Below, in pieces: positions 1-64,000 of a DNA stretch of 64,000 nucleotides. Source of the stretch: Chrysophaeum taylorii (lineage: Eukaryota; Sar; Pelagophyceae; Pelagomonadales; Pelagomonadaceae); the NCBI GenBank assembly GCA_029834535.1, contig JAQMWT010000421.1, positions 124,001-188,000 on the forward strand, given 5' to 3'. The position numbers and the translations under genes were made by a program. Under the pieces are notes generated by a model that worked only from the letters and a program-made list of their open reading frames with translations, ran no database searches and was not told the origin of the DNA. Numbering within the stretch: the stretch's first letter is position 1; each line of letters opens with the position of its first letter.

Positions 1-1232
1 GATTTCGTCCGAGTCGATGTCGCTTTCGTCGTCGTCGGCGTCGACCGAGGGGTCCATGGTGCCCTGAACGCGCGAGGAGGGGCCGTCTCTCGCGTGACTG
101 GATCGGCGCCTATTAGCGGCATTTGAGGAGGAGGAGGCGGCCTTGGGTTTGGTTGTGATGGCGTCGTCGTCGGCGGCGCGCTTGTTGCGCGAGGCGTCTC
201 TATTTGTGTCGGCCGCGGCGAGAGTCTCGTCGAGGCTCTGGTCGTTGAGCTCCTCGTCGCCGCGCAACAATCGAAGCTCTTCCTCTCGAAGACGCTTCTG
301 CATGCGCTTGAGGGAGCGGTCGTTTTCTTCCATCTTTTCTTTCTCCGTTTTGTTGTACGTGTCGAGCTCGAACTGCAGGTAGTCGAGGTTTCTATAGCGC
401 TCGAGGTAAGCCGCGTACTGCTTCTCCAGGTCTTTCTCGAGCTTTTCGTACTCGTCCATGAAGGCCGGGCGCACCGTCTGTAGACTCTTGAGGCGCTTCT
501 CGTGGCGTTCGAGCTCGGATTGCTTCTTCTTGATCTTGGCATCCAGAGCGCGCTCGTCCGCTTGGAGTTCGTCGCACTGCTTCTTCGTATTTTCCGCGTC
601 GTCTCGCGCCGTGGCTATGAGGTCGTTGATCGATTTCTGGATGTGACGGTGCTCGGGTGTGTTGTCGAGCGTGCTGGAGATGGTGTCCAAAAATGAGAGC
701 GCGCGCTGTCGTTCGGGCTTGACTTCCTTTTCGGTCCCGAGCAAATCGTAGAGCTTGGCGCCCAACTCGGTCACGTCCGTCGCGAGCGTCCGCGCCGCTT
801 TGATGTCCTTGATTCGAGAACTCAACGAGATCACCTCTGGGGGGGCCGCCGTCTCCTCTTCGTTGACGCGCGATGCGCGATACAGCATTGACGCCACTTT
901 CAGAAGTTCCTTGACGGCTCGCCCGTCGGCCGCGTACAGCTTCTTCGTGTTGAGCCGAATCTTTGCCTTGCTCGCGAAAGCATTCGCCACTGTCGTCAGG
1001 AACTCGATGCGGTCGTCCTCCGTCTCGATCGAGTCCGAAACGCTGATGTCGGGGTCGTACCGCTTTACCATCCAATACAGCACCGACGCCACTAGCTCAA
1101 AGTTTGGCGTGCGAAAGTTCTGCGAGAAGGGGTGGGACGGGTCGACCAAGCACACACCTCCACGGACACGATCCGCTGGTACCCGAGGGCGCGCATCTGC
1201 TCGGCGAAGTTCCGCAGTTCCCTATACGACAT
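1..1232 (-). CDS. CLUAP1: Intraflagellar transport protein IFT38 (CLUAP1), C-terminus cut by window edge
   Basis: IFT38 is a peripheral IFT-B subunit that moves cargo along the axoneme during flagellum assembly. The N-terminus reads MSYRELRNFAEQMRALGY, closely matching the start I know for CLUAP1 (MSFRDLRNFTEMMRALGY). After a 38-base intron (1120-1157, GTGTGT to CGCAG, phase 0) the second exon opens with NFRTPNFELV and later contains VKRYDPD and LNTKKLYAADG, also family hallmarks. Exon 1 is 1158-1232. Residues about 1-140 form the calponin-homology-like head; from about 190 the protein is charged coiled coil, ending in an acidic low-complexity tail. About 398 residues are visible against roughly 410 for the human protein, so little is missing at the left edge. 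The start is the ATG at 1232. Its presence implies a flagellated stage. The match is strong. Confidence 0.93.
1120..1157 (-). other. 38-base spliceosomal intron in IFT38
   Basis: Removing this stretch joins VSVE to NFRT in phase 0, exactly as in the conserved family sequence. It starts GTGTGTGC and ends CTCGCAG. At 38 bases it is near the lower limit for spliceosomal introns. Confidence 0.9.
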
Positions 1233-2735
1233 TTCGGCGTTGAGGAGTATAGTATACGCCAGTACCAAAGAACTGGTTACCAAAAATTACTCTTTTTTCA
1301 AATCAGTTTTGCGACGCGCCGTAGGCCACCGGCGCGATGATGGCGAAATAAACGGCCCCCTAACCCAAGTCGGAAAAACAAACGCCAACGGCCCCTACGT
1401 CTCTCGGCCGCCGGGCCCCTGGCGGCGCCCGGACGGTTAGGCTAACGCCTTGCCGTCCCCTTTCCCACCCACCCCACTCTCATTTCAGCTCGACGCTCTC
1501 ACCCCGCCAATCTAAGCTGCTTTGATCAGCGCACGTTCGCTAACCTTAGAGTTTACTCCTAAACCCAAGTCGAAGCGCCGGGCGGCGAAAGGATACATCC
1601 AAAAACCGGCGGCCCTTCGACGAGACGACGGCGGCGGATGCCGTTGCTGCGAAGAAGCGGAAGTAGCAATAGACTCTGACGAGGCAGCCTCGAAATACAA
1701 TACTGCCGTTAGGAAGGCGTCGCGGAGCGAAGAAGTGCTTGTCGAAGACGAACTCCGAGTGGAAGGAACGAATGTCGTGTGTGCGGCAGGATGATTGATT
1801 GGCTACGTCGAGCTGCGAGTGCGTCGGGGCCAGTCCCTGTTGACGGAGGTCGAGGAGAACTCACTGGTGATGTGGGCGATCGCGAAGAACCGGGCGCAGG
1901 ACGCGCGGGTCGGGGACAATGAGCTGGGCATGAAGGTGCGCCACATTTCGCTGGCGCGGCGCCATCAGAACCGGAAGGGCGGCCGCACGCACTTGCCCTA
2001 AAAAAAACTGTGTCCTGTCAGGACGAGATTATCTACGGCAACAAGGCCTCGGCTAAGCTCTTCCTCGGATTCTATTTCACGGTACTCGATCCGGCTCACC
2101 AAGAACTTCCCCTGGCCGCCTGGTATCGATGCAAGGACTGGTGCTGCAAGGACTCTGCGCCTGCGTGGGCCTTCCTTCCGATCATCGATGCGCTTGCGAT
2201 GCCGGCCGCCTCATCCGACACCTGCGGCGACGAACCTCTGAAGAAGCGGCCTTCCTTGCAAGAGGAAGAAGTGCGTGGAGGATGGAGCTGGTGCTGATGA
2301 TGGCGGCGACAGCGACGACGGGCCAGCGGATGCCGACTTGGTCGAGCCACTCGACTTTCGCTCTGCTCCTCCCGCCGACGTCCTTAGTCCCACCGGACCT
2401 CTCTCGACTCAGTGGCACACATATGCCGTGCTCCACTACGCTGCCTTCTCGTTTCTCCCGTGTACGGGAGCCAAAAACATGTCGTGTGGTTCTTGGTGTC
2501 GATGGCCCCGCGGGAGCCGCAAAAAGCCACAGCGCGTCGAAGGAAGAAACTCGCACAGACCAGCGCACTAGCTCTATACCTCCTCCGGAAAAGAAGAAAG
2601 AAGAAGAAGTACCGGGAGACACTGGCTATCGGGGCCACCATAGATCTCGTTTTTGTCGCGTCGGAGGCCGGGAGGGGGTGTCCGCTATGTCCCTTTCGAA
2701 GAAAATGGTAACCATCCGTCCGCCCGTACTCCCGA
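1233..2735. other. Intergenic stretch with a dispersed repeat and possible transposase relic
   Basis: No gene is convincing here. About 1470-1566 matches 30115-30212 (a dispersed repeat, listed separately). Two consecutive plus-strand open stretches (1522-1794 and 1795-2001) include LLTEVEENSLVMW followed by a basic helix. This recalls the LTxEEExxLVxW start of pogo/Jerky-type transposase DNA-binding domains. The match is short and unverified, so I call it at most a relic. From 2010 to 2735 I see only unrelated short open frames and no family motif. Confidence 0.4.
1470..1566 (+). repeat. Dispersed repeat, copy A
   Basis: About 95 bases sharing the core CGCTCTCACC..CGCCAAT, then AAGCTGCTTTGATC, then GAGTTTACTC with 30115-30212. 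The two copies differ by several substitutions and short indels. Element class unknown. Confidence 0.6.
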
Positions 2736-3888
2736 TCATCGGGGGGACGGCTCGACAACGGTGGGACACATGAGTTCGAAGGCGTCGGCGACGCAGCGGA
2801 GCACGTCGGGGGCTGTCATCGCCCGGCGCTTGCTGCGCGAGAGAAGAAGGAGCACATTGGGGAAGAACGTGGCGCGAAGGTACGTACTGCTCGAAGGCGG
2901 CGGCGGCCGCGCGGCGAGTGAGGACGCAGGCGCCGTAGGCCGCCCACACCAAGGGGCTCGCGGCGAGGCCGGCGTCGTCGGCCACGAGCTCGCGGTCCTC
3001 CGACCGGTTCGCCCAGACGGCGAGGACGCTCGCCGAGCCCGAGAGGATGTCGCCGATGCCGCCGCACCGGCGGGGCGCGCCCATCTGCGCAGAAGCGTCG
3101 CGTTAACATCAAACACATCGTACTTCGTCGACTGCCAGGATGGCGCGACCGTCGGAGATGAGGTCGACGCGTCCCTTTTTGACGACGGTGACGCCGCCGA
3201 GCGCGCGACAGACGTCTACGAGATCTTTGGCATCGGCGTCGGGGCCCGAGCGTTCGCCGACGCGCTTCAGGACGCGTCGTTTGAGTCTCTCGAATTCGGG
3301 GGCGTTGGGCGTGAGCATCACGTTGGGGCAGCCCGTGACGAGCTCCGGCCGTTGCGCGACGAGAAATAGACCGTCGGCGTCGACGACGACGGGCATTCTG
3401 CGTTCGCGCGCGGCGATCTCCACGAGACGCGACACGCCGTCCATCACGCTGCTTCTGCGACCAAGCCCCGGGCCCACGACGAGCCCGTGCAGCCGATCGA
3501 GCCAGGGCTCGACGGTGGCGACGAGCGTCGAGCGCACGCTCGCCTCGTCCATTTCGGATTTGTACGTGGGCAGCACAATGAGCTCGGGGCTGTAGCTTTT
3601 GATCGGTATGGCGGCCTCGTGCGCCGCGAACACCCAGCTCAGGTCCGCACCGAGCTGCAGGGTCGACGCGGCGGCGTAATATGGTGCGCCCGTGTACTCG
3701 AGAGACCCTCCCACGACGCCGATTCGCCCAGCCTGGCCCTTGTGCTTGCTGTAGCTCAAAGAGGGCACGAGACTCTGCACGACGGCGGCGCCCGACCGCC
3801 AGGGTACGGCCACGGCGCCGTGCGCGAGAGTCGACGCTGCCTCGCTCCTGCTACCCTGGAGCATCACGAGGGCAGCCGCACGAAACAT
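2736..3888 (-). CDS. NAXD: ATP-dependent (S)-NAD(P)H-hydrate dehydratase
   Basis: This enzyme repairs NADHX and NADPHX, hydrated and inactive forms of the nicotinamide cofactors, using ATP; it works with an epimerase (NAXE). Three exons, 3124-3888, 2888-3084 and 2736-2832, give about 352 residues, the usual family length. Family motifs in order: GSLEYTGAPYYAA, then KSYSPELIV, VVGPGLGR, VVVDADGLF, MLTPNAPEF and the ribokinase-fold signature RCGGIGDILSGS, whose Asp is the expected catalytic residue. Intron 1 (3085-3123, 39 bases) and intron 2 (2833-2887, 55 bases, GTACGT to GCGCAG) restore the frame across the signature and the C-terminal helix ending DAFELM. The ATG at 3888 is the first Met in frame; a short hydrophobic N-terminus could be an organelle leader. 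It is divergent from the gene at 3996 with about 107 bases between starts, so a shared promoter is likely. Confidence 0.93.
2833..2887 (-). other. 55-base intron in NAXD
   Basis: Phase 2 intron, GTACGT donor and GCGCAG acceptor. Splicing gives AAFEHKRRAMTAPDVL, matching the C-terminal helix of the family. Confidence 0.85.
3085..3123 (-). other. 39-base intron in NAXD
   Basis: Phase 0, donor GTACGA and acceptor GCGCAG. Splicing joins AVDE to MGAPRRCGG, so the conserved glycine-rich signature stays in frame. Confidence 0.85.
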
Positions 3889-3995
3889 GAACAATACTTT
3901 ACTTAACCCCCCCAGAGCAGAGAGTCTCTAGGATGATCAAAGAAAGGGGTGTTGTAAAAAAATACCCGGATACTTACTTTGTATCCTAGAGGAGC
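3889..3995. promoter_or_regulatory. Compact divergent promoter region
   Basis: These 107 bases separate two start codons pointing away from each other (NAXD on the minus strand, the gene at 3996 on the plus strand). The stretch is AT-richer than its neighbours. Any promoter for either gene must lie here or inside the other gene. No specific factor site is recognised. Confidence 0.5.
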
Positions 3996-5702
3996 ATGGC
4001 TTCCGACCTGCGGTTTTTGGAGGCGGCCGAGACGGCGAGAACGAAAAATTGGTTTTCTCGGCGACGACGCGTGCCGGTTGTGCGCGCGACGCCGAAGAGC
4101 GCGACGAGCTTGGAGGCGACTTTGAAGAGGGAAGCGAAGCGAAGATACGCTGTGTTCGCCGAGGCGACGGTGCAGTACTACAACTCGCTGCGCGCCAAGG
4201 GTGACGTTTATAGTTTGGTGTTCACGCAGAAGGGTGACCTCGATTTCACGCTGGCGTTGAGCCGCGATGGGACCGACGGGCGGACGATGATCACCGTCGA
4301 TTGGGTCTCGGAGGACTGCGAACATTACGGCAGTCTCGAGGGTTCGGACGAGCTGTTGATGATATACGACTGCTTGGTGGTCCAGCCCTCGCGCGAGGAC
4401 TTTGCAAACATCACCGACCGCATCAAAAAGGCAATGCGGCCGCTAAAGTTTACGTTTGGCCGGCGTCGCAACGACGAGGGAGAGACGAGATCGTTCGTCG
4501 CTTGGCGCGGGGCGGAGGATTCCGAGGCGGCGTTCGTGTCCGAGCTCGCGGAACTCAAGGAGCAAGTCCGCCGTGCTGTGCTCGAGCAAGCCGAGCGGGA
4601 AAGGAGAGCGCGCGTCGAGACGCGAAAGGCCCGCGAGAAGGTCGCTATGGAGACGGCCCTCGCCGCGGCCGCGCCATACTTCGTCCCCGAACGGAAGCGA
4701 GCCGAGGAAGTGGGTCGGCGCTCGAAACGCCGGGCCGAGAAGTGGCGCGACGAGGCTGTCGCCCTTCGTGCGGCGGCGACGAAGCGCGACGACGAGTCGC
4801 GGCCGGTCCCGCCGCCACCGCGGCCTCCGACGAGACCGGGCGTCGGTTCGGTCGTGCGAGTCGTCCGAGACCATTTCGCGGGTCGCGTCGGCGTCGCCGT
4901 CCGCGTCCAAGAGGAGGACGTCGTCGTCGTGAGATTTACCGACGCCCCGCTCAACTTTTCTCACGCGACCCATCCGGCGATCATCGCGAGCGACGGGATC
5001 ACCCAAAGCTGTCGTTGTTCCGCGCGTATCCTCGAGGTCGTCGACGACGTGTCGCGTCGAGAGGCGTTCGAGCGCTCGGAAAATGCCAAGCTCGCCGACG
5101 ACCTCGCCGAGGAGGCGCGCTACGAACTCGCGAGTAAAAGCGACGGCCCTCTCTCGCCCGCCCACATCTTTGTGGCCGCGCCCGCCGAGGTGCGCTCGGG
5201 CGACGACGTCCGACGCCGCGCGTGCTTGGATACCGAAACCGAGCGGAAACGGCGCGTGGAACAAGTACCGCCGTCCCCGGATAAACGCATCGTTGCGAGC
5301 ATCTTCGCCGCCGTGCCCGACGAGCCTCAAGACCGGGCCGCCGTCCAGTGCGACGTCGTGGGCCAAATGGAAACCGAGCGTCGACGACGACAGTGGGCGT
5401 TCTCGCCCCCTAACTGCGGTTCCCTCGTCCACTATTTCCCGGACGATCCCCACGGCGAACCACCAAAAACAATCCGCACCTACATCCTTAGCGCCTTCCT
5501 GAAACCCGACGACTCGGCCTCTTTGTCGAGAAAGACGGCCGCGATCCGACGAGCGCTCCTCGATAAGCGAGCTCAAATACGACGCGACGCGACAACAGAC
5601 GGGCGCTCCTCGATGATAAGCGAGCTCAATTATGTCACGTCTCGACGCGACAACGCGGGCCGCGCGCTCGACCCCTCGCTGATCGACGACACGACTGACT
5701 GA
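3996..5702 (+). CDS. Uncharacterised coiled-coil protein
   Basis: A 568-residue intronless frame with codon bias like its neighbours. I do not recognise the family. Residues about 35-160 are mixed hydrophobic and charged and look globular (VYSLVFTQKGDLDFTLALS, TMITVDWVSED). Residues about 185-265 are a charged helical stretch rich in Glu, Arg and Ala, probably coiled coil. A proline-rich linker (VPPPPRPPTRPG) leads into GSVVRVVRDHFAGRVGVAVRV at about 283-303, which has the look of a small beta-barrel such as a KOW or SH3-like fold; that is only inference. The remainder is charged and disordered-looking. The ATG at 3996 is the first in frame. Head-to-head with NAXD. Confidence 0.75.
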   Translation: MASDLRFLEAAETARTKNWFSRRRRVPVVRATPKSATSLEATLKREAKRRYAVFAEATVQYYNSLRAKGDVYSLVFTQKGDLDFTLALSRDGTDGRTMITVDWVSEDCEHYGSLEGSDELLMIYDCLVVQPSREDFANITDRIKKAMRPLKFTFGRRRNDEGETRSFVAWRGAEDSEAAFVSELAELKEQVRRAVLEQAERERRARVETRKAREKVAMETALAAAAPYFVPERKRAEEVGRRSKRRAEKWRDEAVALRAAATKRDDESRPVPPPPRPPTRPGVGSVVRVVRDHFAGRVGVAVRVQEEDVVVVRFTDAPLNFSHATHPAIIASDGITQSCRCSARILEVVDDVSRREAFERSENAKLADDLAEEARYELASKSDGPLSPAHIFVAAPAEVRSGDDVRRRACLDTETERKRRVEQVPPSPDKRIVASIFAAVPDEPQDRAAVQCDVVGQMETERRRRQWAFSPPNCGSLVHYFPDDPHGEPPKTIRTYILSAFLKPDDSASLSRKTAAIRRALLDKRAQIRRDATTDGRSSMISELNYVTSRRDNAGRALDPSLIDDTTD

Positions 5703-6560
5703 CGGTATGACGACGAGACACAGCACACGGGAGGTGGTGGTGGTGGTGGTGGTGGCGTGAGTCGACGAGACGTATTTCCTTTCTTGTGGAGGAGGAGGAT
5801 CTTCGGCGCGTGCGCTTCAACGAGCGCGAGCGCACCACCCCCGCAAACAGCATTGGTGCAGCACAAGGTCCTGGTGGTGGTGACTGGCCACTCAGGAGGG
5901 CAAGCAGGCAGGCAGGCAGGCAGGCAGGAAAGTGAAAGATGTTCATTTGTTTCGAGGGCGGTGGGCAATTTCTCGGTCGTGGTCGGCACCTTCCACGGTA
6001 AAATTCGGTCGTGGCCTGTAGAGTAGACAGGAGAATGGTGTCAACAAGCACGGGCAGAAATGGATCGAGATTGGCTTTGGCACGTTAGAGGACCGCAGGG
6101 AGCATTATCGCGAGGATAGGATCGGATCGGATCGGATCGGATCGGATCGGATAGGATAGGATAGGATCGGATCTACCTGAGTGGAATACGAGATCCTGTC
6201 GCCAGCCAGCCAGCCAGAGCCCGCAAGCTAGCCAGCGAATAAAATAATCTGTTGAAAAGGAAAACGACGACGACGACGTCGACGACGAGGAAAAGACCAG
6301 CATCATCGTAGACTGCCGCGTATGCTCTCACCGATGGCGGAGAGGACGTCGTTGGTGTTGAAGGCGCCGATGCAGGTGGTCGGCGTTTCTACCTGGATTC
6401 GAGAAACGGAGCTTAGAAAACGACAACGATTTTTTGACGGAAGGATTGCGACGCGCGTCGCGCGTCATAGCATAATTCGTGTGCATCACGCGTAATAATA
6501 ATATCAAATGCGTGCATCACACAAGGAGCGCGAGAGAATAAATTATCGAAAAACGGTGTC
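5703..6560. other. Intergenic stretch with microsatellites
   Basis: Lies between two convergent genes. Contains a GGT run (about 5734-5755), a GCAG/GGCA tetranucleotide run (about 5904-5928) and a GGATC/GGATA pentamer tract (about 6113-6172). A minus-strand coding-like stretch at about 6303-6410 is discussed in the findings. No gene is supported. Confidence 0.6.
6113..6172. repeat. GGATC/GGATA pentamer microsatellite
   Basis: About twelve tandem five-base units; the leading copies read GGATC and a middle group reads GGATA. Confidence 0.9.
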
Positions 6561-8967
6561 TCAGACTTCTGAGGGAAAGCCGGCGTTCATACGGTCTATC
6601 AGGAGGTGGAACTCGTGATGATCGAGCGAGCCAGAGCCGTCTTCGTCAATGTCCTTGATCATGTTCTGCGCGAAAACAAAAGAGGTGTTAGAGAAAGAAA
6701 CCGCCGCCCAAACGAGGACTTACATAGACGACGTTGAGGGAGAGGTCGAGGCCGATGTCGGTCATGGTGGTGTGGAGCTCTTCGACGGTGATGGTGCCGC
6801 CGCGATCCTTGTCGATCATCTTGAACACGTCATCGATGAGCTGCTTTGGGTGGATGTTATTGTGAAAGTGGTGCTCGAGCATCTTGCCAAACTCGTAGAA
6901 TTCTTCGAAGCTAATCTCGCCAGAGTCGTCCTCGTCGAGCGCAGAGATGATCTCGTCGATGTGCTCGGCGCTGTCGTCGCTGATGGAGAACTTGGTGAGC
7001 ATCGTCTTCATCTCGCCGCGATCGATGGAGCCTTCGTCGTCGGTGTCGAAGAGCCTAAAAATGTTGTGCCAGGAGCGGCGCCGGCGGCGCTCGATCGATT
7101 CGGCCTTCTCGAGCTTCTCGACCAACTCGTCGTCGAGCTCGTCGTCGTCTTCGCGGTGCCGGTACTCGACCCTTTCAGATTCTTCGACGGCGGCCCCACC
7201 CCCACCGCGACCACCACCTTTTTCCAATTTGCGGGCGTTGAGGATATTGGCGAGGAGCTCCGAATGCTGGAGGCAGGCGACGACGCGGAGCGCCTGGAAG
7301 GCCGCGACCGTCTTCTGGTGCGTCAAGACTTGCTCGACAAAGCGTCTGTTCAAGAAAGCGCCGACGTTGGCCGCGACGGTGAAGTCCTCGACGACGAAGG
7401 GCAGCTTGAGCTGGAGTGCGACGGGCGGGATGCACGAGATGGTGACGAGGAATATGTTGAGAAGGTGGCGTAGGACCGTGTTCTCGGGGTCTTTGAGGCG
7501 GGGCACGTAGATGAGGCAGAATACGGCGATGTAGATAGACATGAAGAGCGGAATACACCGAATTACATCTTGCGTGAAGTGCGCTCGACGCGTCTCCCCG
7601 AACCAAAACATTCCAACGTACGGGTCCTTCTCGGGCTCGCCATGGTAGTGCTGGTGACCTCCTCCGTGGTGCGCGGCGTGTTGGGGGGCCTGTAGCAGTC
7701 GCGCGTTCGACGGCCCCCGCGTCGACGACGCCACGAGATCCCGCGCTTTGTCGTAGACGACGTTCGCGCCCGTCGCGACAATAGCGACGAGGTACTGGAC
7801 TTTTTCAAATGCCATGGTCACAAGTTCTGCGAGCCACTCGGCCACCTTGAGGACCCACTCGAACGCCGCGTTGCCCCATACTTCTAATCGCGACGGAGGA
7901 GTCTCGTCCACGTCTCGCGTCGACGACGACGAAGATACCGCGCCGAGTCGTCTCCGAGAAGTCTCGTCGTCGTCGTCGTCGTTGTCGTTTTCGGCACGAT
8001 CATCATCCGCGAGTCTCCCAGCGGCGGGTCCCACCAAAGGCATCTCGACGTCGGTCGCGGCGCGGTGTTGGTTCGCAGCCACGATGGCTATGACTTGCGC
8101 CGCGACGTGCGCCCGGAGAACGGCGCGCAACTTGGCGTGCGTGATAAACGCGACGCCGAGGATGCAATACCCCAAAAAGACCCACAAGGCAAACTGCATG
8201 GGTTTGGATATGGAGGAGTCGATGAAGAAAAACACCAACAGACACGCCTCCAACCCCAACCACGTCTTCACGGGAACTTCGACGATTTCGGCGAACGTCC
8301 GTCCCAAAGCTATGGCGAGGTAGTTTGCGAAATCAAACTCGTCGGTCGACGACGGCAAGTGCTCGCTCTTCAAGAACTGCGTGCGCGTCGCCGCAAAAAT
8401 CAAGGCCCGGAGTTGCCTCGGGTGGGACGGCCTCAACAAAAAGTCCAAGTACGGCGCCTTGATGTATTCTCGGGCCAGCGACCGCGTCTTCCGGCTCAAC
8501 GTCGCCCCGCTCCGCGCGTCCCACTCGGTCCACTTCTTCTGCGTCGCCTCGCCCATCCGCGCCATGGCGACCGCTTGCCCAAGAAACAGGACCATCACCA
8601 TGAACAATACCATGTGCACCACTTCCCCAACTTCGTTGAGTTCGTTCTCTTCGCCGTACAGCCTTTTCGACAGCGCGCCGACCCACCTCATCTGGAAAAT
8701 CAAGTAAAGCGACAACCCTATGAACCCCAGGAGCGTAAGTTCCCCGAACAACGAATTTATTATCGGCAACATGTTATCCGAAGTGTGCTCGAGGAGGTAG
8801 TCCTTGAGGGTCTCGAACGTCAGCGATATGCCCACGAGCGCCGTCACGGTCAGCACGATGATGTTCAGCTTCAGCTTGCGTTCGTGCGCCTCTTCGGCGT
8901 ACTCCTCCTCCTCCTCGCCGCTCACGACCTGCACCACCAGCACCACCACCATCCACGCCGCCGCCAT
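6561..8967 (-). CDS. MLO-like seven-helix membrane protein with four C-terminal EF-hands
   Basis: Two exons (6724-8967 and 6561-6665, intron 6666-6723, GTAAGT to GCGCAG, 58 bases) give about 782 residues. Residues 1-17 look like a signal peptide. Several features match the plant MLO family: ELTLLGFIGLSL (MLO has ELMLLGFISLLL); a helix starting HMVLFMVMVLFLG followed by KKWTEWD; DFANYLAIALGRTFAEIV; and MFWFGETRR before another helix (MLO has LFWFxRPR). Hydrophobic segments fit seven membrane helices. MLO normally ends in a calmodulin-binding helix. Here the C-terminal third instead carries four EF-hand loops: DTDDEGSIDRGE, DEDDSGEISFEE, DKDRGGTITVEE and DEDGSGSLDHHE, at about 640-767, all with intact ligand positions. 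The first ATG in frame is at 8967. Likely a calcium-responsive channel or membrane regulator; the function is inference. Confidence 0.82.
6666..6723 (-). other. 58-base intron in MLO/EF-hand gene
   Basis: Donor GTAAGT, acceptor GCGCAG, phase 0. It separates EF-hand 3 from EF-hand 4; splicing joins LSLNVVY to NMIKDIDED, giving a canonical entering helix for EF-hand 4. Confidence 0.88.
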
Positions 8968-10025
8968 CACGCTCGATCTTCTTCAATCGATCTCACGCGC
9001 TCCTTGATGATGGTGCCGGAATCGCCACTCTATTTCTTGCTTCCGGTCGTCACCCATACTACTACTAACCTCTGGCGGCGACCGGCCTGATTTTCTGAAC
9101 CAGAAAATTTTAATTTATTTATTTATTTTTTTATGTATGATACCCGCCTTCTTCTTCTGCTTCTTCTTTTCGTGTCACAAAAAAAAAACGGCTGCCAGTA
9201 GCACGACAAGTCGAGTCAAGTCAAGTCAAGTCAAGTCACACGCGCGAGACAGTACGGGAAATGGGACTGACGGCTGGTCAAAGCTATTTTACCTTCTGGC
9301 TCCGCCCGCAAGATACTATTATATACCTTGGTGTCTGTCTCCCTTACTTTGCTATGAACACACAAACACACACGCATGACCGTGGTGCGGAGACACGGTG
9401 GTGAGTGAGTCCAGCCCAGCCCAGCCCAGCCCAGGACAAGGGGCGGGCGGGCCTTTGACGACGGGGCTCAGCTCGATCAATCGCTTCCTTAGCGGCGGAG
9501 GAGTGATTTATTTTTTTGATTAGCGGGAGTTTGAGGACAAAAGTACGTCGTACATGATGATGGCCTCCCGCGCGCGTGGAGATCGCGTGATTGATAATAA
9601 TCACATCACCAAGGCGTGAAAGGAGAAACCGGGTCCCTTGTCGCGGTGGTGGTGATGGCGGCTTCCCCGAAGCCAGAATGATATGATGCAGCCCCGTGTG
9701 GTCGCATCCATGAATGGCCAAGCATCTTCTGATCATACCCACATCTTGACTAGATCGTAGTTTGACACCAACGACAGGGCAACGCCGGTGCGTGTTGTTT
9801 CGGGTCGGCTCAAAAAAAGTTACCGATGGTGAGCTTTGACGGATCCTCCGAAGGCTTTCAGAGTGAGAAGAAGGTAGCCCAGGTCGTATAAGAGCGTAGA
9901 TGTTATCGGTCGCGTCATTTTTGATGAAGTTCAAGTCGCAACTTCAACGTGCGTGGCGACCGGCTGTTCCGGTGCGTGTGTTACTAGAAGAGAGGACACC
10001 CCACCCTGCTGCTGCGAGTGTGTGA
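8968..10025. other. Divergent intergenic region with simple repeats
   Basis: Separates the starts of the MLO-like gene and the PHD gene, so it should hold both promoters. An AAGTC pentamer run (about 9208-9238) and a CAGCC run (about 9412-9434) are visible, plus an AT-rich stretch at 9105-9135. A 196-codon minus-strand open frame here has no family features and I do not call it. Confidence 0.6.
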
Positions 10026-12951
10026 ATGATGGCCACCTCGTCGTCGTCGTCGTCTGAGGGGGCCGTCGCGGAAGCAGTCGCGACGGAGGACGGGTGGTGC
10101 GGGGTGTGCGGGTCGCCCCACTCTGAGGAGGGCGACGCGTTGGTATTTTGCGATGGCGAGACGTGCCAGGTCGCGGTGCATCAACTGTGCTACGGGCTGA
10201 ACGAACTGCCGCCCGAGAGCGACCCGTGGCTTTGCGAACCGTGCATGGAAGCCAAGGCGGCGCGCAACGGCCAAACCAAGGACGAGGTGGTGGGTAAAGA
10301 AGAGGAAAAATCAAAGTGCGTCGTGTGCCGGCTACCGAGTCATCCGGCGTTCGCGATGAAGCGGGCGACGCTCCTGGAGCGCGACCAAGCGATGAAGATC
10401 GACAAAAAAGTCCGCGGTCGCGGGACCGAAATCAATTCGTGGGTGCACGTGACGTGCGCTTTGTGGATTCCGGAGACGAGTTTTATCGACCACGACAACC
10501 TCGAGGTCGCGATCGCGGGCGACCTCAACAAGGAGCGCGCGACGCTCAAGTGCGAGCTGTGCGGCCTCAAGGGGCAATGCGTCCAGTGCTGCAAGAAGCG
10601 GTGCGCGGCCGCGTTCCACCCCATCTGCATTTTGCGCGAGCTCATCGGGCCGAAGCAGTGGAGTCTCTCCGAGGCGCGGTGGCGCAAGGGCTCGTCGCGC
10701 GGGCTCGGGGAGGTGTTGTGCTCCAAGCACTACGAGGGCGCCGAACCGGCGCAGCCGACGCGGAAAAAGCGGGGCCGCGGGCGCGCGCCCGCCGAGCCCC
10801 TCGTGGAGCGTCCCAAGAGCGAGTACGAGAAGGAGCGCGACGAGCGGATCGCTCGGAACGCGTCATTCCTCGAGAGCATTGGATTGGGCGAAAATTCGGG
10901 GGCCAAGCTCGCGTCGTCGGGGCGCAAGTCGCACAAGAAGTCCGATCTGCCGCCGCCGCAACAGGTTGTGGTGGCGCCGATGCGGCGGTCGCCGCGCGAG
11001 AGGACGAAAAACGTCAACTATGCCGACCCGGGCGGCGGCATCCTCGGGCCGCGGCGGTCGCCCGAGGAGGTCGCCAAGGAGAAAGCCGAGCTCGAGGCGA
11101 AGCGCCGCCGGAAACTACTGGACGCGGCCGACCGCGCCGTCGCGCAGGCTTCGGTCGACGACACGAGATACTATCTCCGGGCGCTCGCGCGGGACCGGAA
11201 CGAGGCGATTCGCGTCGTCCACTACGCGCGCCTCTACCTCGACCGCGTCGACCAGCAACGGTCGTTCGACCGCCTGCAGGACGAGAGACGCCGGCAGGCG
11301 GAAGTCGCCCTCGCGCAGCAGCGCCGCATCATGGAGATCCAGGTGGCCGAGCAGCGCCGCATCCACGAGATCCACCAAGCCGAGCGCCGGCGCCAGATGG
11401 ACGCCTCCGAGGCGCGCCGCGCGGCCGAGCTCGCGATGCGCGAGGAGGACCGAAGAATTCGAGAGATTTCGAAAGACGTCGAACGCGCCAAGCGCGCGAT
11501 CGAAAAGGCTATGCTCCACGAGAAGATGCGCGAGGAAAAGCGCCTCGAGAAGGCGCGGAAGGAGGACGCCAAGGCCGCCGCCAAAGCGGCCAAGGACGCC
11601 GAGCTCGCCGGGCAGCGCCGCGCGGCGGCCGCGATGCGCGAGGGCCTCGCCGAAGCTCGGGCCCGAGAGAAGCGCGTCAAGCAGGGCTCGCGCGCGACGG
11701 CGCGGCCCGACGCCGTCGCCTCCGACGCCAAGATTGCCGAGCTTCTGCTTCTCGACAAGGCGAGAGAGCAAGGCGTGGGGGCGCCCCCCAGAACGGCCAG
11801 GAGACGCGCGTGGCCGTCGCGACGCTCGTGTCAAACCAACGGCGAGGTCGTCTCGCCGCACCGCGCCGAACTCGAAAAGAACTCGGCGACGATCCTCGCC
11901 GAAGCCCATCGCCTACCCCCCTGCTGCTTCTGCGGGGAACGCGCCGACGACCCCGACTCGGCCGCCGGCTCCTTCATCCAGCACGTCTTCTTATGGCCGC
12001 CCTCGGACGACCGCCCGCTCGGCGCGCTCGCGAGGGCCCACGTCCGCTGCGCGCGCCTCTCGCCTGAGGTCACCGTCGACGACCACGGCGTCTACTACAA
12101 CGTCCTCGTCGCGGCGAAGCGCGGCGAACAGAACGAGTGCGAGGGCTGCGGGCGCCCGGGCGCGACGATCGGGTGCCAAGTCCCCGGCTGCGGAAGCGCC
12201 TACCACGCGCCCTGCGCCGTCGCCGCCTACTGGGTCTTCGGCGGCCAACGCAGGTTCTGGTGCCCCTCGCACCGCGACGCCTTCTGCAAAAAGGACCGCT
12301 ACGGCGAGCGCTTCGGTGACCCCACCGACAATACGCGCGTCAGCGACGTCCTCCTCGGCTGCGTCTCGGGCTCGTTCTGCCCGAAATGCCAGAAATACGA
12401 CCCGCGCTCGGAGGACGATTACGTCGGCTGCGACGGCTGCCGCGCGTGGTGGCACCTCGCCTGCGCCGGCGTCGAGGACGTGTCGTCCCTCTCGCCCGAA
12501 GAGCCGTGGTACTGTCCGACCTGCATCGAGGAGTCGCGCGAGCTCCAGCAGACGACGCTCTGCGTCTGCGGCGCCACGTCTGCCGACTGCGTCAACGAGC
12601 AAATGCTCCTTTGCGAAGCCTGCGACGTCTGGCACCACCCTCGCTGCGTCGGCCTCGACGCGGCCGAGTTCGCGAGACTCTCGGCCTCGACAGACCCCTG
12701 GTTCTGCCCCGCGTGCCGCGCCAAGGGCCTCGTCTGCACGTGCCGCCGACCCCCGAAAGACGACGAGCGCCTCGTTGCGTGCTCGCAATGCGCCAATCTC
12801 TTCCACCCGCTTTGCGTCGGCCTCGAGCCCCACGAGGCCGCCGCCTATTGCGGCGAACAAAGCACCCGTCTCTTCATCTGCCCGTCGTGCTACGCGCGCG
12901 AGAAAGAGGAACGCGGACGCAGGCAACGTCGAGCCAAACGTAGGCGAATCG

Positions 12952-12983
<32 letters not shown>

Positions 12984-13125
12984 CTTGGCCAGGACAACAT
13001 CCCGCCCGACCACCAACAACCACCACCCCAAGACGAAATGCACCCGTCGTCTACCTCGTCGCTCCAGCAAGACAAACACGACGACCAACGCCCGCTCATG
13101 GGTGACGCGCTCGCCTTCCTCGACG

Positions 13126-13161
<36 letters not shown>

Positions 13162-14147
13162 GCGGCGCGCTCCGCGCGCTCGTGCCGACGGTGGCCCCCA
13201 GCCCTGAGTGCTCCGTCGAGTCCCCGCACAACGCGCATCAATTTCACCACCAGCAACACCACGAACACCAAGAACAACAACAACAACAACAACAGCAGCA
13301 CCACCAAGAACAACAGTACTACCACCAACGGCAGCAACAAGCGCGACTCAAGCCGTCGTCGTTCTCTCCCGCCATGTTCGCCGACGAAAATGCGCTCGGT
13401 CCACAGCCGCCGCAGCAGCTAGTGGACAAGGGCCGGAAGAGACGAGCACCAACATCAGTCCCCGCCGCCAACAATCACTACTTTCCGACGTCCGTCGAGC
13501 ACGAGCGCGGGTATCATCACCAACAACAAGGGACCTCGATGCTGATGGTTGGCTATCCGTCACAACCGCAGCGTCAGCCACAAATGGCGATGCCCGCGTA
13601 CCAGCCCTCCGCCGAACCAATGCAACGAAGCCAGCACGCGGCATCGATGTCGCGTCGCGGGCGTCGAAACAACGCGTATCATGCACAACAAGCGGGGCAG
13701 CAGGCAATGTCGATGGAAGCCCTTCCCCATAACGACTTTCTTTTTGGTTTTGATGGTGAATCCCCCAATGCGATCGGCGCGCACGCGGCCTTCTTACAAG
13801 CTGCCGCGCCCGACTTCCATCGCCCGCCAGCCGTGCGCGTCGTACCCTCGTCGACGGGTCCGAACGGCCATCCCCAAGCGATGGTTCGCGATCAAACGCC
13901 TCACCACCAATCGTCCCGCAATGACTACGCCGTCGACTTGAGCATGCAAATGGGCACCGCGCCGCGCGACCCCAACGAGATGCCGAGACGTCCGACGAAC
14001 GGACCCCTCGCGCAGCCGCCGCCACGGCATGCCTTCGTTCAGGTCCAGGTCGGTCATCACGCGGGAGTTGCCATGGCGAGCTCGCCTTTTCCCAACATGG
14101 CCGCGGCTGGAATGCTGCAACATCCGTACGTCGAGCCCTACGTCTAG
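10026..14147 (+). CDS. Multi-PHD-finger chromatin reader protein
   Basis: A 1373-residue intronless frame. A PHD finger (about 24-74, CGVCG to CEPCM) is followed at once by an extended PHD module (about 98-236, from CVVC through WVHVTCALWIPE to CSKHY), the pairing seen in JADE, BRPF and AF10 proteins. A long Arg/Glu/Ala-rich coiled coil spans about 360-560. A second extended PHD module lies at about 636-754 (CCFCGERA to CPSHRDAF), then three more PHD fingers at about 785-834, 845-898 and 904-955. The rest is low complexity with CAA-coded Gln runs, an Asp run and a Gly run. No acetyltransferase, SET or bromodomain is seen. The role is probably binding histone H3 tails as a scaffold for a chromatin complex (inference from domains). 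Start: first of two adjacent ATGs, after stops upstream. Confidence 0.92.
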
Positions 14148-14453
14148 GCTCCGTCGCTTCGCCCCAAAATCTCCGCCTTGTTGACCAACCGACCGACCGC
14201 CCAAGGTACGGGGCGCGTTGGCCGTGTCTCTACGAACGCCCCTCTCTCGGGATGCCCCCCCCGCGTTCGTGCAGCACGCCGTGTCTTTTGCTCCTCCCAG
14301 CTACTTTATGATTATGACTCATCATCTCTTCGCCCTACGCGCGCGGCGGCGGACTGAACTGGTCTCGTCCTCAAAAACCATGTCGAAAAAAAGTATAGGG
14401 TTTCTTTCCTAGGGTTTTCCACGAATTTAGTAGTCTGACGACATTCAAGCGAG
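14148..14453. other. Short intergenic region between PHD and LPD genes
   Basis: About 306 bases holding the 3' end of the PHD transcript and the promoter of the next gene. No specific element recognised. Confidence 0.6.
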
Positions 14454-16094
14454 ATGAAGGCTATTGTCTCGGTGTTGTCGGTCGTCGCGACCGTGGATGG
14501 TCTGGTCGCACCCAGTGGATTGGGAGGAACGCGGACAAAGAGGCGATGGATTGCGATGCATGACTTCGACTACGACGTGGCCATCGTTGGGTGCGGCGTC
14601 GGTGGCCACGGCGCGGCATTGCACGCCCGAGCGATGGGGTTGAAGACGTGCGTGCTGAGCGGCGGCGACGTCGGCGGGACGTGCGTGAACCGCGGCTGCG
14701 TGCCGTCGAAGGCACTCCTGGCAGCGTCTGGTCGCGTCCGCGAGATGTCGGACGAGAGCCACTTGGCGTCGATGGGCATTTCGTTGCCGGGCGGCGCGAC
14801 TTACGATCGCGAGGGCGTCGCGGCGCATGCCGCACAGCTCGTCGCCAAGGTGCGTGGGGGCCTCGAGGGATCACTCCAGCGACTCGGCGTGGACATAATC
14901 CCCAAGTTTGGGGCTTACCACGGCCCGAATACCCTCGACGTCGGAGGCGGCGAGAGGGTCACCGCGCGAGACATCATCCTCGCCCCCGGGAGCGTGCCCT
15001 TCGTGCCGCCCGGGGTCGAGGTCGATGGTGAGACGGTCTACACCTCGGACGAGGCGCTTTTGTTGGACCACGTTCCGGAATATGTGGCCATTATCGGTTC
15101 CGGAATTATTGGCCTCGAGTTCTCCGACGTCTACACGGCCCTCGGCTCGGAGGTGACCTTTATCGAAGCCCTCGACAAGCTCATGCCGGCCTTCGACCGC
15201 GAAATCGCACGCCTCGCCGAGCGCCTTCTCCTAACGCCGCGCGGCATCGACTACCGCACGGGCGTCTTCGCGTCCAAGGTGACGGCAGGAAAGCGCGGCG
15301 AGCGACCCGTGATCATCGAGACGATCGACGCGAAGACGAAAGAGCCCGTCGAGACGATCGAGGTCGACGCCTGCCTCGTCGCGACCGGGAGAGTCGCCAA
15401 CACGAAAAAACTCGGCCTCGACCAAGCCGGGATCGAGACGGTCAGGGGCGTAGTCCAGGTCGACGACAGGATGCGAGTCCTCGACGGCCCCGACGGCGAC
15501 GTCGTCCCCCACTTGTACTGCATCGGCGACGCAAACGGCATCCAAATGCTCGCCCATACGGCATCCACCCAAGGTATCTCAGCGATCGAGAATATATGCG
15601 GCCGCGACAACGTCGTCGACCACGAGTCCATCCCGGGCGCGTGCTTCACGCACCCGGAGGTCGCCCAAGTTGGCTTGGACGAGGAGGCGGCAAAGGCCCG
15701 AGCCGACGAGCACGGGTTTGAGCTTGGCAAGGCCGTCTCACACTTCCGCGCGAACTCCAAGGCTCTCGCCGAGGGCGAGGGCGAGGGCATCGTTAAGGTC
15801 CTCTTCAACAAAGACACCGAACAAATCCTCGGCGCCCACATCATCGGCATGCACGCCGCCGATCTCATTCAGGTCAGTAGCGCGTGTGCGACACATTTAC
15901 TTACCGTTTTCCTTGCAGGAGGTCGCGAATGCCAAAAAGGCCGGCACCTCAGTCCGGGACCTCGCGTTTACTACCCACACGCACCCGACGCTCTCGGAGG
16001 TCGTCGATGCCGCCTTCAAGGAGGTAACACTCGCTCCTGTGCCCTCGCCTCCTGACGCCCCGCACCGCAGTGCGTTGGAATGTTCGCGCACTGA
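14454..16094 (+). CDS. LPD: Dihydrolipoamide dehydrogenase (E3), plastid type
   Basis: FAD flavoenzyme that reoxidises dihydrolipoamide with NAD+ in 2-oxoacid dehydrogenase complexes, probably plastid pyruvate dehydrogenase. Three exons (14454-15872, 15919-16023, 16071-16094) give about 515 residues. Motifs: [17 protein letters not shown] (FAD Rossmann), [14 protein letters not shown] (redox disulfide), [13 protein letters not shown] (NAD site), CIGDANG (second FAD contact) and [10 protein letters not shown] with the His-Glu catalytic dyad. The N-terminus [16 protein letters not shown] looks like a signal peptide. It is followed by [15 protein letters not shown], basic and hydroxylated like a transit peptide. 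This two-part leader fits import into a secondary plastid. The third exon encodes only CVGMFAH; that short tail is less certain than the rest. Introns are 46 and 47 bases with GCAG acceptors. The ATG at 14454 is required for the leader. Confidence 0.93.
15873..15918 (+). other. 46-base intron in LPD
   Basis: GTCAGT donor, CTTGCAG acceptor, phase 0. Joins HAADLIQ to EVANAKKAG, the conserved lipoamide dehydrogenase sequence. Confidence 0.9.
16024..16070 (+). other. 47-base intron in LPD (last)
   Basis: GTAACA donor and ACCGCAG acceptor, phase 0. Without removal the frame runs on into non-conserved sequence; with removal the protein ends seven residues later, near the family's usual C-terminus. 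Confidence 0.65.
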
Positions 16095-17156
16095 TTATAA
16101 TTCATCCTCGCCCTCATCATCGCGCCCGCGCGGAGCTCCGCCTCGTCCCCCGAGCTGCTCGCAGCCGCGCGCCATTCGCGTGCACCCTTCTCTCCCGAGA
16201 CATCCCTCTCCCATCATCACAACCATCAAGCCCACTCGTGAGGCGCCAGTCTCCAGGACCCTGCCGCCGGGGGCCGGCGGGCCGACCCATCTTCGGCTCG
16301 TCGTGCACCTGCGCCGGTGTCGTCTCTTGTTTGTTTGTTTGCTTGTTTGTTTCACGATGGGGGCCTCCCGATAATATGCTTTGGCGGATGTGGCACGATC
16401 GACGAAGATATTATCGCCCGGGTCGCACTGTACATGGAGGGGGAGGGGGGGCTCCTGTGATACACAATTACGTACTACCAATACGGACCCGGGGCGCACT
16501 TCTTATCGTAGACCCTGCCTGCCGTATGGGCTTGACGACTCGCTGTCGTAAGTCCCTAGGACCCGCGTATGCGGCCGGCGGCCGCCAACCATATCTCCAT
16601 TTACCGTCGTGCACTAGAGGGCTTTGTTGCAGGCTTTATGATGTAATTCTCCGTGTTGTATTGAAGAAAGACTCCGGAGTAAACACAGCCAGCCTCGAAA
16701 CGCCGCCGCGTTTATTCAAGTTCGTGCACAAAGTCACTTTCACGTACGCGCGGGGGGGAATGCACGCTCCCCTCACAGGCTCATCAGCTGTTGCCTTTGT
16801 TTCGTTTTTGTGAATGCTTGGGCTTGGTCTTTTTTTTTTAAGGCGACTGCCAAATAAAGTGGGGGAGTTCTGTGGGAGGGGCGACGGGTATCCGGAAGCC
16901 GGTAGGGCTGGAGAGGGCAGTACTGAGTCGACTGCTAGCTGGTGTAATGTGGTGGCGAGAAGAGCACGCAGTGCGCTCAGAGGTTTGAGCGGGATGACGA
17001 CCGCGGAAGGAAGGGGCAAGCCAAGTGCTAGCGATAGCGACCGCAACGGCCGCGACGGCACGTACGGGTTTTTTTACGTCGACTGCTAAGAGGGGGTTGC
17101 GAGCGAGCGGGGGCGTGGGCGTTTGTGGATTCCGACTGCCTCCGTGATTCCTTTAT

Positions 17157-17648
17157 TTATACCGAAAAATAACTGAGCCGTGGTTCTTTCGCAGACCCCA
17201 GGTAGGACCCTAGAGTTAAGACTAGATCTATTGGTGCCGAACGGCGCCTAGACGAACTGGATTGCAGATGATCTGCCCGGTGCGACATTCCAGGGGCGTG
17301 GCTGACCTGGCCATATGGAGCGCTGATCCTGACGAGGCTGCTCTGTTGCAAAGTTGATGTTGCCGACCTTTTCTGATTGGACTGCCGACGGGTGCGCTGC
17401 AAGCGCCAACCGGTTATAGAAAAGCCAGGAATGGCTGGAGTCAAAGTCGTCGAGGTAGATGCCGTGCTTTGAGCGATTGCTTTATCGATAAGCTCGTCTG
17501 TCCAGTGGAAAGGTTGTTGTGCATCATCCCCACCCCTCTCGAGTTTCAAATGCCAGGCTTCCGTCTTTTGCCTACGAGTTCCGACGACACTCCACCTGTA
17601 CTTCGTCGATCTTGGGGTCGTAGCTGTGCGCTTCGACAATCGTCTCAA
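17157..17648 (-). pseudogene. Coding-like relic, unrecognised
   Basis: A minus-strand open stretch containing QPFHWTDELIDKAIAQST and a Ser/Arg-rich tail. Immediately upstream on the same strand, other frames give short helical-looking stretches such as VSKLHKEAAELLSCLRHL (about 17.95-18.05 kb) and RIMEQAHLVESSNSSPKL. These could be exons of one unrecognised gene or pieces of a decayed one. No family assigned. Confidence 0.25.
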
Positions 17649-20404
17649 CAGCCCTCACACATGGGTTTGGGCGCCAACTTTGGCGAAGAGTTTGAAGATT
17701 CAACGAGGTGCGCTTGCTCCATGATGCGCTTCCTCATCAATACCTCGACCATAGAGTCCAAAAACGTCCAAAAACTCCGTTAAGTGACCGTAAAGCCATT
17801 CCGCACTTTTAAATACGACCTAGAGCAGCATGGTGTGTTTCATCCCGAGGTCAGCCTCGTTACAATCGACGCCGTTGAGCCTCGAGTGGGAGTTCGTATT
17901 GATGAGCCACAACAACACCATTTGTTTTAAAGTGTCTTGGTGCGTCAGTCGCCCGTTTTGCCGGGCGCTGGTCAAGGTGTCTGAGGCACGACAGCAACTC
18001 TGCAGCCTCTTTGTGCAGCTTGGACACTTGGTCGCGACTTTCGATGTCAGCCGCTTGGAGCGCGGCCGCTTCCGCTCGTTAGACTCCTGTTCTTGGAGTC
18101 AGCCACACATCGCCATCACCTGCGCAGCGCAGCACGGAGGCGTCTCTACAGCCAGCCTTTATCATCGACGGGGTAAGCGTCTGTATCTAATAGGGATGTG
18201 AGCGAGTGTCGCTGCAAGCTCCGGGTAAGACACACACCCTCGACACGAGCCAGAAGTGTTGTATGTCGTGCTGTCCCCAGGTTGGGCCTCGTCCTTGTCG
18301 AGGCCGTATGAGATCGATTGAGAGTGTCGATACTCATCAGCGTGGGGATCAGCACACTTCTTATTGTCGGTTTTGGCCCGCTTCCAGAATTCCAGCACGT
18401 TCTTCGGGGTAAGCGTGGTTCTTAATCGTTGAATGCAGAGCGATAAAAGAGCGAGGCGCGAGCCGGTGCCTCCTTGTTGTGGCGCGTTGTCGACCCTGTG
18501 AAGAGAAAAAACTGTTTACCCGGCTGAGATGCTTTGTGCGGATTACTGTACTGCTTGGAAACCTGTGTTTCTGAGGGTTGCCGACAATGACGAACTCCCT
18601 AAATTGGACTAGAGTCGCTGAACTAAATGTCGATTTTGTGGTCTTGTCCGAGTCACTTCTCAGGTCATTTCCCGTGTCCCGATGAGCGAAGCAAATGGGT
18701 AATTTACATCTGAAACCGTGATGTCTTTGTGCCACGTGAGGGTCGCACGACTACGACTACCACCGCAGGCTGCTCGAGCTCCGCGCGACGTCTCCGCCGG
18801 CGTCTCAATGCAGTAGCTAGAACCGGTGCATGCTCGGCGATAGAATGCACTGGTGTTTGTATCCTGCGAGAACGAATGTTGCCACGTCGCGGCATTAATT
18901 TGCTGCGTTCAAGCGTTGTCGTCATGACCAACGACGTGTGACGTGGGTCTTCCGAGGCAACAACTTCTTCCTCAGGTCTGCTTGGCTTTATTTGCGCGAA
19001 ACTTGACCCACGATGTGGATAGAGAGACTGCGCACGGCGGTTGCATTGTACGTGTGTGGATGTGGAGCCATCCCTGCAGGGACGTTCTAGGTGCTTCAGG
19101 CACGTGTATATGCATGTCTGTAAATTGCGTGGCGGGCAGGATATAGTGGATAGGTTCTAGGAGCGGAATGAAGCGCGGTGTACGTCGGCGGAATTTGGTT
19201 GGGTGTCGGTTGCAGCTTGACGGTTGACCCAACGCGAAGAACTGATCGTTGGTATCAAAAGGCCATATTTCGGGGTTGCAACCTAATAATAATGTCAACG
19301 ACGTATTGCATGATTTGTGCAATCCGAAACCCAGCTCAGGAGTGCGCGTCTCATAAATTTCGCGAACTGTCGTGCCACAAGAGAAGAAGTCCGAGTTTCC
19401 TCACAACATTTTTCAGATCGTAGGTTGGCACCTGTTCGCCTCCCGGGCGGGCCGGTTGGCAGCCGGGACGTTCGCAGTGGGACGGGGTGTGGCCGGGGGG
19501 CTCAAACGGAAGGTTATCGACGAGTTGGTTGTCAGTCACGTCGCGGTCTCCTCGTCGCATGGCGACAGGCCTGATGATCACTCTCCGCCGACCCACCTTT
19601 CGGCGCCCCTCGTCTACAGACCCGTGATTTCGGACTGGCTCCTGTCGCTCCGGCCTGGCTCCCATGCTCGGGAGAGGTCTGAAGTTAGTTAGTTAGTTCC
19701 AGATCGAGCAGCCTGCGAAACGACATGGGGCAATAACGCGAAGTGCCACGTTCAGACACGTCATCGAAACGAATAATTCGGTTTCAGCGATACTGAGGGC
19801 CACCGAGCCGTTTCAGGAGCCACGAATGCCTTCGTGCCTACGGCGCGCTTACTTCGACTCTCTCTTCGTGAGTCATAAACTCACTCCAGCGAGGAAAAAC
19901 GAAATAGATTATCTTGCACGCGAGATCGGTCCATCAACGAAATGCTGTTCGATTCTAGTTGCAGTGCTGCGGGTTGGATGAAGCATTCACGAAATAATGG
20001 GAAACAACACACATTGTGATTGTGCATGTGCGCCGTTTCATGGGTGATCATGTAGGCCTAGTCGCCGCTACACGGTCCGAAATCTGACTGACATCACATC
20101 GAGAGCCTTGCGGAGCGAGCCGCGTGGCTACGACTCCATGCGCAGCTAGATCTGTCGTGTGAGCCCGCGGAAGGTAAAGTGCGACCGGAGGCCGAGAATG
20201 ATGCTTTTTTTATACCCCCACAGTTTGGTATGTCTCGCGCTCTTGATTTTGCAGAAACGAAGGTTCACATTGCTCTCGAAATATTATAATTCGACTTTCG
20301 GCGAGTCGCGCATACCTTGGCTTGGTAAATGAGCTTGATGGCGACTGCCTTTCCACGATAGCTGGCGCGTTGCAGCAAGGCGATGCTTCAAGTCCTAAAT
20401 AAGT

Positions 20405-21090
20405 AGTTCAATCATTCGAGGATTACCTCGCGTTTGTTTAGCACCATCGTCATGTCCTCGCGTGCTCGTTCACGCTTCGATTTGTGCTCAATGACCTCGT
20501 GGATCTTGGTCATCTCAGACTCAAGGTTGCTCTCGCCCACCTTGACATCGAGTGGCATTCTCGAATCTCGTCGCTGAGCTCCCCTTAACCAATGTGCACC
20601 GTCCTTATGACTGCCTTGGCGGCGCTGTCGTCCTCGGCGAGCACAGGGGTGGCGCAGTCCTCATTAAGTGACTTCTCTCGCATGACGCGACGTAGCTCCG
20701 TGAGCATCGCATCTTCGGCGCCACGCCACCAGGCGCGACATGACCTGGCGGGTGTCAACGGCACTCTACGAATCTCACGCGGCGGTCGCTCAGCTGATGC
20801 GCGAAGCGAAGTGAATCTGTGTGGCTGATGAGGGCCGCATTGAGCATCCACTTGGCGCGAATGACCAAGCCGCTTCCGTCGTAACCTCGCCTTGTCTTCG
20901 AGAGATCCGACGTGTCGCCTATAGTCGACCATCAGATTGTGAAGCTCTGGAAAAGGCCAGGCGCCTAGCTCCTCGGAGTTGGCGTCCTCGCGAATCTTTT
21001 CGGCAATGTCTACGAGAATGTTTCAGGACTTCGAGCGTACTGGCGACCTGTTTGCCGCCTTTTTCACGTCCGAGGCTAGAACAATAGAAG
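20405..21090 (-). pseudogene. Decayed coiled-coil gene fragment
   Basis: Several minus-strand stretches in different frames look like one helical protein: IREDANSEELGAWPFPEL, then VDYRRHVGSLEDKARLRRKR, AEDAMLTELRRVMREKSL, and MPLDVKVGESNLESEMTK followed by IHEVIEHKSKRERARED. The charged heptad-like pattern is typical of coiled coil. Either a gene with unrecognised introns or a host pseudogene with several frame changes; I favour the latter because joins do not show GT..GCAG pairs. Confidence 0.35.
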
Positions 21091-23909
21091 ATGAACTTTA
21101 GTGCCGAGGAGAGCCTTGACCGCCGCGCACACCGGCACGATTTTCCCCCGAAAGGAGGCTTTCGCGCTTTCTTTCTGGACGAGAATTTTCGGAGGTTGGC
21201 GACTTATGAGTGCACTTTGCTCCGCGTCCAACGACGCGGTGTTTTCTATTTTTTTTGAATTATGCTTTTTGCGGTGCTCTATTTTCACGCACTAAGTAAA
21301 CCCAAGCAAGAGTTCGTCACGATTGACACTGATGAACGATGAGGCTCCCCAAAATCGCTAGACGCTGTAGTTCTGTTGTTTTCCGCCTGCAGCGTCGGCG
21401 AGCTGGGCTTGATCGACGAGAGGCATCATCGCGAAACACCATAAAGGAAGCAGATCACAGTGGCGGGGTTCAGACCGTCGAGCGGAAAGGAGAGCTTGGG
21501 TGAGTGGGAGGAGACAAGAAGGCGAGGACGCAGGCCAATTGACGTCAGCGTTTGCAGGGGACGGCGTAGCGCGAGTCTAAGCCGTCCAGGCGCAGGTCAA
21601 TTCCAAAGTAAAAAGGGCAGATGGCTGGAGGGGGTAAGACTTCGATGCACCTCTAATATTTTGCGGTTACCGTTGTATTTGGTCAATAATGTCGACGTTG
21701 ACCGAATAATTTTTGTTCGTAGCCCGATCGGCGGCGCCACCACCTTCGCGTTCTCACCCCTCCGACTCGGCAACGAGAGGCAAAATATCGCCCACGAGAG
21801 GTGCTCTGATATAGTTATGAATCAGTCGTTATCAATTCAATTATATCGTCACGTTGAGGTCCGGAGTCTAACGTCGGTTGCCATAGAGTGGTTAGACAAT
21901 AGGATGCTGGGGTCCAAGCACGACACCGGGCATCGACAAGAGCAGTCGAAGCTTTGAGTCGCATTTCCTCGCCACTCGGGTCGACTTTTGGACGGAGGCT
22001 TCACCAACAACCGCGACTCGGCCTCCCCGTTCGGCACTGAGCGTTACGCACTAGACTGTCCGTCGTGTCGATCTAACGAAGGGCCTGGGCAACTAGCCTG
22101 CCGCAATTCATAGAGCTCAACTCGCCGCAGCCTGGTAAACACGCTACATACTAGCGCATCAAGTGAGGCAAAGATGGAGAGGAAGAACCTGAGTAAAAAA
22201 GGATGTTGGGGTTTGGGTCGGGGGCTGTGCCGCCATGCTGCTGGCACCAACCGTCGAGTATGGGGCAATGCAAGCCCGCCGCAGTGCTCAGACAGGAAAG
22301 GAAACCTTCCCAGTGCGCGTCTTGTGGGAAGCGGAGAGGAAAACAACCTAAAAAATTAAACGGATGAGACGGGCCCAGTCCGCAAATTGCCGCAATCAAG
22401 CAGAGGCAGCCTCCGAGGAAAGCCGGCGCACCCAGCGGGTCATGCGCAAGCGCAGCGGAGAGTCTCTCACGTTTTTCTTCCGATACTTGCCACTACCCCA
22501 AATTTTTGGCGCACGTGCGTGCAAGTCGCTCCCGCATAATTCCATTTTTTCTGGAAGAAACGGTTCTAAATAGAATTGTTATTCGGCGCTTTCTTTCTTT
22601 TTTTCCCCTTTTCGCTTCGGTCGACGCGTAATCATCCGAAAAGCAGTCGCGTCTGTCGACCCGAACCCTGCACGCAGAAGTGTCCGTTAAGGTAAAACTA
22701 CGAATACATCCTCAAAACGAAAGAGAGTGAGTCAGTATGTGGTGAAGGAGGGCTTGAAGCGGCCGATCGGTGTGAGACCCAAAACAGCCGAGACAGATAT
22801 AAAAGAGGGTGGGTGGTATTGGGACTCTGGACGCTTCGCGTTCGAAGACGGGACTCTGGACGCTCCGCGGTCACCTTTGAACCACCAGAAATCTCGAGGA
22901 ACGAGGCTGGACATGAGCGCAGGACGCACTGGCGTCGACCCCCGGGGTTACTACGTACACCGAGCTGGGTGACCAGTAACCAGTATGAATATAAGAGAAG
23001 CTAAAATACGTCGCCATTTGATAAACTGGCAGGCTTTACTGATCGAGATGCCACAGCTGGAACATCGAACGAAGCGAAGTTTTTTTTTGGGGGGGAGCGC
23101 GCGACCAGCGCAGACGGGGTCGGGCTGTACAGGCCGAGTCCACTGAGATGTTGTTTCGTATTCGACTAGCGCAGCCGGGGTCGAGGGGCCATGTCGCCAT
23201 CATCGTCGGATTTGCGCACAGCACATCACCCCGCGTGGTGTTGGTTGATTGCACCACAACGCGGGGAAAGCGACATGATGGTCGTCGACAGGCGCCGCGG
23301 TGGAAGGTGGCGCGGGGGTCGCACTCGGCTCGAACTCGTCGGTATGGGCGCCGCCGGTAGGATACGAGGGCCAGCGCGCCTCGCGTGGTCCATATGGGTC
23401 TTTCCGGGTAGATGGAGCAGCGCGAGGTGGAGTCGATGATGCAGCGAGCGACGCGGGATTGTAGTTGTTGGTTGCTTTTTTTTTGTTTGTTGGCCACGGT
23501 TGGTTGTATACACGGGAGCACCCCATGCATGCTAGGTGGCTGCAGGGGCGCGGGAGGAGGTGACGCGAGGTCGGTGGAAGTAGACTGCGATGGGCGAAGG
23601 GTCGTGCACTACCTATTCTTGGAAAGCGTCTGACGAGAGCGCTTTCATTTTTGGGCGCGATGGTGCGTTTGATGTCTGTGCAAAGAAGAGCGTCCCCGGG
23701 CAGGGACGCGCGAAGAAGGGAAAAGTGGGCGGGGTTGGCGCGTGCGGCGGCGCGCCGGCCTCTCTTCGAGAAGAAATAATGAAAGAAAGAGACGCGCGCT
23801 CGGCCTCTCGCGGTCGAGAGTAAAAAATAAATCATAGTCGTCGTCGTCGTCGTCGTCGTAGCCAAATGATGAAGACGAAATATAAAACGAGCTTGATGAC
23901 ACTCTTACT

Positions 23910-24942
23910 CTAAACAAGAATGTCATACATGTCGGCGATCGTCTCTTGGTCGAGTTCGATGAGCTCGCCGCAGTCCTCCCATTTTAACTCGCCGTTGCAG
24001 TTCCTTTCGGTGGTCGGGTGCGTGAGATGTCCGTCGATGACAAAGTCGATGTGGTCGCCGTGCGAAACCGTGGCGTACTCCATCAACGGGACGTCCATGT
24101 AGGGATGCATCCCCGTCGCCTTGCTGTGGTTGCCCGCGTGGACGTCGCAAAGCAGATGTCCCGACGCTGCGCAGCAATTGGCGCGGCTCATGACGAAGCC
24201 GAGCGAGGTCGTGCCCTCGGTGGAGAGGACTTTGACAGGGGTGTGGCCGCATTTGAGCGAATGGGTATGGTGGTCGCCCGGCAAGACCGCCATGCGGTCA
24301 GTCGGCGAGATACCGAGACGCGCGGCCCAGTCGCGCGCCGAGCCGCGGAAGTGCGGGACGGCGAGAGGTGCAGCGCCGTGGTGCGGGTGGACGCCCGGCG
24401 CTGACAGAGGGGAGCCGACCCCTTGGTGCACGTGCTGCTGGTGCGCCGCGCCGTTGCTCGTCATCTGCAGCAAAAGCGCGAGGCGACTCTGCAACAGGTC
24501 GTCGTCGACGAGCCTATGCCGCGTTCTCTTGACTCGCTGGTTTGCCCACTGCGTCGCGCTCCGGAGGTGGCGCTCCTGCTGATCCAAGGTCGAGTGGCGC
24601 CACTCGTCCCCAAGCCACCAGGTCATCACCTTGTCGACGACCTTGAAATCGGGACTCTCGCGGCGCGGCCGCCGCTTCCTGTTTGTCCGCAGACAAAACT
24701 CAAACAATGCCTCGAGCGCAACCTGCGAGATGAACGATTGGGGTCACCCTCGCCAATACCACCAACGGCGTTTCGCGCGATTGAAAGAAAGAAAGGAAGA
24801 AAGAACGAACGAAGAGATAACACATCAACCACAAGAAGCCACCAAATAAAACGCGCGCCGAAACAAATGGTTGCGGCATTTCGCGCCGCCTGCCCACCTC
24901 CTTGCGTCGCGCGTCCTGCGCTCTCCTTGCTCCCTTTGGCAT
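23910..24942 (-). CDS. His/Cys-rich protein of unknown function, two exons
   Basis: Exon 2 (23910-24722) is a clean 271-codon frame. A CTCGCAG acceptor precedes it, and a short upstream exon (24898-24942, MPKGARRAQDARRKE) with a GTGGGC donor joins it in phase 0, giving about 285 residues. The intron (24723-24897) is 175 bases, longer than others here, so the first exon is less certain. The N-terminal third is basic and Trp-rich (VMTWWLGDEWRHST). The C-terminal 120 residues are rich in His and Cys: GDHHTHSLKCGHTPV, then NCCAASGHLLCDVHAG and HGDHIDFVIDGHLTHP, ending in a Cys/Glu-rich tail. Such clustering suggests metal binding, but I cannot name a family. Transcribed away from the RPC8 gene. 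Confidence 0.68.
24723..24897 (-). other. Proposed 175-base intron
   Basis: Acceptor CTCGCAG matches the GCAG ending of every other intron in the window; donor GTGGGC is weaker. Alternative upstream starts cannot be ruled out without transcripts. Confidence 0.5.
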
Positions 24943-25594
24943 GGCTCCTCCCCTCGGCGCAGTGGGTGCACCCCCCGGCTCCCTCTGTTGCGTCTTAGAA
25001 GGTTGCAGCGAACTAAGTCTACCGCAGAAGCATAGAGCCCACGACTATACACCACCAGCAGAGCATTCTCCAGTCTTCAATCGTTAGATTCCAAAAAATT
25101 CTCAGTGTTGTTGAACTGACGACTCTCGTTTCCCTGCCTTCTCAGGATCCAGCATTCCAGATCGGGCCGTTAAGAAGCCTCCCGATACATCTACCGCAGT
25201 ATTCAAATTACGCCACTGCCTTCCCAAACGGGCTCAAATAATTCATATACCCGGTAATTGAACAAAGTCTGGGTCTGTCAAACTTTCAGAACACCGGGTA
25301 TTCCAGGATATCTTCAAAATTCACCCACACACAAGAAGAAGAAGACTTATTATTATTATTTAGTAGTACTCAAAGCCGTCTTTCTCTCGTTGCCCACCAC
25401 ACTCCCCACGCGGCGGCCCAACGACGTCGTGACGATGGGTTTGGTTTTGTCCAGGCGCGCTCGGCAGCGATAGCGAGAGCGCGCCGCCGGCGCATCGAAC
25501 CACGACGCCGCGTCCACCCTACCGACGTCGTCAGACTAACAGACATAACAAGCTCCTTCCTGCGTGACTTACTACTTACCCTCACTCCCTCCCG
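24943..25594. other. Divergent intergenic region
   Basis: Lies between the starts of the His/Cys-rich gene and RPC8. Contains an AAG run followed by a TTA run (about 25334-25360). No specific promoter motif recognised. Confidence 0.55.
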
Positions 25595-26311
25595 ATGTGT
25601 TTCGTCCTCGCGACAATCTCCGACTCTGTCCGCGTGGCGCCCCATCACTTCGCGCGGGCTGTCGAGGAGGTGTTGCGCGAGGAGATCGACGCAAAATACG
25701 CCGGGCGCGTCGTGAGCGACGTAGGGCTGTGTCTCGGGGCTGTCAGCATCCAGCGGAGCGAGGGCTTAGTCTTTCCGCTCGAAGGGTGCGCAACCTACGA
25801 CACGACCTTCCAGCAGCTTGTTTTCCGGCCCTTCATGGGCGAGATCATCGTTGGAACGATCGTGGGATCGAACAGCTCGGGTCTCGTCGCCTCGCTCGAG
25901 TTCTTCGAGGATGTCACTATCCCCCGAAAGTTCCTCCCGAAACCCTCGACCTACGACGAAGCAGCGAGACTATGGAGCTGGAAGTACGACGACGCGACCG
26001 AACTCCACCTCGACATCGGTCTCGAGATGCGCATTAGGGTTAAGAGCGTCAATTTCACCAGAGTAACCGCGCACAAACGCGGCCTCCAGGCCACCACTAC
26101 CGTCACCGAGGCGACGAGCAACGACACTCCGACGACCCCGGGTGTCCGGTGTCGCTCATCGAGCGTCGATCTCGACTCGGCCTCACCAATGCCTTCGGCT
26201 ATGCAAGTCATTGGCGCCATCGACGACCAGGGCCTCGGCCCAGTAGACTGGTGGAACGACCCGGACGACGACGACGACGACAATGAAGATAATGACGTCA
26301 CCATGGCATAA
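25595..26311 (+). CDS. RPC8: DNA-directed RNA polymerase III subunit RPC8 (RPC25/POLR3H)
   Basis: RPC8 is the Rpb7-like stalk subunit of RNA polymerase III, which makes tRNA and 5S rRNA; it helps initiation. The 238-residue intronless frame follows the family from the start: MCFVLATISDSVRVAPHHF, then VVSDVGLCLGAVSIQRSEG, VFRPFMGEIIVGTIVG, SLEFFEDVTIPRKFLP, and ARLWSWKYDDATELHLDIG. These correspond to VGLCICLFDI, VFHPFLDEILIGKI, SLGFFDDILIP and VWVWEYE in the human protein. The N-terminal SHS2 domain covers about 1-80 and the OB-fold the rest, with a Thr/Ser-rich insert near 165-205 absent from shorter relatives. It ends with GLGPVDWWN and an acidic tail. The ATG at 25595 aligns with the family start. 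Confidence 0.94.
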   Translation: MCFVLATISDSVRVAPHHFARAVEEVLREEIDAKYAGRVVSDVGLCLGAVSIQRSEGLVFPLEGCATYDTTFQQLVFRPFMGEIIVGTIVGSNSSGLVASLEFFEDVTIPRKFLPKPSTYDEAARLWSWKYDDATELHLDIGLEMRIRVKSVNFTRVTAHKRGLQATTTVTEATSNDTPTTPGVRCRSSSVDLDSASPMPSAMQVIGAIDDQGLGPVDWWNDPDDDDDDNEDNDVTMA

Positions 26312-27985
26312 CATACGTGTGTGCGGCCCTGTCAGTGCAATTTTCGATCCGAGGGGCTAGCTCTGCGGAGTCTCTACTGTGGGGTGGACAACGAGTTCTT
26401 CTCCCCACAGCCAATAATAATATCCGCTGTCCCCCTCTTCGATCCGAGGGGCGCGCTGCACCTCGCTACTATACCCGCAGATGCTCCAGTGTTGTTCAGG
26501 CGCTCCTTCCTTCGGTACGGGCGCTCCTTTCTCTCTTTTCTTTCTTTCTTTCTTTTTCGAGGTCTGTCTTCGCGTCGTGGTCGACCGCTTCCTTCCCGAA
26601 AATCGGAAAGATTGAATAGTTCAAGGGAAAGGTCGCGATTTTCGGGTACATTTCTTTCTCTCATCAACACCACCACGAAAAGACTTGGCCTTGAATTCTT
26701 GCGGGTGGCAAAATTTTCTTCTCAGGGCTATAGCCGCGTTGATAAATTTGAACGCGCCGTGGGGCACGCGTCCCGCCGCCCGCGACCGTGGCTTCAACAT
26801 TGCCACGTGCCACTCATTCGCGCCGCTGTCAAGCTCGGGCTGCAGGCCTTCATTCAGATTTGTGCGGAGAGATCTGCCGACGATCCTGCGAAAATCGCAT
26901 TCATTCCGTAATGCCCTCTGATCAAAATGAACAGCGGCCTCGTTGGTGGCATCAAGAATGACATCGTGATGCTGGAGAAATATTTTTTTCACTTTCGTAA
27001 TAAGAAGCGCCGCCCGTGTCTTTGGATGAATCTTGGCGAGCTTGTGGGTGCATGTTTGAAGCCTACGACGGCGCCCTAAAGGACCGTGGCGCGCGAACGT
27101 CCGCAAGCGAGAACGGGGGATGCTGCCTTGAAGTGCGCGCCAACATACTTCGCTCACACATAGCCTTTTCCTTAGCTCACCACGCGGTGTTCTCATCATG
27201 CCTACAATGGAAGTCACACTGGCTCTGTTAACTTCGTAGCTTCCCGTACCGTAGTGATTGGCAGGAATGGCAGAAGCAGGCTTCTGCGACTCACCTTGCG
27301 GGGTGCCTTGCACATGAGGATCCGTGGTTTCCCGTCGGTCAGTCATCTGCGCCCGTACTGTCCGTCAACCGTTCTTATATTCCGCATTCCCGCTCGCCGG
27401 CGCTCTGTCTCTGTCCAAACAGTGGAATCAGGGATGTCGGCAATGGTTTGGGAGCACGCGGCTTGTCGGTGGCACGCACGTATCGACGACTTCGGCGGCG
27501 ATGTGCGTCAGTTGTCGGTGATGCGCGCGTGACCTCGCACCTATACCGAAGAACCACGCGTCCGACGCAGTGGCGAGACGCAGGCCTGCGCGCCGTCACA
27601 ATTCGCAACCGTCGATCGAGAAAGCGCGATTCGAAAGCTCGACGCGATGTTTTCGGGAATCGAGGACGCAATAGACACCGGCGCGCTTCTGTAGACTATA
27701 CAAGTACTCTATAGACCGAGGTTCGCTTGCACTGTCGCCGCCGTCGTGGCCGTTGCGGCTAGCTTTGGGTTTGCCCCACACGCGGTCACACATACTGCGC
27801 GCGGACGAAGACGAACAAACCTTTCCTTTTTACATGACATTGTGTTTCTCGTCCAAAGAGCGGAATTGACGCAGACAGTATCGCTGAGAATACAGTGCAG
27901 GACGTCAGTTTGCGGTTTGGGAGCTTTTTTCTTCCGTGCCACCCGCTGGCCGCCTCCTGTCGACGTTGCGCGCGCCGGTGACCGT
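26312..27985. other. Intergenic stretch
   Basis: No well-supported gene. Direct copies of CGATCCGAGGGGC occur near 26344 and 26441. The only long open frame (26621-27346, minus) is given separately at low confidence. Confidence 0.45.
26621..27346 (-). CDS. Hypothetical protein, doubtful
   Basis: A 241-codon ATG frame. The middle reads like protein (AALLITKVKKIFLQHHDVIL, then NEAAVHFDQRALRNECDF and GAFKFINAAIALRRKF), but the composition is rich in Arg and Pro and no family is recognised. It may be a chance frame or a decayed gene. Nothing in its neighbours supports a role. Confidence 0.22.
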   Translation of the reverse strand: MTDRRETTDPHVQGTPQGESQKPASAIPANHYGTGSYEVNRASVTSIVGMMRTPRGELRKRLCVSEVCWRALQGSIPRSRLRTFARHGPLGRRRRLQTCTHKLAKIHPKTRAALLITKVKKIFLQHHDVILDATNEAAVHFDQRALRNECDFRRIVGRSLRTNLNEGLQPELDSGANEWHVAMLKPRSRAAGRVPHGAFKFINAAIALRRKFCHPQEFKAKSFRGGVDERKKCTRKSRPFP

Positions 27986-28700
27986 TGTAGCGTGAAGTCC
28001 AAGGGCGGGCGGGCCAGGAGTTTGGTGGGCGACTACGTGATCACAACGCACAAGGGCGACGGCTCGTTCGAATGGAAATGCGCGGTACGCGGCTGCACGC
28101 GCCCACGCACAGGCAAATATATTAAGTCAGCTCAACGGGTTGAGCGGGCGTCCTCGCCGAACTCGCCACCATTGTCGACGTCAAATTTTGGAAGCAGAAG
28201 AAAATGACTTCCATTGCCTCCGACTGGAACGTCCAAGGCGCTGACCAGTTTCCTATGTTCGCCCCTATCACCCTCCGACTTGATCACCTCGCCGTTTAGT
28301 CCGCCAACGTCGAGCGCTGCCGCACGGCTCGCAAGATTGTCCACACAAAGTCCCGACACACCCTTCACACCAAGACCGTTCACCAGCTCGTCTTCACATA
28401 CAACAACCTTCGCCTCCTCAACAAATGCACCGAGGAGCTTGGCGACTTGCGCTTGCAGTGCGTCGATGGCTATGAAGACGACACGCCCGACGACGACGAG
28501 CCTGTGTTCATCGAGTTCCTTACCGCCCTCTGTCGCCGCCACCGACAACACCGACGACACTTAGCCAGCGCCGAAGCCGGTCGCAAACCGCAGAAGCCCC
28601 CGCACGCCGCGCCCCGCCCGCACGCCACTCCGAGGTTCGCCCTGTGCCTGGCGCTCAGTTTTGTTTGCCGAGAGGTTTTGGGGTAGGGGGCAAGCCCGAA
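27985..28700 (+). mobile_element. Decayed hAT-family DNA transposon, internally deleted
   Basis: Two pieces of a hAT transposase lie close together. An N-terminal piece (about 27990-28125) reads KSKGGRARSLVGDYVITT then FEWKCAVRGC, like a BED zinc finger. About 100 bases later a C-terminal piece carries ANVERCRTARKIVHTKSRHT and VHQLVFTYNNLRLLNKC, matching the hAT dimerisation region (ERxWSxxxxIHTKxRNRL, then EKLVxIxxNLRLL). The core with the catalytic residues is absent and an in-frame TAG interrupts the second piece (LAV, stop, SANVER). An acidic tail (DDTPDDDEPVFIEF) follows. Terminal inverted repeats were not found by eye. Confidence 0.55.
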
Positions 28701-28749
28701 TAGGGGGGGTTGAGAGACGCAAAAAAAAAGTGTTTTTTACCAGAAGCCG

Positions 28750-29640
28750 ATGTTCGTCGCGTGGACGAGAGCCAAGGTGATGTTCGCGTTATCCGCTGGC
28801 CTGTGTCTGCTGGAGGTCGGACTAGGAAGGTCGCAGAGAATCCAGAGGTCGTTGTTGGCGAAATCTTCTTCGAAACCTTCTGGCGGCGTGGTTCTGTGGG
28901 CCTATGGACGGACGGCGACGGACACGTTCGCTGGGACTGTGAAAAATACGGCGGACTGGAAGTACTGCACAGGCCACAAGGAAGCGTTTAAGACCCACGG
29001 CCCGACGCGAGAAGTGCTCGACGAGTGTATGGCTCGAGACGCGCGACTCACGCACATCAAGCCCCAACAATTGCACAGGGACAACAGCACCCTGCGCACC
29101 TCGTTCGACTTCTTCGCGGCTTCCAAGGCCACGGGGTTCACGATCGTCGTTGCCGTGTACCGCGAAAACGAGGTCCTCCGAGAAGTATCGGGTTTTGAGC
29201 AAATGACAAAGAATGAACCGCGAACAGAAAAAGACAAGAATGCGTTCGATGCGTTTTGTAAAAAAAACCTCCGCCACCAATTTACCCAAAGCCGCGAGAA
29301 ATGGATGCGCGGCGTTGAGGATGCCCGTAAACTTTCCTTCGAGGTCCTCGTTTTCACGTTCCGTGACGTCGTTACCAACCTTTGCGGGACGGTCCGCTCG
29401 ACGCTTGCCCTGTACTCCAAGGACGTCGCCAACGAAAAGTGTCGGACCTTCCGAAGCCCCCACGTTAACACATCCAAGTATTTGCTTCCCATGCGAGCGC
29501 GGGTCGGCGACGTCGCTTATGACTGCATCCTCGCTCAATTGGGAAACGACCCTACCTATTCCTGGATGCTGGAGCCGCGTCAAGAGACACCGCCACCACA
29601 CCTCGAATGGATAACGGAATTCAGGTCCAGTTTACAATAG
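28750..29640 (+). CDS. Sulfotransferase-like type II membrane protein
   Basis: A 296-residue intronless frame. Residues about 8-26 are hydrophobic after a short basic start, as in a Golgi signal anchor. VVLWAYGRTATDTFAG at about 46-61 resembles the 5'-phosphosulfate loop of sulfotransferases (GxxRSGTT type). THIKPQQLHRD and, further on, FTIVVAVYRENEVLREVSGFE resemble the 3'-phosphate site, with the expected Arg and Ser spaced eight residues apart. The rest is consistent with an alpha/beta P-loop fold. Likely transfers sulfate from PAPS to a carbohydrate in the secretory pathway; substrate unknown. It sits between the hAT relic and an LTR element. The GC bias and intact frame argue that it is a live host gene. 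Confidence 0.55.
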   Translation: MFVAWTRAKVMFALSAGLCLLEVGLGRSQRIQRSLLAKSSSKPSGGVVLWAYGRTATDTFAGTVKNTADWKYCTGHKEAFKTHGPTREVLDECMARDARLTHIKPQQLHRDNSTLRTSFDFFAASKATGFTIVVAVYRENEVLREVSGFEQMTKNEPRTEKDKNAFDAFCKKNLRHQFTQSREKWMRGVEDARKLSFEVLVFTFRDVVTNLCGTVRSTLALYSKDVANEKCRTFRSPHVNTSKYLLPMRARVGDVAYDCILAQLGNDPTYSWMLEPRQETPPPHLEWITEFRSSLQ

Positions 29641-29785
29641 AATTGGCATGGCTAGACAATGTATGACGGCGAATCTCACCGTCGCCAGTGGGGGGTCGCT
29701 TGAAGTCCCTCCCTCCTCCAGGGGATATCTCTATTAACGAGATGTTCATTTGCTCTACACACGGTAACTTGGGCACTGTGGCAGT

Positions 29786-29973
29786 TATGGCGGCACAGAA
29801 AAAAAAAACCTTCCCGACCCCCGGGTGACAAAGGGGGTACTCACCGACTCGTCCTAGGCCTCACTGAACGAGGAAAACACGGACTCGGGGTCGGGTATGC
29901 TCGCCACACACCTTGCTCACGCTCACCAAGCATCTCAACAAGATGGAGAGATGGTATATGATAGTGAGAATAC
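29786..29973 (-). repeat. Terminal direct repeat (LTR-like) of Ty3 element 1, left copy
   Basis: About 188 bases, nearly the same as 36928-37137: I count about four substitutions plus a one-base and a 23-base length difference. The element reads on the minus strand, so this is its 3' end. Confidence 0.75.
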
Positions 29974-29982
29974 AAGTACAGG

Positions 29983-30245
29983 CCAGTAAGTTCACCTAGT
30001 CCCAATCTCTAACCCCAGTAAGTTCACCTGGTCCCAGTAAGTTCACCTGGTCAGTAAGTTCACTTAGTCCAAATCTCTAACCCCAGTAAGTTCGGCGTAA
30101 ACCCACTCGTGCTCACACCCACTCCTTTGAGCTCGTCGCTCTCACCCCCGCCAATCCAAGCTGCTTTGATCCGCACGCGCCGCCAACCCTTGAGTTTACT
30201 CTAAAAACCCCAGTAAGTTCACCTGGTCCCAGTAAGTTCACTTAC
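29983..30245. repeat. Seven-copy AGTAAGTTC array enclosing a dispersed repeat
   Basis: Seven copies of AGTAAGTTC, six continuing AC(C/T)T, most preceded by CC or CCC and several followed by GGTCC or AGTCC. Spacing is irregular. A CCAATCTCTAACCCC-like spacer occurs twice. The dispersed repeat (copy B) lies between copies five and six. Located just inside the left terminal repeat of Ty3 element 1. Confidence 0.8.
30115..30212 (+). repeat. Dispersed repeat, copy B
   Basis: Shares about 95 bases with 1470-1566, including CGCTCTCACC, CGCCAAT, AAGCTGCTTTGATC and GAGTTTACTC. Embedded in the AGTAAGTTC array. Confidence 0.6.
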
Positions 30246-32799
30246 AGTGCGCGTGTAGACGCCGGGAGGGGGCTTATCGGTATTGCGCAGCACGTGTGGG
30301 GTAGGGTGGAGTCGCCGACTCAGAAGAGCATATCCTCGGGGTTGCCGATCGACAGAGAGCCACGTAGAGCTGGACGTGACAGAAGACGGGCTTGGGCAAG
30401 AGGACGCCGACCTCGCGGGGCGTCTGGCCCTGGCTCTTGTTGATCGTTTGGCGTCGGCGGGCCTTAAGGGATACAGGTTGGAGGAGCCTCGGTGACACGA
30501 CACGATCGATCATGTATCTGGTACCGTTGCAGTGGCCGTGCGACGGGTCGAGGTTGCGAAGACTTTAAGCTCGCGATCAAAGTCAGCATGCCGTTGGTTG
30601 TCAGGGAGTCGAAAACTCGACTGTAAAGAGCGAGGCGTCGTCTTCCGACCCAACCTAGTCTGCCGAAAAGAACGAGGGAGTTCTTGGCACACTAGATACG
30701 CGTGGTTCAAGGGTTCACCAAACTCGTCCGTCTCGATGACATGATCTATAGGATTGCGAGAGAGACAGTCAGGGATGCTCATTCCCGGCGACTTCCCTGG
30801 CTTGTAACCCAATTCAGGATCAAAATTGGCGAGCCGCATCGCCCATCGAGCCAACTGCCCAGACGAGTCCTTCGCCTTTCGTAAAAAAGTCAAGTTGCCA
30901 CGATCTGTTTCAAGGATCGTCTTGTGACCTTCGATGTAAGAGCGGAAATGCTCAAGAGAAAGAATAACTGCCAGGAGCTCTAGCCGGCGAGGCTCATAGT
31001 TCCGCATCTCTTTCGGCACAGCTCAGCTCCAATACTCAATTACTCGTTCCTCTCGTGTCACCTTGCCGGTTTCGTCCTTGATTTCCACGAGCTGAAAAAG
31101 ATACGCACCCAGACCATCCTTGGAAGCATCCGAGCGGATCTGAAAGGGAAGATCGTAGTCAGGATGATAAACTCCACGAGAGTCCACCAAAGCTTCGATG
31201 ATCGTGTCCCATGCCGTTTGGCACTCAGGCGTCCACTCAAACTTAACGCCTTCAAGACACAATCGCCTAAGCGGCTCCACAATCTTCGAATGATTCTTCA
31301 CATATCGGCGGCAATAGTTGCTCATACCAATGAAAGATCGAATCTGGGTCTTCGGGGGCGTATTGGGCAACGTACCGGGAATCGGCATCTGCTGCAACGC
31401 TTCTAACGTCTTGGGATTCGGCTTCAAGCCTTCCGGAGTCGAAATATGTCCCAAAAACCCGATTTCATCCTTGAGGAGGTGGAACTTCGAAGTTCGTCCA
31501 CTATATCCTCGCTGTGCTAAATGGCACATCACTTCAATCAAAACTTGTAAATGTCGATGGAGTTCATCCGATCCCAGCATAATATCGTCGACAAACGCGA
31601 CCAAGTCCTTATACATCCATGTGGACAAATCGCTAGCCATCTGCTTACAAAAGAGAGCTCCTGCTGTTTTTGCTCCTAGAGGCAAGCGCAAGAAACTATG
31701 GGCTCCAAGTGGACTAACCATCGTAACAGCGTCCTGGGCAGCGGCGTCCAAACGTAAGTTATGATAACCCCATCGAATATCAATACACGTCCGCCAACGG
31801 CGCATGGCAAGAAAAGCCAAAGCATCATCTTGACGAATATTCGGCCAACTGTCATTGACCAGCTGATCATTGAGCTGACGCAAGTCAACGACAGCACGAA
31901 AAGCATTCGACGTCCCGGCCTCGGCTCCCTTCTTAGGCAGCATCAGTACAGGGAATCCCCACGGGGAGTTCGCCGGTCGGGTGACTCCATCGCGACACCA
32001 CTCAGTGATCTGCTTTCTGAGACACTCGAGCTTTGCTGGCGTCAACCTATAAGGCGTCATCTTGATCGGTCGTGGGTTTGCGTCTTTAAAGCGTAGAGAA
32101 ACCGGTGGCGAGTCCACGGGTCTCATAATCGGATCAAAGAAAGCCCACGCGTATTGCACGCAATGGCTCAACATCATCTTCGCATCATCATCCAGATGCG
32201 GGTTGTCGGGAATTCCTATATCTCGAACAACCTTTTCAACTTCTTCCTTCGTCGGAATTACGACTTTCATCGCATCATTGTCCTTGACGTGCTCGGGAAT
32301 CTGCGGTAACGGTACACCGTCCGCATCGCGCGGCGCATCCTTCCATGGCACATCGAACTTTTCTTCGTATTTGAACCTCACCTCAGGGTGGCTCTTATTG
32401 ATCTTTTCACCTTTGACGCGCACATTCGGCTCGCTCCTTACTTTCGGCTCCTGTTCAGGTTCAGGATCCGGCGGAACGTCCACTTTTGATTTTCGGGGGG
32501 GGGCAGCAGAAAAAGCATGAGCCGTCCCCGGCGCATCTGTTGGGAGCGGAAGCATAGGAACTTCTGGCGGTTCCCATCTAGTGGGATCCTGGAGATCATC
32601 CTTTGACACCCACTTAACGACACGAGTACGCGTATTTAACAGCGGAATCTCTACGTGACGAAAGGTGGTGTCGGAGATTCGTAAATACTGCTCAAAGGAT
32701 CGATCTGTCGGGCTCAACGCGGTCGGCAGGACTTCACCACTTTGGCCGGAACCTCTGGTCACGGATTTGTGCAGATCGACTGCTAAAATCGCAAGAGTA

Positions 32800-33550
32800 T
32801 CTGGTGGGACGACAGATGCTAAATGTTTGAACGAATCTGTCTCAGACAAGCTAGCCCAATCATGATCCACCGGCATCGTGAGCAACTCGGCCGTCATCTT
32901 GAGAGTCAAAGGCTGAGTGTCCGAGCGATGCGGTCCCAAACGAAGAGGAACCCGCGTAACGGTGTAAGCCGTATCTGTTGCTTCTCGGGACGAGCCAAGA
33001 TTATTCAGCTGGAGAAGGTGGTGTTCATGAGCATAACCTAAAGCTGCAGCAAATTTTTTGTTGCATGTTCACACATGTCTTCGGAGCCTCTTGCAAGTGC
33101 AGTGGGTGACTGGAAACCAACAATCGCACGCGAGAGCTCATCAGAGTAGGTGTGATATCATGAAAATTGACGACGTACACGTAAGGGTGTAAACGCGCTA
33201 TATACGAAATAATGGACGCCTCCTGTTCAATCAGCCACATCATGAAGCCAGCCATTTTGCACAGCTTCATCGTCCAGTTAGTGGCCGTAACACCCTTGCC
33301 AACATCTCTGGATGTCAAGTTGCAGAGTGCTGAATGAACGCAGGGCGGCGACGCTATACACATCGATGATGACCATTCCGCTTCAGGCAAATAAGCCTTG
33401 ATCAACCGGAGGGTCGAGTCATATCGTCCACAGAGCGTGTGCTGGACCACAGGTATCTTCGGAATACTCTTCTGATGAACCTTGTTGGCAGCTGATGACG
33501 AGCCAAGAGCAAGGACGACTCGAAACGACGTCCTGCACAACTCGTTCGCT
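32800..33550 (-). other. C5-DNA methyltransferase-like part of Ty3 element 1 (fossil)
   Basis: The minus-strand translation of this interval shows FRVVLALG, ASPPCVHSALCNL (motif IV with the Pro-Cys pair), LIEQEASII (motif VI region), SSRVRLLV (motif VIII region) and, towards its end, LASVVPPDTLAILAV (motif X, compare LGNAVPP). The order and spacing match the better-kept domain at 41830-42705. Approximate limits only. Confidence 0.7.
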
Positions 33551-36500
33551 CGTTGCAGTCCTAAAGTACTTCCTCCGGCGCCGCTGAAGCATCACAACCT
33601 TGCGATGCGTGATCGGCACCCAGTGGACCTTTTCAAACCTTCGGCGAATTTCGCATTCTGTAACTTCTCGGCATTTCTTTTCCTCCTCGTCAGTTCGTCG
33701 GTCGAAATCGTCGTTACCGAGCGATTCTTGACGAGAATTCTTCTTCTTATCGGCAGAAGGAGACGCCTTCTGCACTGAGCTCAAAAGCATCAGTTCGGGA
33801 GCCGCATTGTCTTGAGTAAGATGGCTTGCGACCGAAACAGTGAATGATAGGTTAACTTGTTAGATTCGGCTTCACCATCCTTCGTTAAATCGTCGACCGT
33901 CTCAGCATTCAGCTCGTCATCAAAACGAACAATATCGCCCAAAAGCAAGGACTTCACCTTGAGTGATCACGGTCGGCACATCCTGGGTAGAGGATATCGC
34001 CACTCGAGCTGCGAACTTATCATGATCCTCAGGAGAAGAACACATTCCTTCGACTACCCCGAGTTATGAAAACTTGCCCAGTTTCCACGGGGTCTGAAAG
34101 AGCGACTGGCACGCAGTAGGTGCGCCCAGGCTCGACCTTCATCGTGCGCGCAGCATAGGCTATCACTTCATAGGCATCGCTGTTCGAACTTTGAGAAGGC
34201 GTAACTGGAGGAACTCCCCAAGTCGTCGAAGCTCCCGCTCGTTTCGGCGGTGGACGCTGGAGGTCTTCAATCTTGCACAAGCGAGCGTAGACTCGGTTCT
34301 CAACTGTGCTCGGGCTTTGTTGCATCGCATGGTGCTGTTGCCCATAAACCTGAACTACCACGGGATTGCTCTCGTCATAAGTTGTTCTGAACGTCAAAAT
34401 CGGAGAATCTACTCGTCGATCCTGCACCTTTAACTTCTTGCGCCCGTAAGCGACTTGTGTGCGTAGAAACGCAATGCGATTCCGCGGGTAGTCCACTATG
34501 GCTCCAAACACCCGAATATCGCGCGCTCCCAGCAAAAATAGATGATTAGTATCGGCCACAATAGCAACAACTGGAACGGCTACGTCGTCCGCAAGCGCAA
34601 TCCGCAATGCGACCCATTTGTGGATAGTCGTTTTGTTCAATCCTGACCCATACAAAGTGCGCTCGACTGGAAGATCGCCCCGGTCAAGGATGATGCTATC
34701 CTTTTCCAGTTTTTCAACCATCCCACGACAAATATAAGAGACATCAGCCATTCCATCCACGCCTAAAGTCGTTGCAAACTTCGGCCCGTCTCGTCGTCTA
34801 TAAATATGACCAACTATAAACGTAAGGGTACCAGGGTCCAGGCAACCGATGGTGATGAGGTCTTGCTCGATCTTTTCCCCATCGCTCGGCGACAGTGCAG
34901 TGTGATGACATCGTATCTCCGGTTTCGCATCGCCCGGCATCTGCATCGTCACCGCTGCTATATCTGGCGTTCTACATCTCGCCGCTGAATCTATATTGGC
35001 GCTCGCCGCTTCGGTTGCTTCCTCATTCCCCAGTTTCGCTGACAACAAATTCTGACACTTCTCAATCGGAGGCACATATATCTCCTCCTTTATCTCTTCT
35101 GGTAATCGTCGTTTCTCGTCCATCAAATCGGACATTCCCGTCAACTTCTCCTCCATCGGCGCCGCTGTGGTCTGCTCTGCTGCGACCAAAACTGTATCGG
35201 CTAGAACATCGGCTAAAACGGCTAAAACGGTCTCGGGGGGCCCGTAGGAAAAGAAGACGTCGTCCCCGACGTCAACTCAAAAGGTCTAACGCCATCATCG
35301 TGAACTGCCCTGCAAGACATGCACATTGACGAATGGGGGGACACTGGAACCTGCGGCATGGGTTCGTCGGTCTCCGAATCTGTGTCTTCCCAGTAGTGCG
35401 GAGAATCCCAAGTAGCATCTGACATTGCTTCCACATACGATGTAGAAGGCCACCGAACGACCCGAGCGTTGGTGGTATTTTGATCCTGTTACAAACGATG
35501 GCTGCTCGTTACAGCGACATCGGCAACATCATCGGAGACTCGGGCAGGGCGCGCCGTCGGGTAAAAGACAACCCCCGACATTGGCGGCGCGTCGCATAAA
35601 GATTGGAACGCGAAAGTTGCGCTCGAATGTCCCGAACTATCCTGATATCTGCCTCCGTCATACTCGTCATCGTAATGTCGATGACGTCGACGCCGGCGCG
35701 AATTGCGACTAGAGCTCCGGTGACGGCAAGGACTCGGGCTGCTTTGAGCAGTATGGGCTTTTCGATCAGGGCTCTGGCATCGATGTCGGCGTGACGATCG
35801 TCTAGAAGGTGATCGTCCGTCTCGCTGTCGTGTAGAAAACGACGTAGTATCCTTGATGCCTCTGACCTCGCTCACCATGGTCGCCATTGTGGTTCCAAGA
35901 TCGGTGAGGGCCGTTTGAATTTCATTAGAAGGCCCCGATCCGTGCGTGGCGTTCGCATGAGATGCATCATCACGCTTCGCCCAATCGGACCGCGATATGG
36001 GCTGCTTCTTCTGCTTACGAATTCGCTTCCACATCGCACAGTAGTAACGATCCGGATCGCGGTTGCAAACTACGCGACTTCCGTGTTCATCTTCATCATG
36101 GGTGGTCCAGAAGAACCCACAGTGCGGGCACGTTCTCTTGCCCCACAAAAAAGAATCTCGTAAGATCAGCGGATCCGTATTCCCAGACGGCTTATCCGCA
36201 TCTTGCTTGCCAAAACGCTCAGCTAATCGTTCATTTTCGCGACGTCTCCGCTCGAGGTCTTCACGAAGTCGACTTCCGGCTGCAGATCCGCGCTCAATAG
36301 TAACACGCTCGCCTCGGTCCGGAGTCGTTGGACTCAACGGCGAAAAAATGGCAGTATCCGGAGGCATATCAGGGGGCACGTCAGCAACGTCGACTGCCTC
36401 GGTCTCTCTTAATTCACCTTCCTCGCGGCCTATCTCAGGGGCGGCGGGAAGAACTGTAGGAGACTCTTCCTCACGCACGTCTGCGTTTATCTCCATACTG

Positions 36501-36907
36501 TATCAAATATCGATCAAGAATCTCGAAACACGTCCGGATCCGATCATTCGAAGTAATTCACGTCGATTCCAACAACGCTATCTGTCGCCGAAAAAACAGC
36601 ACTCGCGGAATTCCAGTCCGCTGGCAATTCAAAAATGCCCGTGGGTAGCGATCCCACTCGCTAAACAGCATCCACCGTTCGGCTATACCAAAATCAATTC
36701 CCGGGAGAATGCGCTGCGTTTTCCAACTCGCACGCGCGTTCGTCGTCACTCAGATCGTACGAACACAAACAACGTTCGCGTATATTCTCAACGCAAACCG
36801 GTCCAATGGAACTCCGTGTGCTTGATCAGGGCGCACGTACAAATCCGGACCACGTAATACAACACGTACGGCAGCACTCGCTCGTAGGCGACCGATGTAG
36901 TCGCACG

Positions 36908-36925
36908 ATCTCATATCCTCCACCA
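36908..36925 (-). promoter_or_regulatory. Probable tRNA primer-binding site of Ty3 element 1
   Basis: Two bases inside the right terminal repeat the minus strand reads TGGTGGAGGATATGAGATC, beginning with the TGG that pairs to a tRNA CCA end. The complement looks like a tRNA acceptor and T-arm. This fixes the orientation of the element. Confidence 0.6.
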
Positions 36926-36927
36926 CG

Positions 36928-37137
36928 TATGGCGGCACAGAAAAAAAAACCTTCCCGACCCCCGGGTGACAAAGGGGGTACTCAACGACTCGTCCTAGAC
37001 CTCACTGAACGAGGAAAACACGGACCCGGGGTCGGGTATGCTCGCCACACACCTTGCTCACGCTCACCAAGCCTTCAACATCACGCTCACCAAGCCTCTC
37101 AACAAGATGGAGAGATGGTATATGATAGTGAGAATAC
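36928..37137 (-). repeat. Terminal direct repeat (LTR-like) of Ty3 element 1, right copy
   Basis: Matches 29786-29973. Carries an extra 23-base tandem duplication around GCTCACCAAGCC. This is the element's 5' end on the minus strand. Confidence 0.75.
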
Positions 37138-37272
37138 TACAAGAATACAGCAAGAATGCTTCTCACAAGAGAGAGGTATGATGTCACTAAGAAGATAGGG
37201 AAAGGTGTCCCGTTGAACGGGTATCAAGTCTCGAGAGAGGGGGGGTAAGCCTTAGCGGTCAGGAGTTGCCGC

Positions 37273-37607
37273 CACAGCAGTAATGCCCATTTCCCCCACT
37301 TGCCTGCCAGCCACCTGACTTACCCTGATTGTTGCCCTGGTATTGCCCTTGCACTTATGGGGGGGTGTCATCTTGACACCCTCACCTGCGCTTCTACTGA
37401 ACTGAACCCAATGTACCAGGCATTTGTATTGCTTTCATGCTGTCTTCTTGATATTACCCTCATTTGATTGTCCGATTTCGTGATGGCGTGAGGTATTACG
37501 CTGAGATCGGGCGTGTGGTGGTTTCACCCGCGGTTCGGGTTGGGAGAAAGGGTTGTTGAGGCCCCTGGTCCGGCCAGGAGGGGCGGGTATCTGAGAAAAC
37601 CACTACA
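37273..37607 (+). repeat. Left LTR of Ty3 element 2
   Basis: About 335 bases. About 94 percent identical by eye to 46602-46932, with one five-base and one single-base length difference. Ends in CCACTACA directly before the primer-binding site. Confidence 0.88.
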
Positions 37608-37608
37608 G

Positions 37609-37628
37609 TGGTCTCAGAAACGGGAATC
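37609..37628 (+). promoter_or_regulatory. tRNA primer-binding site of Ty3 element 2
   Basis: TGGTCTCAGAAACGGGAATC begins one base after the left LTR. Its complement, GATTCCCGTTTCTGAGACCA, has the look of a tRNA T-arm, acceptor stem and CCA end. The donor tRNA was not identified. Confidence 0.75.
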
Positions 37629-37654
37629 GATAGTCCAACTCCCGGACTATCGAT
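37626..37654 (+). other. Perfect 11-base-pair hairpin in the leader of Ty3 element 2
   Basis: ATCGATAGTCC (37626-37636) and GGACTATCGAT (37644-37654) are exact inverted copies around a seven-base loop (AACTCCC). It overlaps the last bases of the primer-binding site. A role in priming, dimerisation or packaging is possible but is inference. Confidence 0.8.
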
Positions 37655-40600
37655 CTCCTGTTTTTCGGCGGCGAGTCGGTTCGTAACGGTCGAGTGAGTG
37701 CGAAGCCGACGCATTTGTGGGTGAAGATCCAGAGGATCACGGGTACCGCCGCGGGGTTCATTTTACGTGATTCGGATCGAACGGGGAGCGGAGTCACTAC
37801 GACTCATTGAGGCAAACATCGTAAGACCTACGAGGCAAAGACAGAGTAAGACCTAACTTAGCTCGCGCGAGGCAGACCACCTCCCTGACGGCGAGCGACA
37901 GCACCGGGAAGGCCGTCCATAGTCTTCACGCGCAAGGCAAATACTTCCGTAAGTCCAGCGCACCGGTACAGCGCGCAGTCAGACGGCTGCCGGCAATTGT
38001 CGTCTGACGAAAAGAATACAACAAGTGAGTTGTGAGCGTCCGGATTAAGCCTATTATCCGGGCAAAGCGCGGTCATGGCAGAGAGGCCAATGACAGAACG
38101 ACCGCAGTGGTTTCGGGACGCACAGGAGCGTCTGCAACGATTCAGTGCAGGGACTCCATTTGCGTCTATTGGAAGAACACCGTTCAGTACGCCCTTTCAA
38201 CGGCCGGAAGCCGAGGAAAGCGGCATCGGAAGAGAGGCAAGATCATCTGATAGCCTCGACAGCCCCCCAAGCGTGGTCATCCTTCCGGATCCACGCGCCG
38301 GCGAAGGGGGAGCTACGGTTGCGCCAGACGCAACTTCAAGACCGGGTGAGCCGACGTTCCCGTACGCACGACCCTACGAACGTGCGATGAATGCTACGGA
38401 GTCATCTCGAGCGGAACCCGGACCGTTTACGGCGATGCGTGGACCAGAGGAGAGTGCACCTCCTAGGCCACCATCTGCGAATACGAGAGCGACAGATTTT
38501 CGCGTGGATGTCGACCCCGAGGTTCTGCAGACCATCGCCGAACGATTCGAGATGTACCAGTCGCAGATCGAGCAAGTCATACGTGAACTTGAGAGCACCC
38601 GCCGCGACGCTCAACAACAACGCTCAGAAGTGGAGCGGCAGCGGATCGACAACGATCGACTTCGACGAATGGTGGAGGAATCCATGCGGGCGCATGCTCG
38701 AGAGGCACGGCCAACCTCTCCGGATGCTACTCGTGTTACGCCCGACGATGATGACGCTGTATCGGCACTGACCGATGATCAGCCACCGCGAAGTCGACCG
38801 GAGCCTACCCCGCACCATCATACTGACCCCGGTTCGGCGCGTCTTCGTGACGAAGAAGAGATACTTCATGTCAAGAAGGGAGCTGCTGGTATGACACGTA
38901 TCACGTTTTCGAATCTCACTGGGCAAATTACTAAGGACCGTGATGAGGTGGACGCGTGGTGGATGCAGTTGCGGCGTATGATGGAAGGCAAGATTGGTAA
39001 ACCCTCAATAGCGATGAACGTGATTGGAGGCGAGTATCAACTCGCCACTATGGAAGCTTATCGCAAATGGGAAGCTGAACGGCCGCAGATGTGGAAACAA
39101 TACAAGGATAGGACCATCACACTGAGAGAGTTGCGCCAGCATGATGATGACTGTCTGGATGCTATGCAAGAGGCGACGAAGCTTCCTTGTCCACCTCGGG
39201 CTACGGTTGAGGAGCTTGAACGTGAATGGTTCAATTTACGGCAAGGGAATTTGTCATTGAATAAGTATATCGCGCGATGGGTGCAGAAATTCGGCCAGTG
39301 GAGAGCAATGTCAGGTCGCGATACTGATCCGGCTGCGTTCCGTTCGCACTTCATTGCTGGGCTCAATTCTGAGCGCTTGCGGACGAGCGTCGAACTTGCT
39401 CAGGCCTCACCGCATATGAAAGCATCTACTCTCACCCTCAACGATGTCATTCAATTGACCATCCAGATTTCCAAGATTCTGGAAGCCAACCCTACTGCCA
39501 ACATCGAAGAGGCGATTAAGAAGGAGAAGGGAAAGGAGCGCGCACCACGGATGAGGAGAGAGCAGCAGCAGCAGAGGCAGCAGTTGCAGCCAGTCCAACG
39601 GGTTGGTTATGTTACTGACTCGGGAGTTGGAACCTGGCTACCACAGGGGATAGATAACCATACGCGTCAAGCAATTACGACGTGCCTCAGTTGCGGCCGG
39701 CATGGTAGTTTTAACCACGACAACGGTGTGTGTCCTGTGCCGGACAATCCCTCGAGGAAGAGGCGTGCTGCTCAGACGTTGACGAATGCGGGTTTTCCAG
39801 CAACGCCAGAGGGACAGGAGCAATACCGACGGACGCTTTTAGCTGCAGCAGGACAGGCTTCAGTGACTCAGCTAGCGCCGCGCGTTGTGCAACAGCCGCA
39901 GGTGGTCTACACAGCAGCACAGGTGCCAGGTGCAGGTCAACAGCAGCTGGTTGCAGGCACTCAACAGCGTTTGGTTGCAGGCATTCAACAGCCGGTGGTC
40001 CGAAGGCAGCCCGCAGTGCAGCGGACCGCTCAGACCTCGGTGCGCCTGGAGGATCTGACTACGACTCTCAACACGATGAACTTGATTCGTCAGGCACAGC
40101 AGACGGCTCCACCGGTTAGAGAGCAACAGTCTCAGAGAGCGAACCCTAGCCAGCGCAATGATGGTGTCGCCGCTCCGTGGCTTGAAGTGCTTGGCGAAGA
40201 TCAGGATGACACTAAGCGAGCGGACTACTGCACTGTGCAGTATTCTGAGCTCATGGAGGGCAACGTGTATGACGATGACGATGTTGGGGGCGATGATGAT
40301 AGCTTCTCTGCAGAAGGCTATTTCCCTGGTGACCCCATGGAACCTCCTTCCTTTTTGGTCATCACTGAAGATGCATGGGTGGAGGAGCAGGAGCAAAGTA
40401 CCGAAGTGACTGGAGTAGCAGCTAGAGTTCTCTCGGAGGACGAAGATAATCGTGACGAATTGGGGTATACGATTGTTCGTGTGGGACAAGATACCTTGGT
40501 TGCCATGGATATAGTGCCACCGAGGGACGACTGTGCCGAGCGCTATGCCGCTCACCCTTCCATCTCTTCGGATTTCGAGAGTTTCTGCCCTCAGACTGCG

Positions 40601-41829
40601 TTGAATACCACTCAGGATCCCGACCATCGTGAAAATAAAGCCGTAAGGTACGATGGCACGAGATCCGCCTCTTTGACGTATGTGCCTGTGGCTGTCTCTT
40701 CGCTAGATGGTTCGAAATATTCCATCATCGCTGCCGGTTTGGATGGCATGGCTGATTCCCCCTACATCGATCACCGCTTGTATCGCAAACTTGATCGTGA
40801 CGGCAAAATCATCTATCGTCAGCCACTCCCTACGATTCGTACTCTAAATGGGTCAGGAGGTTCGGGAGCTGCTATTCGAGAATGGGTCATTCTCCGGATC
40901 TCCTTGGTGCCGACGACATCCATGCTGCTCATGTTCTTCGTTGGTCAAACGAATGGGCAGTTACTATTAGGAGCACGAGAATTACGACTCTTGGGTACGA
41001 TTTTGGATTATGCGACAGAGAGAGCTATTTTTCGGCGTTCTGAAGTGACCATTGGAGTTCTCAAGAATCGGACTTCCGCCTCGCCACAAGACCAGCATGG
41101 AATTGTCCTTTACAATGATGCATTCGATGCGACTCCGCAGGTAGTGCAGATGTTCCCGACAGCTAAGCTTGCTGTGCAATACGGAAATATCCAAACTTGG
41201 ACGCCAGTTGGTAAACCGTGGAGTTATGACAGTCTACTGCGCTCTATTCGTATCAGAGCGAGTCACCATCACGTTCCTCCCGGTGATCAGACTGCTGAAA
41301 AAGCGGAAGACCAACTTAAATGCCCTGCAGACGAGGAAGATATCATCCCTCATTTCGCGTACGTGACGAGTACTCGATTTCTTCTTCCAAGCCAACCGTA
41401 CTTCTTGGAGATGGAGTGCGATGTGCCGCTGGAAAAGGGTCACGTATTCCGACCTCATCGGTCACTCCTCCAAGATCTCCGCCTTGTACCTGGTTCCTAT
41501 TCATCGTATTGCGCTGACGAGCCCAACGAAGTTCATGTGGCTGTGGAGCACATTGGTGACGAACCCATTGGTATCGACCCCGAAGTCCCGGTGGTCGAAG
41601 GCGAGATCATGCCGCATGAAGGATGTGTCAACATGCAGCTAGAAGCCACTGATGACGTGTGTCATGCAACTCTTACGGCTGCTGTTGACGACGATGAAGT
41701 CGAGGAGGATGTCTTGAGTGACAGACCTCCTCCTCAGCCACCTCCAGATGAAGAAGTGAAAAAAACACCAGAAATGGAGATGGAGGCGACTGCTAAGGAG
41801 CTGCTATCTAAGCACGCCTCCTTGGTTTG

Positions 41830-42705
41830 GATACCCATCACCTACACCTTTGTCGTCGTCTACTTTGCTGGCGCTGGAGGATCAACGTTGGGTATCCGGC
41901 GATGCAATGAGCTATATGGCAGTTCATTTCGCATTGTCCTGGCTTTGGATGCTTGTCCTCAAGCCCGAGCCACCTTTGAGCTCAATTTTCCGAAGATTCC
42001 CTATGTTTTGCATGAGTTGGGGAAATCTCATCGTCGTACATACGACTTGGTGTTGTCGTATTTACATTCAGATTTTTGGAAGCATTCTTATTTTCACGCC
42101 AGTCCGCCGTGTATCTATGGGTCGACTGCCAATTTGCACTACAGGGACGCACGCAAGGGCGCTACTATTACTTCTTGGGTCCTGCGTCATTTCCGCAACG
42201 CACCTTATGTGATTGGACGATGGACGCTCGAGCAGGAACCATCAGTGATCCCTTTTGTGCATCACCAATTTTATGTGCCGCGTATTGTCGATTTCTATAG
42301 TATCACACCAGAGTTGCTGTGCTCGCGCACGCGCCTACTTGCGTGCAATGTTCGCTTGAACCTGCCGTTATTATCGCGTGTACCACCGAATTTAAGGGAC
42401 CGTTTTGGGCCAGCGTTGGGATTTACAGGTGGTCACCCGCTCATTATAGTGAACAGTTTCTCATCTACGCGCCCGGCTATCGGCCCTGCCTTCACGGTGA
42501 CGCGCAATAAGCTCCACCTAGGACCTCATTTCTCGAACACCCGTCCACTCACGTTGCAGATGCACCAGGAAATTATGACCGTTCCTGCTACGTGGCAATG
42601 GGGTGCGACAGTTTCAGAGACAGCAGCTATGAAGATGCTTGGCAGTATGGTGCCACCCGCGACTATGACGCGGATTGCGCTAGCAGTGCACAATTCGTTT
42701 GACCC
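41830..42705 (+). other. C5-cytosine DNA methyltransferase domain inside Ty3 element 2 (fossil part)
   Basis: About 290 codons between protease and reverse transcriptase in the same frame. Conserved motifs in the order of the Dcm/DNMT family: motif I VVVYFAGAGGSTLGIRRC (AdoMet loop); motif II-like VLALDACPQARATF; motif IV FHASPPCIYGS with the Pro-Cys catalytic pair; a motif VI-like LEQEPSVIP; motif VIII-like CSRTRLLAC; a target-recognition-sized gap; then LTLQMHQEIMTVP and motif X LGSMVPPATMTRIALAV (compare LGNAVPP). The domain would methylate cytosine using AdoMet. Retroelements carrying such domains have, as I recall, been reported in dinoflagellates and charophyte algae. Whether this protein was ever active cannot be told from sequence. 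Confidence 0.85.
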
Positions 42706-45700
42706 TTCACTTCGAAATTTGGGTAAGTTGCGGAATATTGCGACGACTACGCTAGCCCAACCTGATCACCATATTCTACGGTTTTCACCTTTTGCTGTAG
42801 AGTCGCGCATTCCAACGCTCGACCCTGCCACTCGAAGTGTGTCATGGATTGCGCCCGATGAACTCTATTCTCCTGCGAGTCCTGCACCATCAGCTGCTGC
42901 CCCCACCACCCCGCCACCACCTTCAGTTACATCGCCTGGGACGGCTTCATCTTTTGCAGGGGGCACCGTCGCCACTGCTGTTATGCAGAGCAACCAAGTC
43001 GACAACCAGCCCTCCGCAACTGCTGAAGAAGAAGGCACCGCGAAAGAGCGACCAGCGTATTTCAATAAGTACGACGTTCCGTGGGCGGACGCGCCTCACG
43101 ACGAACATGGTCAACCTTTACCGGTGATGCCTCCTCATTTAGCGGATCAGGAGAGCATGCAGGTCATCCCTCCGACCGTCGCGCAGGTCGAAGAGGTGAT
43201 GACTGAATTGGGTATTACAGAGCATCCTGCTTTAGATGATGACGAGAAGCTGATGATGAAGCATTTAATCTCGTATTCGTGGGCATTTTTCGATGATGTG
43301 ATGAGACCTGTTGATTCACCTGAAGTGACGCTCCGGTTCAAAGAAGAGAACCCGACTCCCGTCAAACTCTCGCCATATCGGTTGTCGAAAGAAAAGATTG
43401 AATGTTTGCGGATGCAGATTGAAGCATGGACCCGAGACGGAGTTATTCGTCCCGCGAATTTTCCGTATTTTGATGTTGCCTAAGAAAGGTGCTGAGCCTG
43501 GCACTTCCAATGCTGAGAGCAGCTGTCGACCTACGGCGCCTCAATGCATTGCTCAAGGATGATAGCTGGCCGAGTGTGAGCATGGCTGACGCGTTGATGT
43601 TTCTCATCGACAAGTTTTGTCGTTCCAGTTTGGATATTCGTTGGGGCTATCACAATTTACGATTGTCGCTAGATGCACAAGATGTGGTCACCTTCACTAG
43701 TCCTCTGGGAGCGTACAGCTACATGCGTCTACCTTTGGGAGTCAAACCAGCCGGAAGTTTGTTTTGCAAGCAGTTGAACACTGACTTGTCGCAATGGCTA
43801 TATCGTGATCTCGTGGCATATATCGACGATATTCTCGCCGGTCACGCAGATACAAAGAATCACTTGCAGTGCCTTGTGCAAGTTATTCCCCATCTCGCCT
43901 TGAAGGGGTACAGCGCCAAGATCAAGAAGATTCATTTTATGCAAGAAGTCATTGAGTTTTTGGGTCATTTATCTACCCCGAACGGACTTCTTCCATCACC
44001 AAGGTCTTTAGAAGCCATCAGACACATGCCAATTCCTGGCACTTTGTCGGATGCTGACCCTAAGAAGCAAGTGCGATCTTTCCTTGGAATGGGGAGTTTT
44101 TGCCGGCGTTATGTAAGGAATTTTGCGAAAGTTGCAGAGCCATTAAGACAACTGACGTTGCCGGACGTGAAATTCAAGTGGACGAAAGAGTGTCAGGAAG
44201 CTTGGGATGCCATCATCGAGGCTATTGTCACTTCGAAGGGCGTCTATCATCCTGATTACTCGTTACCTTTTTACATTCGAACTGATGCTTCCGCGCATGG
44301 GTTGGGTGCTTACCTATTTCAAAAGTACCAGTCGTTGACGACGATGGAAGAGAAAGAATCGAAGAGAGAGTTATCGAGTACTGGAGTCGAACCGTGCCTA
44401 AGTCGATGAGGAAGTACGATCCTCGGCGCTTGGAACTCCTCGCAGTACTCTCTGCTCTCGAAAATTTCCGATTTTATATCGAAGGTCATCAGACGAAGTT
44501 AGAGACGGATCATCGTAATTTAACGTTTCTGCGGGATTCGAATCATACGTCTGGACAGTTAGCACGATGGGCTATGCGGCTTGCTGCGTTCGACCGGGAG
44601 CTCGGATACAAGCCTGGAAGCTCCCCTGGCATGCGTATTCCGGATTGTCTGTCGCGCAACCCTATCGACAAATTGATCGAGAAAGATGAAGACGGGGAAC
44701 CGATCAATGAAGCTTTTTTTTTCCAAATCCCCACCCCCACCGACAGCTTGCTTCACTTCTCTTCTCTTCGGTGACGATGCCTACCTGACGGACAGCGGAC
44801 CCACCGCAGCTAGTAGCAGTTAGTACGCGACAGAACGTACAGCCAATTCTCGAACGAGTCTTGACTCCGATCAAGCGGAGGATCGGAGGATGAGATAGCG
44901 AAAGATAGCGAAAGAACAAGCTGAGGATGAAACATCAGACGAAAGCTCGACTCTGAACAGAAAGATCAAGACGAGCAGTCATCCGTACCATATGAGGTTG
45001 ATGACAACGTGTTGTATAGGTCGATGATTCAGATTCTCAACGTCTTATTGTGGTCCCTCAGTCTCCAGAAGCGTGTGATCGCCATGCATCACCGAGGATT
45101 GTTCGGAGGCCATGTAGGACGAGACTCCACAGCGAATCAAATCTTAGAACGGTATTGGTGGCCAAACGTCTCATCATCAGTTAATGAGTTCGTCAATGCC
45201 TGCATTATTTGCCAGAAGATTCGATCCACCATGCCTACGTCATGGCTTGCTCTGTCAACCGAATCGCGTCGGAGATTGCTATGTCCTAGGTATGGATTTG
45301 ATTGGACCTCTGCGAGGCGCTGACCTGTACACGTACATACTCGCAATGTACGATGCAGCATCGCATTTCTTGAAATTAGCTCTGATCAACACAAAACATG
45401 ACTATTCGATTTTGAACGCGTTTGTGGACAAGATTTTACTTGAGGGATGTCTCCCACGGTGCATAGTCACGGATAATGGAAATGAGTTCGCGAACAGGTT
45501 ATTTCGCACGTTTGTTCGTCAATTCAACGTACGTTATCGTACTACCCTTCCGTATCACCCTCAGAGTAATCATACTGAGCGTGTCAATCGATTCATCAAA
45601 GCCTTCTTGCGAGCTGCGATCGATGAACAGCGTCAGCCAGATTGGTCGAATTTCCTCCCATATGTGTCATTCATGTACAATAGGATGTACATTCCGGGAA

Positions 45701-46601
45701 CGAAGATTTCACCTTTCATGATGCGTACTGGCAAGCAACCCCTGTTACCACCCGATTACAATCTTTTGAGTGAACAGCGTGATCTACCGCAATCACGTCA
45801 TCAGATTTTGGTGGACTTTAAGAACAAGTTTGAATTTTATAGTCGACTCGTTACACGAGCTCACCAGAAAGCACAGGAGAGTCAAAAACTCAACTATGAT
45901 GCCCACCAAATTGACATCCAGTTTTCCCCAGGTGATTATGTTCTGCGTTTCGTGCCTAAGACACGCCACAAGCTACGGCCCATTTGGCGCGGACCTTACA
46001 TGGTTACTAGAAAGATCTCTCCCGTCGTTTATGAAATTCAAGACGTCAACGACGATCATGCTGAATCGGTTGTAGTATCTGTACAACAGATTCTGCCTTT
46101 GAAAGTGCCAAACATCGACTCTTCTTCAGCCCCTCTGCATTTACCTTCGGACCGCGACCGGTTCAAACATGGTAAGTTCGTGATTTTCAGGGTGAAAGGA
46201 CGATCCAATGCGTGGAAGAAGCGTATCTATGTTGCCGAAGTCTACGAAGAATATGACCACGACAATGATACAGTTGCGCTTCACTACTATACCGATTTGG
46301 GACCGCGCGATGATCCTCGCGTCTTTGATCCTACTAAGCCTCTGGCTGAGCGACGCTTAAGACCAGAATACAAAGATGCGGACGGAGGTAGCTTCACATG
46401 CCTACGACCCAACATGGAGGGCTGTGAACCCTGTGTGACTGATTTTCGCCCGGATGAAATCGATGTCCTCGTCACTAACTTCGGTCTCCACAGCAACAAA
46501 GTTCCTGCTGATGTAGCTGAACGAGCTTATCGTACCATTCGTGAGCGTGACCTTTGTCACCCTTGAAGTCGAGGACGACTTCATCTCAAGTAGGGGGCTC
46601 C

Positions 46602-46932
46602 TGTGGCAGTAACGCCCATTTCCCCCACTTGCCTGCCTGCCACCTGGCTTACCCTGATTGTTGCCCTGGGTTTGCCCTTGCACTTATGGGGGGGGTGTCA
46701 TCTTGACACCCTTACCAACGCTTCCACTGAGCCCAATGTACCAGGCATTTGTATTGCTTCCTTGCTGTCTTTTTGATATTACCCTCAGTTGATTGTCCGA
46801 TTTCGTGATGGAGTGAGGTATTACGCTGAGATCGGGCGGGTGGTGGTTTCACCCGCGGTTCGGGTTGGGAGAAAGGGTTGTTGAGGCCCCTTGTCCGGCC
46901 AGGAGGGGCGGGTATCTGAGAAAACCACTACA
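46602..46932 (+). repeat. Right LTR of Ty3 element 2
   Basis: About 331 bases, beginning TGTGGCAG and ending CCACTACA, preceded by a short purine-rich run (GTAGGGGG) that may be the polypurine tract. Pairs with 37273-37607. Confidence 0.88.
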
Positions 46933-49617
46933 GCACAACGGTCGCCTTAATAGCTTAGATATTCTGGAATGTCCGGCAATCATAGCCTGCACGCACGCCT
47001 GCCACGAGATGCGGAATCCGGGTCCCTCGGGGCAATTTTGCGTGCAGAATGAAGTCTGGTTTCAGATATTTTTCTATGGTTCCTCCTACTCAAGGCGGGT
47101 CTTAGTCAGACGCTTTTGAAAAAAATCGAACTTGCTCAAGGACTTGGAGCAGACCCTGTAAGCACTCGAGACAGAGATATCGAGCACGCGAGGACCTCAG
47201 GCAAGCTCCAGACTCCGGCCTATTTTGTTATTCAGCTGCCAGCGTGAGTCCTTGGCCCAACGATGCGCTGGTAATAAGACAATGACATAGTACACCAAAG
47301 ACACGACATTTCAATCGCCCCGGTCCACTGATAAACCTCATTTGGCGAGCACGAAAGCAGAAGATGTTCCAACTTCGAGGATGAAGGCAAGCCTCTTCTC
47401 CACGCTGTGGTAAAAAGGCTGCCGGAGATTCAATCCGCCGGTCGAGCCGTTCAGGCGCATCTTATGCGGTTGTCTCGCTGCTCCTTCGCGTTCGAGAGCC
47501 ATACGGGTGACGCCTACACTACGTGGATCGGCTGCGCTTGGCACCGGCGGATTGGCGACATGGTGCGCACTCAGCTCGCGCGCTGCGCTGCTCTGTCTGG
47601 GTGCCATCAGATAAGAGCGCGTCGGTGTTGCCCACGAGGAGTCCGGCCGGGAAGCCGGCGGGCACAAACGCGTTCTCATAGACAACGCCCCACAACGCCC
47701 GAGGTCTGGTGGTTCAAAGTTCACGAAAGGCAATAAAACAGAAACTGCACTCTCGCTCATCTGAAATGACAACAGGAACAAGTAAGAAATATGAAGTAAG
47801 CCGCAGCGCCGGCGTGTCGCAGGTGAGACGCAAGCTGCTGTACTTCAAGCAGAGGCGGCGCCCGACGAATGCCGATGGAAACGCTTCCTTCTCTGCTGGC
47901 CTGCCCTATACCCGACTGCACCGATCCTTGTCCTGTTTGCGCGTGCTCTTCGGCAAATCGACGTGACGAGTACGTCGTCCCCACAACGCACCCTCCCTCG
48001 GTCGGCTCATCTATTCTCGGCTGCTCAGCGCCTCGTTTTGTTGTCACCCGTCGTCTCGAGCCATTCTCAACCTTAGGATAGGACAAGATGAAGGTCAAAG
48101 GGGCGCGCAAAAGAAATCGCTACAGGTCAGGAAAAGCGGCAGACTGGCACGCGCGATTGTGGTTGCGGCCGCGGAACGCTCGCTTGACGGAAAACAAGAC
48201 ACGACGCGCGGCACGTCCAGTTGGGTTAATCCGAACTCGCGGGGCGATGGGTAGCGGTAAACGACAACCGAAAGTGACAAGAGTGGATCGTGGCACAGCT
48301 CGAAGCGATTCCGCAAGAACCTGGTACGGCGGGGGAAGATTCGGCAATGGCAAACGGGGACGAGAAAAAAAAGTCCAGCGCGCGCATTCCGGCGGATACG
48401 CCGACAAGGGATAGTAAACGCTGCGCCAAGCGCACAGACGGCGCAAAAGAAAATACAGAAGCAAGGACGTCACTGCGAAAGGGTCCAGATGCCCAGCAGG
48501 AGGGGAGGAAGCGCACGGGTCCGTGTCGGCGAGAGCGGGCAGACGGGAATATCGAGGACGAAGGGAATTTCAACGAGTGGCATGCGGATTCAGCAGGCGA
48601 GTCGGATGCGGAGAAAACGTCAACGATTACGTAGAGTTGGAACGTTGCCATTGGACAAATGTGTGCGCGGCGCGCGAGGATAAAATCCAAAGGGCGACGG
48701 ATTTTGCAGCACGTAGCCAACGTAGCCCGTGCACCGAGGCGGGTACGGAGAAATTACAAACGAGAAATGAGTATGCCCGACACCTTGGGCGCGACGCTAC
48801 TACTATTATTAGCGTCGGCCGGCTCTTTCATCGACGCCGACGTGAGGTCTCCAGCGCAATGAGCAAGTGTCACATGGCGTCGTTAAAAAGAGCATCGCGA
48901 TGGGCGAGAATCAAGTTCCTTACTTAATACCCATCGTACAGATAACAAATCACGAGCGCTTCTCTGGTAAGAGCCCAAAGCTTTCCTGATCGAACATTTT
49001 CGCTGCATCCACCTGCTCAAGTCGACGACTTCCGATGAAGCCCAGCTCGATTGTGAAAGAAGAGCGTGGAAGTTGGAAGCGAGCGACGGCACACTTGAGA
49101 CCAAACTAGGGCACACGAGTGACCAGTCATCAATTGCCCGAGATGTCTTTGCTTCAATCGTACCTGGTACGCGCTGTTCACCTTCATAATTTTCACGTAG
49201 TCAGCTTCTTCTCTTGGATCCATAACTACGAGGTGTTATTTAAAATCTCTCTGAGGGTCTTCCCGTTCCTCTCAAGTTATTATTATTATTAGTCGTCCCC
49301 CGCTGGTAATTATTCGGTCGTTCTGTTGCGTTGCACTCTATTCTCAACTCTATTTCCCTCCTCGCTAACTTCGGTTTATTACGAAAATCACCAAGGTTTA
49401 TTACGAAAATCACCAAAATGAACTTGAACTTGTCTACAATGAATCGTGACCATTCTACGGCTGCCAGTTAGTTTGTCTTTAAATGTCGACTGTTAAGAGG
49501 GGGGGGGGTGTGGGGAGCATGAAGGGTGTGGGTGGTGCCAGTTAGTTTGCAATGAAAGCAACGGGGTTTCTGCACAGATGACGCGAGCGACGTGCAGCTA
49601 TTTAATAGAGTAGTGTT
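46933..49617. other. Intergenic stretch without a supported gene
   Basis: Open frames at 47338-47781 (-), 48290-48634 (+) and 49017-49223 (-) show protein-like stretches but no family motif and no splice context. A tandem copy of GGTTTATTACGAAAATCACC is at about 49373-49415. The motif GTCGACTGTTAAGAGGGGG at 49485-49503 recurs at 17078. TGCCAGTTAGTTTG occurs twice around 49462-49550. Confidence 0.5.
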
Positions 49618-52600
49618 TTAGAACACATCAAGGGGTGGTGGTGCCGTGGTGCTCGGCGGGTCCGAGGGACTCTCCGCGCCGTCACAGGAAGACGGCGTGG
49701 TCGACGTCGATGTGAAACATGCCTGGGTTTCATTGGCGGTTGAATCCGGCATCGGGCTAGGTTTCAATGCAGGCAACACTGGGAGCATGGCGTCGAGCGC
49801 AGCTCCCAGTTTCGGCGCATCGTTGGGTGATTTGAGGGTCGCACGTTCGAGAGCGCTTCGATAGTGTTCGGGGAGGGAAGAATCATTCTCCGATTCACAG
49901 GACGGCCTGCGGTGTTGAGCCGACGAAGGTAACTCGAGCTTGCGACGTTGCACGAGTTCTTTCTCTCGCCGCTGCCGCTGCAGAAACACTGCCTGCTTGT
50001 TCGCGAGCTCGACAGCTCTCGCTTCAAGGCGCCGTGCCTTGAGGAGTGTTTTCGTCCTTACTCCGTTTTGCTTGCACTTCTCGTTTTCGTACTCGGCGTT
50101 CTCCCTGGCTCGTGCGAGCGCTGTGCCTCGATCCACACGGGCGGCGTTGCACAATGAAGCCAGCGCCGTCGCTCGGGCCTTGCGCAATTGACTAAAAGCA
50201 GCTTGCGCGGCGTGACGGCGCGCGAGTGAAACATGCTGCGCTAGATGATGCGCGAGAGCATTCTCACTCTTTCGTCGAACGACCGTCATTCGGGCATCAA
50301 CCGCGCTGGCGCGCACAGCGGCCACTTGATTCTTTCTTTCCTCCAGTGCCGAGAGTTTGGCGTGCGCCTTTTGTTCCTGGTGCTCGCTCTTGGTGACGCG
50401 AGCGCGTTGGGTGTGTCGTGCACGGGCCAAAGCGACGCTCTCTCGCGACGTAGCGTACTCTCGTCTTCCGCGATCGACCACCTCCTTCCTAAGTTGGACG
50501 TGGCGCCTCTTGCGCTGCTCGAGCATGGCCGCTTGAAACAGACGCTCCTGGGCCCATAGTCCGGAAAGTTCGGCAGCCCGATGCGTAGCAGCGTAATATA
50601 CCAATTGCGTCACTTCCGCATCGCGGCTTTCGTTGTCTTTAGCGTGGCTTGCGCACTCGAGTTTGATGGTGCTTTGTTCCTTGATCGAATCGGAACTTTG
50701 TCGGTCTTCCGTGAGTGCCATGCTCGTGTCGTTCCAAGACGCGGCGTCGGCTGCCGTACTTCTATCGATGGTGCCGTCTTTTTCGCACTCGTCGATTGGC
50801 GAGACAGTCGGGATGACGCCACAAAATATGGTACCCGACGGCCAAATATCTAAGCGACGAGCATTTCCTGTGTCTGATGGCCGACACACGGATGACGGGC
50901 TGCGAGGACCCGCTTCTGGCAAAGAGATCGCCTTTAAAGCGTGACAATCGTCGTCCTTCAATATGCGACTTCGATATAAAAACTGGCCTTTCAATGGAGG
51001 GGGCGTACTGGGTGGTTGTGGTTGTCTCTCTGGCCTATCCGCGATGTTTTTGTCTGACGAGACGACGCTCATTATCGACTTCCATCGAGGGTGCTTCACG
51101 GTGTTTCGAATCTCTAGGTTCCGCATGCGTCTATCGATCAGCGCATTCTCCATTTGTATCTTTCGAACTTTCTCGTGCATTATCCTTTCAAACTGCGCGA
51201 CGGCGGCACGGTGACGCGCGTTTTCGACTGTGTCTTGTCTGGGATTGGAGCTTCGGCGGTCGCCTTCTTTTTGGCGCACGAATGGCCCGGGTGGCACGAC
51301 GGAGACTTCGCTTTTATCCAACTCACAAACCTCGGGATCGCCACAATTCACGTCCATCTGCGCTGAACAGTCATCGCAACCGCGAAAGGGCAACGGCACG
51401 TGCGGGCAGAGTCTTTGGCAGAGTAGCTCGATTTCAAGGTGATCGCGGGCAGTAATCTTGCGCTCAGTCGAACGCCACGTTGACGGGAGCGTGCCGTGGA
51501 AAGAGGTGCAGTTGTCTAAATCATGAACTTCAGCCGAGAGCAGAGGCGCATGGTTCCCGCGACGTTGATCCCAAGTCAACATGAGCACCGCCGCGAGCCG
51601 CGAACGGGCCTCGACGTCAGATGCGAAATCCAGCGCCACGAAACGCTGCTCAACCATTTCACAGCCACTATCTGTCCATTTCGAGAAGGCTGAAGTTGCA
51701 CCGACATAACATGCTGTACCATGCTTTCGCAGAATAAGCCTCGGCTGTGCCGCCGAAAATTGCTCGTCGTCGTCATAGTGGCGGGTGGTACAAACGCGAT
51801 GAACCTCAATGCTCGGTCGGACGCCTTCCGTAAGCAAGGTCGCGATGTCTACCAATCGGCCATGCTCTGGCTCATACGGCGGCAAGAAAGGAAGCGTCCA
51901 TCGAGGTGGTCTTTCCCTGGCATCCTTTGGTATTCGACTCCGCAACATCCCGGGTACTGACCTCAAAGTAGCACACGAATCCTCGTCGATTCCGAATTCC
52001 AAGGTCATGGGGGCGTGCGGATTACTTGTAGCTTTCCTAATCCCAGTCCATGGACTTCGCGTTGATGTAAGCAAGTAAAACAATTCCGGCTCCATGTACA
52101 GGCGAGGGGATTTACAAGCCATCGCGGCTCTCTTTAGAGCGACCAGCTGTATATGGCGGCGCCGCATTGAGTTGAAGCCCCATGCTCGCCACCAGCGCGC
52201 AATCGCAAGACAAGCTCGCTTTTGAATGGCCGCCGCGTAAAAGTGAGTGCTCAAAGACTTCCTGGTGGCCATACCGCGCCACGTTGCTTGGATCCTAGAA
52301 GCTGGACCGTGAAGAGAGTGCCACAAGATTGCGGGGAGAGGTCGACCTTCGCGCATTGCCCTGGCTCGCGCGTGACGAACAGCACGTAGCAGTTCCGCTG
52401 CGGAAGGGGCGCGAGCCACGTGCCACCAGATAACATTGCCAACGTTGCGGGCAATATTGGGTTTGATTTGTTCTCGAACTGGTCTACAGCCGCGCCGTTT
52501 GAGCAACGCGCGCTTGGGCATCGTCGAAAACAATGCGCGGTCGAAAGCAAGCTTCGCGGCTTCTGGAGAGCCCCGTGAGACAGCGGGCCTCTTACCGTTT

Positions 52601-54630
52601 GAATAATGTGGATCGCTTGCTCGCGAGTAGAAGCAGACCTCCCCGCCTCCAGATATCGTGAATTGTGCGATGGTGCCCTTGACCGCGTTTGCAAATGAAG
52701 GGGCGAGACGCGCCTTTAATTTGACGTCATCGTTTGTTGAGAGCACACGCCATGAATAAGCTGCGTTCTTGTCGATCCACTCATCCAGTTTCATCTCGAA
52801 CCTTGCCGAAGGAGAAACAGGAGCGGCGATATCCATGCTATCTCTAGGAGTATAGCAGGTTTCTTTTGCACACTCTTCGTTTGTCGCTGAATGTCCGCAC
52901 GGCGCGTGGCATCGAAGGACAGCCTTGAGGGAAGACGGCAGAGCGGTCTCGTCTGCAGAAAACAGCACCCCTGCGCCAAACTTGCCACCGACACCCACCG
53001 TGGTCAGCGTTGCTTCGAGCCTGCGGAGCTTTCCGGCTGCTCGGCGGTACCATCGGCATAGTTTTGTGCTCGCGCTGGCATGCTTGGTCAAATAGAATGT
53101 CTGTCGTTTCGTCTGCGTCGCCGTTTTCAGTAGAATGACGCAAGTATTTTCGGAGCCCTTCCGCCTCGAATCGTTCACTTTTGTCGGATTTCCATCATTG
53201 CCACATCCCACGTCGAAGTATATATTTTCATAGCCAGCTTCGAATTGCGCTAGCAGATTAGCGGCGTCCTTCGAAGACAAGAACCCGCTGGTGTCGACGT
53301 AATCGACGAGACTTCGTGACTCGCCATGCTCGATGAGAATGGCGCGAAGATGCCGCTCTGCGACGGCGCGCAGATTATACCGACGCGCAAACGACTGAAT
53401 TATAGTGGCGGCGTCTCGCTTGGAATTCCGTTTACGTATGCGGTCGAGTCGAACGAGATTAAGGGCCGTTGCCACAACCTTGAGCCGAAGACGGCGCTTG
53501 CGCTGCTTCCCATTGCGTTTGAGCCACGCTTTAACCAGACGCTGAATTACGGAGCTCGGGCTGAGAGAAGCAGCCAATCGTCGGACGACAGTCGTGATCA
53601 AATTCGCGTGGGCGATGAGTGCGCTCTCGCCTCCGAGGCGGGCAATCGCGCGACCAATACTCACAAAGTCGAGACTCAACGGAGGTTCGGACGAAGACCA
53701 GTGTGTGTTGCACGCCTGTCGTCCTCGTGCGGGTGCTGAGAAACGGGAGTGCGCGAAGCACGCCCCTTCAATCAACTCCTCGTCAGCCACTGGATACTGG
53801 TCGAGCAACGCGAGCGCTGGGGCTGCGTTGACGACTCCACACCTGTATCCGATCATGTTGGCGATCGGATTGTTGGCGAGGGTCAAGATCGTCAGCCACT
53901 GTGCGGCCTCGAGAGCTTGGCGCAGGTTGTCCCACTCCGATATGAAGTTATGGTCGAGCAGCAGTGTCCTCAGGTTCACAGGCCCAGGCTGACCTTGGAA
54001 GAAGGTTGGGGAGGGCATCGCGCGTACTCGGTTGTAGCTCAGGTCGAGATATAGAAGCCGCTCGCACGAACGTAGCGGCGAGAAGTCGACGATATCGTTG
54101 CCACGAAGCAACAACACTTCTAGACCTGTGATACCCAGAACGCTCGGGACCATCGAGACGCGTTCGAGCACGTGGGTTATCGCGCGCGAGTTCTCGAGTT
54201 GGTCGTCGCTCTCACTTGAGGCGCTACTCTGCGTCTCAATGTTGCTGTCGTCTCGCTTTATGACGCTTTGTTTGTCGTCTCTCCTTCCCACGCACTCCGT
54301 GATGTCATTCGAGCGCTTCTTTGGCGTGTTCGAGTTCGACGCGCGGGGGGCCAATCGGCTTGGCGAAATTGGCTTTTGAAGGTCTAACGCAAAGCTAGCC
54401 GCGCCGAGGTCGGGTGAGCGCTTGCGCCCGCGGAAGCGAGAGACACCGCTGGGTATCCGCCGCGAGTGCCAGCATCGGCTCGGAACGCGGTATGGCACGC
54501 GCATGCGCTGCACCGTGCCCCCAACGACGGAGCCGCGCACCGCCGTCGCGCTGTAGTTGGCGTTCCCGTCATCCGCGTACACCAACGGTATGACAACGCT
54601 GAGGCGCGCCCTGGCGCTCGGCGGCGCCAT
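49618..54630 (-). CDS. Leucine-rich repeat and IQ-motif coiled-coil protein (LRRIQ-type)
   Basis: A 1670-residue intronless frame. Residues about 1-160 are basic and disordered. About 165-285 is a small leucine-rich repeat block: LEVLLLRGNDIVDFSPL, LLYLDLSYNRVRAMP, LRTLLLDHNFISEW, LTILTLANNPIANM, ending with the LRR cap-like ALLDQYPVADEEL. An IQ motif follows (ATIIQSFARRYNLRAVAERH, about 408-427) and another near 785-830 (IQATWRGMATRKS, then AAIQKRACLAIARWWRAW). The C-terminal part (from about 1340) is Arg/Lys/Glu/Ala coiled coil, then a Pro/Ser tail. The arrangement resembles LRRIQ proteins, several of which are axonemal or calmodulin-binding. With IFT38 nearby a flagellar role is plausible, but this is inference. 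Start: first ATG in frame. Confidence 0.8.
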   Translation of the reverse strand: MAPPSARARLSVVIPLVYADDGNANYSATAVRGSVVGGTVQRMRVPYRVPSRCWHSRRIPSGVSRFRGRKRSPDLGAASFALDLQKPISPSRLAPRASNSNTPKKRSNDITECVGRRDDKQSVIKRDDSNIETQSSASSESDDQLENSRAITHVLERVSMVPSVLGITGLEVLLLRGNDIVDFSPLRSCERLLYLDLSYNRVRAMPSPTFFQGQPGPVNLRTLLLDHNFISEWDNLRQALEAAQWLTILTLANNPIANMIGYRCGVVNAAPALALLDQYPVADEELIEGACFAHSRFSAPARGRQACNTHWSSSEPPLSLDFVSIGRAIARLGGESALIAHANLITTVVRRLAASLSPSSVIQRLVKAWLKRNGKQRKRRLRLKVVATALNLVRLDRIRKRNSKRDAATIIQSFARRYNLRAVAERHLRAILIEHGESRSLVDYVDTSGFLSSKDAANLLAQFEAGYENIYFDVGCGNDGNPTKVNDSRRKGSENTCVILLKTATQTKRQTFYLTKHASASTKLCRWYRRAAGKLRRLEATLTTVGVGGKFGAGVLFSADETALPSSLKAVLRCHAPCGHSATNEECAKETCYTPRDSMDIAAPVSPSARFEMKLDEWIDKNAAYSWRVLSTNDDVKLKARLAPSFANAVKGTIAQFTISGGGEVCFYSRASDPHYSNGKRPAVSRGSPEAAKLAFDRALFSTMPKRALLKRRGCRPVREQIKPNIARNVGNVIWWHVARAPSAAELLRAVRHARARAMREGRPLPAILWHSLHGPASRIQATWRGMATRKSLSTHFYAAAIQKRACLAIARWWRAWGFNSMRRRHIQLVALKRAAMACKSPRLYMEPELFYLLTSTRSPWTGIRKATSNPHAPMTLEFGIDEDSCATLRSVPGMLRSRIPKDARERPPRWTLPFLPPYEPEHGRLVDIATLLTEGVRPSIEVHRVCTTRHYDDDEQFSAAQPRLILRKHGTACYVGATSAFSKWTDSGCEMVEQRFVALDFASDVEARSRLAAVLMLTWDQRRGNHAPLLSAEVHDLDNCTSFHGTLPSTWRSTERKITARDHLEIELLCQRLCPHVPLPFRGCDDCSAQMDVNCGDPEVCELDKSEVSVVPPGPFVRQKEGDRRSSNPRQDTVENARHRAAVAQFERIMHEKVRKIQMENALIDRRMRNLEIRNTVKHPRWKSIMSVVSSDKNIADRPERQPQPPSTPPPLKGQFLYRSRILKDDDCHALKAISLPEAGPRSPSSVCRPSDTGNARRLDIWPSGTIFCGVIPTVSPIDECEKDGTIDRSTAADAASWNDTSMALTEDRQSSDSIKEQSTIKLECASHAKDNESRDAEVTQLVYYAATHRAAELSGLWAQERLFQAAMLEQRKRRHVQLRKEVVDRGRREYATSRESVALARARHTQRARVTKSEHQEQKAHAKLSALEERKNQVAAVRASAVDARMTVVRRKSENALAHHLAQHVSLARRHAAQAAFSQLRKARATALASLCNAARVDRGTALARARENAEYENEKCKQNGVRTKTLLKARRLEARAVELANKQAVFLQRQRREKELVQRRKLELPSSAQHRRPSCESENDSSLPEHYRSALERATLKSPNDAPKLGAALDAMLPVLPALKPSPMPDSTANETQACFTSTSTTPSSCDGAESPSDPPSTTAPPPLDVF

Positions 54631-55671
54631 CGTCCGCTGAGAAGACTCAGGACATACCTCAAGTCACTTCAAGTATCCAATCGGTGGTACGTTAGGATCC
54701 ACCAAAATCTGCTGACACTGTGACAGCACGCGTGGTCCGCCGTGGACAGGGTCGGATAAGAAAGTTCGTACGAGCCGTTAACTATGTTTCAGTTTGTACT
54801 AAGACATACTCAACGGATCGCTGAGCTATGTTCATTTGTACTCAAGCAGTATGTGCCGCCACGCCGCGAGATCGTCGCGATGGAACTAGTCCCCATAGTG
54901 AAGTCGGCATCCTTTCGTCCCCTCACGCAAAAAAAGGAAAAAGCCCACGCGTTGTAGGACCCGTCGTTGCGGCGCGGGCTAGTCTCGTTTTCTTATCCGA
55001 CCCTACCGTGGAGGCGGCCTTATTATTCGAATAATAAGCGTGCAAAAAACCTGCCGAGTTGAATCAAGAATGGTGAGAACAGTGAACGCGAAGCCAACAA
55101 GCTATCTAACTATAGGCCACCCAGCTCATGGGGAGTAGGCTACTATTCCCTGCGCCGTGGCGCGTGGGCGCAAAGAACGGTCGGAATAATCGTCCACAAG
55201 AGGCGAGCGAGCTGGGGGTGCACGTGAACATCACGTGCGTCTGTAATCCCCGCCATGGGGCTATATACGTAACACGCACGGCACCTTCTCGAGCGGTGAT
55301 GTGCCTGCCGGCCCCGTCCGCCCCTACGTGTGCGAATCGAAGAATGGCGCGACGCGCATCATGGCGTCTGTCTATTCTTGTGGACAGACGCACGGAAGGG
55401 GGGCACAGCACAACATGGCCGGCGCGACGCGCGCAAGGTGGGTTTGCGACGACGATGGGGAGTGAAGGGTCGAGAGGGTGGCGTGGCTTAGGAAACCAAG
55501 AGGGCGAGGACCAATATTGAAACGGTAACGGGCAGCGGCGTGTCCGGAAAGAAGGAAGGCACAAAGGGAAGGCACTTCAGTGAATAGTGGCGGAAAGGAT
55601 AAGGGAGCACATCGACGCAGTTTAGATCGGCATCGAATAAAGAAGAAAGAGGCGCGCTTTCATCATCAAGC
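54631..55671. other. Intergenic stretch
   Basis: No supported gene; short open frames only. It must hold the promoter of the LRRIQ-type gene and the 3' end of SBPase, both on the minus strand. Confidence 0.55.
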
Positions 55672-56837
55672 TTACTCGATCATGCAGATCATCTCATTGA
55701 AGCGCTCGACTTCGTTCGTGGAGCCGATACAGAGAGCGGTGCGTTGGTCGACCGCGTTAATGACAACGTCGAGAACAGAGCCGCCGGAGACGCCGTCCGA
55801 GGTCAAGCCGCCAGCCTTCTCGACGAGGTTGCCAAAGGGCGCAGCTTCGAACGCGAGGCGAAGCTTAGCGGGGGAAGCGGGCGAGGTCGGGTTGGAGAAG
55901 ACGCCCTGCTGCTTGGTGAACTGTTGGTAGACGTCGGGGACGAGACCGCCCGAGTACCGCAGCGTGTATCTATTTTCCATGTAGTGGTCGAGCAGCTCCT
56001 TGTAGCCCGGGAGGTCCTGCGCGGCGCGCATGTTTGCCGGCGCGAAAATTTTACAGTCGGGAGAGATCTTGACGCGCGCGCGCGAGCAGATCCAGTCGGC
56101 TTCCTGGCCCTCGGCGCCGTACGTGAACTCGTAGACGCCGTCGTCGAGGGCGACGAGCACGGTCGTACGCGGACCGTAGAGCGCGACGATCGACGTCACT
56201 TGGTCGCGGCCGGTCGCCCCGATGAGGCCCGTCGCCTTGTCCCAGATACCGACGATGGTGCCGACGGCCCAGTTGTTATCGACGATCGAAGAGCCGTCGA
56301 GGGGGTCCCAGCATACGACGAACTGGCCGTCGGGGTTGCACTCCTTGATTTCCGGTTCTTCCTCCGACGCGCCCTCGAGCACGACCGCCGAATTCCGGCA
56401 GGTCTCCCACATAATCTCGTCGGCGATCACGTCCACAGTCAGCTGGACGTCGCCGAACGTGTTGGCCGAGCCCTCGACGGTGACCTGCGTCGCAAGCTTT
56501 CGACGCGGAGGCAAATCACGAGACGTACCAGCGCCGTACGGAGCGCTTCCGTGATGCGAGCGACGGCATCGAGCATTTCGTTCACAACCGTCGAGAGCTT
56601 CTCGTCCTTGCACTTCTCTTTCAAGATGTACTCGAGCGCGTCGTAGCTCTCCTGCTTCTCGGCGGTCGTGTAGAAGCTCGTGTGGGAGGCGCCGTAGGCC
56701 GCGTCGTCGGTGGCGGGGCCTTCGGTTTCCTCGGTCGTCGATCGAGCGACGGGCGCCACGCGCCGCGCGCCCATCATCGACGGCGCGATGAGCGCGCACG
56801 CCCCGGAAACCAGCGCCGCGAGCAACACCTTCATCAT
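55672..56837 (-). CDS. SBPase: Sedoheptulose-1,7-bisphosphatase, plastid
   Basis: Calvin-cycle enzyme that removes the 1-phosphate from sedoheptulose-1,7-bisphosphate, committing carbon to ribulose regeneration in the stroma. Two exons (56529-56837 and 55672-56484) give about 373 residues. The 44-base intron (56485-56528, GTACGT to GACGCAG) joins EALRTAL to VTVEGSANTFGDVQL in phase 0. Signatures: FGDVQLTVDVIADE, the metal site CWDPLDGSSIVDNNW, VGTIVGIWD, TGRDQVTSIVALYGPRTT, YTLRYSGGLVPDVYQQ, LRLAFEAAPFGNLVEKAGG and DQRTALCIGSTNEVERF. The NNWAVGTIVGIW stretch fits SBPase better than fructose-bisphosphatase. The leader MMKVLLAALVSGACA followed by LIAPSMMGARR is a signal peptide plus transit peptide, as expected for a secondary plastid. 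The ATG at 56837 gives this leader. Confidence 0.93.
56485..56528 (-). other. 44-base intron in SBPase
   Basis: GTACGT donor, GACGCAG acceptor, phase 0, no clear polypyrimidine tract. Read-through would shift out of the conserved frame. Confidence 0.9.
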
Positions 56838-56908
56838 ATCTACGTCACTACAGCCGTGGTGCTGGGTGCAGTGACGTTGGTTCGATGGGTGGTTCACCGA
56901 CGTCACAC

Positions 56909-57157
56909 TTACCCTATAATCTGGACCTCGATGGGGTCCTGCGGGGCTTTGACGTGGTGGGCCGCTTTGTCGCCCTTGGGCTCGGAGTAGCGGCCGATGA
57001 TGGAGGCGATCTCACGGACCGTGATCTTGGTAGCGTCCTTGCCCTCGGACTTGAGTTTGGCGACGGCCATGGGCGCCAGGTCGAGTAGACTGACCTGAGC
57101 AAAAACAAGGTCCCAGATCGATCGCCTTTGGCGCTGCCGCCTGTGTGGAGGTAGCAT
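56909..57157 (-). CDS. Small protein or last exon, unrecognised
   Basis: Conserved-looking C-terminal sequence: MAVAKLKSEGKDATKITVRE, then IASIIGRYSEPKGDKAAHHV and KAPQDPIEVQIIG before the stop. Codon choice is as GC-rich as in the neighbours. Three readings are possible: an 82-residue protein from the ATG at 57157; a 55-residue one from the internal ATG within LAPMAVAK; or a 3' exon beginning VSLLDL after a TTTGCTCAG acceptor. The acceptor lacks the GCAG ending used elsewhere in the window. The copia insertion only 121 bases upstream of the ATG at 57157 may have cut it from its promoter or from an upstream exon. About 70 bases upstream of SBPase on the same strand. No family recognised. Confidence 0.45.
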   Translation of the reverse strand: MLPPHRRQRQRRSIWDLVFAQVSLLDLAPMAVAKLKSEGKDATKITVREIASIIGRYSEPKGDKAAHHVKAPQDPIEVQIIG

Positions 57158-57277
57158 CACGGACGTCTGTTCGGTGGTCTTCTCGTCTCTAGAAGTCTCG
57201 ATTAATAAGCCGAGTTCTTATCTGAGAATTAATTAATTTATTTAATTAATTAATTATATAATAATAATTAAATAATA

Positions 57278-57282
57278 TATAA
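57278..57282. repeat. Target-site duplication of the copia element, left
   Basis: TATAA directly before the left LTR; the same five bases follow the right LTR at 61766-61770. Confidence 0.85.
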
Positions 57283-57378
57283 TGTGAAGAAGCTATGACA
57301 CTTACCCCTGCACCACGTATCCAGTATCCTTACGTCTTTCTCTTATCGCTAGTCTAACGCCTCATACCATTCGTAACA
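57283..57378 (+). repeat. Left LTR of copia element
   Basis: 96 bases, starting TGTGAAGAAG and ending TTCGTAACA. Identical to 61670-61765 as read by eye. Confidence 0.93.
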
Positions 57379-57393
57379 TGGTAGCAGCTGGTG
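57379..57393 (+). promoter_or_regulatory. Probable primer-binding site of copia element
   Basis: TGGTAGCAGCTGGTG follows the left LTR with no gap and starts with TGG, as expected for pairing with a tRNA CCA end. Primer tRNA not identified. Confidence 0.55.
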
Positions 57394-57848
57394 TCCGTCA
57401 CGGTCACACGACCGCTTGACTTCCCGGACAACAGCGACTCCTCCTCGGCTTCAGTTCATTGCTACGTGTTCGGTTCGTTATCGTTTATCATGTCCTCGAT
57501 CGAAATTAAGGATAGCAAGCTTTCGCAAAAACTCGATGCTTTCAGTGGTGAGCGACATCTTTTTCACCAATGGACCCGGCGCCTGGAAAACATGATCATT
57601 TCCACCGGTGATCGCATTATCTTGACCACTGACACTTGGACTAGCATTTCCGCTTCTGGCTGCTCTGAAGAAGACTTTCGCGTCAAGCAACAACGTTGAT
57701 ATCCATGACAACCGCGACATGAACTTCACGCGACTTTACAAGCGCATTACCGATGTCTACATGGGCCGTGGGGATTGCGTAGTGAACTTCCTCAACAAGT
57801 TCATCATCGGAGTATACAAGTTGCTCAGCATTGTACCTATTTCGCACC

Positions 57849-57926
57849 GATGAATGTGGTTCTACCCTTGAGAAGTTCAACAACAACGATGAATGTGGTT
57901 CTACCCTTGAGAAGTTCAACAACAAT
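57849..57926 (+). repeat. Tandem 39-base duplication inside copia element
   Basis: Two adjacent 39-base copies starting GATGAATGTGGTTCTACC, nearly identical. Confidence 0.85.
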
Positions 57927-59698
57927 CAATTTCGATGGCATGCACAACCACTTCCGCCGCGCTATCCGCCGCGTCGTCAGCCACGACTTCAGACTCTTCC
58001 AACTGACCTACCCTAGACGCTCCCCTTTCCCAACAACCTGGCTCTACTCGATTCCGACGCACTACCCGATGTCTTTTTGGCGGCTGCAAGGATTACTTTA
58101 AGGGGGACTGCCGCAAGTTTCAAAGTTCCTAGCTATTCCACGACAACGCCCTACCCACCATCGCCGTTCTTCTCAACAGCGCAGCACTTTCAAGATAATT
58201 CCAAGTCAGCGTGTGTACCGCCGAATGTCTGATGCAAGCACATCAACAGCCCCATCCCACGGAAGCCCCTCGTTTTTGTTTTTAGCTCCCATTGCACAGG
58301 CGCCTCGTTCTGTATTTTCCCCTCGTCGTTGCTCCTCTCCTCGTTCTGTCTTTTCCCCTCGTCGTTGCTCCCCTCCTCGTTCTGTATTTCGCCTATTCGT
58401 TGCTCCACTCCCCGTTGTACATTTTCAGCTATTCGTCGATCCACTCCTCGTTGTGCTTGTCGGTTTTGGTAAAACCAGCGAATCACGTTCCATCGCTCAT
58501 TTCACCTGCCACAACTAAGCTGTGCCTGTCAATTTTTCGCGTGCGCATTTTTCGTGCTTCCTATGTGGTTGGATCGCTTATCTTCGGGATCCTGGACAAA
58601 CGCTTCTTTGCTGTGTGATTTGTGGTTCTCCTTCACGCACTTTTTCGCCGCTTTTCTGACCTTTAAAATTCGGTTTTGCTATCGACGTGAATTCCGTGCT
58701 CAGCACCCGCGACGCTATCTGCAATGTTCTTACGTGCCACTGCGACGCTATCTGCAAGCTATCTGCAACGTTCTTACGTGCCACAACTGTTTTGCCACTG
58801 TCGCCAACTTCTGCCGCAGTCTATTCGAGTATGACGAGCGAAGCTCGCCGCTTGCTCCTCCAACGTTGGCCCATATGGCAATTTCGTTCTTGCGACTGCG
58901 AAAACGGGCCACTTTCTTATCTGTCACAGCAGGCTGGCATACAGCAGCCTGGTCTACCTGTGTTCGTTCCTTACACCGCTGGCGCGTCCGAAGTCTTCCA
59001 TCTTCGCGTACAGGACGCGGTCGTGCCCATGGCAACTTGCTCGCGCCACAACAACCAAACACCCAACGTTCGCATCAACCCTGTTTACGCCTGTTTTTGC
59101 TTCTGTCGACTCCAACCATCGTCATAACCTGGTCACCATGCACCATGCAACCTATCTGCCCAAAGGCAACGTTCTCATCAGACGTCTGGTACACCGCCAT
59201 CATATGTACCAGCCTGTGTTTCCGCTATCTTTGCCCCGCTGCGACAATCGTCTAACGCTCGTCTAAGGCACGTCATCCCAGGCACTTTTGTCGCTATTGT
59301 TCTTCAGACCTCGATTTTGCTGACAGTTTCACTTACCGATTTCCTGCAATGTCAACCACCGAAGGAACTTCAACGTTGTTCTGACTTTCTCGAATCACGC
59401 TTCCAAGCTCTCGTCTATTGTTCCCCCATTGTCCGCTGTTCTTCCGCTGTTGCCCCCTTGTCCGCTGTTGCCCCCTTGCCCCCTGTGTTTGATGAGAATG
59501 CGCCGGTTTCACTGGGACTGATCACCCCATCACGTGAACCGACCATTCTACGAGCTCGAGAGAAAAGTACAAAAGAGCACCAAAGAGAGAAAACAACAGA
59601 AAGTGCACAACAAAGTCGCGCCAAACGGAGCCGACCGCGCAAAGTCGACCAACCAACAAACTTTTTTTTTGCGGGCCATTCTGTTTCATCCTGTCACA

Positions 59699-59761
59699 AT
59701 GTTGATACGGGCCATTCTGATGTTGATACGGGCCATTCTGATGTCGATACGGGCCATTCTG
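59699..59761 (+). repeat. Three 21-base tandem units inside copia element
   Basis: ATGTTGATACGGGCCATTCTG three times in a row, the third with one substitution. Confidence 0.9.
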
Positions 59762-61506
59762 TTTCCTCCTGTCACGATGTTGATTCTGTTTCCTCTGTCG
59801 CTTCTGTTTCCCCCTGTAACTCCTTGTATGTCTCTTCTGTTAGCTTTTGTTTGTTAGTTCATTAGGTCTTCCTTCCCCTTTGTTTAGCTAACACCCTTGT
59901 TGATCCTCATGCACACGTTTATTACTCTGCTTCCGAAGAAATGTCTCAGTATCAGACCTTGACGAAACGACTATCCGACCAATCCTAAGCGTCCTGGCTG
60001 GTTGCAAGCCATCGCTAAAGAATACAGCTCTCTTGGTCAGCTTGGTTGCTGGGATGTTATGCGCCTTCCTTCGACGTTTTCTGGCAACATTTGTACCCTC
60101 AAGTGGATCCTCCGCAAGAAGTATGATTCTGGCCGCTTCAAATCGTACAAGGCTCGCCTTGTCGTCCGCGGTTACACCCAGGTTCACGGCATTGATTATC
60201 ATGACACCTACTCACCGGTTGCCAACATCGTCACGATCCGTTTCTTTCTGACCTTTGTCGCTGTTCATGACTGGGATTTGCACAAGCTGGATGTCAGCTC
60301 CGCTTTTATTCAAGCTCCCATTGACGAAGACATCTATGTCTGGCCACCCGAAGGCTATGCTCCTCGCCAACCCACCGATGGTTCCAAAATCGTTTACAAG
60401 CTCCGTCGCTCTTGGTATGGTTGCAAACACGCTTGTCGCAATTGGTGGCTTTATTTGGTACGCTTCCTTCTCAATGATTGTGGCTTCGTCCGCGGATCTG
60501 GTGACACTTGCCATTACAAGCTCGTCCTCAATTCTACCGTGGTCCTCCGTCTTGTTTTAGTCGTTGATGATCTTCTTGTGGCGCACCCTCGTCATTGCAT
60601 TGGCCATTACCAAGCCTTTTTCCTCCGTTTCCGCGCTTTCACTGACGTCAATGAACTCGACCTCACCTCTTACATTGGTCTTCGCATTACGCGTGTCCCT
60701 TTTCGCCGTATTGTTGGCTGTGTCTTCTTCATCTCCATCATGACTCGCCCTGATATCACTTGGTCCGTCAATCAGTGTGCGCGTTTTTCCCACAATCCTG
60801 GTAAACCCCACTGGCACGCTTGGCACGCTTTATCCCACACTCTGCGTTATCTCAACGGTACTCAGGATCTTGCCCTTGTTCCTGGTCGCGATTCTACCCT
60901 TCGTCTCTGTGGTTATTCCGACTCCCGCTGGGCCGACGACCCTGATGACCGCCACTCCACAACTGTTTCTTTGTTTTCTCTGCTGGCTCTATGATCGCCT
61001 ACTGCTCCCGATCGCAGTACTTACTTGCTCGCTCTTCTTTTGTTGCTGGCTCTATATAGCCTACTGCTCCCGCTCGCAATACTTACTTGATCGTTCTTCT
61101 TTCGAAGCTGAATTGCTTGCTCTTTACGCTGCTACTGCTGAGCTCTCTTGGCTTCTCAAACTTTTTGATGACTTTGATCTCCCTCGTCACACGGTCCCAA
61201 TGTATGTTGATAATAGCACCACCGTCACCCAAGTTCGTCTCCAATGTCTCACACGGCGCACCCGCCATATTGACATTCGCTTTTACAGTACCGCCGAGTA
61301 CCATCGCAACCGCATCATCGATCTCAAGCACATACCCCGCCTTAACAATCTTAGCGACATTTTCACCCGCAGTACGGAAACTCCTTCCTTCCTCCGGCTT
61401 CGTGCTCGTTACCTCACTTCGTGATCTTCGTCCTGATCTCTGTTGTCTCTTTTTCTTGCCACAATGCCTCTGTGACGTCTTCCTCAAATGTGACGTCTTC
61501 CTCAAA

Positions 61507-61669
61507 GAGGACCTCACTTACCCATTTTTTTTTTTTTCTTTTCCTTCTTTTCCAGCACCTGTGTGAGGACCTCACTTACCCCTTTTTTTTTTCCTTTTCC
61601 TTCTTTTCCAGCACCTGTGTGAGGACCTCACTTACCCCTTTTTTCCTTTTCCTTCTTTTCCAGCACCTG
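61507..61669 (+). repeat. Three pyrimidine-rich tandem units before the right LTR
   Basis: Units of about 58, 56 and 49 bases, each starting GAGGACCTCACTTACCC, followed by a T/C tract and ending near CCAGCACCTG. The last unit ends exactly at the LTR start. Confidence 0.85.
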
Positions 61670-61765
61670 TGTGAAGAAGCTATGACACTTACCCCTGCAC
61701 CACGTATCCAGTATCCTTACGTCTTTCTCTTATCGCTAGTCTAACGCCTCATACCATTCGTAACA
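61670..61765 (+). repeat. Right LTR of copia element
   Basis: 96 bases identical to the left LTR, TG to CA ends. Confidence 0.93.
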
Positions 61766-61770
61766 TATAA
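61766..61770. repeat. Target-site duplication of the copia element, right
   Basis: TATAA, matching 57278-57282. Confidence 0.85.
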
Positions 61771-62072
61771 TAACACGCCGCCTTTGGGGGGGGGGGGGGC
61801 AATTGCGTGTTCTTTTAGTAAGTTTTACACGCAGTCGAAGCTGCGAGTCTTTGCGATTGATTTACTACCTGCGCGTAGAGCGGCCCAAGGCACGTTGTTG
61901 TTTTCGCTCTTAAAAACTACCTGGTACCCACACACCCCGAATTTTAGCAGCGCGCTTGGCTGGTGCTTATAATAATTTCGGGTTTATTACTCTACGCCCG
62001 ACCTCAAGTGCACGTCTGGTTCTGGTCTGGTACATACATGTCTCGGCACCGACGTGTGAGGCGGGGCGATCA
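61771..62072. other. Intergenic stretch downstream of TIM9
   Basis: Contains a G run near 61787-61799 and the 3' flank of TIM9. No gene seen; no obvious upstream exon for the small minus-strand gene on the other side of the copia element. Confidence 0.5.
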
Positions 62073-62453
62073 TCAGCTCTGGCCTGCCGGCGCTTGGGCT
62101 GCTTGGTGCTCAGCAAAGCGGTAGCCGACGCGCTGCGGACAGGCAGTCGCCACAACCACCACGCACGCAGCAAGCACGCACTTACGTACCTGGGTCATCT
62201 TAATGTACTTCTCGGCGCAATTTGCGACGCAAGCCTCCTCCTTGGAGTCCATCGCCTTGGACCGAAAGCTCTGCGCAGGCGCAGCTCACGACGTTTCGGT
62301 TCTGTCCCACGAGATGCTCACCCGTACGCAATCCGTGAAACAGATTTCGACGAGGTTGTTGTACATTCGCAAGCTATCGCGCATCTGCATCGTCTCGAGC
62401 GACCGCATCATTTCCGGCTTCTGGTGCTCGGGGATGTTTGCTAGCGCGTTCAT
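62073..62453 (-). CDS. TIM9: Mitochondrial import chaperone TIM9
   Basis: Small TIM chaperone of the mitochondrial intermembrane space; with TIM10 it escorts hydrophobic precursors to the inner membrane. Three exons (62322-62453, 62190-62270, 62073-62132) give 90 residues, the usual size. The twin CX3C motifs are CFTDC and CVANC. Between and after them come SFRSKAMDSKEEA and EKYIKMTQRVGYRFAEHQA, matching TIM9 rather than TIM8, 10 or 13. Intron 1 (62271-62321, 51 bases, GTGAGC to GCGCAG) and intron 2 (62133-62189, 57 bases, GTACGT to CCGCAG) are both phase 0. The ATG at 62453 is the first in frame. Divergent from the next gene with 257 bases between starts. Confidence 0.94.
62133..62189 (-). 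other. 57-base intron in TIM9
   Basis: GTACGT donor, TCCGCAG acceptor, phase 0; joins KYIKMTQ to RVGYRFAEHQ. Confidence 0.9.
62271..62321 (-). other. 51-base intron in TIM9
   Basis: GTGAGC donor, TGCGCAG acceptor, phase 0; joins CFTDCVR to SFRSKAMDS. A GTACGG six bases upstream is an alternative donor but would break the frame. Confidence 0.85.
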
Positions 62454-62710
62454 CGCGCTCGGGATACACAAAGGGCGAGCCCTTACTTCCGTTCAACGGT
62501 CTCTGAAACCGTTGATTTGGCGTTTGAAACGAAATAATAGCCCCACAACAACAAAACCCTATCGATGCAAATATAGGTAGCAGAACACAACCGGCGTTTT
62601 TTTTTTTGGGGCGCCATGAGAATCATCACCTATGGAAGGCGACCCTGGCTCAGGATCAAGCTGTTGCGGAGGGCTCGGTGCTGAGGCCATCGAATGCGTG
62701 GTTGGCATTG
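62454..62710. promoter_or_regulatory. Divergent promoter region between TIM9 and the CH-domain gene
   Basis: 257 bases between two start codons pointing away from each other, with a T run near 62597-62607. The frame of the CH-domain gene stays open upstream from about 62612 (KATLAQDQAVAEGSVLRPSN), so part of this may be coding. Confidence 0.45.
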
Positions 62711-64000
62711 ATGAGAATGATTGTTTCTGAGTCTCGACGCGCGACGCAGTTGGAAGGCACGCGGACAGTCTGTTCGCAGTGGGTGGACATCGCATCGAAT
62801 GGTCCTTCGACCCAAAGCGAGCAGCAGCAGCAGCGTCGCGGGGTATTGAAGAGGAGCGATACGCTGCTCTGGGAGTGCGAGATGTATGTGCGATGGATTA
62901 ACTCGCGGCTGCGCGAGCGTCGCGAGGCCGGAATGGTCGCTCTCGTCGAGGACCTCGCTACAGATCTCAGGACGGGCGTCGTGCTTTACCATTTGCTCGA
63001 GGCTCTGAGTGGCCAGTCGCTTCGCACGCGCCTCAATGTCCGGGGCACCATGAAGATCCACCACATCAGCAACTTGAACGTGTACTTCGCCGCGCTCCGA
63101 AACGCTGGCGTCAAAACGGTCAACGTCGGTCCCAACGACATCTACGATGGGAACGTCACTTGCATCCTCGGGCTCATGTGGACCAATATCTGCTTCTTTG
63201 CATTGCGGGAGTCAAAGATCGCGCTGCCCGTGGCCGGTGGGAAACGCGACTCGCCAAACAGAAGTAACTCTGCCGGCGCGTCGCGCGACGACGTCCTCGC
63301 TCAACTCCCGATAATGTCAGGCGACGCCGTCGCGGAACCACCCGAAAGCGACGACGAGGATGACCTGGTGACGCTGAAGCGAAGTCTTCTTTACTGGGCC
63401 GACGAATTAACTGTTGGTGCCGAGGAGGTGCGGCCGCTGCCGCGCGATCTGCGATCCGCGTTTCGCGACGGTCGCGTCTTAGCGGCCATGCTTAAGCAGC
63501 TAGATCCGCGAGCTCCCGACTACGACCCTACCGCGAGCCCGGCGGAGAACATGCGACGTTGCTTCGAGCATGCGGAGACGGTATTTGACGTTCCTTTGCT
63601 CGTGGACGCCTCGAAAGCCAATCCCCTCGACGACGAGAAGGCGCTCGTCGCGTACCTGTGCGAGTTCAAGCACTGCGTCGCGCAAAACTCCGTGCCACGG
63701 ACGTTCATGGGGCTGCCGCACGAGTCGGTCGAATCAGATTTTCAAGGCTCGTCGGCGGTCGATATCGACGACGCCGACGACGACGAAATCGCCGCGCCGC
63801 GAGCCGAGGAGCTCGAGTACGAGGCGCTGCAGCGAACGTGCAGTGATTACGAGGACGACGACGACGATAAGTCGCTGGGAAGCATGCAGCACGAGGTTGC
63901 GACGCTGTGCAAGAGTCCGCCGCCGAAACTGCGGAGGCCAGGCGTCGTCCTGGACGGAGACGACCGAGTAGTCGTCGACGAAGGCGACGACCGAGGAGAT
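62711..64000 (+). CDS. Tandem calponin-homology (CH) domain protein, C-terminus cut by window edge
   Basis: 430 codons open to the right edge. CH1 lies at about 50-162: WECEMYVRWINSRLRER, ALVEDLATDLRTGVVLYHLL, HHISNLNVYFAALRNAGVK, NDIYDGNVTCILGLMWTN. CH2 lies at about 222-327: LKRSLLYWADELTVG, LPRDLRSAFRDGRVLAAML, NMRRCFEHAETVFDVPLLV, DEKALVAYLCEFKHCV. Both keep the DGxxL/TGVVL and DE-containing helices of actin-binding type 1 and 2 CH domains, as in alpha-actinin, plectin or filamin. An acidic tail follows (DDADDDEIAAP, EDDDDDKSLG). Spectrin repeats or other downstream domains cannot be seen, so the subfamily is open. The ATG at 62711 is provisional because the frame is open and helical-looking for about 33 codons upstream without another ATG. 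Confidence 0.85.
   Translation, partial: MRMIVSESRRATQLEGTRTVCSQWVDIASNGPSTQSEQQQQRRGVLKRSDTLLWECEMYVRWINSRLRERREAGMVALVEDLATDLRTGVVLYHLLEALSGQSLRTRLNVRGTMKIHHISNLNVYFAALRNAGVKTVNVGPNDIYDGNVTCILGLMWTNICFFALRESKIALPVAGGKRDSPNRSNSAGASRDDVLAQLPIMSGDAVAEPPESDDEDDLVTLKRSLLYWADELTVGAEEVRPLPRDLRSAFRDGRVLAAMLKQLDPRAPDYDPTASPAENMRRCFEHAETVFDVPLLVDASKANPLDDEKALVAYLCEFKHCVAQNSVPRTFMGLPHESVESDFQGSSAVDIDDADDDEIAAPRAEELEYEALQRTCSDYEDDDDDKSLGSMQHEVATLCKSPPPKLRRPGVVLDGDDRVVVDEGDDRGD

Follow-up and report, generated by a model that had tools for sequence, protein, structure and literature searches.

A Ty3/Gypsy retrotransposon located in the 64,000-nucleotide stretch of DNA analysed here (the window) carries within its gag-pol polyprotein a domain whose sequence makes it almost certainly a C5-METHYLTRANSFERASE homologue, and its identification as a C5-methyltransferase captured by the element is supported by a profile match, the order of its motifs, the selection acting on it and, with a poor model, a fold search. 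Judging from the sequences of its relatives in the same genome, the methyltransferase is a regular domain of this Ty3/Gypsy lineage and sits after protease-like motifs and ahead of the reverse transcriptase (RT).

Architecture of the window element

The element lies on contig C421 of an assembly that comprises 697 contigs and 70.8 Mb, and its coordinates are given as window positions. It has the features of an LTR retrotransposon: a 5' LTR of 332 bases (37277-37608) and a 3' LTR of 328 bases (46606-46933), both on the plus strand, form a direct repeat with 94.8% identity over 327 aligned columns (K2P 0.054), a 4-base target-site duplication (CACA) borders them on the left (37273-37276) and on the right (46934-46937), and a candidate primer-binding site beginning with TGG, recognized by its sequence only, lies right behind the 5' LTR (37609-37626, plus strand).

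A plus-strand frame of 1815 codons (38036-43483) is open from gag into the start of RT, which places the methyltransferase in the same frame as gag. It begins with a gag-like region (38036-40700), in which a script found a CX2C...H...C knuckle-like motif and for which Pfam gave only a sub-threshold gag match (13.5 bits against a cut-off of 24.1), followed by protease-like motifs (DGMADSPYI ... LLLGARELRLLG, 40739-40996), by the C5-cytosine methyltransferase domain (41771-42766, core about 41850-42700), delimited by its PF00145 match, motif positions, invariant columns and dN/dS, and by an open linker (42767-43393) leading to RT. The segment formed by RT (RVT_1) and the start of RNase H (43439-44406) crosses a frame change, RNase H (RT_RNaseH, 71.7 bits) occupies 44286-44771 in the other frame, and the integrase (44931-46563), distributed over two frames, comprises an H2C2 zinc-binding part (63 bits), an rve core (32.5 bits, cut-off 32.6) and a p58_C-like end (27.8 bits, cut-off 27), all on the plus strand. 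Because RT, RNase H and integrase sit in changing frames, pol of this copy is interrupted, with its methyltransferase part open. The order RT, RNase H, integrase is that of Ty3/Gypsy pol, and the same order (RVT_1, RT_RNaseH, Integrase_H2C2, rve) was found in L052, an element of the sister subfamily A' described below.

These data bear out the preliminary description as regards a plus-strand Ty3/gypsy LTR element with the methyltransferase in frame with gag. Its placement of the domain between protease and RT holds on the RT side through the RVT_1 match, and on the protease side by motifs only, consisting of a D-G-M-A motif (40739-40768) and an LLLG motif (40961-40996); a Pfam profile search gave no protease match in the window element or in the L052 frame. 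The usual retroelement protease motif is D-[ST]-G-A; the protease-like motif reads D-G-M-A in Gypsy subfamilies A and A' (window, L052) and D-G-G-A in the Copia family B (L017).

Directly upstream of this element, in the opposite orientation, lies a second Gypsy element that carries a methyltransferase; it belongs to subfamily A' (29800-37072, minus strand) and had been missed in the preliminary description. Its frames are interrupted, its direct repeat (29800-29931 and 36941-37072) is 98% identical over 132 bases, and its RT shares 92% identity with that of L052. Its methyltransferase region (32700-33679, minus strand), likewise interrupted, retains PPC and EQE and is 66-82% identical to the L052 domain in three stretches.

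Identity of the methyltransferase domain

The preliminary description had listed C5-methyltransferase motifs in family order and proposed a profile search as a check. All the strings it named were located in that order, as FAGAGGSTLG (41864-41893), ASPPC (42098-42112), LEQEP (42227-42241), CSRTRLL (42320-42340) and LGSMVPPA (42638-42661), and the search bore it out: PF00145 matches 41771-42766 with a score of 38.4 bits (E 1.3e-9, against a cut-off of 22), split into two stretches, the better one at the motif IX-X end. Motifs I, IV (PC), VI (E), VIII (R.R), IX and X are present in canonical order. Over 14 aligned rows the F-G-GG of motif I, the acidic residue of motif II, the PPC of motif IV, the R.R of motif VIII and the P of motif X are invariant and the Glu of motif VI nearly so. 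At 36-46% identity, Cys, Glu, the two Arg positions and the SAM-binding glycines vary little or not at all. In C5-methyltransferases a Q usually follows the PC of motif IV and motif VI usually reads ENV; the domain departs from this in having no Q after PC and EQE instead of ENV.

Among NCBIfam profiles no match above cut-off was obtained for the window domain, the dcm profile reaching 22.6 bits (E 7e-5) against a cut-off of 100.65, a value below which the host DNMT5 (64.6 bits) and DNMT2 (39.8 bits) also remained. The sister domain of A' matched PF00145 at 26 bits when searched alone and at 19.1 within its whole frame, whereas a member of a third subfamily, A'' (L060), gave no Pfam methyltransferase match; in a wider alignment (A5), 16 of 22 members matched PF00145 at E 0.01, with no other family listed. 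Profile-profile comparison with four phage or bacterial enzymes plus the host DNMT2 and DNMT5 gave a probability of 94 (E 9e-8) over motifs I-IV, and with the four phage or bacterial enzymes alone a probability of 43. An alignment of the A and B domains with DNMT2, DNMT5 and the same four enzymes was visibly unreliable outside the motifs.

Searches of PDB sequences were weak (best E 0.23 with the single sequence and 0.13 with a profile), and AlphaFold models were poor, with pLDDT 37 for the window domain (14 rows) and 45 for its sister in L052 (22 rows). Using the L052 model, a fold search (query TM-scores 0.26-0.40) returned C5-cytosine methyltransferases in 48 of the 50 rows shown, the remaining two being an African swine fever virus capping-enzyme domain and ZCCHC4. 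With this poor model DNMT2 chains took ranks 1-3, a C5-carboxymethyltransferase, MET1, DNMT1 and HaeIII scored nearly equally, and DNMT3 came further down. The DNA cytosine C5-carboxymethyltransferase 8yf3 recurred among the weak best matches of both A and B domains, which is too weak a signal to imply a carboxymethyl donor.

A chance match or a contaminant contig was rejected as the source of the domain, its copies being scattered over numerous contigs. Neither the A nor the B domain found a relative in the viral contigs searched, nor did A among the genome contigs searched, and a phage search with the window domain returned 33 records at E up to 10, of which the ten listed had E 2-8; for this reason we name no donor.

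Distribution of the domain in three Gypsy subfamilies

A genome-wide survey of related elements, also suggested in the preliminary description, revealed a repetition of the domain that the description had not noticed. At least 129 stretches matched the window domain (subfamily A), many of them at 92-99% identity, and at least 122 matched the sister subfamily A', whose methyltransferase and RT are respectively 41% and 61% identical to those of the window element. Two A' stretches lie in frames of more than 3000 codons; in one of these frames, that of L052, the methyltransferase is followed without interruption by RT, RNase H and integrase. The third subfamily, A'', accounts for 22 stretches among 122 rows listed, the other 100 being at 44-48% identity and many of them A' places. 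These counts are lower bounds, as the best candidates were scored, and some copies yield more than one stretch. The contig pairs C6/C268, C10/C297 and C25/C521 have identical matches at almost equal positions and are probably duplicated or haplotype contigs, so the counts are also slightly inflated.

Subfamilies A'' (L060, L062) and A' (L052) share 82% identity in RT but 45% in the methyltransferase. Either the methyltransferase evolves far faster than RT between these two subfamilies or it was exchanged.

The association between the two domains was also followed from the RT side. At 89 of 136 RT places a listed methyltransferase lies at most 2.5 kb upstream, a count made with incomplete methyltransferase lists (seven small A stretches of the 129 and 99 of the 122 A' stretches omitted, the A'' list unused) and with one fragment omitted from the 137 RT places. 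Fourteen regions were chosen from RT positions and read, seven at 60-64% RT identity and seven without a listed methyltransferase partner: methyltransferase sequence was present upstream in all 14, often broken, and in L059, L063 and L089 only its end was found, in the right orientation. No RT relative devoid of a methyltransferase was thus found among these 14 regions, which represent related Gypsy RTs and not distant Gypsy families. Trees of the methyltransferase and RT from 11 copies recovered the same groups A, A' and A'', the outcome to be expected from a single acquisition that preceded the split of the subfamilies.

Selection and decay

Between the window copy and L053 or L054 the methyltransferase showed a dN/dS of 0.066 (dS about 1.6), compared with 0.054 and 0.017 for RT and with 0.24 for the linker, the latter at a lower dS (0.6). 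In three deep A' pairs the values were 0.038-0.054 for the methyltransferase versus 0.010-0.017 for RT, with saturated dS, and five deep pairs gave no ratio at all, dS being saturated. Values were higher among five recent A' pairs (0.17-0.39 for the methyltransferase versus 0.06-0.10 for RT), and the contrast with the linker was slight in the two of them with a linker value (0.19 and 0.21 for the domain versus 0.21 and 0.41), whereas two very recent A pairs reached 0.63 and 0.87 (RT 0.66 in the one measured). Among the best 30 A copies, 20 contain no stop, PPC is kept in 29, EQE in 27 and RTR in 29, and 16 are both stop-free and in possession of all the motif strings checked. This pattern indicates that the domain is kept by selection over longer times, less strictly than RT, and that single copies decay after insertion. 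On these sequence data, the Gypsy methyltransferase is very probably functional and under selection.

A second methyltransferase in a Copia family

Searching the genome with PF00145 yielded 57 places, corresponding to two host genes and 55 members of a different family, B, 28 of which were assigned by DNA comparison with the B domain and the other 27 by coordinate overlap with B stretches. Family B, located elsewhere in the genome and absent from the preliminary description, comprises at least 105 matched stretches. A copy read across (L017 and L051, contig C96) contains a DGGA protease-like motif, the methyltransferase, integrase-like sequence and RVT_2. The Ty1/Copia arrangement, with integrase before RT and an RVT_2-type RT, was seen in this one copy, where RVT_2 (135 bits) in L051 follows a weak rve match (18 bits, cut-off 32.6). 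The methyltransferase of family B has the motifs PCQ and ENV and reached a probability of 73 in profile-profile comparison with the six reference enzymes; its PF00145 match in L017 (35 bits) covers profile positions 39-163 only. Its dN/dS was 0.10-0.19 in nine of ten pairs and 0.31 in the most recent one, next to 0.12 and 0.18 for the neighbouring coding parts in the one pair measured.

No similarity between the A and B methyltransferases was detectable by profile-profile comparison (probability 0.05). From the sequences, two independent captures are likely and the simplest reading; extremely diverged descendants of one capture are possible. Another Copia remnant is present in the window itself (60002-60517, plus strand), where the sequence is 31% identical to the L051 Copia frame.

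Host methyltransferases

One of the two host genes, L001, encodes DNMT2 (best match DNMT2, 1g55, E 4e-39). The other, L002, is a frame of 2086 codons that matches 7r76 at 482 bits, an entry whose molecule name is DNA repair protein Rad8. We take 7r76 to be Cryptococcus Dnmt5, and L002 is accordingly treated as the host DNMT5. Genome searches with PF00145 and dcm, of limited sensitivity, found no host enzymes other than DNMT2 and DNMT5. The absence of others is weak evidence, because the PF00145 search, in which the best 123 of 474 candidates were scored, missed the window's own domain among the matches listed, and because intron-split genes match piecemeal.

CpG content and possible targets of the enzyme

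CpG transitions between copies were 1.18 times other C:G transitions in 313 of 435 pairs, and 1.27 times over all 435. The observed/expected ratio of CpG was 1.04 in the window element, 1.26 in L052, 1.00-1.08 in B stretches and 1.27-1.30 in the window outside the reported element, a stretch that includes the second element. So weak a CpG decay argues against methylation at CpG that is both strong and lasting. The enzyme may act on RNA or at sites other than CpG, or its mark may be short-lived.

We tentatively propose, from the analysis as a whole, that the domain acts on the element's own DNA, a reading to which we would give somewhat less than an even chance. Translated within the gag-pol polyprotein, the enzyme would be packaged in element particles alongside RT, where it could methylate cytosines of the element's own cDNA or of a fresh insertion, and the host DNMT5 might then copy the mark laid by the element. 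The element would gain in that its cDNA is taken for host DNA or is tolerated through quick, mild silencing. The shielding, mimicry of host marks and tuning of silencing suggested in the preliminary description are likewise hypothetical. Taken jointly, a captured C5-methyltransferase and self-methylation form a reading that we hold possible rather than probable, and the hand-over of an element-written mark to DNMT5 is doubtful. DNMT5 is a maintenance enzyme in Cryptococcus and Phaeodactylum. According to the available portion of PMC9998398, CG methylation disappears from Phaeodactylum when DNMT5a is lost, and the TE genes overexpressed after this loss are mostly Copia-like. An element-written mark could accordingly be kept by the host. 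The portion available of PMC5890265 reports that, when put into yeast, two of the SymbioDIRS DNMTs set CG methylation de novo, that cDNA self-methylation was proposed for the Symbiodinium DIRS elements, and that the Symbiodinium LINE and Klebsormidium Gypsy enzymes had no activity in yeast, a result its authors called inconclusive.

Other roles have to be weighed against self-methylation. The domain could methylate RNA, in the manner of DNMT2, its substrate being the genomic RNA of the element or the tRNA primer, which would be protected or marked for packaging or priming. This would agree with the weak CpG decay and with the DNMT2 chains heading the fold search, and RNA methylation is discussed for SymbioLINE in the accessible text of PMC5890265; but the four other kinds of enzyme named above had nearly the same fold score, with a poor model, and the domain adjoins RT, which makes DNA, so that we consider an RNA target rather unlikely. 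We find it less plausible still that a free protein methylates the host genome, blunting or saturating silencing or setting the CpG landscape. The several hundred matched stretches in 70.8 Mb and the detection of only DNMT2 and DNMT5 otherwise would fit such an action, and an effect on the host methylome was proposed for Symbiodinium (PMC5890265, in the part available), but CpG shows no global depletion, as the ratio outside the reported element, second element included, indicates.

The departures in motifs IV and VI from the usual residues could mean that catalysis was lost and that the domain serves only nucleic-acid binding or particle structure; given that the catalytic and SAM-binding residues listed above are retained at 36-46% identity, this strikes us as improbable. 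Another Rossmann-fold domain, or an unselected passenger sequence, would be compatible with the lack of an NCBIfam match over cut-off and with the poor AlphaFold models, but PF00145 scores above cut-off with no other family, the motifs keep their order, the fold search points the same way and the deeper pairs have a dN/dS of 0.04-0.07, which leaves this reading with hardly any credence. A wider scenario, in which Gypsy and Copia, two unrelated lineages in one alga, each captured their own C5-methyltransferase after the protease and in which de novo cytosine methylation comes mainly from the elements, to be copied by DNMT5, the only other DNA-type enzyme detected in the host, also appears improbable. 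The underlying puzzle is why parasites silenced by cytosine methylation should carry an enzyme that writes it.

Relation to known systems

The preliminary description regarded such captures as known from dinoflagellates and charophytes, and this agrees with the available portion of PMC5890265, which in 2018 reported DNMT-bearing retrotransposons from Symbiodinium and Klebsormidium, among them an LTR Gypsy with DNMT3 in the latter. The KnitGypsy-Dnmt3 element of Klebsormidium nitens resembles the one described here in being an LTR Gypsy element with several copies, a DNMT in the Pol polyprotein and purifying selection, and it differs in that its enzyme is a DNMT3 relative, whereas here the domain is divergent, and in having DIRS-like repeats where the window element has plain direct LTRs and a 4-base duplication (same source, as far as available). 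As with SymbioDIRS-Dnmt3 and SymbioLINE-Dnmt of Symbiodinium, a single algal genome contains DNMT copies by the hundred, several classes of element carry them and key residues are retained, but there the carriers are DIRS and LINE elements, the LINEs having their DNMT encoded by an upstream ORF, and here they are Gypsy and Copia LTR elements (PMC5890265, in the part available).

DNMT3 in LTR Copia and DIRS elements is mentioned in the portion of PMC12344493 at hand; the likeness to family B lies in a DNMT inside Copia, although the enzyme is called DNMT3 there, whereas that of family B is a partial PF00145 match (35 bits, positions 39-163). The Dam-type methyltransferases of DIRS elements (PMC5890265 and PMC6338049, each in part) likewise provide a retroelement with a DNA-methylating accessory enzyme, but this is an adenine enzyme, structurally unrelated (PMC5890265). 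In the part available, the review PMC6338049 cites PMC5890265, pools adenine and cytosine enzymes and names stramenopiles among the hosts, and a stramenopile case may therefore have been noted already.

As far as literature searches show, the following aspects are new: the coexistence in one alga of Gypsy and Copia elements whose C5-methyltransferases are dissimilar; a domain common to three diverged Gypsy subfamilies; a plain LTR structure; and a host in which otherwise only DNMT2 and DNMT5 are detected. Another host, with apparently two captures at a comparable place (after the protease), would suggest that the benefit is general and not an accident of dinoflagellates. If DNMT5 is the only DNA-type enzyme of the host, this alga would offer a clean test of de novo methylation supplied by elements and merely maintained by the host.

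Host affiliation and other genes

The host is an alga, as follows from the 84 matches of the chlorophyll-binding family in its genome. The best of them resembles multi-repeat LHCI chains of one entry and, after these, single-domain antennae with names such as iFCPI, VCPI and FCPI, and these sequence matches make a plastid of the red lineage (ochrophyte or haptophyte) likely. The stramenopile affiliation surmised in the preliminary description is consistent with this as far as a red-lineage-plastid alga is concerned, the matches pointing no closer than ochrophyte or haptophyte. Light-harvesting antenna genes occur in tandem arrays with equal or nearly equal scores on contigs C88 (35406-41267) and C539 (24843-30127). 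In the window, an open frame of 1681 codons (49618-54663, minus strand) encodes leucine-rich repeats and a weak IQ motif.
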